From positions 29,961,079-30,025,078 of the forward strand of contig OZ005689.1 of assembly GCA_963930775.1 (NCBI GenBank): 64,000 nt of DNA. Reading direction: 5' to 3'. Both the position numbers and the translations under genes were made by a program. The stretch is from Cliona cf. orientalis. Taxonomy: Eukaryota > Porifera > Demospongiae > Clionaida > Clionaidae. The notes under the pieces were generated by a model. The model saw only the letters and a program-made list of their open reading frames with translations. It did not search any database and was not told where the DNA came from. This document shows, piece by piece, positions 1 through 64,000 of the stretch. How positions within the stretch are numbered: the first letter of the stretch is position 1; every line of letters starts with the position of its first letter.

Positions 1-636
1 GGATGCGGTGGTGACCTTTGAACCCGTCCAGGAGGCTTTGGGGGCGTGGCAGGAGGTCAAAGGTGAGGCCATGTCTGTTAATGAGGCACTGTACGGCGGT
101 GCGATCGAGGGGCCTGTACGGCCGGACGGAAGCTGACGATGGTTTGAGGCGGATGTGGTTGCGATGACGTGTTGTTACTCCGCCCACACAGGAAATGAGG
201 TGAGCTCTTGTGTGGGCGGTGTGGCAGAACGGCCTCCAAGTGTTTGTGTGTGTTTTGGCCTTGAGGAAGCTGTGTGTTTTAATTGGGATTGATTGTGGGC
301 TTCCGGTGGACATCCGGTGGTTAGTAGGCACTTGATTGAGAATGGTGGTCCTTGGGGAACAGGGTGGGGCTGTTTTGGGCGTGGCCTGGCCCCTCCCTTC
401 CGGCTCGGCTTCCGGTCCATGGAGGATATTAAATGAACACTTCCGGCTCTAGCAGCCACACCCCTGAGACCTGTGCAATTAAAAGGGCGTGGTTACACAA
501 CATGCACCTCACTAATGACTTTGATGTGGTTTAGGTGTCATATCCCCACCTCACGCCCACGCAATTTAATGGTACCTTAAAATGGCGATGAAGTGAGATT
601 TAGGCTAGATCTATGAGGTTTCATAGCTAAATAAGT
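1..636. other. Non-coding left edge
   Basis: I see no gene with splice structure or a recognisable domain here. The only structure is a short inverted repeat at 180-219, where CCGCCCACACA pairs with TGTGTGGGCGG, which could form a hairpin. Open frames in this stretch lack any family signature. Confidence 0.5.
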
Positions 637-728
637 AGTCTAGATGATCGGAAGTCGAAATTTTAGGCTACTAGTGATGCAAAATCGTGCAAGTTTACAG
701 GCACTTCAGCAAAAATGTATTGCTGTCT

Positions 729-831
729 TAGTCTCGAACCCAGACCCCGCCCTTTTCCGCAGCGCTGGATGTATTGCATCACCAGCACGCGGAAGGAAGG
801 GTCTGGCGACTCCTGCACGGTTTTCGTGTTC
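729..831 (+). repeat. Left terminal inverted repeat of AcademH-like element
   Basis: These 103 bp match the reverse complement of 6762-6864 with two differences, near positions 812 and 817. The outer end is flanked by the 9-bp target duplication at 720-728. The transposase start lies about 95 bp inside, so the repeat probably also supplies promoter sequence. Confidence 0.9.
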
Positions 832-925
832 GCGTGGAATTTCATTAAACCTACAGTCACGAGGTTGGAATGCAATTATTAAACACTGGAATGAGTTCAC
901 ACGCGTCCTCCCCGCAACTGCAGCT

Positions 926-3900
926 ATGAAGCGCTGTTCCTTGTGTTACTGTGAACTGCCCAAAGATTCGACAAAGCGGAGAAGACTTCATGGTACCTCT
1001 TCTAGCTTTTCGCTGCAAGCTTTAGTTGAAGTTAGCTCGGAGGCAGGACTTGGAAACGCAGTGCCCACGAAAGACAGAGGGGCTGATGGACCGTTTTTGT
1101 GCCTCCCGTGTCACTCTCAGCTGGAAAAGGTCTCCAAATTGAAGGGTAACTTGAGGTTCCTGACAGAAGATGTTAAGAAGAAGCTGAAAAACACGGCTGC
1201 GAGTCTCAACGTAGCCATGGCACAATCAGGTATAGCTTCAATCTAGTGTACAAATACATGTAAGTATCATGATTAAAATTTATGAATAGATGAACCCCCA
1301 CCGGATGGAACTCCAAGCAGGAAACGAGAAGCTCCTAAGGATGTGGAATCACCGGCAAGAAAGAGGAAGAAGCGCGAACAACCATCTACGCCGGTTCGTC
1401 GAGTACTTGTAGAATCTGTTGTCGAACGTTCTCCTGCTGTTGCAGTAAGTGACAGAGTTCATTTTTATAGTGTTGATTAGGTTCATACTGTGGTCTATTA
1501 ACAGGTAGTTGTGAAGCGCCGTCCTGGTTCAAAGCACAGTGTTCATTACCTCACACATTCAATGAAGAAGGTGGGAAGGAGTGTTGGCAGGCGAAAGTGT
1601 GGCCCGATTGCAAAGCAAGTCATGAGTCATCCTCGAATACGGCCATTCATCCTCAAAAGAGTTGGGAGACTGATCAGGAAAGATATGGAACGGATGTGTA
1701 GTGTTAAAGTGTCGTCTGTATTGAGGAAACGGACACCTACTGCAATGAAATCGTTTTCATGGGGAGATTTGATGGATGAATTGGAACGATTTTCACCAGT
1801 TTTTTGCCAGTTGCTAAAGGAGTGTGTACATAGAAAGAGGAGAAAGGTTTCAAAGCGGGGTACTTCCTATGCAGTTGATGATATTACAGTCATTGGTATG
1901 TGTGCAGCAATCCTCTTGTGCCACAGAAATACACACATGAACCTCGTGCAAAGGATCATATCCACGCTACTCTATAGTGGTCATGTGCCAAAGCAGGTAT
2001 GAAAAAATGGTATTACTTAAATTTGATGTTGATAGTTAAATTTTGTGCAACTATGATGTTAGATATTCAAAAGACTACAGAAGTTGCTTGTTTGTCTCTC
2101 CCATGAGTCAACAATTTCCACCGTTGACCTGCTGGGGAAAGATCACGATGCTGTGGTGTGCCAGTGGAGAGATAAATTACACAACTCCCTATGGAATCAC
2201 ACTGTAAGTACATGTCCATAAACCAACAAAATACATATTATTGTAGTTCAGCTGTTTTATATTTATCTATATTTTAACTCAGGAAATGTCCCATCCAAGT
2301 GATAGTCAAGATCAAACACTTCGTCTAAGTGGTGATATTACTGCGGGAGAAAGTACTACCCTTGCTGGTTAGTATCAACAGTATTATTGTATACCATAGT
2401 ATCCTGGGTAAATGCCGGTGGGCGCTTAATCATAACTCACTATAATTATGGCCCATACAAAGCTTACCCTGAATGTAATTGCAAATATTGTAGAAACTAG
2501 TGTACACCCTGTACATTCCCTCATGTGATACATGGGTACTTTAATACCATAAAGTAGGTACTTGCCTGTATGTTTGCATGGTAATTTATGCTATACAGAA
2601 CCACCTGAAGATGGTTCTTCGCAGTCATCCCTGAGCTCGAGTTTAACTTCCACGTCAACCGCAAGTGGAAGTCAGAGTCCTGCTGATGCTGGATCTTTCT
2701 CTTCGATCACTCAATCATCGTCTACAGACACCAATGGTCACGAGGTGGTACCGAGTTCACAACAGAGTCGCTCAATGCTTGATACGTATAAACTTGTTTG
2801 GGACAACCTTGACAAGCATGTAACACCTCGTGAAATGAGGCTCGACCACCAGGCACAGTCACTTCACTATTTCAACTGCTATGCGGTGAAGGATCGTGTA
2901 TCGACTTTAGGCCTGGAAGACAACCCCTCCCTTCCCGACTTCTCGGCGTTCTCGGAAGCTAAAATCCTCCCCACAGCAGAAGACCACGAATCACTCATGA
3001 GTAACTTTGTCATTCTGGTGTCTAGAGTTGTGAAGAAACATTTTCCATTTTTTTCAAAGTTCGGGACAGGCGTTCCGAAGCACATCAAGCATGAGTTCTA
3101 TGGGGAGATGGCCAAAAAATCAGAAATAGTAAGTGTAAGTATTGAATTGTTTCACTGTAAATTTACAGGATTATTTTGTTGTAGGTACCCCTAGGAATAT
3201 TACCGAAGTCAGAAACAACTCATGAGGACATGATTGAGATCATGGAACATTTTCAGCAATACGTCCCTGTGGAGTCAGAAACGAGCAAGATCTCAATTCC
3301 AGGTGTTGGTGAAAAGGAAATTCATTCTGACAAATTTCACCACATTTTGTTCGGTGGTGATCTCCTGACGGCAAAGCGTGCACGGGGGAGTCAGTACACC
3401 CGAAGCAATTCCCTCCGGGGGAAGGACCGCCTAGAAAGTTTCAAGCCAGTAGTGGAGGATTGGCACGCAAAAATGTGTTTTATTGGGGTAAGTTCAGTGT
3501 GTATACTACATATTACATGTACATATATTATATGGATGCATGTAGCCACTATTGAAACACCATTATCCCGGGTGAGCACTCATGGGCACTGTACAGTGGC
3601 TTGGCTGGGAGCATTGCTTTGGTCAGACACAGGGTATTAGTTTGGGGGGGGGGGGGGGGAGATTCTTGGGGCATGTCCCCCAAAGATAGTTTATTCCATA
3701 TATCAACCAAAGTAGGCTGCTCACTCTAATACTGCACTATTTTAATACCTTGACCTCACATGCGTGACATTGTACTATGTCATTCTATACTCCTAATTAG
3801 TGCACACTGCATGTGCAGCATTTAAATTTAAATGAAGCACATCACAGGGTCATCAGATCCATCGAGAAAGTCTCCATAGCGGCATGAGTGGTTAGCAGTA

Positions 3901-5089
3901 CACTCATAAATTTATATAGGATATGGCCCAGGTGTAGCTATGCCAGTGGTGTTTCGCCATAAATCCCCATTTCTTTAACTACACTGTACCTGGGCGTTTA
4001 ACTATCTTGTAGCAAACCTTGCATAAACTAGTGGGTGGAGCAAATGTACAATTCTAGAGTGTTACACATTCAATGAAAATACATATACTTTTAATATCAT
4101 AATAGGTGATCTGGAAGCGGCTCTACAATTGTGCATCACAAAAGGATACATCCACGTTATACCACCTACGAAATTTGATCAACCGGAGAAGTGTCGTAAA
4201 GAAACCCGAGAAGAATGTATCTGCTTGTGAAGAGTTTTTCTTACTGGTCGTTGAAGCCCACATTTGTGCAGCTGTAATGAAGGTCTTCGAAATGTCGTCC
4301 GTCAATGATACACCTACAGAATCTCTCTTTCCACGGGGATGCACTGAGCTAAACCCAAAACAACGATGGAGTATTATGAAATTGGCTATAAGGAAAGTTG
4401 TTGATGAATTTGTTGATGTAAGTTACCCAACAGCTGCCAAGAAAGATGACGATCATGTAAGAGCTTACGCTAGGGAAGTGCTGAGCTTAGGGCTTCTCCT
4501 GATGGAATTTGGGGACAGTGTGCGTGAATCGTGTGGTAAAAGAATATTTAGGTGCTGGAGATTTCCTCTCTTCAAATGTTCTGATCGCACTAATTATTCT
4601 GTTGAAGCGTTCAACCTATTATTCGAGTACGAGTATGCGTTGACACCGAGAATGAAACAGCAAATGATGTGGGAACGTACAGTCAATGTTCACGGTAAAC
4701 AGGGCAGAAATGTGTCTATGGATTTGCACATGGAGCACATAAACAAAGAGTGCAAACAGGCGATGGGATCTCTCGGCTCCAACATTGGTGAGAAAGCAGT
4801 TGGTCGGATTGGACGAAGCATTGGTGAAGTGATGAAAGTGACTCAGAACTTTGATTCTGTAAATAAAGTTCGTGACGACTCTGGACATCACCCAAGGCGT
4901 ACTGTGCGATTAGATATGGAGAAGCTGCTCACACAACTACAGGATGACAATGTGTATGGCCACATTAGAGGGAGAAAACACTCCAAATTCAAGAAGATTC
5001 AACCGAACATGACAAGAAAACTTCCTGTTTCAACTCTTTCCAAGTGGATGAAAGAGCAAGTACACAAGTATAAAACTGTATATATTTGA
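926..5089 (+). CDS. DUF6589-type transposase (Academ-like), 8 exons
   Basis: Eight exons join in frame: 926-1229, 1290-1444, 1505-1996, 2063-2203, 2283-2367, 2599-3128, 3185-3487 and 4106-5089, giving about 997 residues. All introns have GT-AG ends and phases agree. The N-terminus has two CxxC pairs (CSLC and CLPC), a likely zinc-binding domain, followed by a basic linker. The middle has a patch reading LQKLLVCLSHEST and VDLLGKDHD, and exon 7 has FGGDLLTAKRARGS and VVEDWHAK; I associate these with DUF6589, a eukaryotic family rich in repeats. It presumably cuts and joins the element's ends. The start at 926 is the first ATG before the CxxC domain; an open frame continues upstream into the terminal repeat, so a more upstream start cannot be excluded. 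Its neighbour is the convergent helicase. No frameshift or stop was found. Confidence 0.75.
3637..3660. repeat. G homopolymer in intron 7 of the transposase
   Basis: A run of about 18 G lies inside the 618-bp intron 3488-4105. This intron also holds a short stretch at 3885-3910 (GAGTGGTTAGCAGTACAC) that looks like a tRNA A box, which could be a relic SINE, but nothing firm supports that. Confidence 0.6.
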
Positions 5090-5265
5090 AACTATCCTAC
5101 GTATTATTTACATTCCTTTTCACACCATGTCATGCACAAATTTGCTCTGCTTATATCTCTCATGCACACACTTGTACATGTACGTCCTGTTATGTTACAC
5201 AACGTCATGTATTTCTCTTGATTATCCATAGAACAATAATTATTATACTGAAAAACATCAATTAT

Positions 5266-6725
5266 TTATTTGCATGACTTACAGGTACAATGTACTGAAC
5301 AAAGGTCACAGCATTTACATGCAGTAATTGCAGTGACTTCAGAAGAATCTGAGCACAAATCAAACTCCTGCAAAAGAAATTTTCTTCTACAGTCCCCTTC
5401 TGTTAACTTGCAGTAGTCTTTCATTCTGTAGTCCATGTGTCGTGTAGATGATTCCTTGACTGCACTGAAAAGTTCAGCTGTAGAGGGTAAGCCGTCTCTA
5501 CCAGCCCTACCAGTCTCCTGCATGTAAGTCTCAACATCGTTAGGGGACCCCCAGTGGATGATGTGACGAACATTGGGGCAATCGAGTCTCATCCCAAATG
5601 CAACAGTGGCTACGATCACACGCAACGAGCTATCTGGTTGCTGAAACTGCCTCAAAATCGTATTCCTTACAGTAGGATGGGTACAGGCTGTAAACATGTC
5701 CACTATCCGCAATTCTGCATGGTTTGGGTACCCTTCAGGCTCTGATATTGCTTTTCCTAGGGAACTTTTGAAGTAAAAGTAGATGCTGGTACAACTGGTA
5801 TAAGATCTGCAAAATATGATAGTCCTGTTCATGCTGGTTCGCTTTTCTTTATTGTCTTGGATTAGGGGGTCAAAGGCTTCTTCAAGATTTTTCTGTTTCG
5901 AATTCACGGAGTAGTGTATATTCGGTTTGTTAGGAGACTGTGAGACGAGTAAAACTTTCTTCATGCCGATTAGCCTACAGATACTTTGTCTGGTGTTCCT
6001 TGAAGCAGTGGCAGTCAAAGACATGATGTGGACGTCAGGAAGCAGACTCGACACCTCACCTAAATTGGCAAACTCACGTCGAAAGGATTCCCCCCTGAGA
6101 ATCAATAAAAATTAAACGTTAAAAAAAATCTCTTGGCTAAGATATTTGATGTAACTCACCACTTCTTGACTAGGTGGGCCTCATCGATAACAAAGGCTAC
6201 TACATTCTTCTGGTAGATGGAAGTCTGTAACAATTCCCTCCAGGTATCGTTACACAGCAGAGCCTCTGGGCTGAAAAACACGACCTGGAAACTGCCTTCG
6301 TACAATTGCTGTTCAAAAGAGCTATCACCAGATTCTGAGTCCTTCGCCGTATCTTTCGTCACAAACACTGACTTTATTCCCTTCGTTTCCAGGGAATGTA
6401 CTTGGTCCTTCATCAATGAAACAAGAGGGCTCACAACGATGACGATACTCCCAGACGCTTTCCTCACTCGATCAAACACTTTAGGCAGAATGGAGTAGCA
6501 CAAACTTTTCCCACTTCCCGTAGGGAGCGATACGAATACGTCTCTTCCACTCAAGAACCCCAGTATAGCTTCTTTCTGCTTGTCGCGGATCGAAGAATAC
6601 CCCATTTCTAAAGCCGCTTCGTTCACAAGCTCCTCCATCTCCACACGTACACGCACACGCGTACGCGCAAGTGATTGCATGCTTAACGCGCTTGCGGTTG
6701 ATAATACGAACGCATCATGTGACAT
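5266..6725 (-). CDS. RecQ-like superfamily II DNA helicase, 2 exons
   Basis: Exon 1 (6725-6160) and exon 2 (6094-5266) join across a 65-bp GT-AG intron. From the ATG at 6638 the product is about 435 residues; from 6725 it is about 464. It shows the RecQ set in order: Walker A (LPTGSGKSLCY), the segment SPLVSLMKDQV, the DEAH box split near the intron (VIDEAHLVKKW), SLTATAS, the domain-2 start TIIFCRS and motif VI QETGRAGRDG. The C-terminus is Cys-rich (CKCCDLC, CTCKSC), like the zinc subdomain of RecQ enzymes, and there is no HRDC domain. It should unwind DNA, probably at transposition intermediates. The gene is convergent with the transposase, 177 bp from its stop, inside the same inverted repeats. 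It is unlikely to be a host helicase because its upstream end abuts the terminal repeat. Confidence 0.85.
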
Positions 6726-6761
6726 CTCGCACCCTATTGGCCCTTTGCAAATTCCTCCAGA

Positions 6762-6864
6762 GAACACGAAAACCATGCAAGAGTCGCCAGACCCTTCCTT
6801 CCGCGTGCTGGTGATGCAATACATCCAGCGCTGCGGAAAAGGGCGGGGTCTGGGTTCGAGACTA
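6762..6864 (-). repeat. Right terminal inverted repeat of AcademH-like element
   Basis: Reverse-complement partner of 729-831. It is followed at 6865-6873 by the second copy of the 9-bp duplication TTGCTGTCT. The helicase promoter must lie in or next to it. Confidence 0.9.
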
Positions 6865-7115
6865 TTGCTGTCTATGGACAAGTTGATCAAGTACGTTTGC
6901 TAAAATAGTAAATTCTGTGCATGCAGTATGGATAGTCGTAAATCATCAGGAGCTTCCTTTTATAGAAGTCTAGATGATCGGAAATTGGGTAGCTTTGGTT
7001 TATCCCCATAGACACATCCAATTAAACGAATTATGAAACATTTTCGCTATTCCAACTATGGGATGGCCGCGCATTTCTGGCAACGCTAGCAAGAGCCACT
7101 TCAGAGGGAAGCAGT

Positions 7116-7270
7116 GTGGATGTACGAAAGGAGAACAACCACCCACCAAACGCAGCTCAGACCACCACTCGACTAGCTATTGCACGAACGAGGAAAAGGG
7201 CCAGAGATGAGAGTACCTCCATCAACGATGACCAATCGGAGGCACTTAGCCAAGAGCAGAACTCTACAGA
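7116..7270 (+). other. Possible orphan exon, unidentified
   Basis: An open frame of about 55 codons, rich in Arg, Thr and Ser, with a basic patch (RTRKRARDES), precedes a possible GT donor near 7285. There is no in-frame ATG at its start and no following exon I can recognise. It may be a first exon of a lost gene or chance. Confidence 0.2.
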
Positions 7271-7440
7271 TGTGCTTAAAGCTATGTGCGTAGTCATTTC
7301 CCTTATTGTTATGAGTTAATTTAAAAGTAGTTAGTTTTATGGATGTTGATTTCCTGATAATTGATTTCATGAAAAGTTGCTCTTATAAAAATTGATTATG
7401 TGGGAGTTGATGCCACAAAAGTTGATCTCGTGTGAGTAAA

Positions 7441-7645
7441 TTGCGGAAATGCCATACGTGTGCATAGCAACACCTTTAGACAGTCATTTCTTGATTCCTG
7501 GGGGTGTGGCGCGATTGCAAACAAAGCACTGTACCTCCACAACGAAGGGCTCGATCGGGTTATCTCTATGGTAGAGTTTATCAATCATACATCAAATACG
7601 ATTTTCAGGAAAAATTCGTTATGGGGGTTTTCCCAACACAATTAT
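7441..7645. repeat. Dispersed repeat, copy 1 (inverted partner at 53395-53645)
   Basis: About 200 bp match the reverse complement of 53395-53645 at roughly 80 percent by eye, including GGGGGTGTGGCGCGAT, CAAACAAAGC, CTATGGTAGAG and GGGTTTTCCCAA. The segment CTCTATGGTAGAG resembles a tRNA A box, so a tRNA-related SINE is possible. The family is unknown to me. Confidence 0.6.
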
Positions 7646-7681
7646 GATTTAATATCATATTTAACATACTGATTCAAGCTT

Positions 7682-7903
7682 TTATATATCTAACAATAGG
7701 GGAAAGAAATTCCTCAAATTCATGATTCTTGATGACCTCATCTTGGCTACACTAAGCAGGTGTATGCTTTTGAAGGTGGAACGCAATTTGGGATCCAAGT
7801 TTCTAAGAGTATAATGTACCAATCCTACAATATTTAATAAAGTATCTGCATTGGCAGGGCTAGATTTATACATGTGAAAAAATTTAGTAAACCACACAAT
7901 CAA
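7682..7903 (-). pseudogene. Fragment of a transposase like that at 20.0-23.1 kb
   Basis: The minus-strand frame contains LDPKLRSTFKSIHLLSVAK, which aligns with the segment LNIHPAHRSSLHSIQLLAVAK encoded near 21.6 kb. Only this short piece is recognisable and no flanking exon is visible, so it is a solitary relic of the same transposase family. Confidence 0.55.
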
Positions 7904-8199
7904 GTGTGGTATAATGGAGATTAGAATGATAACAAGAGCGCATAAGAACTATTGCGAGGGGGAGGAGAGAGAGGAAGAGCGTGTAACTTCCCGATATTTG
8001 AACCGGGCAGAATTTTTGAACCGTACTAAAAATAGACTCTTCCGGTCCCAGGTAACCGCAACGCGCATGTCTGTGGTTCTCGCTATTTTACCACGAAGTA
8101 CTAATTCAGCCACGTGGTCGTTGCTAGCGTTCGCGCTCGCGCTAGAGCCTACAGCATTCAATCGTTTTCGATCTCGTGGACTCGCTAGCTCTCACCGCT

Positions 8200-9174
8200 A
8201 TGGAGGCTCGATCTGCTCTGCTAGCACATCTTGCGAAGTCACAACATTCCAAGCCTTTCAGCAGTATTTTCGATGTCAAAGAGTTTGTTGAGCAGTGCTA
8301 CCCCAGCCTAGACGTTGAAATGGTGAACATCGGCAATGATCAAGGAGGTGACGCAGGACGATGGATCATAGTTCGTCTGGCAAGTACATTACTTTACTTG
8401 GGAGCTGTCTAGGGTCCTATGAAACCAGCGCGCATGGTTTTCAACGAAAGTGGTCAATACAGCGTCGAGGTGCTGCTAACAGCTGTGAATACTGGTTCAT
8501 GGAAGGAGTCTGTCCCCCCTCACAATGACATATGCTCCCACCTGGACTCCTTTCTTGCTCATTCTGGCTACGTCATTTGCCCTGGCATTATAAACTATGA
8601 TCGTGATTTCAAAGAAATCATACGTTTTCAATCGAAAAATTTGAGAATTTGGAGCCATCCAGTCACAAGATATGATTCAGCCACCTGCTTGCTTTGGTTT
8701 AAGCCGTCTAATGTTCGTATTCCTGCTGCAAGTCCATTGTTTAATGTTTGCTCCAGCTGCAAAGCATTGCACTCCCAACTCGCTGCAATAAAGTTCAGAG
8801 CTCTTGACAATTCCCCTGGTCACAAAGACAAGTGGACAAACCCCTCATCACTGAAGTACCTGTCCCCTGCAAGTCAAGCTCAACGTCTCGCTAAAGGTAG
8901 CGATGAAAGACGGCGGATGCGAAAGACCATCTTGAAGTATGAAGATGACCCTTTGGATGTTGAACTTAGTGGTGAACAAGATGAAGAATTGCAGAGATTG
9001 GTCTTGGCAATAGAGGAAAAGGGAAAGGATGATTTGGCTGCCATCGTTGCCGAGTCTGGTGAAGATGTTGGAGATGAAGTTATGCGTACATGGCAGAAAG
9101 ATGTGTCCACTCGTCACGAATTCTTTAAGGACCAGCTAAAGAATCGTACGTCTCTCTCTTCCTCCCTTTTCTCT

Positions 9175-9267
<93 letters not shown>

Positions 9268-11378
9268 CCTCTTTCCCACTTTCTTTCTCTTTATTACCTC
9301 TTCATTTCTCTGCTCCCTCATTCCTAATCTTTTCAAGATTATTGCAATAATAATCACTTCTTCAATTGTGCTCATTATTTTCAGGTACTTCGTCGTCTGG
9401 AAACCGGTGGAATATGATCACTTTTCGCCTGGCATTAGCAGTATATACCCTCTCACCTTCTGCGTATGAAGCACTCCGAGGATTTGGGATCCTGCAGCTA
9501 CCAGGTGTTTCTACACTCAAAAGCTTTACATCCTTCAATATTGGCAATTGTGGGTTCAGTGAGGAGCAAATGGCATATGCACGTCAGCAGTACGATAAAA
9601 TGGTTTCCGAGAAGAAAGCTGCTGATGAAAGGGTTCCATTTTGTGAAGGAATACTAGTCTTCGATGAAGTGAAGGTTGGACTGAAAGTGCACTACCATGC
9701 TAAGACAGGCAAGTTTGTTGGACTTGCCATGAACTCGTACGAGCTAGGATCCCTGCATGATGTGTATCAAACCCTGCAACCCGATCACAAAGTTCAAAAG
9801 GCATCGTACGTCCTTCAGTTTCTATGGCGATGCACATCCTCAGATTTTGACGTACTCGGCCCCTACTACACTAGTGCTGGTGGAGCAAAAGCAAAGTTCA
9901 TCTTGTCAACCCTACATGATGCCATGCACGTCTTTCAGCTCTATGGGTTTTCAACGAAAGTTATTGTTTGTGATGGAGCTAGTAATAACCTGTCTGCAAT
10001 CAAATTTTTGACTGGATTTGGCAGTGGAGCGTATGGAAACAAACCGCTTGGAAGCTGTGATGACATTCACCAAGTAAAAGCATGGTTCACCAACCCATAC
10101 ACTAACAAGAAAGTATTTGTTGTCATTTGCCCCTCTCACCAGGTAAATAGCTTATAATTTGTGTTAAATTTAATTTATTCTGCAATTAATTTTAGCTCAA
10201 GAACATGGTGAGGACGAAGAGGTTTACTTATGATGGAGTGGAATTTGGATGGGATTGCATTGAGGAGATATTTGCACGGGACTTAGAGCGAGCAAAGGCA
10301 GGACTACCACGTAGAGTTCCTGGTCTACGTGAAAGCTACGTATACCAGGACATCTGGACCCGTATAAATGTCAAGCCTGCCAAGATTATGCAGGTTGGTA
10401 AGCTTTCTGCAGTGTGTCACTGTGTGTGTATGTGTGTGTGTTTGTGTTTGTTTATGGTATGGGTGTACACTAGGAGTCTGGAACTTGCCTCCATTTTCAA
10501 GAGTCAGGCAAGAAAGAGTGTAGGGGTACACCCTACTCTATTCAGGCAGCAAGGAGTGGCAATGTGTATACCCTCTTTCCTTCCATATTAAAATCAAAGA
10601 GAGCAGCCTTGAAAGAATGTCCGGGGGGGGGGGGGGGGGGGTTAATTACACTATTAAAATGGTGCTAAAGCAATCCGATACTGTAGATCCAAGAAGAGTA
10701 TAATATAGCTATGCTCGTACGTATACACTCTTTGCTGCCCCAAACAGCCCCATCTTACACAGCATGCAGTTTGGGTACAGCTTTTTTTGTGCTTGGTTGG
10801 AACATTTACTTGAACAAGGTAAACACTATAATAAATGTGTAACAGGTACAAGACTAGTAACTTTTAATATTGCAGGATTGATGCCCACTAATCCATACCA
10901 AAGGTCTTTCCTAGCCTGGCAGGTGAGGTGTTAAGTTGCTGGAGTGACTGCTAAAATAGTCCACTAATTATATTAAGGCATATCTGCATGAATCAGTACT
11001 GTCAATATTTTCCAGACTTGGGACCTGATGAGGATCTCCTGGTATGGGTTCCATGGATTTTGTCAAGAATTCTTTGAGTTACATCCAGACCACTACATTC
11101 TTCCACTAAGAGCTAATGGCAGTGCTATCGAGACCGTTTTCAGTCAACTAAAACACAGCAGTCGTGGAACACTGAGAGCAGTTTCATACGGACCTGCCAG
11201 AGCACAACTAGTCACAAAACGCACTGTTCATGGACCCCATGTGAGGGATGACTACCGGAATGCCCCGCTCTACATTCAGGAAAGTGAACTGCCCAGACTA
11301 AAAAGGCCTAGGAAAAAGTCTGTACAGGAAGATGACAGTGAGCAAAGTAATCACCCCATCTCCAACAGCAATACATGA
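8200..11378 (+). CDS. P-element/THAP9-like transposase, putative
   Basis: Exons 8200-8379, 8413-9145, 9385-10142, 10196-10397, 10876-10922 and 11016-11378 join in phase to about 760 residues. The junction 8380-8412 is odd: 33 nt, a multiple of three, with a GC donor and AG acceptor, and it contains an in-frame TAG. It is either a very short intron or a nonsense mutation. The core has FDEVKVGLKV followed by a TGKFVGLA segment, then VIVCDGASNN, then CPSHQLKNM. This order resembles the RNase H-like catalytic core of P-element and THAP9 transposases. I see no THAP zinc finger at the N-terminus, only a CSSC pair. The family call is by pattern memory. A minus-strand gene lies convergent 230 bp downstream. 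Confidence 0.5.
9155..9275. repeat. CT microsatellite
   Basis: A nearly pure (CT)n tract of about 120 bp lies within the intron 9146-9384 of the P-like transposase. It is translated only by chance. Confidence 0.95.
10622..10640. repeat. G homopolymer
   Basis: About 18 consecutive G residues sit in the intron 10398-10875 of the P-like gene. GT-rich sequence at 10420-10450 precedes it. Confidence 0.8.
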
Positions 11379-11610
11379 CACATGAACGTAAATTCAAATG
11401 TTTGTGACATCAAATATATTAATTTTAGTTAACATACGATAAGTTTATTGTCATTCAAACATTCTCTATCTGCTTTGAACTCTTAACAAGTACTTTTAGG
11501 GTGTCCCGAAGCATGAGTGGTACTTCCAGTACTGGTTCACCTTTTTTCCGTAATAGTTGGCTGTTCTCTAATAGTTCATTACCATACGTGCAGAGGACAA
11601 AATAAGGTTT

Positions 11611-12568
11611 TCAAAATGGGTGGCCATGATGGCCAATCAATTCCCAAGTTGGTCGGTCATTTGCTCCATTTGCTAGGACATGCCACTGAGTCCAGCTATC
11701 TCTAGTGCTAGTGGGCTGTACTAGGAAGCCACAAACAAGGTCAATTAGTTTAACCACAGGTACACGTGGACATCTTGCACAACAATTGCACTTTGACTCA
11801 TTGTGTTTGGCTACTGAGAAATTGAACAAACAGCAAGAACGAATGCAAAGGAGCTCGTTTGCTCGTTTTTTGATATAGAAAGTAAGATAAAATTCTAGTA
11901 GATTGTATAAATGAGAGTAGATATTTCTATCCAAACCATACTGGTAGTAACGTTGTATAGCTTTGGAAACTTTTGCCTGGACACTATGACCGACCAAGAA
12001 GTAGCTTGAGCGGCCATCTGGTTGAAATGCACGGAAAATGGCCGATGGCCGGCTGTTATTTTGTGCTCTGTACGTGTGTACAATCTTCTTGACGAGAATG
12101 TTATGGACTTCTGGAAGGACAGCAATCAGATGCAGATCCTTTATGCCACTCTCACGACAGCTGAAGGTAAACGATGTGAGTAGACTCTTGTTACCCAACA
12201 ATTCGTCCTCCATGACCTGCAGTTGTACATGCATAAAAATTAATATGTAGGACTATGCATGCATCATAATAGTATAATTAATATATACACAGGAAGACTT
12301 TTTATTAGCTCAGGTCCTTCGTGCTGTCTACAAAGAAGGTCCTAGGCCAGTGCTATGTTAAATTTGGAGGGGAGGGCACAGTTTTATATTACTAACCTGT
12401 ATGGTTCTTGGTCCATGTTTACATCTGTACTCCTCCGAGCTACATTCCCTCATCTCCACTAATACCTATGCAAAAATATTTACTGCTGGCTGCACTAGTG
12501 TGACACATTGCATGAAATCCACATACCTTGTATAAATAACCAAGCATCTCCTTCTTCATGAATGTCAT
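11611..12568 (-). CDS. Unidentified protein convergent with the P-like transposase
   Basis: Three exons read on the minus strand, 12568-12527, 12465-12397 and 12216-11611, with GT-AG borders and consistent phase, giving about 238 residues from the ATG at 12568. I do not recognise the family. The C-terminal half is Cys-rich (CIRSCCLF, CNCCARCP) and Trp-rich near the end. There is no signal peptide and no obvious catalytic motif. Its placement, tail to tail with the transposase, parallels the helicase in the Academ-like element, so it may be the accessory gene of the same transposon; this is inference. The true start is uncertain, since the frame stays open upstream of 12568. Confidence 0.45.
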
Positions 12569-12625
12569 AGGCCCGATCCCGATCAGACGAGGCAGATCGT
12601 GGAGCCTGATTCTAGCAGCGACGAG

Positions 12626-14547
12626 ATGGAGGAGTCCGACCATCTTGAGCAAGCCGAACTTGCTACCGAATTAGCTGACTTTACAAGCCATGATCCAGTA
12701 GAGAAAGCAGCTCAAGAAGAGGACAAAAAAATTGATGCATTCATTTATAAATCATGCGGCTGCCAACTCGGGTTTAAGCATACTCCTTGCTCTGGCCTGT
12801 TCACAAAAGAAGAACTTCTGGATCAACGCCTTATCTGTCTATCTCTCGAAAAATCTGAATTGGATATGGTTGTATTAGGGCAATTACAAGCATTTAGCAA
12901 GGATACAGAAACTTACACCGAGGAAGACAGTACACACAGACGAAATTACATTACATTCATGTTCAAAGGAAGGCGAATCTGTCGTAAAACTTTTCTGTTT
13001 TTGCATACACTCAGCTTAAAAAGTATCGAAATCTTGTACATTATAACAATGGATTAGCTGCAAGAGAACATGGTAATACAAGTAAAACACCCCACAATCG
13101 TGTGGCATTTGCTGATGTTCAAGATATCGTAGCATTCATTGAGCGACTTGCAGAAATACATGCCTTACCTTTGCCTGGGAGGATGCCCAATCACAAGGAC
13201 AAGGCACTTTTACCATCTGATATCTCTAAGAGTGAGGTATACAGACAGTATAAGCAGGCATGTATTTTGAACTCTACGCAACCAGTTTCTTGGGCAAAAT
13301 TTCATTGCTTATGGAGTGAGCTTTTACCTCACATTGATACAATGAAGCCATCATCCGACTTGTGTTTTGAATGCCAAAAAAATGCCACTCAACTTTTACA
13401 ATGTGCTAATCTTACTGAAGATGAGAAGGCTGATAGGCTAAAAGCTGCCGAACTGCACCTTCAAGCGGCAACGGGTACACTACAACGACCAATGCAAAGC
13501 TGCTAAAGCTGAATGGGAAACATTCAAATCCACTCCACCTTCACATGCGTATGGAGGAGTAATGCATTACAGTTTCGATTATGCCCAAAATGTCCAATAC
13601 CCCTCTAACCCTCAGCAGCCTGGACCTGTGTACTTCAAGTCAGCTAGAAAATGCGGAATATTTGGAATAGCTTGTGAGCCATTGTCAATGCAAGTAAACT
13701 ACCTCATAGATGAGGCTGACGACCCTGGAAAGGGTGCTAATGCAACAGTTAGCATGCTACATCACTTCCTAGAGAATCATGGTGTGGGAGAATCTCACTT
13801 GACGTTACATGCAGATAACTGCGTAGCTCAAAACAAAAATAATATTCTCATGCACTACTTGATGTGGTGTACTATAATTGGCAAAAATGAATCGGTGCAA
13901 ATTTCATTCATGATAGTCGGGCACACTAAATTTGCACCTGACAGATTTTTTGGGTTGATAAAGAAGAAATACAGGTACACTTTTGTCTCTACCCTTGGTG
14001 AAATGCAGGATGTTGTGAGGAAATCAATGATATGTGGCCAAAATATCCCCCAAGTTACAAAAGATGTGGATGGTAGAAAGCTTGTAAACTGGTATGACTG
14101 GAAGTCATATTTCAGTACACTGTACAAGACCATTCCAAGCATTACTACTTATCATCACTTCATTTTGACAAGAAATCTCCAGGTATTGCTTTTGTGCGGA
14201 CTCTAGCGGATAGTCCAGAACTAGTAGTTACAATCTCTTCAGAAAATGCCATAGACATTCACCACAAAGTGATGCCAAAGGGATTGGACCTAAAACGTCA
14301 GTGGTATTTGTATGAAGAGATATCACTATTCTGCTCATCTCCTGAGACAGCTAGTATCACTTGTCCCCGCCCTACACAACCACAGTCAAATTCAACTTCT
14401 GTTTCTGATCTTCCCTCAGACATGGCCAGTGCACCCACAACGGAACAGTGTCATACAGTAGTCAAGCGCAAGCGAACTTGCAGTCACTGTCACCAAGGAC
14501 ATACAAAAACAAAAAGAGGAAAAATCTCTTGTCCACAGCTATTGTAG
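12626..14547 (+). pseudogene. DUF7869-like transposon protein, three frameshifts
   Basis: The reading frame moves through 12626-13020, 13021-13490, 13490-14170 and 14165-14547. Breaks are a -1 shift in an A run near 13018, a +1 shift near 13485 and a lost base near 14160 in a T-rich patch. The conceptual chain is about 630 residues in one exon. The central part has LHADNCVAQNKNN, then FMIVGHTKFAPDRFFG. I associate this with DUF7869, a family common in multi-copy cnidarian, sponge and fish genes and probably derived from transposons. The N-terminal half has CGCQ...HTPC and a CFEC pair; the end has CSHCHQGHTKTKRG, a small Cys-His cluster. The ATG at 12626 follows the preceding gene's 5' end by under 60 bp. 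The breaks suggest a pseudogene, unless they are assembly errors. Confidence 0.55.
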
Positions 14548-14739
14548 ACTTTAATGTATACTCTAAGTCTTGATTCTCTTTTTGAAATAATGTCTGTGTT
14601 CTACTTATGTCATTTTCGTACCTTTAAAATTGCCGTATGCTAATAAAATTTTATATGCAAAGTCTATAGGGGATGAGGATAAATTTGAGTCCTTAAACTA
14701 AAAATTGATGATTGGGTCGGATAGTACCCTTTTTGCTCA

Positions 14740-15560
14740 TTAAATTTAGCAGTGTCATGAAGTGTTAAGCCCCGTGGATTATTAGCTTTGGTTGATAGTG
14801 GAAATGTATGGACTGGTCAATGTAGCTATACAGCAACATTAAATTTTTATAATACGTGGTGTGCAACAAATCCAATAGTTATACAGCAATGGTACATACA
14901 TAATATAATGAAGTACCAAGCCCATGGTTTATTACTTTGGTCGATAATGGAAATTTATGGACCGGACAAGGTAGCTATTAAATTTTTACGATATGTGGTG
15001 TACAACAAATCCAATAGCCATACTTTAGGTAGCTTTGGTCCATAGTGACAACGTATGGACCGGACAAGGTAGCTATTAAATTTTTACGATACGGGGTGTA
15101 CAATACATCATAGCCATGCAGCAATTGCATAATTATGTATATAAAGATTAAATCTAGCAGTGTCCTGTGGTGTCAAGCCCATGCCCATGACTTATTATAG
15201 CTTTGGTCGATAGTGGAAATGTATGGACCGGACCATGTAGCTATGCAGCAATATTAAATTTTTGCGATACGTGGTATGCAACAAATCCTATAGCTATACA
15301 GCATACATAATAATGAAGTACCAAGTTATTAGCTAGCTTTGGTCGATAATGGAAATGTATGGACCGGACAAGGTAGCTATTAAATTGTACAATACGTGGT
15401 GTACAACAAATCCAATAGCCACACAGCCATGCATAATATTATGAACATTTAAAATAGCAGTGTCATGAAGTGTAAGCCCAGTGAGCTTTAAAATTTGACG
15501 ATACGTGTTGTGCAACAAAGCCAACAGCTATACAGCAATTGTACATCCATATGCCGATAA
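14740..15560. repeat. Degenerate tandem repeat, unit about 100-170 bp
   Basis: The phrase TAGCTTTGGTCGATAGTGG followed by ATGTATGGACC recurs near 14783, 14932, 15030, 15199 and 15336. Each copy is followed by a TACAACAAATCCAATAGC phrase. Units vary in length through internal deletion. No coding frame is involved. Confidence 0.85.
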
Positions 15561-15630
15561 AAATAAGCCACACACTGTAAAAACAAGTGTGTTATTTTGA
15601 TATGCGGTAGCGAGTTATTTGAATGTCCCA

Positions 15631-15961
15631 GTGGCGGATCCAGGGGGGGTGTAGGGGGGTGCAAGTGTACCCCCCTTTGGGCTGCATCTAACACTAAGAA
15701 GTACTGATGATAAACTAAATGGAACCCCCCTTTCTGGCAATAGATCTAAAAAAACTGCTGCTATGGCTCACCTTAGAATGCTTTAGAAGAAAATTCTTTC
15801 GAAAACAGATCGATTGGACTGGTAGGCTGGTAGTTTGTCTCAAAAACGATCGAAATGGGCGTGGGTTTATCCGAAAGTGGGAGTGGCTTCTAAAATTTTG
15901 CACGCGCTTCGCGCGCAAGACTGTACTGCTACCCCCCTTCTAGAAATCCTGGATCCGCCAC
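15631..15961. mobile_element. MITE with AGTGGCGGATCCAG termini
   Basis: CAGTGGCGGATCCAGG at the left end is inverted as CCTGGATCCGCCACTG at the right end. The element is about 330 bp and non-coding. It splits a local repeat: the intact copy at 16010-16060 reads GAATGTCCTCTAAATTAGC, whereas here the insertion lies after GAATGTCC and resumes at TCCTCTAAATTAGC. The likely target duplication is about 3-5 bp (TGTCC against TATCC). CAG-type ends recall hAT-like MITEs, but the short duplication does not fit well. Confidence 0.75.
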
Positions 15962-16810
15962 TGTATCCTCTAAATTAGCACACTACATGTGTGTTAAAAC
16001 AAGTGTGTTATTTTGACACGCGGTAGCGTGTTATTTGAATGTCCTCTAAATTAGCACGCTATACATGCGTATCATTTGAATATGTGTTAATCTAGCCCCC
16101 ATGCTATTGATATCTGTGTTAAAATGGCACTTTTAATAGGTTGTTAACACAACTGAAGATAATGATGACATCATAAGGATGAATAAAACAATGTCTCAGT
16201 ACAGTACAGTAAGGGTGAGCAAGAAAATTGGGGGTGGTCTAAAGTCACTGCATGCTTTAATGCATGACACAATAATTGCAGAGATGGTGGTCTAAGTAAG
16301 TCACTGCATAATTAAGTGCAACACATGATTGTATACATAGTTAATACTTGACATGGGGTGAGATAAACAAAATTAATTAATGAAGGACTAGTTAGCGATG
16401 ATATTCAGTGTTGAGTATCCCTATCCCTACCTACGGAGGCATGCATGATTACTGAGTTATTGTGGCGGCAAATGTGGCATATCTGGTTGCCCTTTTGCCA
16501 TTGTCCGCTCTATATCCATGATAAAGTCTTGAAAGAAGAACAGCAGTGGCTTGTAGGGATTGGGATATTCAACACTGAATACATAATATACTGCCATAAG
16601 ATACACTATCCCTTCACCAATTGAGATTACTGGCAGCTCCATAAGATTGTCATCCTCCCCAGCAATGAACACCTGTACAATAGTATCGTCTTCTTCAAAG
16701 ATAATAAGATGAGGTTCCATGATTTTGGATTTAAAGTGGTCGTCGATGTCTCCACTTGCCTGCAAGTTAATATAAAGTGACCTTGTGTAAGCCGGCTACT
16801 ATTATACATA

Positions 16811-17112
16811 TACCGTATTTCCTCGAAATCTCGCCGCACTTCGAAATTCTGCCGCCCTCGAAATCTCGCCGCACCTATAACAAGGTTGATTCCAATAAAC
16901 ACCGCCCTCGAAATCTCGCCGCATGGAAAAGGGTCGTCGGATTCTAAGTATGCGGAATGCAGGCGCACGTGCACGATTCCACTATCGAAATGGACGAGTG
17001 TGCTCGCAAGGCGGGTGAGTGGACTAGTCGCCGCCCTCGAAATTTCGCCGCAGGGTGCAGCGACTTGAAATTAAATCTCGCCGCGGCGAGATTTCGAGGA
17101 AATACAGTAATA
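16811..17112. mobile_element. MITE with TACCGTATTTCCTCGAAATC termini
   Basis: The left end TACCGTATTTCCTCGAAATC is inverted at the right end (GATTTCGAGGAAATACAGTA). Internally the phrase CTCGAAATCTCGCCGC is repeated four or five times. It is non-coding, about 300 bp, and sits in an intron of the SAMD3-like gene. Confidence 0.8.
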
Positions 17113-18104
17113 TTATTATGAGGTGTAGAGAAGCACCGTACTACAGTCAATTATTTGCCACATGGAGAAATTGAGAGTTTGGATAATAAGAAAATAATGT
17201 TCATCATGCCCAAGCCACACCTATGAAATGAACATGCCCACACCCCCTCCCCCCTTTGTGTGCAGCAGTTAAGCCATCTAAGGAGTTGGTGCTTCATTGA
17301 GTCTATCAAGAGGAACAGCTTGAACAAAATTAGCATGCTATACATGCATGTGTGGCCCTCAACATGATGAATAAAGCTAATTAAGGGCAACGTACACTAG
17401 CTAGCTGTGCTTATAATGATTATAATATTATTATGTGATACATACCTCTGCAATGACAATAGGTGAGGCAGTTTTCCTATGATAGACGTTCTCCACTTTC
17501 AGTAGCACTTTCTTCTCTCCTGCAGCTGAGGCTAACTCTGAATCAGTATTGAGCTGGTCACATATCTGTTTCCAGTTTGTCTTCATTGTATCCAGCATAT
17601 CTTTACCCTCCATGCTGTTGAATTCATAATATTATAACTACATATGCATGTAAAAATAAATGATTATGGATATAGTGTGCTAATTAAATTGTGTACACAC
17701 ACTTACCCATTTTGGTTTTGCTAACACGGGATATTTTTCAATAATATCGTGTATCGATACTGGCGATGAACTGAGCCACTTCAGTTGGAGTTCCCTAGTG
17801 GCTTTCAGCAGATCCAGTATTGTTTGCGCAGGTGGAGATTTGATCTTCAAAAGCTTCTTGAGAGCTGCCACATTTTCATCATATTCTTCCATCTCATGGT
17901 CATTGGATGGTGACGGTGACGCAGGTTCCAGCGCTGATGATTCTCTGGTGCTAGGAAGAACAATCTTATGAGATTTTGCAGCAGCTGTGTTTCTTCTGCT
18001 GTTGCGAAATCACTGTGTGATTTGATCTTTGCGAGTACCCTATAATATAAAGGAAATGGGATATGTAAAATGTCAGATATCATTATTCAAAACTTATGTA
18101 ATTA

Positions 18105-18200
18105 ACCCTCGCCGCAAAGCGTAGGCGGAGGGTTACTGTAATCGTAATCATTTGGCGATTTTGTCAGTCCGTCCGTCCGTCCTGTGGTAAGGGTCGTCTG
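18105..18200. repeat. Foldback repeat CCCTCGCCGC
   Basis: The segment AACCCTCGCCGCAAAGCG is followed by TAGGCGGAGGGTTA, forming a hairpin, then a short GTCC tandem (GTCCGTCCGTCC). It looks like the end of a dispersed repeat; the other end was not found. Confidence 0.45.
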
Positions 18201-20055
18201 AGAGAAATTACGCATTCGAGGTATACCAGGCAAGGAAGAGTGGTCATGTTAAGTCCTGCCCAATGGTGTAGTAGTGTGCAGCTGTTGCCAGTCTGTGTTT
18301 ACATGGCACATGCCTCAGCTACCTTTCTGGTCAATTGTCAATGCATGCAGTGATAGTGTAAACAGGCAGTGGCTCTCAAGTGCATAATTCAGTTTAAGTA
18401 AGTCACAGAGGCTTTAGTGACATAGTCTGGTGCCTTCCCCTAACTCCCACTGACTCTGAAAAAGCATGACATTGTACAGTACCAGTCAATACTCCTTACA
18501 TAATGCACACGTACATAATGATTACACACAATAATATACTCACTCACCCAGTAAACAGTCTTCTTTGCATCCATTAGAGAGGGATACTTGTCATATAATC
18601 TACTGAAATCTCATCAAACTGCTTCTTTGAAGGATTGGGTAAAACAGGTTTAAACAAGTCAACACATTCTCGGACGAAAGCTGATCTATTTTCTGCAACT
18701 AGTTGATCATTATCAATTGCAATCAAGACCCGTCGTGAAAACTTTTCTGGTAATCTTATGGTAGTGGTGCCATCAAATCGTGAAGATGCGCTTTTACCGA
18801 TTTGCTATAATACAGAAGGATAAGATATCAAAAATCAAATTCCAGTATTAACAGTGTACATGTAATTTTTTACTCACCCAGTCTAGTTCTCTCTTAGATG
18901 ACCTCTTTGCGAGAGGTGCAGTGTCACATGAATCAAGAGGTCGTTTCTTCCCGGTATTGGCAGACTCCGTTACTTTCGGGCTGGCATTTATCTAAGGTCA
19001 TCAAAGATATCTGATCAGAATTGTTCATACAATCAAGGAGTTGCATGGATAGGTTTATAAATTAATTATAGTAACAGCTGCCGTCTGGCAATGGATTATA
19101 TCGAGGATTTTTACTTATTGTCAGGTAAACGCCCTCTTAATTCTGTAATAATATTATGCAGATACCTAACTAAGATCTTTTCCCTACATGTATATCTAAG
19201 ACACACGGCACGAGACTAGTAGACTTTAGAGCACAATACACTCACCGTACTCGTAGATTCTTTAGGAAACTCTGCATCACTATCATCGAGACAGCTAAGA
19301 TCTGTATCCTGAATAAATTATGCAGAATGTATCAAAATTGTGTACCAGAATAGTCCTAGTGGAATTTTAACCTACCACTTCATCCTGAATGCCTTTCATT
19401 GATGGCATTTGGCCAGTGTGAGTACTGTAAGTCCTAACAAACTGCCTTAAATGAAGCCTCTCTACTATAGCACTAAATTCATTAAAGTCCTCCACCATTA
19501 GCCATTAGCCATTAGCCAGAGTAGTTGACCAGCAATGCCTGCTTCTGATAGTAATAAATATGCATACATATGATTAGCTCACATAGTTTAGCAATTCATG
19601 GCTACTCTATACCAGCACAATATTATGTTATGATACTGGTCAAAATAGCTACTTTACCCTTTGCTTCTTTATTGTATCATCACTAGTCAAAGTTATCTCA
19701 CCTACAACAGCGTTTGCTGCTTTGGCATTGACACCATCCTCCTTCATTTTGTTCACTAACTCATTTGTCTTCTCCTTGGGGTGGTTGTCCACGTTAGTAT
19801 GCTATTTCTTGACCATTTATCCTCGAACTCCAACAGGCTTTCAAGAAAGCAACCTCGTTTCAAATAACTAATGCAGCTGCAACCCATTACTTTGGCGCGT
19901 TTATGAGCATGCGCACTAATAATAGAGGGCGCAGTCATGGCGCTAAGTGATGCGCTTTTATTAGAAGATGTAAACACTACCATAGACTATAGACACGATC
20001 AGTGCAGTACGAGTGCCATGTCGACCGTCTATGTGCTCATTTTACGCCACGGATA

Positions 20056-22884
20056 ATGATACACTTGTATCACATCTGCAAAATCCACAGATACGACCCC
20101 AACTTTCTTGTCTATTGTTCTCGCTGTCTGAGATATTTTCGAGTATGGAATACATACAAGCACCTGTACAGAGGCTGTACAGCGATAGCAAGGGATTTTA
20201 ATCCTGATGAAGACGTCAGGTACAGGGAATATTAATCTTGATGAAGACGTAAGTATTACTACTGAAGATGATGATACCATGGATGTTACGGAATATTTGG
20301 GTGCAGCCAACAGTGAACCTAGTAAGTTGTGAATTATTATGCAAAATTAATATAATGGCTGTGCATGGGAAAGAGTGAGCTAGCACTGGTATTTCCGTAC
20401 CACTCAGGCTTGTAAGTGCATGCATACGCTTAACCTGTCAGGCTGAGTGTACCGTACCGTTCATATTAATTTTATATACTATCAATACTCTGATTTTTAG
20501 AGGGGAATGAACCACCTCGACATTGGCATGCAGCCAAATTTATTCTGAGCATTAAAAAACGTCATACTCTCTCCCAGTCTGCTGTCAACTGTATTATTAG
20601 CTCACCCACTTCGCTGATGTCGAGTGTCAACCAAGGAATCCTCAGTGAACTGAAGCTGAATGATGAAATTCCAGATAATGTAATACAAACATTAGAAAAC
20701 AAATTCAAAGGTATTGGCTCCCTCTTCTCTGAGGTTGCGACTGCTTACGAGCAGAGAAAATATTTTAAAGAAGAATTTCATAAGATAGTAAGTTTACTAA
20801 GGCAACACAAGTTGAAAACATGTTTCATTTGGCCATTGCACTAGCTGTCATGTGTATCAGTAGAAGCTGGATGCATACTCAGTACAATTACCAATGTTTA
20901 TCTATTGTAAGTGTCCATGAAATGTTGATTAATAATAATTGCAGTGTACCTGTCGGCCGTACTTATTAACCACACCTCTTAAAGGGAGCATTCGCTCTAC
21001 AGAATTCTTACTTTAACCTCACATAACATACTGTAGGGAGCCAGTCTGCAAATTTTTTGGCACTCGACATGTATGGAAAAGAGGAACGTCAAAGCACCGA
21101 CGTCCTCTTGTGAGAGTAAAAGATACGTTTCAATATGTGCCACTTTTGGATTCACTGAAGGTTTGTGCATATCATTATTTAGCCTCGTTCAAGGGCCTTC
21201 TGATGGCCGTGGGGAGGCTTGCACTTGAAGTGAATACCAGGTGCTCCTTCCCCTCCCCTCTGTTAGAGGACCTGTGGACGAGTCTGTAGTTATCACCATG
21301 TTTGAAACTACATGTACATGTACACCTTGGAAATAATATTTATAGGCATTGGTCAGGAAACCTGAAATTCGTGATGAAATTGAGGATGGACACTGTGCCT
21401 CAGCAGGTGTGCTTCACGATTTTTGCGATGGCGACTTCCTCAGGAATCATCCTCTTGTCAACAAAAACAAAGATACCCAATTACTGGCATTCTATTTTGA
21501 TGATCTTGAAACAGCCAACCCTCTTGGTTCTAAAAGAGGAAAGTACAAACTTGGTAAGCGTCAGTCTATATGGTTCCATAGATAATAAATTACTCAATAT
21601 TAGGAATGTTCTACTGAATGCTTCTCAACATTCATCCTGCCCACCGCTCCTCCCTTCACTCTATACAGCTCCTGGCTGTGGCAAAATCTACCGACATTCG
21701 TGTGTATGTATGGGATGGATTCACTTTTAACACCTGTAATTGCAGATCTAAAATGTCTCGCTGAAGAGGTACGTACGCGTGATGCACTATTTTATACACG
21801 GTGCTTACATTAATATTCAAGTTAGTACCCCTTCTTGACATGGTATATCAGTTACAATTGAAGATGGTACCAATAGGTACTACTATGGTTGCCTTGTTTC
21901 TTTTTTGGGTGATACACCTGCATCATCTCTGGTAGGGGGCTTTAAGGAAGGTGTTGGTGGTGCCTACCGGTGTTGTAGTACATGCATGATTATTTCAGAT
22001 GACCTCTCTAAAAGTGTAAGCCATTTTTATTCTGTATGTACAGATAATTTCATATTTAATTTAGTTTGATGAGACAGCACTGCGACTGAGGAGTATTACA
22101 CAGCAACGAAGACACTGTGCACAGTTAAGTGTTCCAGATTCTTCAGGGATTACGGAGTCAATCGACTATTCTGGATGAAGCACCACATTTTGATTTATGC
22201 AAGTGCATGCCACATGCCACATGACATTATGCACGTCATCTTAGAGGGTGTTTTGCCTCTTCATTGCAAGCGCGTCTTGGTACATTACATATTTGAAGAA
22301 CGCTATTTCACACTGAAGACTGTAAACAGATTAATCTCAGAGTTTAGGTATGGCTACAGTGAACGAAGAAATCTACCAAGACCACTCGACAATGACCACA
22401 TCAGATCTTCAGATAGCAAACTAAGTCAATCAGGTACATTGTATGATTGTGACGATGTTCATTATTATTGATGGACTCCTTTTTACCAGCATCACAAATG
22501 AGGCTCTTGGGTCGTTTGCTTCCTCTAATGATAGGCAAGTATGTGCCTAGTGATGATGCACAATGGAAGGGATACATACAACATACAACTTCTGAGAATT
22601 CTCACCATCTCAACTCAAGGGTGTAGACAGGTGGGGGCTTGGGGGGGGGGGGAGGGGGGCTTTAGCCCCCCACTTTTTGAGCAATAACTTATGTACTATA
22701 TATGGGATTGTTATAGTTAGGTGAAATTCTAGTCGTATTCACTGTAATCATAGTTGGACAGCCAAAAATGTGCAACAAATTTGGGAAATAATTGCTGGAA
22801 ATAGCTAATTTTAATGCATTGTTAACGTTTTAGACACAATAGGATCAAAAATGTTTGTGCGCTTTGCGCACAGTTGTCACAAAG

Positions 22885-22918
<34 letters not shown>

Positions 22919-23090
22919 ACTTTGAAAATTGTGTCTACGCCCTTGCAACTGCAATTTAGGTCACTCAAGACACAATTTCTATTCTCTCCCTCTTAGTACG
23001 AGACTACCTTGTTACATTCAACTCACTCTACCCGGGTTCCATTACCCCTAAATTACACTATCTGCTTCACTTGCCACGGCAAATGCAGTT
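20056..23090 (+). pseudogene. Transposase-like gene (distant CACTA/KDZ type), decayed
   Basis: Coding blocks run near 20056-20219, 20501-20790, 21037-21158, 21345-21553, 21602-21763, 21849-22017, 22070-22430, 22488-22620 and 22955-23090, mostly with GT-AG borders. The first has a C2HC finger (YCSRC, then H and C). Later blocks carry FYFDDLETANPLGSKRGKY, MPHDIMHVILEGV and MRLLGRLLPLMIGKYVP. The PHDIMH segment corresponds in position to the region just after the catalytic core in CACTA-type transposases, so it is probably a distant relative. Frame breaks occur near 21700 and 22150, and a MITE splits the 3' part at 22617-22947. It is head to head with the SAMD3-like gene. A relic of the same family lies at 7682-7903. 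Confidence 0.5.
22617..22947. mobile_element. MITE with AAGGGTGTAGACAGG termini and poly-C tract
   Basis: AAGGGTGTAGACAGGTGGGGG at the left end is inverted as TGTCTACGCCCTTG at the right end. The element is about 330 bp. It contains a G-rich tract at 22640-22660 and a run of about 35 C at 22885-22919, which are mutually complementary. It interrupts the transposase relic of 20.0-23.1 kb, whose coding continues on both sides. Confidence 0.8.
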
Positions 23091-23364
23091 GTAAGAGAGA
23101 GAATAGAAAGAGTATGGCTGCTAGATCCTCGTGCTTGATGCATGAGCATATACAGCGATGTACCCAGGTCTAGTTTTTCCTCTCTGGGGCCTGGAGTCGA
23201 CACTAATCTGTTCTGTTTTATCTCTTGCTAGACTACTAAGTCTAAGGGCAGAAATTTTAATTTTGTTTAGGATGACTCTCGTTGGATTGTACAATGAACA
23301 TAGTTTGTTGCATCACGTCAAATTGATTTGTTCCTCAGTGTTAGCGACTCCCCAAGAGGGCATG

Positions 23365-23428
23365 TAGTAGCCTTGTTCCCAGGCCACTCTCATTGAAAAC
23401 ATGGGAGTGGCCTGGGGACGAGGCTAGG
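23365..23428. repeat. Short hairpin repeat (GTCCCCAGGCCACTC family)
   Basis: TAGCCTTGTTCCCAGGCCACTC pairs with GAGTGGCCTGGGGACGAGGCTA across a short loop. The same family forms hairpins at 40029-40104. It is probably a tiny foldback MITE. Confidence 0.7.
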
Positions 23429-23819
23429 CATGCACATGTAGGTAATATGTAGCACAGAGTGTCAATGTGGCCACAGTGTACCCCAAAATAGTAACCCCTT
23501 CTATGGACACAGACGATGTGCTTGTGCTCAAGCAATACGCCTACTTTCACCCAGGCGGTATAAACATCAGCTAATTCCCATATCAATAAGAAAAGCGGCC
23601 TCATTGACATTCCATGCACATAATATGCGCAATTACATGTGGGGAGTCGATAGCCCTTGAGTGTGCGAAGTAAAGGGGGGCCTTGAGTACGCGACTGCAT
23701 GAGTATCAAGTCCATAGAGTTTTGGCGTGATATGCAAGTGCTGTATAGTTTGACTGCTACTGTACTATTTTCTACTGATGTGTGTATAATATTATATGTA
23801 CATGTACATTTTGTGGATT

Positions 23820-26356
23820 ATAGGGTGTGACTGGTAGTGTGGAGAGTCCAGTAAATTCTGGCAACGAAAAAGGTGAGTTTTCTGATCTTGATGTTTCGTT
23901 TGTGTCCAATCAGTCATTTTATATTCCAACTCCCCAAAAGACTCTTTGGGCACATCGAGTCAGTCTTGAAGTTCCCATACCAGATAGTGTGTGCTTCTTA
24001 GAATTAAAGCAGCTGAACACTTCTGTTCAACTATTAAATGCTAGTCGGTGCTGTGTGACACCAGGCTGTTCAGGCATTCTTATCCCCTCTTCCGTTAAGA
24101 TGAGTGGACTGGGAGGTGCTATTTCCATAACCTTTTCATGTAATGGTTGCCTTATGCATCATATTCCCTTTGAAAGTTCTTTAAAATTTAAAGGCACGAC
24201 AAAAATAGGAACTGCAGTACAAGTGGCCTTCATTGTGGCTGGGTGTACTCATGCCACCTATTGCAAGGTGCTCCGGTATGCTCTCGGAATTGATGCAGTA
24301 GGTGCCAATGCATTCATGTCAACCATACTTAAGATGTATCCCATTGTCAAGCGGCTGGTTGATGACATGTGTGAGGAGGCAAAAAATGACATGAAAGCAA
24401 TGGATCAGACTCAGCTTGGTTCGTGGTCCCGAGCTGTCACCTCTGCCGATGGCACTTGGATGACACGTGGATATCATTCAAAAAATGCCACCTTTAGCAT
24501 ACGTGACTACCTTACTGGAGCTCTACTGTACACTGTCCATCTTTGTCAGAAAGGTAGGGACAAAGTGATTCAGGAAGATCTCTACCAAGGTACGTCAAAA
24601 GCCGCAGAAGGGTACGGTGCACGGCTCACTCTAAAGAAGGCAAAAGAGGAAGGTTTATGCATCGAAGTGCATTGGCAGGATGCTGACACCTCCTCCTCCA
24701 ATGTAGTAGTAGAGCACTTTGGTGACGCCAAGGTGATGATTTGTGGAGGCCATGCTGGTAGGGCCCACAAAAAACAGCTTGAGAACCTAGCTAAAATGCA
24801 ATCATTTTCAGAGGACTTCATAGCTATGCATGGTAAAAAATTTCCACTGGTGCGTGATGTAGTGTGTCACTGTAAAAAGCGGCACAGCATTGGCTGTGGG
24901 TATCTGTCTGATTCTTTCATAGAGAGAGCACGCAATAATTTTTCCTTTATTCTTAGTGAGTCACAATCACCAGAAGAATTTTCAACCACACTTAGAGCAT
25001 TGCCCAAACATGCACGTGACCAACATGAGTGGGTTGGGGGACAGTGCGACTTTCATCCTCTCAAAGTGTGTAGCTGTAAAAAGTGTGGGGACAGGGAGAA
25101 CTTTGAGTGTGAGGGGAAAAATTATCACACTAAGCACATCTTGTCCTGTCCTCTACACTCCCTTGCATATGAAATTGAATGTGATCGCAGAGCTTCTATG
25201 GCTGATATCCTGGTTCACCCCATCCTGAAGCGAGGCCACTCCAATTGGTTAGAAGCCTCACATAGTGTGTTCATCAGATTCAGACCAAAGCACATTCACC
25301 TGGAACGGCTTCATTACGAGACTGCAACCAACCTGGGCCTACTGCAGTCCAACATGACCTACATGTACAGCAAGCATGGCCCATCCTATCACTGGGTTCC
25401 AGAGCTGTTTCGGCGTCTTGGGCTGCCAGTTTTTGAAGGCCTGCAGGAACAGCTTGAGGCATTGAATAGAAGGAGAAAGGCTGAACTAGACTTGGCAAAG
25501 ACAGAAGTAGCAGCAAAAAGACGTAGAATTCAACTGAAGAAGGAGAGAATCTTGGACTCCCATCGTCGCAAGGAGTGGTCCAAGGCATATGGCAAAGATA
25601 CCTACGGTTCCGATGATGAAGCCGATACAGTATCAAAAGTCGGTGTAAAACGCAAATGCAAGTGTGGGTCTACTAATCACAGTCGTCCCAAACACAGGGA
25701 CTGTCCTCTGAACAAGAAGAGGAGAGTTAATGTTCCAGATTTGCTACACAACGGTGTCACACTGTCTGGATCAAGTGACAATGATAGTGACATTAATCCT
25801 GTTGTTTGTCTCTTCAGACAGCAATATTGATGAATTAAGTGATGAGTGGATGCATGACGACGACTTAATCAGTGGTAGTCTGTGCGTATGTGGGTCATTG
25901 AATCGTGCACACAAGGCGTACTGTCCTATGAACAGCAGGAATCGATCCAGTTGTGTCCTCTTTGGTGCTGATGATGTTTTGCCTGCTCCATCAAGCAATC
26001 TTGGCCACTCCAAGTGTGGAGAATCGGATGATACGATCGAATCTGACAAAGTTCATATGTGTAAGAAAGACCATGACAGTGTTGAGCTTAAGCCCGGAGA
26101 TTGTGTATTTGTGCATAGTAGAAAGGTAATCGACAGCCACGTCCCATGCCACATTGTCCAAGTTGTGGGTAAATTCTACCATCTTTGCAGTAAGAATGGT
26201 GTTCTCAGTGGACGTTACTCGAGCAAGGATTTGATGATCTCTAGCTGCAACTTCTCCATTCCATTGGATGAGTGGCATCAACATATCAGAAAGTTGGGGA
26301 TCATTTGCTCCAAATGTCACTTTGTTGCACCTTTTGAGTATGAGCTGAATGTATAG
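23820..26356 (+). CDS. Mutator-like DDE transposase with C-terminal zinc motifs
   Basis: A large exon begins after an AG acceptor near 23821 and runs to about 25753; a second runs 25818-26356 across a 64-bp intron. Together they encode about 820 residues with no internal stop. The upstream exon with the ATG was not found; one candidate near 23118 is weak. The core has TSADGTWMTRGYHSKN, then VHWQDADTSSSNVV, then CGGHAGRAHKKQLE. These match the spacing of DD and the downstream His region in Mutator-like transposases, so I place it there. Downstream are Cys-rich segments, including CKCGSTNHSRPKHRDCP and a second CxCG near 25890, and a final KPGDCVFVHSRK module. Antisense to 24606-24638 is the source of the insert found at 52019. 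Elements of this kind often travel with an Ulp1 gene, but none is adjacent. Confidence 0.65.
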
Positions 26357-26359
26357 CCA

Positions 26360-26880
26360 GTATAGGAAATGTATTATAAAACAACGCTTTTACCACAAAT
26401 AGAGCTCTACTTGAAAAAAATAGGTTGAGATCGCATTCTTCATCGGGTCAGCTATCTACCAATACCAAATTCAAGTGTGGGCGGGGCCAGTCCGCTCTGC
26501 CGATTTCAATACAAATTTTTTGTGCAGGGATCTATGAAAATGAGTCATTTTCGTGAAGTTTTACCCTGAATTTCACGTTTCTATGACTAATACAAAAAAA
26601 AATAGGTCAGAGTGTTTTTAATCTTTGCTTCAGCTATCCTACGATGCGCAAAGTAAAGCCAGTCTGCGCTCCTCTCTGCCGATTTCGCTTGAAGTTAATG
26701 ACATCAATTTGGCTTCAAGCGGGGGGCGTGTCCAAATACTCCGCCCATTTTCTCTAATTCAACGAATGAAAGAAAAATTTTGTTTAGCGCTCCAGCTATG
26801 CTGAGATCGAAAACCAGAGAATTGATTGTGTGATCTGCCGCTTACCTGTAGCTCTTGCCATATTTCTTACGCTGCTTTCA
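26360..26880. other. Non-coding, with two diverged copies of a short repeat
   Basis: The phrase CTCTGCCGATTTC occurs near 26496 and 26694 in similar contexts, so the stretch may be a diverged tandem pair of about 200 bp. No gene is visible. Confidence 0.4.
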
Positions 26881-26882
26881 CA

Positions 26883-29643
26883 ATGATCTTCAAACCCGTC
26901 ATTTTCATGACGCTGCTCCTCTTCATCGTCCTGTTGTTTCCTGTCTGCCTGGCGGATGGTAGCGAAGCGAGTGGAACGAACGAGTCGTCTTTTTATACCT
27001 TTCTCATCACCAAGTAAGCCTTCTCGTCCTAAGTGTACTTAATTTATAAATCATCACCTACCTTAGTCTATAGATATTTGATCCTGATCTACCTCCTTTA
27101 GTTACGAGTACAGTAGTTCTGCTAGGTCAGTGATTTCACTGAGTTTTAAATATGCCTCACAGGAAGCTGTAGTGCATTAGTAGACATGTTTTAATAAGAG
27201 TCTCAGTAGCTACATGAATTGAGGACTCTGAGTTGTGCTGTGGAATAAAGATGTGTTTGTATAATTTATTTAATCTCTATGCCTAGCAGGTGTGATTTTT
27301 TTTGTTCTATTCGTTTTGATTTTAGCAAGTTCCTGTATGACCTTACTCGCCATGATGGACACAATCCCTCACAATCAGTGCTTCGCAAGTGGATTGAGGC
27401 CCTTGCATCCAAGCTTGGAGTATCGCTCAAATCCAGTGAACACATACAAACAGTCCTTATTCGTCGAGCAAATTATTTGAAAGGAAAGGTAAAAGCTTGT
27501 ACCGGCTCTGCAAAGAGAATAAGGTATCTCCAACAGGAGTGGGAGCTAAAACTTTGTGAGCAAGATATTGACTTCACGGAAATGAAAAGCAGAGTTGAAA
27601 CCTTAGAAGACGAAGTGACAGAACTTCAACAAGAAATCTCTCATGCAGCACAAGATATCCAACAGCTCGTGCAAGAAAGGAATGAGCACCAAGAGAAAGA
27701 AGAACTTGCTGTAACTGTATCCCGGCTTCAGAAAGATAATCAACGGTTAAAGGCCAGATATCGCGAACTATCTGCGGTCACAAATTACGATACACCAAAA
27801 ACGAGAGGAAGAAGCTACAAGCCTGATAAAGCATACTCAGAATCACACAGAAGGCGACTTAAGAGACGGAGAACAGATAGCTGTAATAAATCGCTATCAT
27901 GGCTTGAAGATCAAGGATTCATTCCGGTCACTGTTACAATGCAGAATCTGTCAACCGGTATGGAGGAAACGATCCGCCTCTGCGATGATGATCTTGTTGA
28001 ACTATTTGGACAATCAAACGACATGGATGACGAAACTCTCGATATGGTGAGCATGATGTTATACATAAAAGATTGGTACAACATCTCTGATGGTGCCTAC
28101 CACGAGCTGGCCAAGGTGTGCAAGGAAATGCCCCGACAATATAGACTCAGAGAGCGAATAACAGAACTAAACAAGCTTTGGAGAATCCATGCAACTCCCA
28201 ACAACACTCAAGGAGTACAACAGAGCCTAAAGAATCGCTTGGAACTTCAACTCAAACACCTAATCAAAAGCAGCTGTGACCCTACATGTAACTCTCCTTT
28301 CATGCAAGAAAAGATTGTACGTGTAAAATTATCAGGGGATGGGACGAGAATTGGAAAGAGACTCCATGTCGTAGCCTTCACATTTACCTTGCTTGATGAA
28401 AATCAAGCTACATCTGCTGCAGGAAACCATATCCTTGCCATTTTCAAACAACCGGAATCATACGAATGCTGCCCTGGCTGATATTATTCATGAGGTAGAG
28501 CACCTCAAAGAAATCCAGGTCGAAGATATTACATTCAAGATCACCTATTACTTAGGTGGAGACTGGAAATTCCTCGCTGTAGTGACGGGCATTGACTCTG
28601 CCTCTAGTGACCATGCCTGTATCTGGTGTAAATGCAAGAAGGATGAGAGGTGTGACATTCAGCGGGAATGGTCTCTAAGTGATAAGAACAAAGCAGCTAG
28701 GACAACTGATGAGAACATAGAACTTGCCCAACGTCCTCGTTCGCGTAAGGAATACAATGTATCCCATAAGCCTTTGTTTCCCTCCATCCCACTCACACAT
28801 GTCGTAATTGACAACCTACACCTATTTTTGCGCACCTCTGATGTACTCATTGATCTCCTTATCGTCGAACTCCGTCGGCAGGATGCCATAGCGACCGTCA
28901 AAAAATTTTCAAATCCCAATTTGAGCAAGTATCGACACATCCAGAATTTTCAGACTTTCGTTTCTTCTCTTGGCATACCAGGATTCGAGTTTTATGTTGG
29001 CCGCTCCTCAAAAGAACTCAAATGCCGTTCCCTTACTGGTCCGGAGAAGTTAAAACTATTTAGAAGCATCCGTATTCAGACCATGTTACCTACTCTCTCT
29101 TCAGAGCTGTGTCGGCAGATTCAACACCTATGGGAGGAGCTTCTTAGCTTGAACTCTACTGTGTCAAAGCCAGCTGCTGAGCTTTCAGACGAGTGCATAG
29201 CTGAATTCGTAAGGCGAGCACGAGAGTGGGGTGAAAAGTTCGTGGCCGTTTACCAGAGAAAGAACATTACTCCCTACATCCACGCAATGATAAATCATGT
29301 GGGGGAGTTCATGAAGATTCATGGATCGATAATACCCTTTACTCAACAGGGTCTGGAGAAAAAGAACGATATCATTACAAAAACATTCTTTCGGTCATCT
29401 AGCTATCAAGGCGACGCAGCCCTTCGCCAGATTGTTGAAAAGCAAAACCGTGTTGAACACTTAGAAACGATTGGTGCTAAAAAGGTCAGAGTTTTTGATA
29501 TCCATTGTTCTAACTGTAACTGTGCTAGTCATAACCGTCTTACATGTACCCATCCATGCAAGCGTTGTGGTTTTGTACCCTATTGTGATCACTTAGTTAG
29601 GTCTGACATTAACAAAGTTGCTCTTTGTGAAAAAGAAAATTGA
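26883..29643 (+). pseudogene. Transposase-like protein with coiled coil, one frameshift
   Basis: Exon 1 (26883-27013) joins exon 2 (from 27326) across a 312-bp GT-AG intron in correct phase. One extra base at about 28467 shifts the frame; the rest runs to 29643, for about 815 residues in all. The N-terminus from the ATG is strongly hydrophobic (about residues 5-22), odd for a nuclear protein, so the true start may differ. Residues about 120-220 form a Gln/Glu/Leu-rich coiled coil. Then come KLSGDGTRIGKR, WKFLAVVTGIDSA, ACIWCKC, THVVIDNLHLFL and FTQQGLEKKND, and a Cys-rich end (CSNCNC, CKRCGF). I know this as a multi-copy invertebrate family, probably transposase-derived with an RNase H-like core, but I cannot name it. 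The split chromo-like gene lies convergent downstream. Confidence 0.55.
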
Positions 29644-30268
29644 TCTGACTTTGTAATCTTACGATGTTTAATGTTTGAACATACACATGTACATTTCATC
29701 ATACACTTGTAATAATTATTATTTTGATGTCAAGTCAAGTTAAACAAAACCAATGTGACTTGGTTAAGTACAATTTGTCAAAAATTAGGTACGTGTGTAC
29801 ATAAACAGTTTAACAAAAAGCATGAAGAAAAAAGGAATTCAAACTTCTATATCAAAATTCGGTAGTTGTTCTTTAATACCATCGAAACGAACAAACTTAA
29901 AAACTAGCACATAACCACCGTCAATGAGTTTATTGTCAGTGGTGGCTAGATGATCTACAAGTTGGGGTTTCTTATGTAGATAAAATGTTACAGTATCTGC
30001 TAAAACACAACAGAAATCAAAATGTGCGTTGATTCCTCTTATGAACCACCGCTCTCCAAGAAAAGGTGTCAGATCTTCGTGATGTGTGATACCATAATGT
30101 TCTTCATCTCTCACCACTTTCAGCAGCTTTCCAACAGACTTTAGTCCACCTTGAAAGATAAGTTTGTCAAATGGCACCTCCACTCTAATGGAGGGATCTC
30201 TGTCTCTCCCAGAATACAGTGCTGACTTTATGGCATAGGCCAATTGTTGGTGGTGGTCAAATGGCTTG

Positions 30269-30452
30269 TGTAATATACTTTACTTGTAAGAATGATAATA
30301 ATTCAAGGAATAAAACGTCGACGGGTACACACACAATATTGCATACATTAAAAGGAAGTGACATCACAATACATCATAATAATAAACACGCATGCGCAAT
30401 AGATAGTTATATACAGTACACAGTTACAGTTGATCGAATACATTATTCCACA
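30269..30452 (-). repeat. 3' LTR of the Ty3/gypsy element
   Basis: 184 bp, identical by reading to 34366-34549, preceded on the minus strand by the polypurine tract. Confidence 0.95.
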
Positions 30453-30466
30453 TCTCCCCTTTTTGT

Positions 30467-33400
30467 TTATTTCGAGAATCGATCTGGGGGATGAACAACT
30501 GTTCCAGTTCGTGATCGTGTTCGAATAACTTGAGTATCCTGTGACTGTGCACTCTCTCCATTTTCGACTGTCTCTGGCCTCTCACTCGTAGCGTTCTCTG
30601 ACCTGGGTCTCAAGTGTCTCCTATTTCTCCTAACCTGTCCAGTTGGAGTGTCTACAGCATAAGATCTGGGTGTTTCCAACTGTTGCGACACAGTGCCAGG
30701 AGACTGGTTACCTTGAGTAGAGACCCACACTGGTGTACCTTCTGGTAGCTCAATAGCAGTATGTGTGCGATGTCTCTGATCGTAATTTCTCTTTTGTTGC
30801 AGTTTGTGCTGCTTGTCTTTCTCTCTGAAATCTTTCAGGTGAGGCCAATCGGGAGTGAGATACTTCTTTATTTGTGGTACATCTGTACGAATGCGTCTCC
30901 CCATAAGGAGTTCCGCTGGACTCAATCCACACCACGGAAGTGGCGTTGCTCGGTAGCTTAGCAATGCTAGGTATGGGTCGTCAGTGTTGGAGATTAGCTT
31001 CTTTACGGTTTTCACTGTCCTCTCTGCCAAACCGTTGGACTGTGGGTAGTGTGGACTGCTGGTTATGAGAGTGAAACAATATCTCTCTGCAAATTCCTTC
31101 ATCTCTTGCGAAGCAAACTGTGGTCCGTTATCGCTCATGAACTCGACTGGTATGCCGTGACGAGAAAATATCCCTTTCAACGCAGAGATAACTCCAGCAG
31201 ATGTAGTTGAGGTCAGCTTCTGTATTTCCATGTATCTGGAATAGTAATCCACCACTACCAGGTATGTAGAATCTTTCAGCTGGAATAAATCAGCACCAAC
31301 TTTCTCCCATGGGTGACTTGGTAGAGCTGACTGTAACATTGGTTCTACTGGGGGTGGTGTGTTCTTCATGCACGTGGAACATCTCCTGACAAAGCTTTCC
31401 ACCTGCTTGGACACTCCTGGCCACCACACTGAGGATGAAACTCGAAGTCGACATCTCTGAATTCCTTGGTGTCCATGGTGTATTTTCATTAGAATCTCAT
31501 ACTGAAGACTCTCAGGTACCACAACTCTCGTACCGTGCAGTAGTAGGTCGTCAACTACTGAAAGCTTGTCTTTCTCTCCCCAGTATTTCTTCAGAATTCC
31601 TTTGATAACATGTCTCGCTGGCCACCCATTCTGTGTAAATTCAATGACCTTTGAGCAAATAGGATCGTCTTTCTGCGCTTCTCGAAACTGTTGCATTCTC
31701 CTTTTGCTTGCTGGTAGCTGTTCCACAAGTGAATCGACGAATCTCTCAACGTCCTCATCTCCCTCACATACGCCTTCGACTGACTTGATGGGAGCACGTG
31801 AAAGTGTGTCGGCAGTGTACAAATACATCCCGGGGACGTGAGCGATGGAATAGTTAAATCTCGTGAGGCGTAGTCGAAATCTCAATACTCTTGGTGGCAA
31901 CCTATCCAGTTGCGTTGCTCCCAGTAGAGGTACCAGGGGTTTGTGGTCGGTTTCGATTTGGATGTGCTTGCCGATGACATAGTCAGCAAACTTCTCACAC
32001 GCCCAAACAAGAGCAAGGGCCTCTTTCTCGATCTGCGAGTAGCGTTTTTCAGTCTCGGTCATAGACTTGGAGGCATATGCAATTGGTTTCCACTCCTCTC
32101 TCTCGTGACTCTGCAAGAGGACGGCACCTAGTCCATATGCAGACGCATCGGCTCGGATCTTCGTCTTTGCGTTTGGATCGTACAAGGCGAGCACTGTAGG
32201 TCTTGTTAACTCCTCCTTCACCTTCTTAAATGCCTCCTCCTGTGCTGGTCCCCATAACCATGCTTTCCTGGGACTCAGAAGTTCACGTAGGGGTTGTGAA
32301 CACTCAGCTAGGTTGGGGCTGAACTTTCCTAGCTGGTTAACCATGCCCATGAACCTTCTTAGTTCCTTCAGGTTCTTTGGTGCCTCCATTTCGACAATGG
32401 CTCTCGTCTTCTCGGGATCAGATGATACACCTTCTTTTCCTACCACTTGGCCCAAAAAGGTAAGCGACTCCTTGCTAAATTCACATTTATCTTTGTTGAG
32501 GGTGCCCCGGGCTGACTCAATTTTCTTCAGAACGGCGTGTAATCTGGCATCATGCTCCTCCTGAGTCTTGCCATACACGAGAACGTCATCTACATGCACG
32601 ATTGCACCTTCAAGGCCGGCAAGAGTCTCAACTATTCGACGCTGAAAGTGTTCTGGCGCGCTGTTAATCCCAAATGGTAGCTTGTTGAATCGAAATCTGC
32701 CGAATGGTGTGATGAATGTAGTCAAATCACGCGAGCTTTCTTCCAGGGGTACCTGCCAAAATCCGGAATTACAATCTAGCTTACTGAACACTGTAGCCCC
32801 AGCTAGTTTGCTCAGGTTCTCCTCCACTGTTGGAAGAGGGTGGACTTCTCTCAAAACATTTTCGTTAAGTGCACGGTAGTCAACACATATACGGATGGCG
32901 CCCGATTTCTTGGGGACGACAACCATTCCCGCACACCAGGTCGATGGTTTTCCTACTTTGGAAATTACCCCAAGAGACTCCATCCTCGCCAGTTCTTTCT
33001 GGACTTTCTCTCGTAGCGGGAAGGGGACGTTCCGTGGAGTGTATAATGCAAAGGGCTGTGCATCAGGCTTTAGCTCGATCTTGTATTCTCCCTTTAGGGT
33101 TCCTAGGCCAGTAAATAAGGATGGGTACTGTTCCAATATCGTTTTCTGAATGGTCTCTACTTTTGCAAGCATTTTCAGGGCTTTAATTGCAGGCAGTCCC
33201 AACAGGTTATTCTGTATGCCCTTTACCACATACACCGTCTGCTCAGCTGATCTGTTACTGTACATTAGACATGCAGTGAACTCACACGTTACGTTGAGTG
33301 GAGTTTTGTTAGCTGTTACGAGACGTTTGGTAGTGCTCCTCCTTTCCACCTTGGTATCTCGGGTTAGGCGGTTCATCGTTTCTTCCGTAATTACCGAAAC

Positions 33401-33760
33401 CTCTGCCCCAGTGTCCACTTTGAAAATTACAGTCTGTCCATTTACCGATAGGGACTCGTTCCATGAAGTACTACCATTCTCATCGCTGACTGCATCCAGA
33501 AAGGAAGCGTCATCCAACTCCGTAGTGTAGTCTTCGGCAACCTCAGAAACTTTGGAGAAACACTGTGATTTGTAGTGTCCTTTCTTCTTGCAGTTGTGGC
33601 AGGTGGCTTCCCTGGCTGGGCAATGCTGTCTGGAGTGTGGTCCCCTGCCACACCTGGTACACTTATTGCGGGTTGTAGAACGGTGCCCTGCTGTCTCTGT
33701 GGTCTTGTTACTTGGCTTTGTTTTCTTTGAATTTCTGGGGGCGCACACCTGCCCCTCGGT
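30467..33760 (-). CDS. pol: Pol polyprotein of the Ty3/gypsy element
   Basis: The frame is open for about 1,090 codons with no ATG at its start; it lies +1 relative to gag and overlaps it by about 40-50 nt. In order it has two zinc knuckles (CTRCGRGPHSRQHC region and CHNCKKKGHYKSQC), an aspartic protease (DTGAEVSVI), reverse transcriptase with the catalytic VDD (IVHVDDVLVYG, His in place of the usual Tyr), RNase H (ADASAYGLGAVL), and an integrase with an HHCC zinc finger followed by a D,D-35-E core (SDNGPQF and NGLAERTVK). There is no envelope gene and no clear chromodomain at the C-terminus. Expression probably needs a +1 shift, as in Ty3, or another recoding event in the overlap. Confidence 0.93.
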   Translation of the reverse strand, partial: TEGQVCAPRNSKKTKPSNKTTETAGHRSTTRNKCTRCGRGPHSRQHCPAREATCHNCKKKGHYKSQCFSKVSEVAEDYTTELDDASFLDAVSDENGSTSWNESLSVNGQTVIFKVDTGAEVSVITEETMNRLTRDTKVERRSTTKRLVTANKTPLNVTCEFTACLMYSNRSAEQTVYVVKGIQNNLLGLPAIKALKMLAKVETIQKTILEQYPSLFTGLGTLKGEYKIELKPDAQPFALYTPRNVPFPLREKVQKELARMESLGVISKVGKPSTWCAGMVVVPKKSGAIRICVDYRALNENVLREVHPLPTVEENLSKLAGATVFSKLDCNSGFWQVPLEESSRDLTTFITPFGRFRFNKLPFGINSAPEHFQRRIVETLAGLEGAIVHVDDVLVYGKTQEEHDARLHAVLKKIESARGTLNKDKCEFSKESLTFLGQVVGKEGVSSDPEKTRAIVEMEAPKNLKELRRFMGMVNQLGKFSPNLAECSQPLRELLSPRKAWLWGPAQEEAFKKVKEELTRPTVLALYDPNAKTKIRADASAYGLGAVLLQSHEREEWKPIAYASKSMTETEKRYSQIEKEALALVWACEKFADYVIGKHIQIETDHKPLVPLLGATQLDRLPPRVLRFRLRLTRFNYSIAHVPGMYLYTADTLSRAPIKSVEGVCEGDEDVERFVDSLVEQLPASKRRMQQFREAQKDDPICSKVIEFTQNGWPARHVIKGILKKYWGEKDKLSVVDDLLLHGTRVVVPESLQYEILMKIHHGHQGIQRCRLRVSSSVWWPGVSKQVESFVRRCSTCMKNTPPPVEPMLQSALPSHPWEKVGADLFQLKDSTYLVVVDYYSRYMEIQKLTSTTSAGVISALKGIFSRHGIPVEFMSDNGPQFASQEMKEFAERYCFTLITSSPHYPQSNGLAERTVKTVKKLISNTDDPYLALLSYRATPLPWCGLSPAELLMGRRIRTDVPQIKKYLTPDWPHLKDFREKDKQHKLQQKRNYDQRHRTHTAIELPEGTPVWVSTQGNQSPGTVSQQLETPRSYAVDTPTGQVRRNRRHLRPRSENATSERPETVENGESAQSQDTQVIRTRSRTGTVVHPPDRFSK

Positions 33761-34334
33761 TGCCGATCGCCTCCACAGGTAAGCCCTCTCCTTGAAACCC
33801 GCTCTTCAGCTGTACCTGCTGCTCTCGTACTGCTTCTCTCTGCCTGACCATCTTTTTTGCTGACTCCAGCGTAAGGTCGGCATCCAACTGTAGCTTTTGC
33901 GACATGGCTTCGTCTCGAATGCCAACGACTATCCTGTCGCGTATCATTTCGTCTCGAAGATCACCGTATGCACAGTTCTCGCTCAGCTGGTAGAGGCACG
34001 TTATGAACTGCTCTACCGACTCGTCTTGCTTTTGACATCTCCGATTAAACCTGGCTCTCTCAAAAATCACATTTTTCCTGACTTGAAAAAATGAGTCAAA
34101 TTTCGCGATCACCTTGTCATAGTCTTTCTGGTCGCTCTCGGAGATTTTCGTTGACAGCAGCGTGTCCTCTGCTTCCTCTCCCATCGTGTAGAGGAGCATA
34201 CTAACTTGTCGTTGTGTGGTCTCTGTGGAGAGACCCGATGCTTGGCGGAACTGCTCGAACCTCCTCTTCCACTTCTGCCATTCGTCTGGTTGGTGGAAGG
34301 GAAACGGTAAGGGTGGTTTTAACTGAACAGCCAT
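33708..34334 (-). CDS. gag: Gag protein of the Ty3/gypsy element
   Basis: About 208 residues from the ATG at 34334, shortly after the primer binding site. It has the usual retrotransposon gag core (WQKWKRRFEQF near residue 20 and the FERARFNRR and VEQFITCLYQL segments). The zinc knuckles are encoded not here but at the start of the pol frame, so the nucleocapsid is made only after the frame change or as part of Gag-Pol. It would form the particle that packages element RNA. Confidence 0.85.
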   Translation of the reverse strand: MAVQLKPPLPFPFHQPDEWQKWKRRFEQFRQASGLSTETTQRQVSMLLYTMGEEAEDTLLSTKISESDQKDYDKVIAKFDSFFQVRKNVIFERARFNRRCQKQDESVEQFITCLYQLSENCAYGDLRDEMIRDRIVVGIRDEAMSQKLQLDADLTLESAKKMVRQREAVREQQVQLKSGFQGEGLPVEAIGNRGAGVRPQKFKENKAK

Positions 34335-34365
34335 AGTTGCTGCTTTACCACCACTCCTGACACCA

Positions 34366-34549
34366 TGTAATATACTTTACTTGTAAGAATGATAATAATT
34401 CAAGGAATAAAACGTCGACGGGTACACACACAATATTGCATACATTAAAAGGAAGTGACATCACAATACATCATAATAATAAACACGCATGCGCAATAGA
34501 TAGTTATATACAGTACACAGTTACAGTTGATCGAATACATTATTCCACA
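34366..34549 (-). repeat. 5' LTR of the Ty3/gypsy element
   Basis: 184 bp. On the minus strand it begins TGTGGAATAATG and ends TATATTACA, directly followed by the tRNA-Leu-type primer binding site. Confidence 0.95.
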
Positions 34550-34840
34550 GCTTGTATCTTTCCGGCTCTTTGGGAGGCACTATGTCCTCTCGGTTTCTCC
34601 ATTCATCGTGCTGACTACCAAAACCAGTGTAGTGAATCTTTACTTGAGTGTCGTTTTCTTCAATCACTTCGATCGCATACAGCTTGTCGTCCTGCTTCAT
34701 TGGCACCGTCTTTCGGGATTTTGGCAGCTTTACGTCAGATAATTCACTATAGTTCTTTCTCTCTCTCTGGCGAAGTTGGTATGCCATGTTGAAATTAATA
34801 CTTGTGTGATAAAGGATTCAGTTTCATGGCTGCTTTTATA

Positions 34841-34962
34841 CCAGCAAGGTTAACCTGTCTGATGGCAGTTGAGTAGTAGAGGTCACAGTTTGGTATGCAT
34901 TCCAGCAAGGTTAACCTGTTTGATGGCAGTTGAGTAGTAGAGGTCAAAGCTTGGTATGCATT
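34841..34962. repeat. Tandem duplication, 61-bp unit x2
   Basis: CCAGCAAGGTTAACCTGT... at 34841-34901 is repeated at 34902-34962 with three or four differences. It lies between the chromo-like gene and the satellite array. Confidence 0.9.
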
Positions 34963-35004
34963 CTTTACTAGCACTATGTACAGGCTCATAAGCTTAAGTT
35001 CCAC

Positions 35005-37897
35005 TTTGTCTGTACATTATGAAACTCTGGATTATGAATGTAGACACTAAAACAAAGGTACTACTAAAGTTTGGTGGCCTACAGACAGTGCGTGTGGATA
35101 GGAGGTCCAAAAAGCTACCGAATTAGCCACTTAGTGTGTACATGTCGTATGTGGGATTATGTACACACTCACACACAAACAACTTTCCAACACTTTGTCT
35201 GTACATTATGAAACTCTGGATTATGATTGTAGACACTAAAACAAAGGTACTACTAAAGTTTGGTGGCCTACAGACAGTGCGTGTGGATAGGAGGTCCAAA
35301 AAGCTACCGAATTAGCCACTTAGTGTGTACATGTACATGTCGTATGTGGGATTATGCACACACTCACACACAAACAACTTTCCAACACTTTGTCTGTACA
35401 TTATGAAACTCTGGATTATGAATGTAGACACTAAAACAAAGGTGCCATTAAAGTTTGGTGGCCTACAGACAGTGCGTGTGGATAGGAGGTCCAAAAAGCT
35501 ACCGAATTAGCCACTTAGTGTGTACATGTCGTATGTGGAATTATGTACACACTCACACACAAACAACTTTCCAACACTTTGTCTGTACATTATGAAACTC
35601 TGGATTATGATTGTAGACACTAAAACAAAGGTACCACTAAAGTTTGGTGGCCTACAGACAGTGCGTGTGGATAGGAGGTCCAAAAAGCTACCGAATTAGC
35701 CACTTAGTGTGTACATGTACATGTCGTATGTGGGATTATGCACACACTCACACACAAACAACTTTCCAACACTTTGTCTGTACATTATGAAACTCTGGAT
35801 TATGAATGTAGACACTAAAACAAAGGTGCCATTAAAGTTTGGTGGCCTACAGACAGTGCGTGTGGATAGGAGGTCCAAAAAGCTACCGAATTAGCCACTT
35901 AGTGTGTACATGTCGTATGTGGGATTATGTACACACTCACACACAAACAACTTTCCAACACTTTGTACATTATGAAACTCTGGATTATGATTGTAGACAC
36001 TAAAACAAAGGTACTACTAAAGTTTGGTGGCCTACAGACAGTGCGTGTGGATAGGAGGTCCAAAAAGCTACCGAATTAGCCACTTAGTGTGTACATGTAC
36101 ATGTCGTATGTGGGATTATGCACACACTCACACACAAACAACTTTCCAACACTTTGTCTGTACATTATGAAACTCTGGATTATGAATGTAGACACTAAAA
36201 CAAAGGTGCCATTAAAGTTTGGTGGCCTACAGACAGTGCGTGTGGATAGGAGGTCCAAAAAGCTACCGAATTAGCCACTTAGTGTGTACATGTCGTATGT
36301 GGAATTATGTACACACTCACACACAAACAACTTTCCAACACTTTGTCTGTACATTATGAAACTCTGGATTATGAATGTAGACACTAAAACAAAGGTACTA
36401 CTAAAGTTTGGTGGCCTACAGACAGTGCGTGTGGATAGGAGGTCCAAAAAGCTACCGAATTAGCCACTTAGTGTGTACATGTCGTATGTGGGATTATGTA
36501 CATACTCACACACAAACAACTTTCAAACACTGTCTGTACATTATGAAACTCTGGATTATGATTGTAGACACTAAAACAAAGGTACCACTAAAGTTTGGTG
36601 GCCTACAGACAGTGCGTGTGGATAGGAGGTCCAAAAAGCTACCGAATTAGCCACTTAGTGTGTACATGTACATGTCGTATGTGGGATTATGCACACACTC
36701 ACACACAAACAACTTTCCAACACTTTGTCTGTACATTATGAAACTCTGGATTACGAATGTAGACACTAAAACAAAGGTGCCATTAAAGTTTGGTGCTACA
36801 GACAGTGCGTGTGGATAGGAGGTCCAAAAAGCTACCGAATTAGCCACTTAGTGTGTACATGTCGTATGTGGGATTATGTACACACTCACACACAAACAAC
36901 TTTCCAACACTTTGTCTGTACATTATGAAACTCTGGATTATGATTGTAGACACTAAAACAAAGGTACTACTAAAGTTTGGTGGCCTACAGACAGTGCGTG
37001 TGGATAGGAGGTCCAAAAAGCTACCGAATTAGCCACTTAGTGTGTACATGTACATGTCGTATGTGGGATTATGCACACACTCACACACAAACAACTTTCC
37101 AACACTTTGTACATTATGAAACTCTGGATTATGAATGTAGACACTAAAACAAAGGTGCCATTAAAGTTTGGTGGCCTACAGACAGTGCGTGTGGATAGGA
37201 GGTCCAAAAAGCTACCGAATTAGCCACTTAGTGTGTACATGTCGTATGTGGGATTATGCACACACTCACACACAAACAACTTTCCAACACTTTGTACATT
37301 ATGAAACTCTGGATTATGATTGTAGACACTAAAACAAAGGTACTACTAAAGTTTGGTGGCCTACAGACAGTGCGTGTGGATAAAAGGTCCAAAAAGCTAC
37401 CAAATTAGCCACTTAGTGTGTACATGTCGTATGTGGGATTATGCACACACTCACACACAAACAACTTTCCAACACTTTGTCTGTAGATTATGAAACTCTG
37501 GATTATGAATGTAGACACTAAAACAAAGGTACTATTAAAGTTTGGTGGCCTACAGACAGTGCGTGTGGATAGGAGGTCCAAAAAGCTACCGAATTAGCCA
37601 CTTTGTGTGTACATGTACATGTCGTATGTGGGATTATGCACACACTCACACACAAACAACTTTCCAACACTTTGTCTGTACATTATGAAACTCTGGATTA
37701 TGATTGTAGACACTAAAACAAAGGTACTACTAAAGTTTGGTGGCCTACAGACAGTGCGTGTGGATAGGAGGTCCAAAAAGCTACCGAATTAGCCACTTAG
37801 TGTGTACATGTCGTATGTGGGATTATGCACACACTCACACACAAACAACTTTCCAACACTTTGTCTGTACATTATGAAACTCTGGATTATGAATGTA
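35005..37897. repeat. Satellite array, ~190-bp unit in dimeric higher-order pattern (left part)
   Basis: About 15 copies of a ~190-bp unit, marked by GGAGGTCCAAAAAGCTACC every 187-195 bp. Two unit types mostly alternate. One has TGTACATGTACATGTCG, GATTATGCAC and GGTGCCATTAAAG; the other has TGTACATGTCG, GATTATGTAC and GGTACTACTAAAG. This gives a dimer of about 380-384 bp, and nearly identical dimers recur at 35312, 35696 and 36076. Short open frames in the array are by-products. The array is cut at 37897 by the CACTA element and resumes at 49220. Confidence 0.95.
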
Positions 37898-38355
37898 CCC
37901 TACTCAAAATGGAGCGCCTGAAACATGCATGTTTCATGCATGTTTCAGCACATTTCATGCGCCCAAATCCAGAAACTTCCATGCATGAAATTTCCAGTAA
38001 CAATATTGAATAATTTGAGATTTCATGCATGTTACATGCATGATTCCTGAAACATGCATGTAACATGCAGGGATTTGGGACGTTTTTCAGGTATGGGACA
38101 TGCATGTTACATGCATGAAGTAATGCACATATTTCATGCATGTTTCATGCATATTTCATGCATGGAATATGAATGTTTTATGCATGAAATGTGCATGTTT
38201 GATACATGGAATTTGCATGTTTCGTGCATGGAATATGCATGTTTCATGCATGAAACATGCATGTTCCATGCCTATTCCAGGTATAGAACATGCGGGTTCC
38301 ATGTGTGGAACATGCATGTTCCATGTGTGAAACATGCACGTTTCATGCATGAAAC
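37898..38355. repeat. Left terminal and subterminal repeats of the CACTA element
   Basis: After the 39-bp terminal repeat come over 20 copies of short palindromic words built on CATGCATG, TTTCATGCATG and GAACATGCATG in both orientations. Such arrays in plant En/Spm bind the element's own DNA-binding protein; here the BEN protein is the candidate binder. Confidence 0.85.
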
Positions 38356-38468
38356 GTGTACCATACACAGATCAGATTCTATATTATTATTACATACGGA
38401 ATACAATAATGCATAAGGATTATTAACTAGTATAATATTATTGTTATGTTTGGTTCTGGTAACTTAAT

Positions 38469-41400
38469 CTAGTTGAGAGTCTTTCCGGCTTTAAGTAGTG
38501 CCCTCCTCTCCTCCCCACACTTGTTAGTTAAGTCACGCATCAGCTTGTCAGCTGTTGCCTGTGGGAATCTTTCAAGGCAAAACTCTATTATGGAGAGAAT
38601 AATAATTCATAAATTCACTATGTAGTTGTAAGCAGAGTTCTCTTACTGAAAACGGCTCTCCTGATACGGTCATTGATCTTGCCAGCTGAACTCACAGCCA
38701 GGCGCTGGGGACGGTACCAGATACCGATGAGGTTTCTCATCAACCCAGTACACGTCCCCTTGCTCGCTTGCTGTTTAGCTTCGAGTTCAATATACGGTAC
38801 GTAAATGCCATAGCCTGGAACAAGCTCTTTTTTCTGTATAAGAAAATATGAGTGATCATTAACTGAGAGGCTAATGTAAAAGTTATCTGTATTCTTATCC
38901 CAGCTATTATACTGGAGCCTATATATCTATTATGGTCATCCATGGGTCACAAATCAGTGGCTACACTAGAGGTGGCTTGTATCAAGTTGACCCCAAGGTG
39001 GCACTTTGCCAATAAACGGGTGCCTATCTTATTCAGTGACCATTATTATTATACCAGGTTGGGCTCTATGTCAAATCCATGAAATTTGTGTAACTAAGGA
39101 TACTCACTCCTTCACCAGCTTCAAAGGCAGCCTGCTCCAAGGCCAAGTCAGCTGGAGTTAGCTGATAAGTGAAGCCATTGACAGTTATCCTTTGCAGGCT
39201 ATCCTATAATGTAAAAAATGTTTATGTGCAAATTCAAATTTAGTGTACTAATGATAGTAATTTTGTTACCTCTTGAGTGCTGGAGCTTGAGCTAGAGTCA
39301 GGGGATTTCACTGGGTGCTACACACATACAATCCAACTGAAGCCAATATCAACCTATTGTGACTATTATACCTTATTACAGGACCATGACACATCAACTT
39401 CTTGCTTGGGTGGTATGTTCTATGATAGCAATACATAATCATAATTATATATACATGTAGCAAAACACCTGTTTCTATTACCTTTGGTTTCACACTGGAT
39501 ATCTCACTTTGGGTTTTCCCAGTAAGGGACTATAAAAGTACATGACATTGTTAATTATAAGCAAATTAAGCAAACATTATAATTTATACCTTATTAAATC
39601 CAAGTGTGGCTTTAAATTTCTCTAACTTTTCAATATTTTTCAGTCTCATTTTCTCATATGGGCTAAGATCCTAATGATAATAAGAATAAGCATGTACTTG
39701 ATTATTGTGGATGATAATTACACGACAAACCTCGATATCCTCGTCAGTACTGGAATCACTGCTGCTATCATCACTGACCTCAACATTGTGACCGTAGAAG
39801 TGTACTATCTCTTCTAAGAACTTGATTGCAGATGGTGAGGGTGTAGCTGTAATAGTGCCAATGGGGTGTGAGATTAATGCATAAAATTAGGACTGTTAGA
39901 ATGTTGGGGTATACTATTAAGTGATTATTCAAGCCCGTTGTCAAGTGGTTGCTAAGGTATACATAGTATTACATAGCCTCGTGTCCATCCCTATTCCCAC
40001 CTTGGGATGGGCACGAGGCTGAGTATTAGCCTTGTCCCCAGGCCACTCCCACGTTTTCTGAGTGCAACATTGAAAACGTGTGAGTGGCCTGGGGACGAGG
40101 CTGGCTAAGTATTACATACGTCCACCACAAAAAACTTACATAGGGTGTTCTTTGACAAGCTGCCACACTCAGCAAGCTTCAACTTTTGTTCAAGCTGCAT
40201 TATGGTTTCATTTCTGGCCTCGATATCACACTTTTGCTGACTCAACTTCTCTTGCAGCTCATCCACCCTTAGTTGTAGCTCAATGCACTTAGTACAGTCT
40301 TTCCTTTGAAGCCATCTCATACCTATCTCCTTTACAGCATCGATCTCGGCTCTCTTTTTTTGTTTCTTTTCTTCTTGCTGCTCTTTCTTACTCTTCTTCC
40401 TTAACTCGTTTACTTCCACACTGCTACTATCATCATTGATTGGTCGTTTTCTTTTATAGCCATTGCTTGGTTCCTCTAGGCTGCTCTCACTTTCATCTTC
40501 ACATTCCAACTCTTTCAATTTAATCTCAAGCTCTGCTTTTGAGTCTGCCAATAAAATACATTAACCACGTAAATTTCATTGAGTACCTGCCTGCGCTAAG
40601 GGGACACTTTATAAAGAATATCATGTAGCATCACTGTCTTGGACCCTCTCCCCATCCCCTTACCCCCTTGTAGGTGGTAGCATTAGCATTTACATAATAT
40701 AGCTGTATATACAATCCAGCTCAAAGCCAAGGTTTAAAAGAAGTGTCATGCATGGTCCTGGCCCTCCCCCTACCCTATAGCACCCCACTGGCATTATTTA
40801 AGTGTCCCCTAAACTACTTTTATTCCTACATGTAGTACCCATGGGGAGTATGGAAGGCAATAATATTAATGATATGTGCTTGGTATATCAAGAATTATTA
40901 CACCAGCTTCACATCCAGCCTTTGTCCCATCCCCTCACCTTGGATAAAGGTTGTGCTATCCCATGTAGCAAGCTAGGCTCATAGGCACCAGACTTTACAA
41001 GTGCTGTTGTAGCTCACTGTGATAATAATTATTATCTCATATCTGATCTATATTCCAGACTTGTGCTTCTTCATGCTTTACTGTGCTTTGTTGGTAGTTG
41101 CCTAGCAACCCAAGTTTTTATGCATCTCATGCACCCAATTACTGTCAGATAATTATTATTAATTTTGCAATAGCATGGTCCCCAGGCCACTTCTGTGTCT
41201 TCAATGTTACATGGGAAAGTCAGTTGTCCAGTGAAAAGGATAAACATGTAGGCAGGGGCTCTGAAGTGCTTAATTCAGTTATGTATACTACAAGTCACAA
41301 AGGCCATATTACATGGCTAGAAATCCTAGTGCAAATGAGGACATCCTATACAAATGCACTATAGATTAGATAAGACTAAGGGTAATTAGCGATTTACAAG

Positions 41401-42403
41401 AAAATTACAAGATTTACATGAATATTCATGAACTACTTTGTATTAGCGTCTATGGAGGAAGCCAGGTAAGAATTCATTTTTGCACAACTTTGACTAAGAT
41501 GGGAAGGATGCAGGAAGTTGGTCATAGCTGGTTCATGATAAATATAGTAACATTGAACCTTAAATTAGCATACCAGGGAGGGACAAATGTGTCCCCGCTT
41601 AGTACACGCCCACTGTACAGCTGCAAAGAAGTGCTATATAGGCGTTTTTGCATTACCGCCTATGGCGGTGAGCGAGTAAAATAGGCAAACGTTCGGGAAC
41701 AAAATTGTCAACAGATCAGGCTCACTTCTGCTGTTCCCTGAGACCAGAGGCGGTTGTTCTTGATATTCGGTTGGGGACAAAGGTAGGCAGTTGTAAATGT
41801 CGGGAGAAAACGGCCGTGATAATCAACCAGCCTATAGTTTATAGTACTTACGGCTGTCATAGTATACGGACATAGTAACCGGAAATGTCAACTTCCGTGT
41901 CCGCGCATTTCTGGCCATGATACAGGTGCCACTCTAGACAACTGACCTCAAAGCACAGTAGCTAGCCACAAGGCAAAAGGCTGCACTGGGGTGGTCTAGC
42001 AGTAGAGTTTTGGGCACGTTTGGTGGTAATACTAACCCACTTTAGTGGGCAGATAAGGGAGGCTATTAGTGGTTAACTAGGTCCACTGTGGGTAAGCCAA
42101 AGGAATGTGTGAGATTACTCACTAAAAACCACCCAAGTACCAGTAATTGTCTATTAGCCAGCTGGCGTGGCTCCGTGGTAGAGCTGGCTACTGTCCATTT
42201 GTGTATGTATAATACAGTAAGTACATACCTGACAACTCCAAAATAGTGGCTGGATAGCGTGCTTTCGCGGAGGTCCAGCGACAAATTCCGTCAAAAGGTA
42301 CTTCGGTGGCAGGTGATACTTCTGGTTCCAATATCCATTTTGCTGGAATAACAGAGCTCTTGTCCTCCTCCTTCCAGTTCACCAGAGCATATCCACCAGC
42401 CAT
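38469..42403 (-). CDS. BEN-domain protein of the CACTA element, 9 exons
   Basis: Exons 42403-42229, 40544-40140, 39846-39731, 39670-39590, 39529-39482, 39317-39270, 39203-39108, 38833-38647 and 38584-38469 join in frame, GT-AG throughout, to about 423 residues. The N-terminus (MAGGYALVNWKEEDKSSVIP) is a short Trp-containing module seen in other BEN proteins. Residues about 60-190 are a Lys/Glu-rich coiled coil with a basic stretch (KKSKKEQQEEKKQKKR). A Ser/Asp-rich linker follows. The C-terminal ~120 residues fit a BEN domain: LMRNLIGIWY, LAVSSAGKINDRIRRA and FPQATADKLMRDLTNKC. BEN domains bind DNA, so this protein probably recognises the subterminal repeats, a role like TNPA in plant En/Spm. 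An upstream ATG at about 42418 is also in frame. It shares a promoter gap with the transposase. Confidence 0.72.
39972..40105. repeat. Two adjacent hairpins (AGCCTCGT... and GTCCCCAGGCCACTC family)
   Basis: AGCCTCGTGTCCATCCC pairs with GGGATGGGCACGAGGCT at 39975-40020. AGCCTTGTCCCCAGGCCAC at 40029 pairs with the strand ending at 40104. Both lie in an intron of the BEN gene (39847-40139). The second is the same family as 23365-23428. Confidence 0.8.
41985..42215 (+). repeat. tRNA-like segments, possible SINE
   Basis: GGCGTGGCTCCGTGGTAGAGC near 42167 matches the D-arm and A-box region of a tRNA, and GGTGGTCTAGCAGTAGAG near 41994 is a weaker second. Neither extends to a full cloverleaf by eye. 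They sit in intron 1 of the BEN gene, so a tRNA-derived SINE is the simplest reading. Confidence 0.3.
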
Positions 42404-42526
42404 GGCCAGGAGATGCATCAACGACAGTGCAAGAGCAGCTGCAATAATGCGCTCTTTTTTTTTTAAACGCGCGCGCATGCGCAGCTTTCGAGTATACAGG
42501 TACATGTACAATTACAATCAACCGCC
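42404..42526. promoter_or_regulatory. Shared divergent promoter of the CACTA genes
   Basis: Only 123 bp separate the ATG of the BEN gene (42403, minus) from the ATG of the transposase (42527, plus). It contains a T tract and GC-rich palindromes (GCGCGCGCATGCGC). Both transcripts must start here or very close, so the two genes are likely co-regulated. Confidence 0.65.
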
Positions 42527-45500
42527 ATGGACAATGATATGGAAGAAACGATGGAAGCCAGCACTTCTGAGACTGCTTCCAGCTCTTCGACGGTAAGTCA
42601 AATATCTGTGGTATAATTTTAATTGAGTTAATATGAAGTAGCGGTTGAACGTTAATTATCGTTGCCCGCTGACGCTAGATACTTCAAGTGTGTGGTCTGA
42701 GAGTTATCGTACCGCTGGATTCGCTGCTACAGTGCTAGCGCTTGCGGGGCTGATAAATAATTTATCGTCCTGAAAACGACAACGGCCTGTCAATACGTAC
42801 TCACTATGGGCCATGACTCGAGCGCGAGCGGCTCAGTGACATTAATAGCCGGCTGCAGCTGCATAGTAGTACAGTATAGCTATACTTGTGCACATCGTGG
42901 GCGTGGTTATTGCGATCGGTCGCATTGATAATCGATAGTATCTTACTAGCGCTAAGTTGAGTTTAGTTCTATGCGCTCAAATCTGGGCCTATAGACACTC
43001 TTTAGGAGATTTCTATGTAAGGGTTCTACTGAGCCCTGAGCCTGAGGTTTTCTAAATCACATAGAAACCGACTAAACAATGCCTAACAGATTTTAGATCA
43101 TAGCTGTAACAAATATTGTAATTTGATTGGCTATACCTATATCTCATAGTCACCTACAAGATTTTCATAGTCACCTACATGTTTTGCCTTCTGACTCTTA
43201 GCAATACAAAGCTATGTGATGTAAACTAGTTAGACACTGTTTAGTCGGTTTCTATGTGATTTAGAAGACCTAGCAGGGCTCTCATAGAACCCTCGCTTCG
43301 CTCGGGATTCTATATAGAGTCCTTCGGTCTTCTAAATCACATACAAACCTCCTAAACAGTGTCTAACTAATATTTAATAGATCCCATGACATAAAATGCT
43401 GCCTAGCAACAATCCTAACCATGGGCAATAATTTTTTTACGAATATTTTACTTTAAATGCTATGCAACATGCATGATTATCCTGGCTTTTATGGTTTTTA
43501 AACGGTTTGTATATACATTAAAGTAGCAGGTAGCTGGAGAAAAGAGGTGCAAACGAGGCCCGTATAGACAAGGGAAAAAGATTCCAAGGCAGACACTACA
43601 TAATCGTAAGTTATCGAGTCATGACCAGAGTGAAGGAGAGGATACCAGAGTGAGAGGATACCAGAGTGAAGGAGAGGATACCATCAGCGATCTTGGCGGA
43701 ATAGGAATTGGAAATTTTGATGATGAGAATCATGATGACGAGCAAAGCAGTAGTGAACAGGAAGTTGCAGGCAACTCTACAGATTCACCTCAACATCCAT
43801 ACCTATATGATGGTTGTGCTGTAACTGCTCACTCGGCATGTTTGCTAATCAAGAGCTACGCTTACCGCCATCAACTCTCTGGACAGGCCCAAACAGATCT
43901 TCTCAGATTGTTTCAGCTAAAGCTACCCAAGCCAAACACCTTACCACCATCTCTTTACCTCCTTCGCAAAGGAGAAAATCTGTCAGATGATATAGTGCGC
44001 CATTACTACTGTAATCGATGCTCTGCTGTCGTATCTAATCCACTATCAACCTCCACATGTCCGAATGCAAGCTGTCGTACAGAGTTTCAGAGGGATTCAA
44101 ATAATTTCTTTATTGAGCTCAATATAGGGCAGCAACTGAAGACGATACTATCACGTAAAACAGGTTTACATGTAGGGCTTAACTTGGGTCAGAATCTGTG
44201 TTGACGCTTATGTGTCAACCTGCGTTTAATGTGGTTCAGTTTGGTACGTGTAAACGGGGCTTAAAACAATTATTATTTCTTTTGCCTATGGCTAGTTTGT
44301 TGCTAGGCAGTTGTTTATATACAAAGTTTTTTGGGCATTGTTGCTAAGATCTAAAGTTGCTGTAAGTGATTTTAGAATATAGTTGTAACAAATACAGCGA
44401 TCTGATTGGTCAATTGGAGGTCCATTATTTCACTTAGAGACCTTTCAGTTCACTTATAGACCTCTTAGAGAGGTAGGTCTATTATTGAGCTGCCAAAGGC
44501 AAAGAAAGATGCACAGTGCAACAGTAGCCCAGTCCCCAGGCTAAATGTCATGGTTACAGTTGCTATACTCTAAATAAGTTAGAGATCTCGTCCAATGGTC
44601 TTTACGCCTTTTAAGAGACTCTCAGGCCCTTAGTAGCACCCTCGCTGCACTCGGGATGCTATACAGCCTCGGGCCTTTGGGTCTCACAAAACGCGTAGAG
44701 ACCTCGGAGTGTCCAATCAGATCACAGTATTTGTTACAACTATATTCTAATATAATACGTATGTCACAAATATGCATCTTAATAATAATAGGCCCTGGAT
44801 TTACCAAACTGCTACAATATCAGCAGCAGAGGCACAGTCACTGTATTGAAGACATGTACGATGGTACATTGTACAGAAGACTCCTCAAACCCAGAGGTCC
44901 TCTCAGTATTGAAGGAAATATTTCTCTCACCTTGAATACCGATGGAGTTGATGACATATTTCACTCCACCACTTATTCTCTTTGGCCAGTTTTCCTGTCA
45001 ATTAATGAACTTTCACCTTCTCAAAGGTATATTAAATTTTTTACCATAGGTGGGGTGGGGAGTAAGGGGTGGGCGGCAAGCCTAAGGAAGTCCCACAAAA
45101 CTATATTACATTACATTATAGCTCAACGCACTTAGCACATTAGCCTTACCCTGGCCTAAGGTACACGTTCTAAGGCAACTATTCTTTTCACATCTGGTGA
45201 GATGATTAGTTTTCACAGCTGCCCACTGTTGGTCTGTAGGAGTTCACCGATCACTAATATACAACTATAACTATATTGCATTATTATGTTTAACTCCTAT
45301 AGGAAAAGACAGGAAAATGTGATATTGGCAGCTTTATGGTTTGGGAGATCAAAACCAGCTATGTCCACCTATTTGGAACCAATACTCAACTCTCTTATGA
45401 CACTTGAAACAGAAGGTGCATACTTATCTTATTATAGCTATTACTGTTGGATTGGTATATTATGTGGGGCAAAAATTATGTGATTTTCAACTTAAAGTGT

Positions 45501-48500
45501 TAAAGCATACTATTGATAATCCATGCTTTTTCACTTTTCACTGGACAGGAGTACTTGTTGAGAATCCTGATACGAAGGAACTTCGCACAGTACGAGCCTA
45601 TACAATCTGTTTTACCGCTGATCTACCTGCACGAGCTTCAGTACAAAATATGGTGCAGTACAATGGCTTTTATGGTTGTTCTTTCTGTGAGCAACCAGGT
45701 GAGACAGTGAAGACCAGTCTGAGGGGACACGTTCATACTTTTCAGTTTGATGCAAGCAACCCAGGTGGACCTAGCAGAAAACATGATGTAGTGATCACAC
45801 ATGCCATCCAAGCACTACAAAAGAGTGAATCGGTATGTTGTCACGCCAATATAATACTGCTCGCAATATTGGTCCAGCGCTTGCCTGGGACACTACAATA
45901 TAATTTGGACAAACAATATTATTATAATTCCCGCCAATATGGTGTGATTTTTCTTTGCTACAGGTCTGTGGTGTCAAGGGACCCTCTGGCTTAATGTGTC
46001 TTAAGCATTTTGATTTAGTTTGGGGGACATCAGTGGAGTACATGCACTGTATCATGCTTGGAGTTGTTAAGACACTTCTATCACTTTGGACGGATCCAGC
46101 CAAATCTCGTGGGACGCTACATGATATAGAACCTGATCTGCCGCTCATTGATCAGCGCATTGCTCAGATTCAAGTGCCAACTGAGATGCCAAGGAAACCC
46201 AGAAGCATTAAAGAGCATCTTGGTGATTGGAAAGGTTAGCAACCCACCTCTAGTACTCCTAAAGATTAATTTAAAAAGATCTTTTCTCTGCAACAGCGTC
46301 TGAATATAGAGCATGGCTGCTGTTTTACTCCGTACCTGTCTTACAAGGAATTCTTGATGAATCCTATCTGCATCACTACGTTCTTTTGGTTGAGGCCATA
46401 TGGTTGCTGCTGCAAGATTCGATCAGTGAGCAAGATCTTACTGATGCAGAGAAGTCCTTGCAGCTATTTTGCCTACAATTTGCAACGTTTTATGGTAAAT
46501 ATCATGTCTATAGCATCATCTGTCGTCGACAGAATGTATGTATGGAATTGAATTGATAAATCTGTTATCAAGTGAATGATCATAATAATATTATGTTATA
46601 ATTATTAGTATAGGTAATAGTGAGGTTGTATGTTGAATTTGTACAATTGATGAACCAAATGCCTATTTCAGAGTGCTATTTACCCAAATTCAACATACAA
46701 CCTCACTATCACAGGCTAATAGTATACATACACAAAGTCAGATAGGTATTTCAACTCAGAATGGTATTTCAAACTCAGGTGCCTATTTCACTTGTAATAC
46801 TTGTAATTGGTATACAAGATTTGTATACATCAAAGTACAAGTATACTATTATTATTATTATAGTGCATGTTCTTGTTTATATAGAGAAAAGATACATGAC
46901 AATCAAAGTTCACCAGTTGCTACATCTTGTTGATAGTGTGAGATGTCTTGGTCCTCTATGGGCTCATTCCTGCTTCCCCTTCGAAAGTCTCAATGGGCGA
47001 ATTAAGCGAATGTTCCACGGGACTTGTAGTCCTCATTTACAGGTACATATCGTTATTACGCAAATAATAATAATGATAATATATACTTATTGCCATAGTA
47101 GAACGACGATACCGGGAAATATCACGAGTTCATTGCCGCGTATTGTTACGAGTGTGAAGCACGTTCGAGCGGTAAAGCTAAGAAGGGACTCAGCGGCTTC
47201 GTTTAAGTTTTGGCGATGGCCGCCGTCACCGAAGACTAAGGCGTATAGCTAAGTAAGGTAAGGGCAGCGGCACCATGGCTCATTTATCTAACTCGGGCAA
47301 CAAAAATGACGGATAGCAGCAACTCACTTTCTTCTCTGGCGCTCAACGTTCAACCATTGTTCAACGTTTCAACACTGTCTATATGGCGATCATGTGACGA
47401 ACACGACTGATACGAATTTTGCACGTGACGAACACGACTGATATGGGAAATTATCATTCGTGTTTCCACCCACGCGTTTCCCATATGTTTGTATTACGGG
47501 TCAAAGTTCAATATACGATAATAGCTATTATATACACATGTGCAGATGATGAAAGCAGTGCGACAAATGCAGCAACTGTCAGGAGGAAGTGATCAACTGC
47601 CAGAAGTATTATCTGGTTACTGCAATGATATGACATCACATGCAAGCAACAGGTAGGTGTAAAATTATAGTGTGCATGCACGCATTCAAAGTACATTATA
47701 AGTCTAAAATCATGCGTATTATTATTGTAGTGTATTACTTTGCTTTAAATTTCCCTAAGGACATTCTTCACGTACTTCCCGCCTACTGCGTATTGCAATA
47801 ATTTTATTATTAATTTTGAATGTTTGCTAAATCAGGTACAGCGTTACTTGTGAGCTTCAAACCCATAAGATTTTGGGGAAGATTGTCAAGAACTCTCGGC
47901 TCTGCAGCAGTGATGTGCAAGCTATAGGAAGTAACATTGACATCACGAAAATGATGACTTACCAGAGGTATGCAAGTAGTACTAGCATTGGGCTAATGTA
48001 TGAATTGATGATAACGTATTAAATTTTATATAATAATTATTACAGAATCCTGAAGAGTGGCCGAGTGTTCGACACCATCAGTTCGCAGTTTACATCAAAA
48101 AACGATCACACTATTTGCTATCAAGCAGGATCCAAGTGTGAATATGGTGTGATAGTCAAGTTCATCAGTTATTGTGAGAGTGGGTGCCAGGTACATCACA
48201 ATCCTGAGGAGAGATACTGCCACCACCAGGCACTGATCCATCCATTGGAATGTTCCTCATGGATGGTAAAGCACATCTTGTCATCAAGGTTTGTATGCTT
48301 AGTAATAGCTGTAACTGCAACTGCACGTGTTTTGTGTGCATGAGTTTAAAATTGTGTGTCCTATACAGCTTGCCATCAACTCAAGTTAAGGCAATCCCCC
48401 TGAACAGGATATATAAATGTGTGTACATTCACTTTTCGAGAGCAACCGTTGACGATCAGTATTACCTGGCCAAACTGCCTAATGATAGAGAGAGAGATCT

Positions 48501-48504
48501 GTAA
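42527..48504 (+). CDS. CACTA/EnSpm Tnp2-like transposase, 13 exons
   Basis: Exons 42527-42592, 43530-43605, 43657-44154, 44792-45026, 45303-45415, 45549-45832, 45964-46234, 46297-46494, 46885-47042, 47546-47652, 47836-47967, 48046-48288 and 48369-48504 join in frame to 838 residues. Early residues are acidic and Ser-rich, then a Cys pair domain (CNRC, CPNASC). The transposase core has LTLNTDGVDDIFHSTTYS followed by WPVFLSINELSP and LAALWFGRSKP, the hallmark of Tnp2/Transposase_21 proteins, then CSFCEQPG and YMHCIMLGVVKTLL. A DUF4218-like part follows (HQLLHLVDSV and WAHSCFPFESLNGRIK). It should cut the element at its inverted ends. No stop or shift was found, so the gene looks functional. The exon 3 acceptor (43656) lies in a small tandem duplication and is the least certain. 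Confidence 0.85.
42990..43092. mobile_element. Foldback MITE, short copy
   Basis: TAGACACTCTTTAGGAGATTTCTATG faces CATAGAAACCGACTAAACAATG in inverted orientation. It is a diverged, shorter relative of 43229-43368, in intron 1 of the transposase. Confidence 0.6.
43229..43369. mobile_element. Foldback MITE
   Basis: TTAGACACTGTTTAGTCGG near 43230 is inverted as CCTCCTAAACAGTGTCTAA at the right end, with an inner palindrome around CCCTCGCTTCGCTCGGG. It is about 140 bp, lies in intron 1 of the CACTA transposase and is non-coding. Confidence 0.75.
44370..44760. mobile_element. MITE with AGAATATAGTTGTAACAAAT termini
   Basis: AGAATATAGTTGTAACAAATACAG at the left is inverted at the right (TATTTGTTACAACTATATTCT). 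The inner part includes a foldback around CCCTCGCTGCACTCGGG. About 390 bp, in intron 3 of the CACTA transposase. Confidence 0.8.
46616..46716. repeat. Short hairpin MITE
   Basis: GTGAGGTTGTATGTTGAATTTG pairs with CAAATTCAACATACAACCTCAC (about 46621-46709). It lies in an intron of the CACTA transposase (46495-46884). Confidence 0.75.
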
Positions 48505-48949
48505 CACACTAACACATGCAAGTTGGAAACTGTAGCCATGAAAATATGTTGTGTGTATATCATGAATGTTATTAATAGTCGCAATTGTTATGGAAGCACA
48601 CATGGTCATTCCCATAGTTACATGTACACATTGCATGAATCACTCGTAACATTGAGATGGTATATGCATTCGACCATGCATCTTTTTGTGCCCCCAGGCA
48701 ACAAATATCAAGTCTGATATAGCAGCAACTCAAGATCAATTTGGCCTTTGTGCGAAAAAATAGCGCTCAACGTTCAACCGTGGTTCAACGTTAATTTCAA
48801 CACTGAATATATATGGCGATCATGTGACAAACACGATTGATACATGAATTATACTACTATGTGTTGCCATACACATGTTTCCCATATTATGGGTTAAAGT
48901 TCAATATACAATAAAAGAGTTGACACACTTACTCGTATACATTCATGCT

Positions 48950-49219
48950 TGCTTTTCATGCATGCATGAAACTACATGCATGCATGCGTCACTCCTGATA
49001 TTCCATGCATGTTTCATGCATGTTTTGTACTTTCATTCATTCCTGAAATTACCATGCATGTTTCATGCATGTTTCATGCCTGAAACCTGCACTCCTGAAA
49101 TTGTCATGCATGTTTCATGCATGAAATTTGCACATTTGAAACTACCATGCATGAAACACTGCTTCATGCATGAAATGTGCTGAAACATGCATGTTTCAGG
49201 CGCTCCATTTTGAGTAGGG
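48950..49219. repeat. Right subterminal and terminal repeats of the CACTA element
   Basis: CATGCATG-based words recur about 15 times, then the inverted terminus ends at 49219. The array is shorter than the left one but uses the same words (TTTCATGCATG, ACCATGCATG). Confidence 0.85.
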
Positions 49220-50545
49220 TAGACACTAAAACAAAGGTACTACTAAAGTTTGGTGGCCTACAGACAGTGCGTGTGGATAGGAGGTCCAAAAAGCTACCGA
49301 ATTAGCCACTTAGTGTGAAGATGTCGTATGTGGGATTATGTACACACTCACACACAAACAACTTTCCAACACTTTGTCTGTACATTATGAAACTCTGGAT
49401 TATGATTGTAGACACTAAAACAAAGGTACTACTAAAGTTTGGTGGCCTACAGACAGTGTGTGTGGATAGGAGGTCCAAAAAGCTACCAAATTAGCCACTT
49501 AGTGTGTACATGTCGTATGTGGGATTATGTACATACTCACACACAAACAACTTTCAAACACTGTCTGTACATTATGAAACTCTGGATTATGAATGTAGAC
49601 ACTAAAACAAAGGTGCCATTAAAGTTTGGTGGCCTACAGACAGTGCGTGTGGATAGGAGGTCCAAAAAGCTACCGAATTAGCCACTTAGTGTGTACATGT
49701 CGTATGTGGGATTATGCACACACTCACACACAAACAACTTTCCAACACTTTGTACATTATGAAACTCTGGATTATGATTGTAGACACTAAAACAAAGGTA
49801 CTACTAAAGTTTGGTGGCCTACAGACAGTGCGTGTGGATAGGAGGTCCAAAAAGCTACCGAATTAGCCACTTAGTGTGTACATGTACATGTCGTATGTGG
49901 GATTATGCACACTCACACACAAACAACTTTCCAACACTTTGTCTGTACATTATGAAACTCTGGATTATGAATGTAGACACTAAAACAAAGGTGCCATTAA
50001 AGTTTGGTGGCCTACAGACAGTGCGTGTGGATAGGAGGTCCAAAAAGCTACCGAATTAGCCACTTAGTGTGTACATGTCGTATGTGGGATTATGCACACA
50101 CTCACACACAAACAACTTTCCAACACTTTGTCTGTACATTATGAAACTCTGGATTATGAATGTACACACTAAAACAAAGGTACTATTAAAGTTTGGTGGC
50201 CTACAGACAGTGCGTGTGGATAGGAGGTCCAAAAAGCTACCGAATTAGCCACTTAGTGTGTACATGTCGTATGTGGGACTATGTACACACTCACACACAA
50301 ACAACTTTCCAACACTTTGTCTGTACATTATGAAACTCTCGATTGTGAATGTAGACACTAAAACAAAGGTACTATTAAAGTTTGGTGGCCTACAGACAGT
50401 GCGTGTGGATAGGAGGTCCAAAAAGCTACCGAATTAGCCACTTAGTGTGTACATGTCGTATGTGGGATTATGTACACACTCACACACAAACAACTTTCCA
50501 ACACTTTGTCTGTACATTATGAAACTCTGGATTGTGAATATAGAC
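49220..50545. repeat. Satellite array, right part
   Basis: Seven more copies of the ~190-bp unit, continuing exactly where the left part stopped (GACACTAAAACAAAGG follows the transposon). The last copies carry more substitutions, as expected at an array edge. After about 50545 the sequence becomes unique. Confidence 0.93.
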
Positions 50546-51250
50546 ACAAAATTGAATATGATACAATGTTCCCAAAGTGCAGATAATGCAAAGAACGCAT
50601 TAGTAAATATTAAGTTTATATGGACACACTTAATTAGTGAACACAATTTCATGCACATACATACATAGATCTACTCTCTAACAGCTAATTATTGTCAGTA
50701 CTAAGTTCCTGTCTTTGTACCTTGTTGACATAGCTGAATCCAACGAAGTTTAGGACAAAAAGCCAGTCAAATCTTGCTGACTAGAACGTGGAGTTAATCA
50801 TGTAGGTCTATGTAGACTTGACTGAAAGGGGGATCCATGGCTGCCTGGGATCCCCCCTAGATCCGCCACTGAGTTTTGATAGACTGAGGTATATTAAAAA
50901 AATCATGAAGTTTGTAAAGTGACAAGTAAGCTTTAACAAAAATTAGTTGCATACCTGGCTTGTTTGTCCGTGACTTGTACTTCATTCTACCTTTGATGCC
51001 CACTAACAGAGACAGAAACTTTAATACTACCCACGTGTCCCAGGCTCCTTGTCCACTTTGTTTCCATAGATGATGTGACTGTACTGGTCGCCAGCGCAGC
51101 TAGATCGGTAGCGACTTGGGTGGAGTAAGAGGTGTGGCTAGCTGCGTTGTGGGTGTGGCTAAGTCTGTCCGCATGCGTACTACTGTATTCTTTCACCTTC
51201 TGAACATCGGCGCTAGGCGCGAGAATGAACTATTCGCGCTATAGAGAAAG
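50546..51250. other. Non-coding, with a MITE end
   Basis: No gene is visible. At 50855-50874, CTAGATCCGCCACTGA matches the right end of the AGTGGCGGATCCAG MITE family (15631-15961), with G/C runs before it. No clear left end is seen, so this is a truncated copy. Confidence 0.5.
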
Positions 51251-51267
51251 GCGTGAAAAACAATGGA

Positions 51268-52236
51268 ATGATCGCTTCATACAGGCAACTTTTTGATATG
51301 AGTCCCACAGTGTCCATTTGTGATGCAATTAGCGATCCAGCATGTCTGGAGAGGTGCAACTGTACCCGTAGCAAGTCTCCTTTGCCTGCCATAGACCTCA
51401 CAGGAGACTCTGAGGAATCAGATAACAGCCATATGCCAGCTGGTAACAATGTATGTTTGGCTTAATAACGTGCTGTACACACTCAGTGATGGAGAACGTG
51501 AAACAATAGAGTCTCCTTCTGGATGGCTGAATGACAATGTGATTTCAGCCGCTCAGTTGCTCATACTGCAGCAGTTTCCCCACATATCCGGTCTCCAGCC
51601 ACCCACACTTGCTCAGACCAAGGCTTTCCAAGTCCACAGGAGAGAATTTGTTCAGATTCTATGTGTTGGAGGCAACCACTGGTGCACTGTTTCCAATGTG
51701 GGTTGTAGCGAAGGTGTTGTCAATGTGTACGACAGCATGTACTATTCTGTGTCTTCCACCACCGTTAATGTCATAGCCAGCCTGTTGTTCACATCTGCCT
51801 CTAAGCTTGTGATTAGAGTGATGGATGTTGGTAAACAATCTAATGGCTCAGAATGTGGAGTCCTGTCTATAGCTTTTGCTTACGACATTTGCTGTGGGAA
51901 TGACCCCTGCAAGGCTAAGTACAAACATTAGTCAATCAGACAACACTTGCTCAAGTGCTTGGAAGAGTGCCACCTTTCACGGTTCCCCATAGTTGGCAAG
52001 CGTAGGCATTCTAATATATTCTTTAGAGTGAGCCGTGCACCGTACCCTTCTAATATAAAGCATAGTCAGGAGGTTGAGCTTCACTGTTCTTGTCGCATGC
52101 CAGAGGTAGGAGGGGATGTGATGGCTCAGTGTGATTCATGTAATGTGTGGTATCACCAACACTGCATGGACATCCCAAGAGATGTTTTTGGTGATTCAGA
52201 CGTTCCTTGGGTGTGTAAAAACTGCATGTGTTAACT
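51268..52236 (+). pseudogene. Ulp1-like Cys protease with PHD finger, disrupted
   Basis: The first block (51268-51451) is acidic and Ser-rich. After a frame change near 51450 the protease follows: SPSGWLNDNVI, then GGNHWCTVSN (His), VNVYDSMY (Asp) and KQSNGSECGVLS (Gln and Cys), the C48/Ulp1 triad in order. A TAG stop at 51929 interrupts the frame. The same frame continues with HLLKCLEEC and a C-terminal PHD finger (HCSC, CDSC, WYHQHC, WVCKNC) to 52236. Just before the PHD finger, 13 extra residues come from a 39-nt insertion at 52019-52057. In transposons such proteins often accompany Mutator-like or other DDE transposases; its role there is not established. Frameshift plus stop make it a probable pseudogene. 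Confidence 0.7.
52019..52057 (+). other. Templated 39-nt insertion in the Ulp1-PHD gene
   Basis: TTCTAATATA occurs at 52009-52018 and again at 52048-52057. The 29 nt between them, plus the next four, are identical to the reverse complement of 24606-24638 in the Mutator-like transposase gene (33 nt in all). The net change is 39 nt and keeps the reading frame. Confidence 0.88.
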
Positions 52237-53085
52237 TGGGAAGTTGTTTTTTGTTCGTTTTTTTTTTTGTGCTCTCTCTTTCCCTGTTGGAGCTTTTGGT
52301 ACAGATCGGATGAAACTAGTGACAAATGATGTATATCTTGAAAGAAGCCTTATAGCTCAAAGAAATCCAGGAGTCAAACATCTTTTAAATTTGGTGTAAA
52401 GCCTGTTTTCCATATTCAAAATAATTATCATAATACTAGAGCTCTGTAGAGCACATACCCCACGCACACATTGCGCAATCTATAGGTCTGCTTTTGTGTG
52501 TACAAATATTGAGTAGAAATGCTGCTTGGTTGTGTAGATCAAGGGCTTATAGACTCCATATTAAGCCCTTGGTTGTATATAGGCTCCTGGTGATAGCAGC
52601 CAAAAACCACTGACACTCTCTGCACGAGATCTAGACTAGGTAGATACAGGTATCTTACGTTCTGATTCAATATGGCTTTGCATTCCAGTCTGCGGATAGC
52701 TAGCAGCCAAACATTATGCCACTAGCATTATTGATGACCTTTACCAGCTCATAATATTTGTTATGCGCATGAGCAAAAGGCACAAGGCCTGCATGCATAA
52801 TGCATTCAGTGGGCACTGTTGATAGGCGTGGTTACAAAGGCTAACAAAAAGGCACTATTTGTGACAGTCGTGGACCATGTCCTTCGATTCGAAGCACTCT
52901 GAAGCCCGTTTTTCGTCAAATGCAACTGATTCATTGTGCTTACGAGTCAGACTTCGAGATATGGCGATATTTGTGCTAACAACGACGATACGACCGATTA
53001 CTTTACCCCTTGCGCACGTGCGCAGGGTAATAAACATTTTATGGAGCCAGCAAACAGTGAACACACACTAGTACACACAGTGAGT
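52237..53085. other. Non-coding
   Basis: AT-rich with a T tract at 52259-52268. Nothing with a domain, splice structure or repeat partner was found. Confidence 0.4.
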
Positions 53086-53087
53086 AC

Positions 53088-53272
53088 TACCGTAGATCGC
53101 AAAATTTTTGCCGTTAAATTTTCACTGACGAAAATTAAACTTGCGAAATATTTTGTGTAACGTACGTCGACCTATACCTATTTTGGTTACTAAAGTGTGG
53201 CAACGAAATTTAGACTGCGAAAAATTTACAAGCAAAATATTTTACCAGCGAAGATATTCCGATCTACAGTAT
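53088..53272. mobile_element. MITE with TACCGTAGATCGCAAAATTT termini
   Basis: TACTACCGTAGATCGCAAAATTT at the left has inverted counterparts in CGATCTACAGTA at the right (about 53260-53271). The interior is made of GCGAAATATTTT-like words in both orientations. Non-coding, about 185 bp. Confidence 0.6.
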
Positions 53273-53394
53273 AACCCTTGTGCGCATGCAGACCAAGCAT
53301 TTGTGACGTGTTTATGTTCACAGTTAGTAATTGTGTCTTCAAACACTGTTTTCTCCTCCATTAGCAATGAGGGAGGAGGAACAATTTCGTCAAG

Positions 53395-53645
53395 TATTGT
53401 TGGGATATACGTGACGGGATTTGGGAAAACCCTCCGTATGGGATTTTTTTTTCTGAAAATTGAGTTTGATGCATGGTTGATAAGCTCTACCATAGAGCTA
53501 ACCCATGTTCAAGTCTTAGGCCGATCGCGCGCTTCATTGTGGAGATACAGCGCTTTGTTTGCGATCGCGCCACACCCCCAATAATCGAGAAATTACGGTC
53601 TAAAGGTGTTGCTATGCATGCGTATGGCGTTTCCGCATACTACGC
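53395..53645. repeat. Dispersed repeat, copy 2 (inverted relative to 7441-7645)
   Basis: It matches copy 1 over about 200 bp at roughly 80 percent by eye. A third partial match (ACGGAGGGTTTTCCCAAATC) lies at 54052-54072. A palindrome AGCTCTACCATAGAGCT and the words GTTCAAGTC suggest a tRNA-related origin. Confidence 0.6.
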
Positions 53646-53690
53646 GTGACCCGGAAATCAATTAAATGGACCTGGGCGGAGCCATTCGAA

Positions 53691-53774
53691 ATGAATGTAA
53701 AGATCGAGCAAGAATTGAATTTCGTTGTTGACAGCGACAGCCGATTGTTCTTAGATGCCCAAGAAGCTAAAAAG
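53691..53774 (+). other. Possible first exon, orphan
   Basis: ATG at 53691 opens 28 codons (MNVKIEQELNFVVDSDSRLF...) ending in a good donor (AAG|GTGAGC). No matching downstream exon was found within several kb, so this may be the first exon of a lost or distant gene. Confidence 0.3.
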
Positions 53775-53784
53775 GTGAGCGAAC

Positions 53785-54750
53785 TTACAGTAGTTCGATG
53801 AATCTACCTGTATCTAGGTAGAGAATTCTAATTAGCGCCCATAGCAACGGGCTCCGGGTACGGCAGCTGGGCCGACCAGGTCGGTCAAAATGAAGGCTTA
53901 TTTCGCCTCTGTATAGCACGACTAGCCTCCGTAGACAACGGCAATAGTTAGAAGAAGGGTTGTTCGACATGTATATGACAAAATCTGGACTTTGACAAAT
54001 TTCAACCTGAGCTACTAAACACACGCAATGCGCGAATCGCACGCGGATCCCTTACGGAGGGTTTTCCCAAATCCGGTCACATATGTGGAAACCCACCTAG
54101 CCATATGTGCATTGATACCACAAGGATACACAATATGTTTTAGTCATAATAACATCGTAATTGAGCTCGCTTTGCTCTCTCACTCCTTTTAGGGCATTTC
54201 TGTACTGTATGTTGCATCCTACACGTGTAAGCTGCCATGCTATATTTCCCATGTATATAACTTGAAATGGTCATTCAACCCATAAGTTCCTGTCCTAGGG
54301 GTGCTCTCGTGCACGTGCATGTCCTGGCAGATCACGTGACTCGTTTAATCAGCTAGCCAAGAAACTCGTTACTCGTCTAGCAGTATTGCTCCTCTTTTAT
54401 CGCCTCCAGTGTGTACATTTGTCAATCTCCATTTTGTCCTGTACTCTTCTAAATGCTTGGTTTAATCTCCAGTTAGTTCTTTTGCTGGCCTTCCTTGTTG
54501 GTGAGCCACGAAATGTAGTGTCAGACTATGTTCATAATATAATAATAATATGTAATTTACTATGAGTTAAAGTTAAATTGCAAGTTTATATTCTTTGAGT
54601 ATTCAAAGATGGCAGTGGGTGTTTTTCCAGACAGTGTTCACAGTACACTAACATTAATCTTGTCCACCTGTGCATCTATGTGTAGGAGTGGAAGGTTACC
54701 AGAAACCAACTGATCCTGGGGCAAAAAATTCCATTTCACTGCAAAATTGA
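53785..54750. other. Non-coding
   Basis: Apart from the partial repeat at 54052-54072, I see no gene or repeat with a partner. Confidence 0.4.
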
Positions 54751-54752
54751 AT

Positions 54753-55388
54753 ACTGTATTCCTCGAATACTTTCCACCCTCGACTTGTTCCCACATCCGT
54801 TCACTTGCGTGCGGTAAATAAAATAAATCCCGCCCTCGAATTGTACCCACACCGTGTACATTCATGATAAATATACATGCTTCCCATGCACGATCAATGT
54901 ACTTGCTGCGCGTGCTATTTCAGTGGCGTATCTAGCATGGAGCTCAGGGTGCTGGAGCACCCCCCTCAGCTCTGGCACAACAGCCAGCTCAGTACCTCAG
55001 CACAATATAATTGTCAATGATAATCGATAACTGGCAGCTCCTACCAACAATAAACTTACTAGCCCCAAAAATTCGTTCCTTAAACAGCGTATTCTCATCA
55101 TCACTAGGCCTAAAACAGCCTTCTTTGTCAGCCAGCTATCTTGCAAGAACGTGTAAATGAGGGGCGTGGTCAACGTTTTGGGGGCGTGGCTAAAAATTTT
55201 GCGCGCGCACTTCGCGCGTGATCGACCTACGTAGCACCTCCCTCCTTCAAATCCTGGATACGCCACTGTATTTAGCGCTACAGCAAGTGAAATATTTAGT
55301 ATCCGCCCTTGAATTGTACCCACGGGTTTATGCTGTCTGAGAATAATACTATCCACGAGAAGCATTCGAGGAAATACGTACACAGTAT
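54753..55388. mobile_element. MITE with TACTGTATTCCTCGAAT termini
   Basis: AATACTGTATTCCTCGAATAC at the left is inverted as CATTCGAGGAAATACGTACACAGTATT at the right. The phrase CGCCCT(C/T)GAATTGTACCCAC occurs on both sides. It resembles the MITE at 16811-17112. A second MITE (54923-55268) is inserted inside. Confidence 0.75.
54923..55268. mobile_element. MITE with AGTGGCGTATCTAG termini, nested
   Basis: CAGTGGCGTATCTAGCATGG is inverted as CCTGGATACGCCACTG. It shares layout with 15631-15961, including a GCGCGC...CTTCGCGCG patch near the right end, so the two are related subfamilies. It lies within the older MITE 54753-55388. Confidence 0.75.
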
Positions 55389-58300
55389 TCAGAATTTGAT
55401 TGTAAATTAAGTTCAGCTGAAAGTGGTGCTCCTTAGACCTGTGAGCCTAGATGTAGCTCCTGAAGGAACTATGGCACCAAAATTACATGTACATGTATGT
55501 GTTCTAGCTTTGAAACACACTGAACTTAGACTTGTGCTTGATAATTGTACTAGTGAGCATTAAATAGAAAAAAAATACTTACCTATTATACATGTACATG
55601 TGGTGCTGTGGTTCTGTAGTCAGAGCCCGAGTGGTGCTCCTAAGTCAGAGCCCAAGTGGTGCTCAAGGTGTTTATTGTTCTCTATTTTCTCATATAGGAG
55701 GTGGCATTATGGTAGTACATCCATGTATCCTTTGTTGCCATAATTGTTATTCTATGAGGGTACGTTGTACTGAAGATGGGCAATAACCCAGAAACACACT
55801 GACAATTTGCAGTGTGTCCGCAACTCCCTCTATGTACACTTGCACTCACAACAGGATGAGAGTACTGCAGCTGCCACAATGTGTGAGTTATTGAATATAC
55901 ATGCATATAATATACGTGTATGAGCCATCATAATGGGATACTTATTTGCATAAATTGACACATGGTTATGAGTTAGCACATGCACATGCAAAGGGGGGGG
56001 GGCGGAGTAGTTAAAAGAGTTAGTAGAAATTGGTGGTTGGGATGGGATGTAAAGGTTCATGTACTCCCTTGAGTCTTAATTATTCCCATTTTAATTTATT
56101 GGATGAAGGGGGACTGCAAATTGTGTGTACTTCTGTGTTATTTTACTATAATATCTGAGATTATTTGAGTGTTGTGTAATTCAGAAAGTGTCCGATGTAC
56201 GCTGATATACTGATGATACTATTATAATTTGTGAAGTGCTCTCTAGGTCCTTAATGGGGCTACCTGTTCATGTAGGTGTCCCAGTTAAGCAGCTTATACT
56301 GTACAATCAAGAGCAGCTCTAGAATGTATTGTGGAGACCACCCCCCACTTTAGTATGGCCGTGCATGTCCACCTTATTGCAACTCTCATCTAATCCCACT
56401 ACATGCATGGCACCCCATGCAACCACTCACCAACATGTTTACAATCAATTGTAATTGGATGTCGGGTGACAGAGAGTGCAGAAAAAGTACGCCACACAAT
56501 AACACAACAACCACATCGACACGCTATCACATACAAACAGCTACATAAAATGACTAGCTGGAATAAGGGCCAATGAAAACATAATTGCGTACCAGACTGT
56601 ACACAGTTTTAGGGTAGCTATGCGGCCAACTATACCCATGGGAAAAACCTCTCACACATAAAAAACCTCTGATTAAGAAAAAACTGTGAGAGAGGAAAAG
56701 AATTACAACATCCCTGGTGACAAAAAAGGGGTGAGTTCTGTCCATTAGAGTGTAGATCTAGTCTGGTCAGGTAGATCTCTGCTCAGCTCTAGTCTGTTCT
56801 GTCAGCAAGTTGCATTAGAATTGCATATGATACTCAAACAAAACAGACATGGGGCATGGGGCATGGGGCAATAAATGCACTGATATAATATAGCATCCAT
56901 GTACATACCTGGGGAAAACTGCTCTGCACTGCGAATAGGAGTCGTCGAGAGAGTGTCTACTACTCAAAGCATCCACTTTAAGTACCCACCAGCTGAGCCA
57001 AACCGTCCATGCATGCAACATAAACAAACAATCCAGCGTCTGCACTGTGGCAACAAAATATTTTCCTTCTAATTCGCTGTGTTCAAATTATATATCCACA
57101 CATAACTCGTTACATTTTAAAAACTGCTGCCTGAATGTGCTTGATTCAATGATGCTGGATTTCAGACATACATGTACATGTACAGGTTGCTGCAAATCCC
57201 TTGTAGTGATAGTGACTGCTTGCCACAGTGTGCATGCATGTACAAGGATCTGAACACAGCCTAACCACAAGTACCACCAGAGCTGACTGTAGTGTGGTTG
57301 ATATTACACAATTCATTGCTCTTATAGCTGACCCTGGGGTGTGCCCACTGCACCATGTGTGGGTTCATCAAGCTTGCTGATTTGTATGTACATGTAGCTA
57401 CAGGTACACTTGGGGCTGTTCAGAATGATAGAAAGGGAGCCCCACTCAATCCCCCTGCCCCACCACCACCATATCTTCCCCTGAATAATATGGAGTGTGA
57501 ACTTCACCTTAGGCAGCAGTGTGGACAGCAGGATGGAAGAACATAGAAGAGTGCTTCGCAGGAAAGCTCTAGTAGATAGGCAAGCTAGCACTTTTAGAAG
57601 CAAAGAAAGTGCTGATCATAGAAAAATAACACCAGGTATATGAGGGGACTGAGAGGGAAGCCAGATTAAGCATAAGAGCTAGGGATAGATGACAACTAGA
57701 AAGAACATGACAAGATTGGTTGAGATCAATACAGCTGCTGAAAAATGAATAGAACAGGAGAGTCAGAGATGCAAATATTGGTGATAAGATAATTGGTCAC
57801 AACAACTGCTCCAGCAAATGTAAGATCTAGGCGATCAGTTACGGCGAGAGTAAGCTGCATAATTTTTAACTACTGTATAGCAGGAAATTTTCACATGGTG
57901 CAAAATTCACATTTTTCGCAGGTAGATCGGATGCCGCCAAAATAACCACAGAAATTTCAATGTAGCACCTTTCGCATTAGCTAGTGTGTACTATAGTGCT
58001 AATTAGCAGATGATCTCACTGGAGTGCATCACGAAATTTAGAAGCATGAAAATTTCTTCTGAAGGCAAGGGTGGCTGTGAAAGTTTGCACCAGCAAAAAT
58101 TTCCCGCTATAATATGGTATGATGTCATCCAGTATCTCGACATACATGCTGTAAGCAGAGCTGAGCTTGGCACTTAATACCAGTCAATGGCCACTCTTAT
58201 AGGGGTACTTGTGGTTTGGCTGATCTCATTTATAAATTACAGGGGTCAATACTATCTCCCTCTCTTCGTATAGACGCAAGTTGCCATCTTGGTTTTCCTA

Positions 58301-59095
58301 CACTGAAAATGATGTGATGGGGTATGTGTATGAACGTGCCGTGTTGTGACATTACCTCCTAGCTGCTACATCAAAGGAAAATCTGTCCTGACAGCTGTGG
58401 CATAATATGATGATTTTGAGTGCAGGGGGAGAAGGGGGGGAGGGCTGATACTTTGCGATATCACACAAAGCCTACAACAAGCTAAGACTATAGTTAGAAC
58501 ATTGCTAAGCTTACCTTTAGCTCCATCACAGATACCGAGTATACAGAAGTGAAAAGGAATGGAGACTTTTTGTGACATACTGTATCTCTAACTAGTGAGT
58601 GTATAGCTTAGCTCCAGTTACAGCGATTGACTGTGGGCTAGTGAAGTCATGCAGCTATAAGAATTATCATTACAGATTTAATTTAGTGTTCACATATGAC
58701 AACCATTGATCAACATAGAGTGGTGCTAAGGCATATCACAATCATGAATGTATTCATTGTAGACATAATTATAATAATATTATTATTCAACCACTATGGC
58801 TACACATGTGAAGCTAGTGCAAGCCAGAGGGCGAGCCCCACCCCCTTGCTTGCATAGCAGCCTGAAAACCAGGGGCAGACCCCCCTGGTTTTCAGACTAG
58901 GGGAACAATTGGCCTCCCCACAAGTTCTTACGCCAGTGAACAGTATATTGGGCCTCTACTTGTACCTCTATAGCTATATGGACCCTAGACATACTGATAT
59001 GCACAGACGGCCATACTAGATGGCTATGTCAAACCTCTATGCAGGTATGCACCAAACACAAAGCTGGCCATGGATACGCCTCACCTATTGAAGAG
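55389..59095. other. Long non-coding stretch
   Basis: No gene found. It includes a small tandem (CAGAGCCC(G/A)AGTGGTGCTC, 55620-55660), a MITE at 57870-58115 and a hairpin CTGAAAACCAGGGG / CCCCTGGTTTTCAG at 58860-58897. Short open frames have no family signature. Confidence 0.45.
57870..58115. mobile_element. MITE with TATAGCAGGAAATTTT termini
   Basis: ACTGTATAGCAGGAAATTTTC at the left has the inverted form AAAATTTCCCGCTATAATA at the right. Non-coding, about 240 bp; similar in build to 53088-53272. Confidence 0.6.
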
Positions 59096-59107
59096 AACAT
59101 ATCTGTA

Positions 59108-59190
59108 CACACACGCACACACACACACACACACCAGTGGAGCTTATAATATTATAAAACAAGCTCCACTGGTGTGTGTGCATGTGTGTC
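59108..59190. repeat. CA microsatellite with hairpin
   Basis: A (CA)n tract leads into ACACCAGTGGAGCTT, which is inverted as AAGCTCCACTGGTGTGTGTG at 59161. The loop is AT-rich. Confidence 0.8.
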
Positions 59191-59248
59191 TCAATTCTTA
59201 TTGCTCAGATCATGATGCACTTATATTCTGCTGTTCACACACAAAAGT

Positions 59249-59500
59249 GGAGGAAAAAGAAGAGATTGAACAGTAAGGAAGATCAATAACTATCTGTCCT
59301 GGAGTTCGCGCACATAGGCGGAGGAAAAAGAAGAGATTTAACAGTAAAAAAAAAAAAAAGATCAGCAAACCATCTGTCCTGGAGTTCGTGCACATATATA
59401 TATACTAAGGCGGAGAAAAAAAATTAAACAGTAAAGCAGAAAGATCAACTGTCTTGGAGTTGCGCACATAGGCGGAGGAAACAAAAATGAACAAAAATCA
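59249..59500. repeat. Tandem repeat, unit ~65-90 bp x4
   Basis: GGAGGAAAAAGAAGAGATT...CTGTCCTGGAGTTCGCGCACATAGGC is repeated four times with indels and ends next to the 3' end of the Pro-rich minus gene. It may lie in that gene's 3' untranslated region. Confidence 0.85.
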
Positions 59501-59541
59501 GTGAGGTTGTTCCTCAAGCGTTGTCTTGGCATTCTTCTTCT

Positions 59542-60985
59542 TCAACTCCTTGCATGCGCCGGCGATAGATCTAAGGCACAGCCTCCACGTGTGCTCTTTT
59601 CGACTTGGGTCTTGGTTGAGAGGAGTGGAATTGTTTCAATTGCTTTCCTCAACTCCGCTAACGTGTGTCCCGCTAGCTTCTGCTTCGTGGCCCCCTTCCC
59701 GTACAAAGTTGCAGCTTCACCAAAAAAGCAGCGCTTCGCCAATGCAATGGCAACTCTGCCGATATCTTTTTCCGTGAAGAAACGTTCTGACTCTATGAGA
59801 ACCTGCTGTACTGGTTCGGGTTTGAACGTGGATCCAGAGGCTGCAATTGCAATTGGAATTGACTGTACTTCTGAGGGATGTGGGAGCTCAACTGGTAGCA
59901 TAACCATCGGAGGCACTGGACTCGGAGGAGGCATTGGACTCGGAGGAGGCATCGGATTTGGAGGAGGCATCGTTGGCACCAGACAGGGAGGTATTGTTGG
60001 CCCGAAGGGTGGGGGTGACATTAGCCCAGCTGACGGCCCGTCTAAAAGTGGTGGCACACTCAGCGAACGAGGTCTCAGGGGTATCTGCTGTCTTGGAAAA
60101 AAAGGTGAATGGCATTGCGATGAAGGTCCAGGGAGTGAAGGGCCAAGAAACTCGGGAGACTGGAATGGTGGTGATGATGCACAGAAGCCACTAAAAATGC
60201 TGTCCAGGTCTTCGTCAGTGATGGATGCATCGAGCAGCTGTGAGGGCCCTGGCAAATTCAACTCAAGTTCTGATTTCTTTGCAGACACCTTCTGTAGAAC
60301 CTCGTTTAGAATGTTCTCAATGTTGCCGATCCTCTTTTTAATGTCGACGATCTCTTCACCATAATTGATGGGATCTGTTGGGTACAATAAGAAGTTCTTC
60401 ATCATAAGTGTACATGACATTTTGCATAATTCTGTAGCCGTAAAACCATTGGCATGGTACTACTACATACAATCATGCATTATACCGTAAATGTATATTA
60501 CAGCTATAAAAGAAATCAATGCTGTGTTGCAGCTCACTACACAAATCATTATTGTGCGATTTCATACCTTTCATTGAGCCGGGAGTCGGGGGGATGCCTG
60601 CACTGGTGCCTGCGCCAGAGTCCTCGCTCATTATAGTTTGTGGGGATTCTGCATGCAGGACACGTATACATAATAAATGATGAAGCATAGTAACATCATA
60701 GCATACGGGTATCCTTACTTTCCATCATTCGAGGCCTCTTGGTTCGTGGTTCCAAATCATGATCAGCTGCGTCGAATGGCATTACCACCGCCGACCACAT
60801 TGGCCAGGTACTGACCTTGAGAAGGTCTCCGACGTAGAGATTCAGTGATCCAACGGTCACGCTAGCGCTTGCAACGTCCACGCCTTGACTGAAACAATGG
60901 ATCCCCACGAAATCTGTTCAATGGATCCGTGCAAATAGTGCTTGGGATCATCTGCTATCCACTTGACTGTTACCGTCTGCTCCAT
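59542..60985 (-). CDS. Pro-rich protein, possibly BEN-domain, 3 exons
   Basis: Blocks 60985-60720, 60648-60568 and 60374-59542 join in phase with GT-AG borders. One base appears missing in a G run near 60902, which shifts the frame in exon 1. The N-terminus (VKWIADDPKHYLHGSI) recalls the short Trp module before BEN domains. Exon 3 starts with a short coiled coil (IVDIKKRIGNIENILNEV), then about 60 residues rich in PPP and PPPSP, then a C-terminal part (IGRVAIALAKRCFFGEA and LAELRKAIETI) that could be a divergent BEN domain. It would be nuclear and DNA-binding if so. I see no transposase next to it. It could be a host gene or a transposon partner like the BEN gene at 38-42 kb. Confidence 0.45.
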
Positions 60986-60989
60986 GACA

Positions 60990-62200
60990 CACTTGAATGC
61001 ACAAAGTCGGTTGAGTATGAAGTTTGAGATCGTGCGCAGCGTACATGTAGTGGGAGAATTCTGTGAAGTTTTGGAGAGTTACGCAGAGTTTTGTGGAGAT
61101 GCGTGTAGCTATGGTGGTTAATCTTGTGGTACACGCACTTGAGAGCCACCACCTACGGGTAGACTGCCTTGGAGAAGTACTAGTTATGTATGATCACCTC
61201 AATGGCATAGGAATGTTGCTGTGCCAAACTAAAAAAAAATCATATTATATTGGAACCTCTGAACAAAGGACATTTTGGGGACAATAATTTTTATAAATTA
61301 ATTCAGCTGGTTTGTCTTTGTCTTCTCTCAGAGCAATGTATGGAAACTATAGGGAAGGTATAACCTTTTTGCCACCGCCCCCCCCCCCCCCAGCAATGTA
61401 CACACTACAGAGGGTCTGCGGGCTAGCTGTAATGTATACATTCTGTTGATTAAAAAAATCCTGGAGGTGTAGCTAGATTATTTTTTCCATAAACAACTGG
61501 TGTCAACCCAAGGTTTTGATCAGAAGATGCATGCATGGTGTTAAGGATCACTGCATGAAATTTGAAAATCCCATCACTCAAATTAATAGTCTCGTCCCCA
61601 GACCCCACACCATGTGGCTTGCATAATATGTGATTATCATGTGGTACCGAGCTATAGCCACCTCGTTGATACATTGCCATATTATACCAAAATGATGTGT
61701 TGTCATGACGATCAAATGACATGCTGCATCCTATGCGCCCCAAAAAACGCTCAATGTGCACCAGACCCTTTCCTCCTTTTGGGGGCGGGATCTAGGGGAA
61801 TTATTAACACCTGGTGCTATTAATAATACCTTGGTCTAATTTAAAGTACAATAGATGAAAACAGTGTTATAGTGTAATTGCTCCAGGTATAATTTCCTTT
61901 GGAGTGGATCACAATTATACGTAGAGCAAAATGGAAGGACACTGTCCCACAAAAAAATAATAATAATGATGGTACACTATTATAGGACACTGTCCCACAA
62001 AAATTAATGATGGATGAGACTATCAAATGTTTAAGGTGCTTCTATACAAAGAAATGATTCTGCATGTGTCACGAGATCCCTTAGTGATTTGTGTTGCATA
62101 ATATCATGTGACCTATATTCTTGTTAATGTGAATGAATCAGAGTTGAATCTATACAATGTCTATGAACTACGTCTAGCGAGTTACGAGTCGCATAGCATC
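60990..62200. other. Non-coding, upstream of the second retrotransposon
   Basis: Holds a C run at 61378-61391 and a direct repeat GGACACTGTCCCACAAAAA at about 61938 and 61983. The 5' LTR of the next element must end at about 62206 (..CGTTACA), but its start cannot be fixed without the other LTR. Confidence 0.45.
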
Positions 62201-62206
62201 GTTACA

Positions 62207-64000
62207 TGGTGGCAGCGGCGGGATCACTCCGCCAATTCAGTGACAAAACAACACTCGATCTATTACAGCAGCGTTCCGAGCCGAACGAGCCCCGCGTGGC
62301 ACAGAGCAATATGGCGGCCAGTAACTACACACTCCCAGCACCACAACCACTAGAGATCCATGATCCCCAGGCCGCGGAAAAGTGGAAGAGATTCAAAAGA
62401 GCGTGGACAAACTATTCGCTGGCCACTGAACTGAACAAGAAATCAGACGATGTCCAAGTCGCGACATTGTTGACTGTCATAGGCGAAGAAGCCCGGGAGG
62501 TGTACGCGACCTTTACCGACTGGGCTGCTGATGGCGACTCGACAAAGATAGCACCCGTGTTAGCCAAGTTCGAGGCATATTGCAAACCTCGTAAAAACAT
62601 CCCTTTTGAGAGATACCGATTTAACCGTCGTATGCAGGAATCTGGGGAAACGTATGACCAGTATCGCACTGCCCTACGGCAACTAGCTGAGGGCTGTGAT
62701 TTCTCAACAATAACACCAGATGAGATACTGAGGGACCGCTTGGTGTTTGGAATCCGGGACGCAAAAGCCAGGGAACGATTGCTTCGTGAATCGAAACTAA
62801 CATTGGCAAAAACTGACGAGATCTGCCGTGCAGCAGAAAGCATGGTCGCGCAGTTAAAGGTGGTGGAGGACAGTCCGAGCTCACTTGTGAGTGCTGTCAA
62901 ATCGGATAATGACCAGCAACAAACAGCTACAAAAGAAGGAAGCAACATCCGAGAATGTTGGAATTGCGGGCGTAGGCACGATTTTCGCAAACGAGAGCTA
63001 TGCCCCGCTTATGGCAAGACATGCAACAAATGTCATAAACCAAACCACTTTGCTGCCAAGTGCCGCAGTAAGTCAGCTCCAAAATCAGTAAAATCAGTCG
63101 AAGAAAGCGATGAGATATATCAGACCCACATCACAGGGACTGATATCGACGACTCACAGTTTGTTACACTCAAACTAGACAGTGGCAACTTCCTGCGATT
63201 TCAGGTCGATACTGGGGCCCAGTGTAATGTTGTACCAATGGATCTCTACAAGAAGGCTACCAAAGACTACCACCTCTCGAGTGTCACATTTTGCAAGCAG
63301 AAAATCACCGCATATGGTGGAACCTCGATCCCTGTTGTGGGCAAAGCGATAATCCGGGTCTGGAGGGGTGACCGTAGCTGCCGGCTCGACTGCAAGATTA
63401 TTGAGCAAAGCAATGTTCGTCCTCTACTTGGAAAGAAAGCTTGCATTGGAATGCAGATTGTTACCTACCTGGATAATGACATGATGAATAAGCCGAACAC
63501 CAATGGTTCGAAGGTGTACACGCTTAGTGCAAGCAGTCCACTAACCAAGGACAAACTCATCAGCAAATACCCGAAGGTCTTTGGTGAAGGAGTGGGCTGC
63601 CTGGAGGGAGAATACCATATCCGTCTAAACGCTGAAATCGATCCTGTGCAACATGCCCCACGGCGAGTGCACGTAGCCCTTCGCGAGCGTCTGCAAGAGA
63701 CACTTGATGATCTCGTTCAGCAGGATATTCTGGCACCGGTCACCGAACCCACCCCTTGGGTCAACTCAATGGTCGTAGTTCCAAAGAAAGACGGGAAGCT
63801 ACGTATATGTCTTGACCCAAAAGACCTCAATCTGGCCATACAGAGGGAGCACTACCCTCTACCTACCATCGAGGAGATAGCCACCCGTTTGCATGGTGCA
63901 AAGCTGTTCACTGTGCTGGATGTACGGCATGGCTTCTGGCACGTCCCATTGGATGAGCCATCTTCATTACTCACTACTTTCAACACTCCATTTGGCCGTT
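62207..64000 (+). mobile_element. Second Ty3/gypsy retrotransposon, 5' part
   Basis: A primer binding site TGGTGGCAGCGGCGGGAT at 62207 fits the 3' end of another tRNA-Leu isoacceptor with one difference, directly after CA. A gag-pol frame starts at 62311 and is open to the window end. The rest lies beyond 64000, so integrity cannot be judged. Confidence 0.85.
62311..64000 (+). CDS. Gag-Pol polyprotein of the second Ty3/gypsy element, partial
   Basis: From the ATG at 62311 the frame is open for 563 codons and runs off the window. A gag domain is followed by two zinc knuckles (CWNCGRRHDFRKRELC and CNKCHKPNHFAAKC), a protease (VDTGAQCNVVP) and the start of reverse transcriptase (VVPKKDGKLRICLDPKDLN and FTVLDVRHGFWHVPLDE). 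Unlike the element at 30-34 kb, gag and pol are in one frame with no shift. It therefore belongs to a different Ty3/gypsy lineage. Confidence 0.9.
   Translation, partial: MAASNYTLPAPQPLEIHDPQAAEKWKRFKRAWTNYSLATELNKKSDDVQVATLLTVIGEEAREVYATFTDWAADGDSTKIAPVLAKFEAYCKPRKNIPFERYRFNRRMQESGETYDQYRTALRQLAEGCDFSTITPDEILRDRLVFGIRDAKARERLLRESKLTLAKTDEICRAAESMVAQLKVVEDSPSSLVSAVKSDNDQQQTATKEGSNIRECWNCGRRHDFRKRELCPAYGKTCNKCHKPNHFAAKCRSKSAPKSVKSVEESDEIYQTHITGTDIDDSQFVTLKLDSGNFLRFQVDTGAQCNVVPMDLYKKATKDYHLSSVTFCKQKITAYGGTSIPVVGKAIIRVWRGDRSCRLDCKIIEQSNVRPLLGKKACIGMQIVTYLDNDMMNKPNTNGSKVYTLSASSPLTKDKLISKYPKVFGEGVGCLEGEYHIRLNAEIDPVQHAPRRVHVALRERLQETLDDLVQQDILAPVTEPTPWVNSMVVVPKKDGKLRICLDPKDLNLAIQREHYPLPTIEEIATRLHGAKLFTVLDVRHGFWHVPLDEPSSLLTTFNTPFGR

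What the first reader, a model, noticed from the sequence alone, without database searches (positions are those of the whole stretch)
37898..49219. Complete CACTA transposon whose partner is a BEN-domain protein
Both genes are intact over 22 exons, diverge from a 123-bp gap, and are enclosed by perfect 39-bp inverted ends. In plant En/Spm the partner TNPA binds subterminal repeats; here a BEN protein occupies that place. A BEN protein acting as a transposon end-binding factor would be a new role for the domain and a possible source of host BEN genes.
Basis: partly seen in the sequence, partly recalled or inferred. Interest (0 to 1): 0.85.

Follow-up and report, generated by a model that had tools for sequence, protein, structure and literature searches.

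The report
Animal jumping gene with BEN-domain helper
This is an intact animal jumping gene of the CACTA kind that carries, back to back with its cutting enzyme, a gene for a BEN-type DNA-binding protein; the same pair recurs in related jumping genes of the same genome, which suggests that BEN proteins may be the missing partner that recognises the ends of these elements.

Summary
Positions 37898-49219 are an 11,322-bp transposon: perfect 39-bp inverted ends, TA duplicated inside a satellite, a 12-exon Transposase_21 gene and a divergent 10-exon gene 123 bp away. Ends begin CCCTA with 2-bp target duplications: the animal 'TRC' branch of CACTA, not plant En/Spm. The partner is a divergent BEN protein: Pfam misses it, but relatives in sister elements reach Pfam BEN and solved NACC1. 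The pairing is not one recent capture: in the host genome 20 of 80 transposase loci have a BEN-like gene within 10 kb, all head-to-head (shuffles: mean 0.4, maximum 4); 14 remain without query loci and their near copies. Both ends are CATG arrays (42 and 26); NACC1's BEN domain binds CATG. Gene-less copies keep the arrays and are up to 99.87% identical, hence recently mobile. Best reading: BEN is the TNPA-like end-binder of TRC elements; binding is inferred. Against a simple NACC1 code: base-contacting residues differ, and distant transposase loci (0 of 25) show no BEN. The partner was not found in the protein database; other species could not be tested. A BEN-like fold already binds bacterial Tn3 ends. 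New variant of a known kind.

The parts
37896..37897 (.). left target-site duplication TA
   Evidence: unoccupied satellite monomers read GAATGTAGACAC
37898..37936 (+). left terminal inverted repeat, 39 bp, starts CCCTACTC
   Evidence: 100% complementary to 49181-49219
37921..38352 (.). left subterminal array of CATGCATG, about 11-bp period
   Evidence: 42 CATG in 37898-38370 against a shuffled mean of 13.2 (maximum 23)
38469..42403 (-). partner (BEN) gene, 10 exons, 439 aa: 42403-42229, 40544-40140, 39846-39731, 39670-39590, 39529-39482, 39419-39372, 39317-39270, 39203-39108, 38833-38647, 38584-38469
   Evidence: all introns GT-AG, frame open
42229..42403 (-). N-terminal domain (~58 aa) shared by sister-element partners
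   Evidence: tblastn (C5, C11); profile (9.3e-7 and 0.0028 in two sister elements that were not in the profile)
40140..40544 (-). basic / coiled-coil-like exon
   Evidence: sequence read directly; Pfam only a weak hit (UPF0242, E 0.61)
38469..38833 (-). BEN domain (residues ~340-439, exons 9 and 10)
   Evidence: no direct Pfam hit and no direct PDB hit
42404..42526 (.). 123-bp shared intergenic region (presumed bidirectional promoter)
42527..48504 (+). transposase gene, 12 exons, 855 aa: 42527-42592, 43530-44154, 44792-45026, 45303-45415, 45549-45832, 45964-46234, 46297-46494, 46885-47042, 47546-47652, 47836-47967, 48046-48288, 48369-48504
   Evidence: Transposase_21 2.5e-14 and DUF1258 1.2e-8
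48941..49200 (.). right subterminal CATG array
   Evidence: 26 CATG in 48941-49219 against a shuffled mean of 7.7 (maximum 13)
49181..49219 (-). right terminal inverted repeat, 39 bp
49220..49221 (.). right target-site duplication TA

Best explanation
A complete TRC-type CACTA transposon of a recently active family, whose two proteins divide the work as TNPD and TNPA do in plant En/Spm: the Transposase_21 protein cuts and joins at the CCC... ends, and the BEN protein binds the palindromic CATG arrays next to both ends, oligomerises through its middle region, and brings the ends together or tunes the promoter. Shown: anatomy, TSD, recent movement of derivatives, BEN homology, recurrent head-to-head pairing in sister elements, end-specific motif arrays. 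Inferred: that this BEN binds CATG, that it oligomerises, and that transposition needs it.
For: Ends and TSD. Transposase domain; D281, D371 and E631 are invariant in 8 aligned proteins (that these are the catalytic residues is recalled). BEN homology: sister element 3678 Pfam BEN 3.1e-7 and PDB NACC1 3e-5, window against 3678 38%/96 aa, four-family profile to NACC1 7.5e-7, local profile. Pairing: 20 of 80 transposase loci with a BEN-like gene within 10 kb, 20 of 20 head-to-head, shuffle mean 0.41, maximum 4 in 500 shuffles; 14 of the 20 remain when query loci and their copies (>=75% identical BEN) are left out. Four more head-to-head pairs outside that count. One locus chosen by its transposase alone showed a BEN-like ORF on the expected side and strand (weak Pfam BEN, 12.6 bits over a 62-aa piece cut by the end of the stretch). 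Arrays: window L/R 42/26 CATG, interior at background; C5, whose BEN is nearest (52%), is also CATG-rich beyond its BEN gene (33 against 10.8); two families with more distant BENs have other end motifs (ACAACCTTGT; CGCG). Six gene-less copies share ~302 bp of the left and ~72 bp of the right end with the window element, hold 19-34 CATG in each outer stretch (first 450 or last 300 bp) against 3-13 per kb in the middle, and two at different sites are 99.87% identical. NACC1 BEN binds CATG (PMC7764960 passages; PMC11472053 passages and section 14). The BEN-like DBD1 of Tn3 TnpA binds the inverted repeat (PMC9579193 passages).
Against: No binding, expression or excision data. The NACC1 residues that read CATG (Asp462, Thr465, Arg469) align by eye to Asn, Gly, Arg in the window BEN and Ser, Gly, Arg in C5, whereas the ACAACCTTGT family keeps Asp and Arg, so the NACC1 code does not transfer simply. 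The window BEN scores nothing in Pfam or PDB on its own; profile comparison of four transposon BENs with nine other BEN ORFs of the genome was weak (probability 9%); the two-family BEN profile did not list the nested or C6 BEN-like ORFs, nor did the N-domain profile list the C6 or 13771501 partners, whose N-domain is by eye. Two protein-database searches for the partner gave nothing. 0 of 25 more distant transposase loci (<34% identity) showed a BEN neighbour, and 5 of 22 of the nearer ones showed none within 10 kb. Only 20 of 112 BEN-like loci lie next to a transposase in that count.
Confidence: 0.66

Rival explanations
1. The BEN protein is a transcription or anti-silencing factor of the element (like the regulatory side of TNPA, or VANC of VANDAL elements, the latter recalled): it binds the arrays to keep the element expressed or repressed, but is no part of the cutting complex.
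For: BEN proteins are chiefly transcription and chromatin factors (PMC11472053); the arrays flank the whole element; TNPA itself regulates the Spm promoter (PMC1636069).
Against: Gene-less 1.4-1.6 kb copies, which presumably need no transcription to move, keep CATG arrays at both ends, as expected of a mobility requirement.
Confidence: 0.22
2. The BEN gene is a passenger or a host gene captured by a common ancestor of these elements and now hitch-hikes without a role in transposition.
For: The genome is rich in BEN-like loci, 112 with weak matches included, and one stand-alone gene has the same N-domain plus BEN architecture without a transposase match in the fetched 20 kb (C11).
Against: Head-to-head arrangement in 20 of 20 neighbours across families whose BENs are only 19-52% identical to the window's; open frames over 10 exons in a recently active family.
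Confidence: 0.07
3. The second protein is not a BEN protein but an unrelated TNPA-like DNA-binding protein.
For: No direct Pfam or PDB hit.
Against:: significant links through sister elements to Pfam BEN and NACC1, ending in the conserved C-terminal Arg-Arg.
Confidence: 0.04

Closest known systems
TRC elements (SmTRC1 of Schistosoma mansoni; Tribolium and Aedes TRCs), DeMarco et al. 2006, PMC1636069
   Same: Ends start CCC, 2-bp target duplication, Transposase_21 protein, introns, deletion derivatives; the Tribolium end CCCTAG... is close to CCCTAC... here.
   Different: In SmTRC1 the smaller proteins are splice products for which no relatives were found; here the partner is a separate, divergently transcribed BEN gene.
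En/Spm (maize), Tam1, Tgmt* plant CACTA (PMC2613891, PMC1636069)
   Same: Transposase_21/tnp2 enzyme plus a second DNA-binding protein (TNPA/TNP1) and subterminal repeat arrays of family-specific sequence.
   Different: Plant ends CACTA; Tgmt* has a 3-bp duplication; TNPA is made by splicing of the same transcription unit and is not described as BEN.
Tn3 transposase TnpA, DBD1 (PMC9579193, passages)
   Same: A BEN-like fold makes sequence-specific contact with transposon ends.
   Different: Bacterial; part of the transposase itself and binds the terminal inverted repeat; similarity there is of fold. Here BEN is a separate protein beside subterminal arrays.
NACC1 (NAC1) BEN domain
   Same: Best PDB match of the sister-element BENs; binds CATG, the core of the window's arrays.
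   Different: Host transcription factor with a BTB domain; base-contacting residues only partly shared.
Spongebob / EnSpm-4N1_HM of Hydra (PMC4298943)
   Same: Animal CACTA relative with CCC ends and 2-bp duplication.
   Different: The exact transposase could not be found there; the passages that I saw mention no partner gene.

Membership tests
TRC (animal CACTA) | inverted ends begin with CCC | tested here: met
   CCCTACTC..., 39 bp perfect; also 6 of 6 copies for which both ends were paired (L002-L007); L008 was dropped because its two left ends were not paired with right ends
TRC (animal CACTA) | 2-bp target-site duplication | tested here: met
   TA in the window; CG, TA, CA, AG, TA, TA in 6 copies
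TRC (animal CACTA) | Transposase_21 domain protein | tested here: met
   PF02992 2.5e-14, above cut-off; 14 relatives in the protein database, the 4 named ones from a hemichordate, axolotl, a sponge and a thrips
TRC (animal CACTA) | multiple alternatively spliced transcripts | not testable with these tools
   no RNA data held
plant En/Spm-type CACTA | ends CACTA and 3-bp duplication | tested here: not met
   CCCTA and 2 bp
plant En/Spm-type CACTA | second protein homologous to TNPA | tested here: inconclusive
   only Pfam hit of the partner at E<=1 is UPF0242, 0.61; no direct comparison with a TNPA sequence was made; the partner links to BEN
BEN domain | window protein reaches the Pfam gathering score | tested here: not met
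   no PF10523 hit, E<=1 for the whole protein, E<=10 for the C-terminal 132 aa
BEN domain | significant homology to accepted BEN domains | tested here: met
   through sister elements: 30.9 bits against cut-off 23.2, 38%/96 aa, 1.5e-9, NACC1 7.5e-7 with profile; weak profile comparison with other BEN ORFs tells against
BEN domain | sequence-specific DNA binding by the C-terminal helix | not testable with these tools
   CATG arrays fit NACC1; helix residues only partly conserved (alignment by eye)

The most novel reading that the evidence does not exclude
BEN is the ancestral end-recognition partner of a whole clade of animal CACTA (TRC) transposons, co-evolving with each family's subterminal motif (CATG, ACAACCTTGT, CGCG), and some host BEN transcription factors, whose known sites include CATG and CGCG, are domesticated transposon partners.
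Probability: 0.3. Interest if true: 0.9.

Novelty: new variant of a known kind. Interest (0 to 1): 0.73.

Why it matters
DeMarco et al. (PMC1636069) left open what takes TNPA's place in animal CACTA elements: the small proteins of SmTRC1 had no detectable relatives. Here is a named, structurally known DNA-binding domain in that place, repeated in sister families, with end arrays made of the very tetranucleotide that a host BEN protein binds. It makes the question testable by simple binding and excision assays, gives a possible origin for expanded BEN repertoires of animals, and offers a way to look for the missing partner in other TRC elements. With the BEN-like end-binding domain of Tn3 (PMC9579193) it would make two unrelated transposon systems that use this fold at their ends.

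Tried and rejected
Full 439-aa partner against the protein database: nothing at E<=1 among 7,991 candidates scored (my guess is that low-complexity words crowd the search). A masked four-family alignment: nothing among 7,992. Transposase alignment against viral and prokaryotic contigs: 42 and 28 pattern matches, none a relative, so presence in other species could not be tested on DNA. Left end against phages: nothing. Profile comparison of transposon BENs with other BEN ORFs of the genome: weak, so BEN identity rests on the sister-element chain. Ends of the C5 element were not found; its CATG array is placed only by lying beyond the BEN gene, and its transposase match is partial, as are those of 13771501 and 36782001.

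Limits of the pairing count: BEN-like loci are the union of Pfam BEN and four partner queries with weak matches (E up to 1) included; transposase loci are the union; one search scored only 53 of 373 candidates, so counts are lower bounds. The 20 include the window itself, the source locus of the C6 query and near copies of queries; 14 remain without them, two of these on weak BEN matches (E 0.026 and 0.097), and some of the 14 look like copies of one family (C1:24262680, C6:4603161 and C11:3111615; C1:33282657 and C6:4952713). The partner queries come from this clade, so a diverged BEN beside the distant transposases could be missed. Three of the four extra pairs (C5, 13771501, 36782001) were found by searching for the partner, and the nested one lay in a stretch fetched for that reason, so they are no evidence of frequency. 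Two of the five 'no BEN' loci have a BEN-like match in the same arrangement at about 16 and 19 kb (coordinates). The C3 copy of the window family is rearranged.
Full report
What is there. Window 37898-49219 is bounded by perfect 39-bp inverted repeats (CCCTACTCAAAATGGAG...) and flanked by TA on both sides. It lies inside a 189-bp satellite array (35002-37897 and 49219-50551); unoccupied monomers read ...GAATGTAGACAC..., so insertion duplicated TA. The plus-strand gene (12 exons, 855 aa) is a Transposase_21 protein (PF02992 2.5e-14, DUF1258 1.2e-8). Fourteen database proteins are related (26-43% identity); the four that bear names come from a hemichordate, axolotl, a sponge and a thrips. The minus-strand gene (10 exons, 439 aa) starts 123 bp away. 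All introns are GT-AG and both frames are open; the models are by hand.

What kind of transposon. Ends beginning CCC and 2-bp duplications are the marks of the animal TRC branch of CACTA (DeMarco et al. 2006, PMC1636069; parts 1 and 2 of 6 and passages read), also seen for Spongebob (PMC4298943, passages). Six non-autonomous copies from the host genome whose two ends could be paired (L002-L007; L008 was dropped) have the same 30 bp at both ends and duplications CG, TA, CA, AG, TA, TA. They are 1.4-1.6 kb, share ~302 bp of the left end (92-93%) and ~72 bp of the right end (94%) with the window element, and two pairs at different sites are 99.87% and 99.85% identical over 1,528 and 1,308 bp: recent movement. 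(147 matches; 178 candidates, 40 scored) lists 41 distinct places for the left end, the window included, 39 of them reaching its first base. No second transposase copy above 50% identity was listed (53 of 373 candidates scored); a rearranged relative, 50-83% in its pieces, lies on C3. So, as far as seen, one intact autonomous copy with many dependents.

Is the partner a BEN protein? Alone it finds nothing in Pfam or PDB. But a sister element (C1:36.78 Mb, '3678') has a partner scoring 30.9 bits for Pfam BEN (cut-off 23.2) that hits NACC1 at 3e-5 and is 38% identical to the window protein over 96 aa. Two further sister partners score 22.1 and 21.9 bits, just under the cut-off. A profile of four families hits NACC1 at 7.5e-7. 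A profile of only two sister BENs recovers window exons 9 and 10 at 1.5e-9 and 8.9e-4 among 2,487 ORFs. Against: the same profile did not list the nested and C6 BEN-like ORFs, and comparison with nine other BEN ORFs of the genome was weak. The N-terminal ~58 aa are shared too: a profile of window, C5 and C11 finds only two further ORFs, both in sister elements, at 9.3e-7 and 0.0028; in the 13771501 and C6 partners this domain is by eye only. So N-domain, basic/coiled-coil-like middle and BEN look like the common plan.

Is the pairing general? Searching the host genome with the transposase, Transposase_21, Pfam BEN and four partner queries (weak matches included) gave 80 transposase and 112 BEN-like loci. 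Twenty transposase loci have a BEN-like match within 10 kb; all 20 are head-to-head and no neighbour lies otherwise; 500 position shuffles gave a mean of 0.41 and a maximum of 4. By class: 17 of 22 with >=34% identity to the window transposase, 0 of 25 with less, 3 of 33 known by Pfam only. The 20 include the window, the source of the C6 query and near copies of query loci; 14 remain without these. Three of the 14 overlap independent Pfam BEN matches (C1:24266926, C6:4607748, C11:3108408). Of the five exceptions in the first class, two have a BEN-like match in the same arrangement about 16 and 19 kb away. A locus chosen for its transposase alone (C6:66,960), where Pfam BEN had found nothing, was then read: it shows, on the opposite strand, a BEN-like exon cut by the end of the stretch (Pfam BEN only 12.6 bits, E 0.17) with a coiled-coil-like stretch and an N-domain by eye. 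One element found by accident is a 6,241-bp TRC (CCCGTGTG ends, TA duplication) nested inside a copy of another BEN-bearing TRC, and it too carries transposase and BEN head-to-head.

How it most likely works. The subterminal 473 and 279 bp hold 42 and 26 CATG (dinucleotide shuffles: means 13.2 and 7.7, maxima 23 and 13), many as CATGCATG at about 11-bp spacing, roughly one helical turn; the interior is at background (67 against 60.3). The C5 family, with the nearest BEN (52%), is also CATG-rich just beyond its BEN gene (33 against 10.8). The 8.1-kb family with a 31%-identical BEN has ACAACCTTGT at both ends (5 and 3 copies, none inside), and the nested family CGCG (23 against 9.3 on the left; 8 against 4.2 on the right, equal to the shuffle maximum). 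NACC1's BEN domain selects ACATGT with core CATG (PMC7764960, abstract and passages) and its helix 5 reads CATG in a crystal (PMC11472053, passages and section 14); BANP and BEND3 read CGCG (same paper). In plants TNPA binds subterminal repeats that are cis-needs of excision and differ between families (PMC2613891, passages). A BEN-like domain of Tn3 transposase binds that transposon's inverted repeats (PMC9579193, passages), so the fold can do this job. Together this suggests BEN as TNPA's functional counterpart. The step not shown is binding itself, and the contact residues argue for caution: NACC1 Asp462/Thr465/Arg469 align by eye with Asn/Gly/Arg here, while the ACAACCTTGT family keeps Asp and Arg.

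Novelty. Searches of the open PMC library for BEN domain with CACTA, transposon/transposase, transposable elements, sponge and domesticated, for CACTA with sponge/EnSpm and with TNPA/subterminal/metazoan listed no paper that reports a BEN protein as the partner of a CACTA transposon; I went by listings, with passages of PMC5704228, PMC9579193 and PMC11075544 read. Subscription papers and Repbase could not be searched, and the original BEN paper is not held. The nearest precedent is Tn3 DBD1. BEN proteins of bracoviruses and domestication by moths appear in PMC4574769 (listing only). I file this as a new variant of TRC/CACTA. Whether host BEN genes come from such elements is open: a stand-alone gene of the same architecture lies on C11 without a transposase match in the 20 kb fetched.

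Noticed in passing
59542-60459 (-): A 305-aa ORF with a coiled-coil-like stretch and a C-terminal region that by eye resembles the multicopy BEN ORFs of loci L013-L017; no Pfam hit and no tblastn match from the L014 ORF, so at most a possible second BEN-like gene in the window.
   Followed up: partly
L009-L012, L013-L017, L019-L021, L022/L023/L027: Several multicopy BEN families (Pfam-positive; ORFs) have no detected transposase within 10 kb: perhaps partners of other mobile elements or expanded host genes.
   Followed up: partly
L054, C11:5515084-5517038 (-): Stand-alone gene with the same N-domain and a Pfam BEN domain but no transposase match in the fetched 20 kb; candidate domesticated partner.
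   Followed up: partly
35002-37897 and 49219-50551: 189-bp satellite array (a 384-bp period also fits the left part) into which the transposon inserted.
   Followed up: partly
47340-47520 and 48760-48920: A diverged repeated segment (blocks of 94% and 88%) in a transposase intron and beyond the gene's 3' end, perhaps an older small insertion.
   Followed up: no
42404-42526: The gap between the genes contains a GCGCATGCGC palindrome (resembles an NRF-1 site, recalled) that includes CATG; possible self-regulation by the BEN protein.
   Followed up: no
30467-34376 (-): Gypsy-like retroelement: a 1,112-aa ORF with protease, reverse transcriptase, RNase H and integrase domains and an upstream ORF; observed only.
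   Followed up: no
27249-29643 (+): Two overlapping long ORFs, the first coiled-coil-like, the second with a very weak RAG1-recombinase match (E 0.032).
   Followed up: no
51395-51931 (+): Ulp1/C48-type protease ORF (PF02902 9e-5), a type often carried by transposons (recalled).
   Followed up: no
literature: A zebrafish paper (PMC11075544, passage) calls DUF4806 a subtype of BEN; many animal DUF4806 genes might be checked for transposon neighbours.
   Followed up: no
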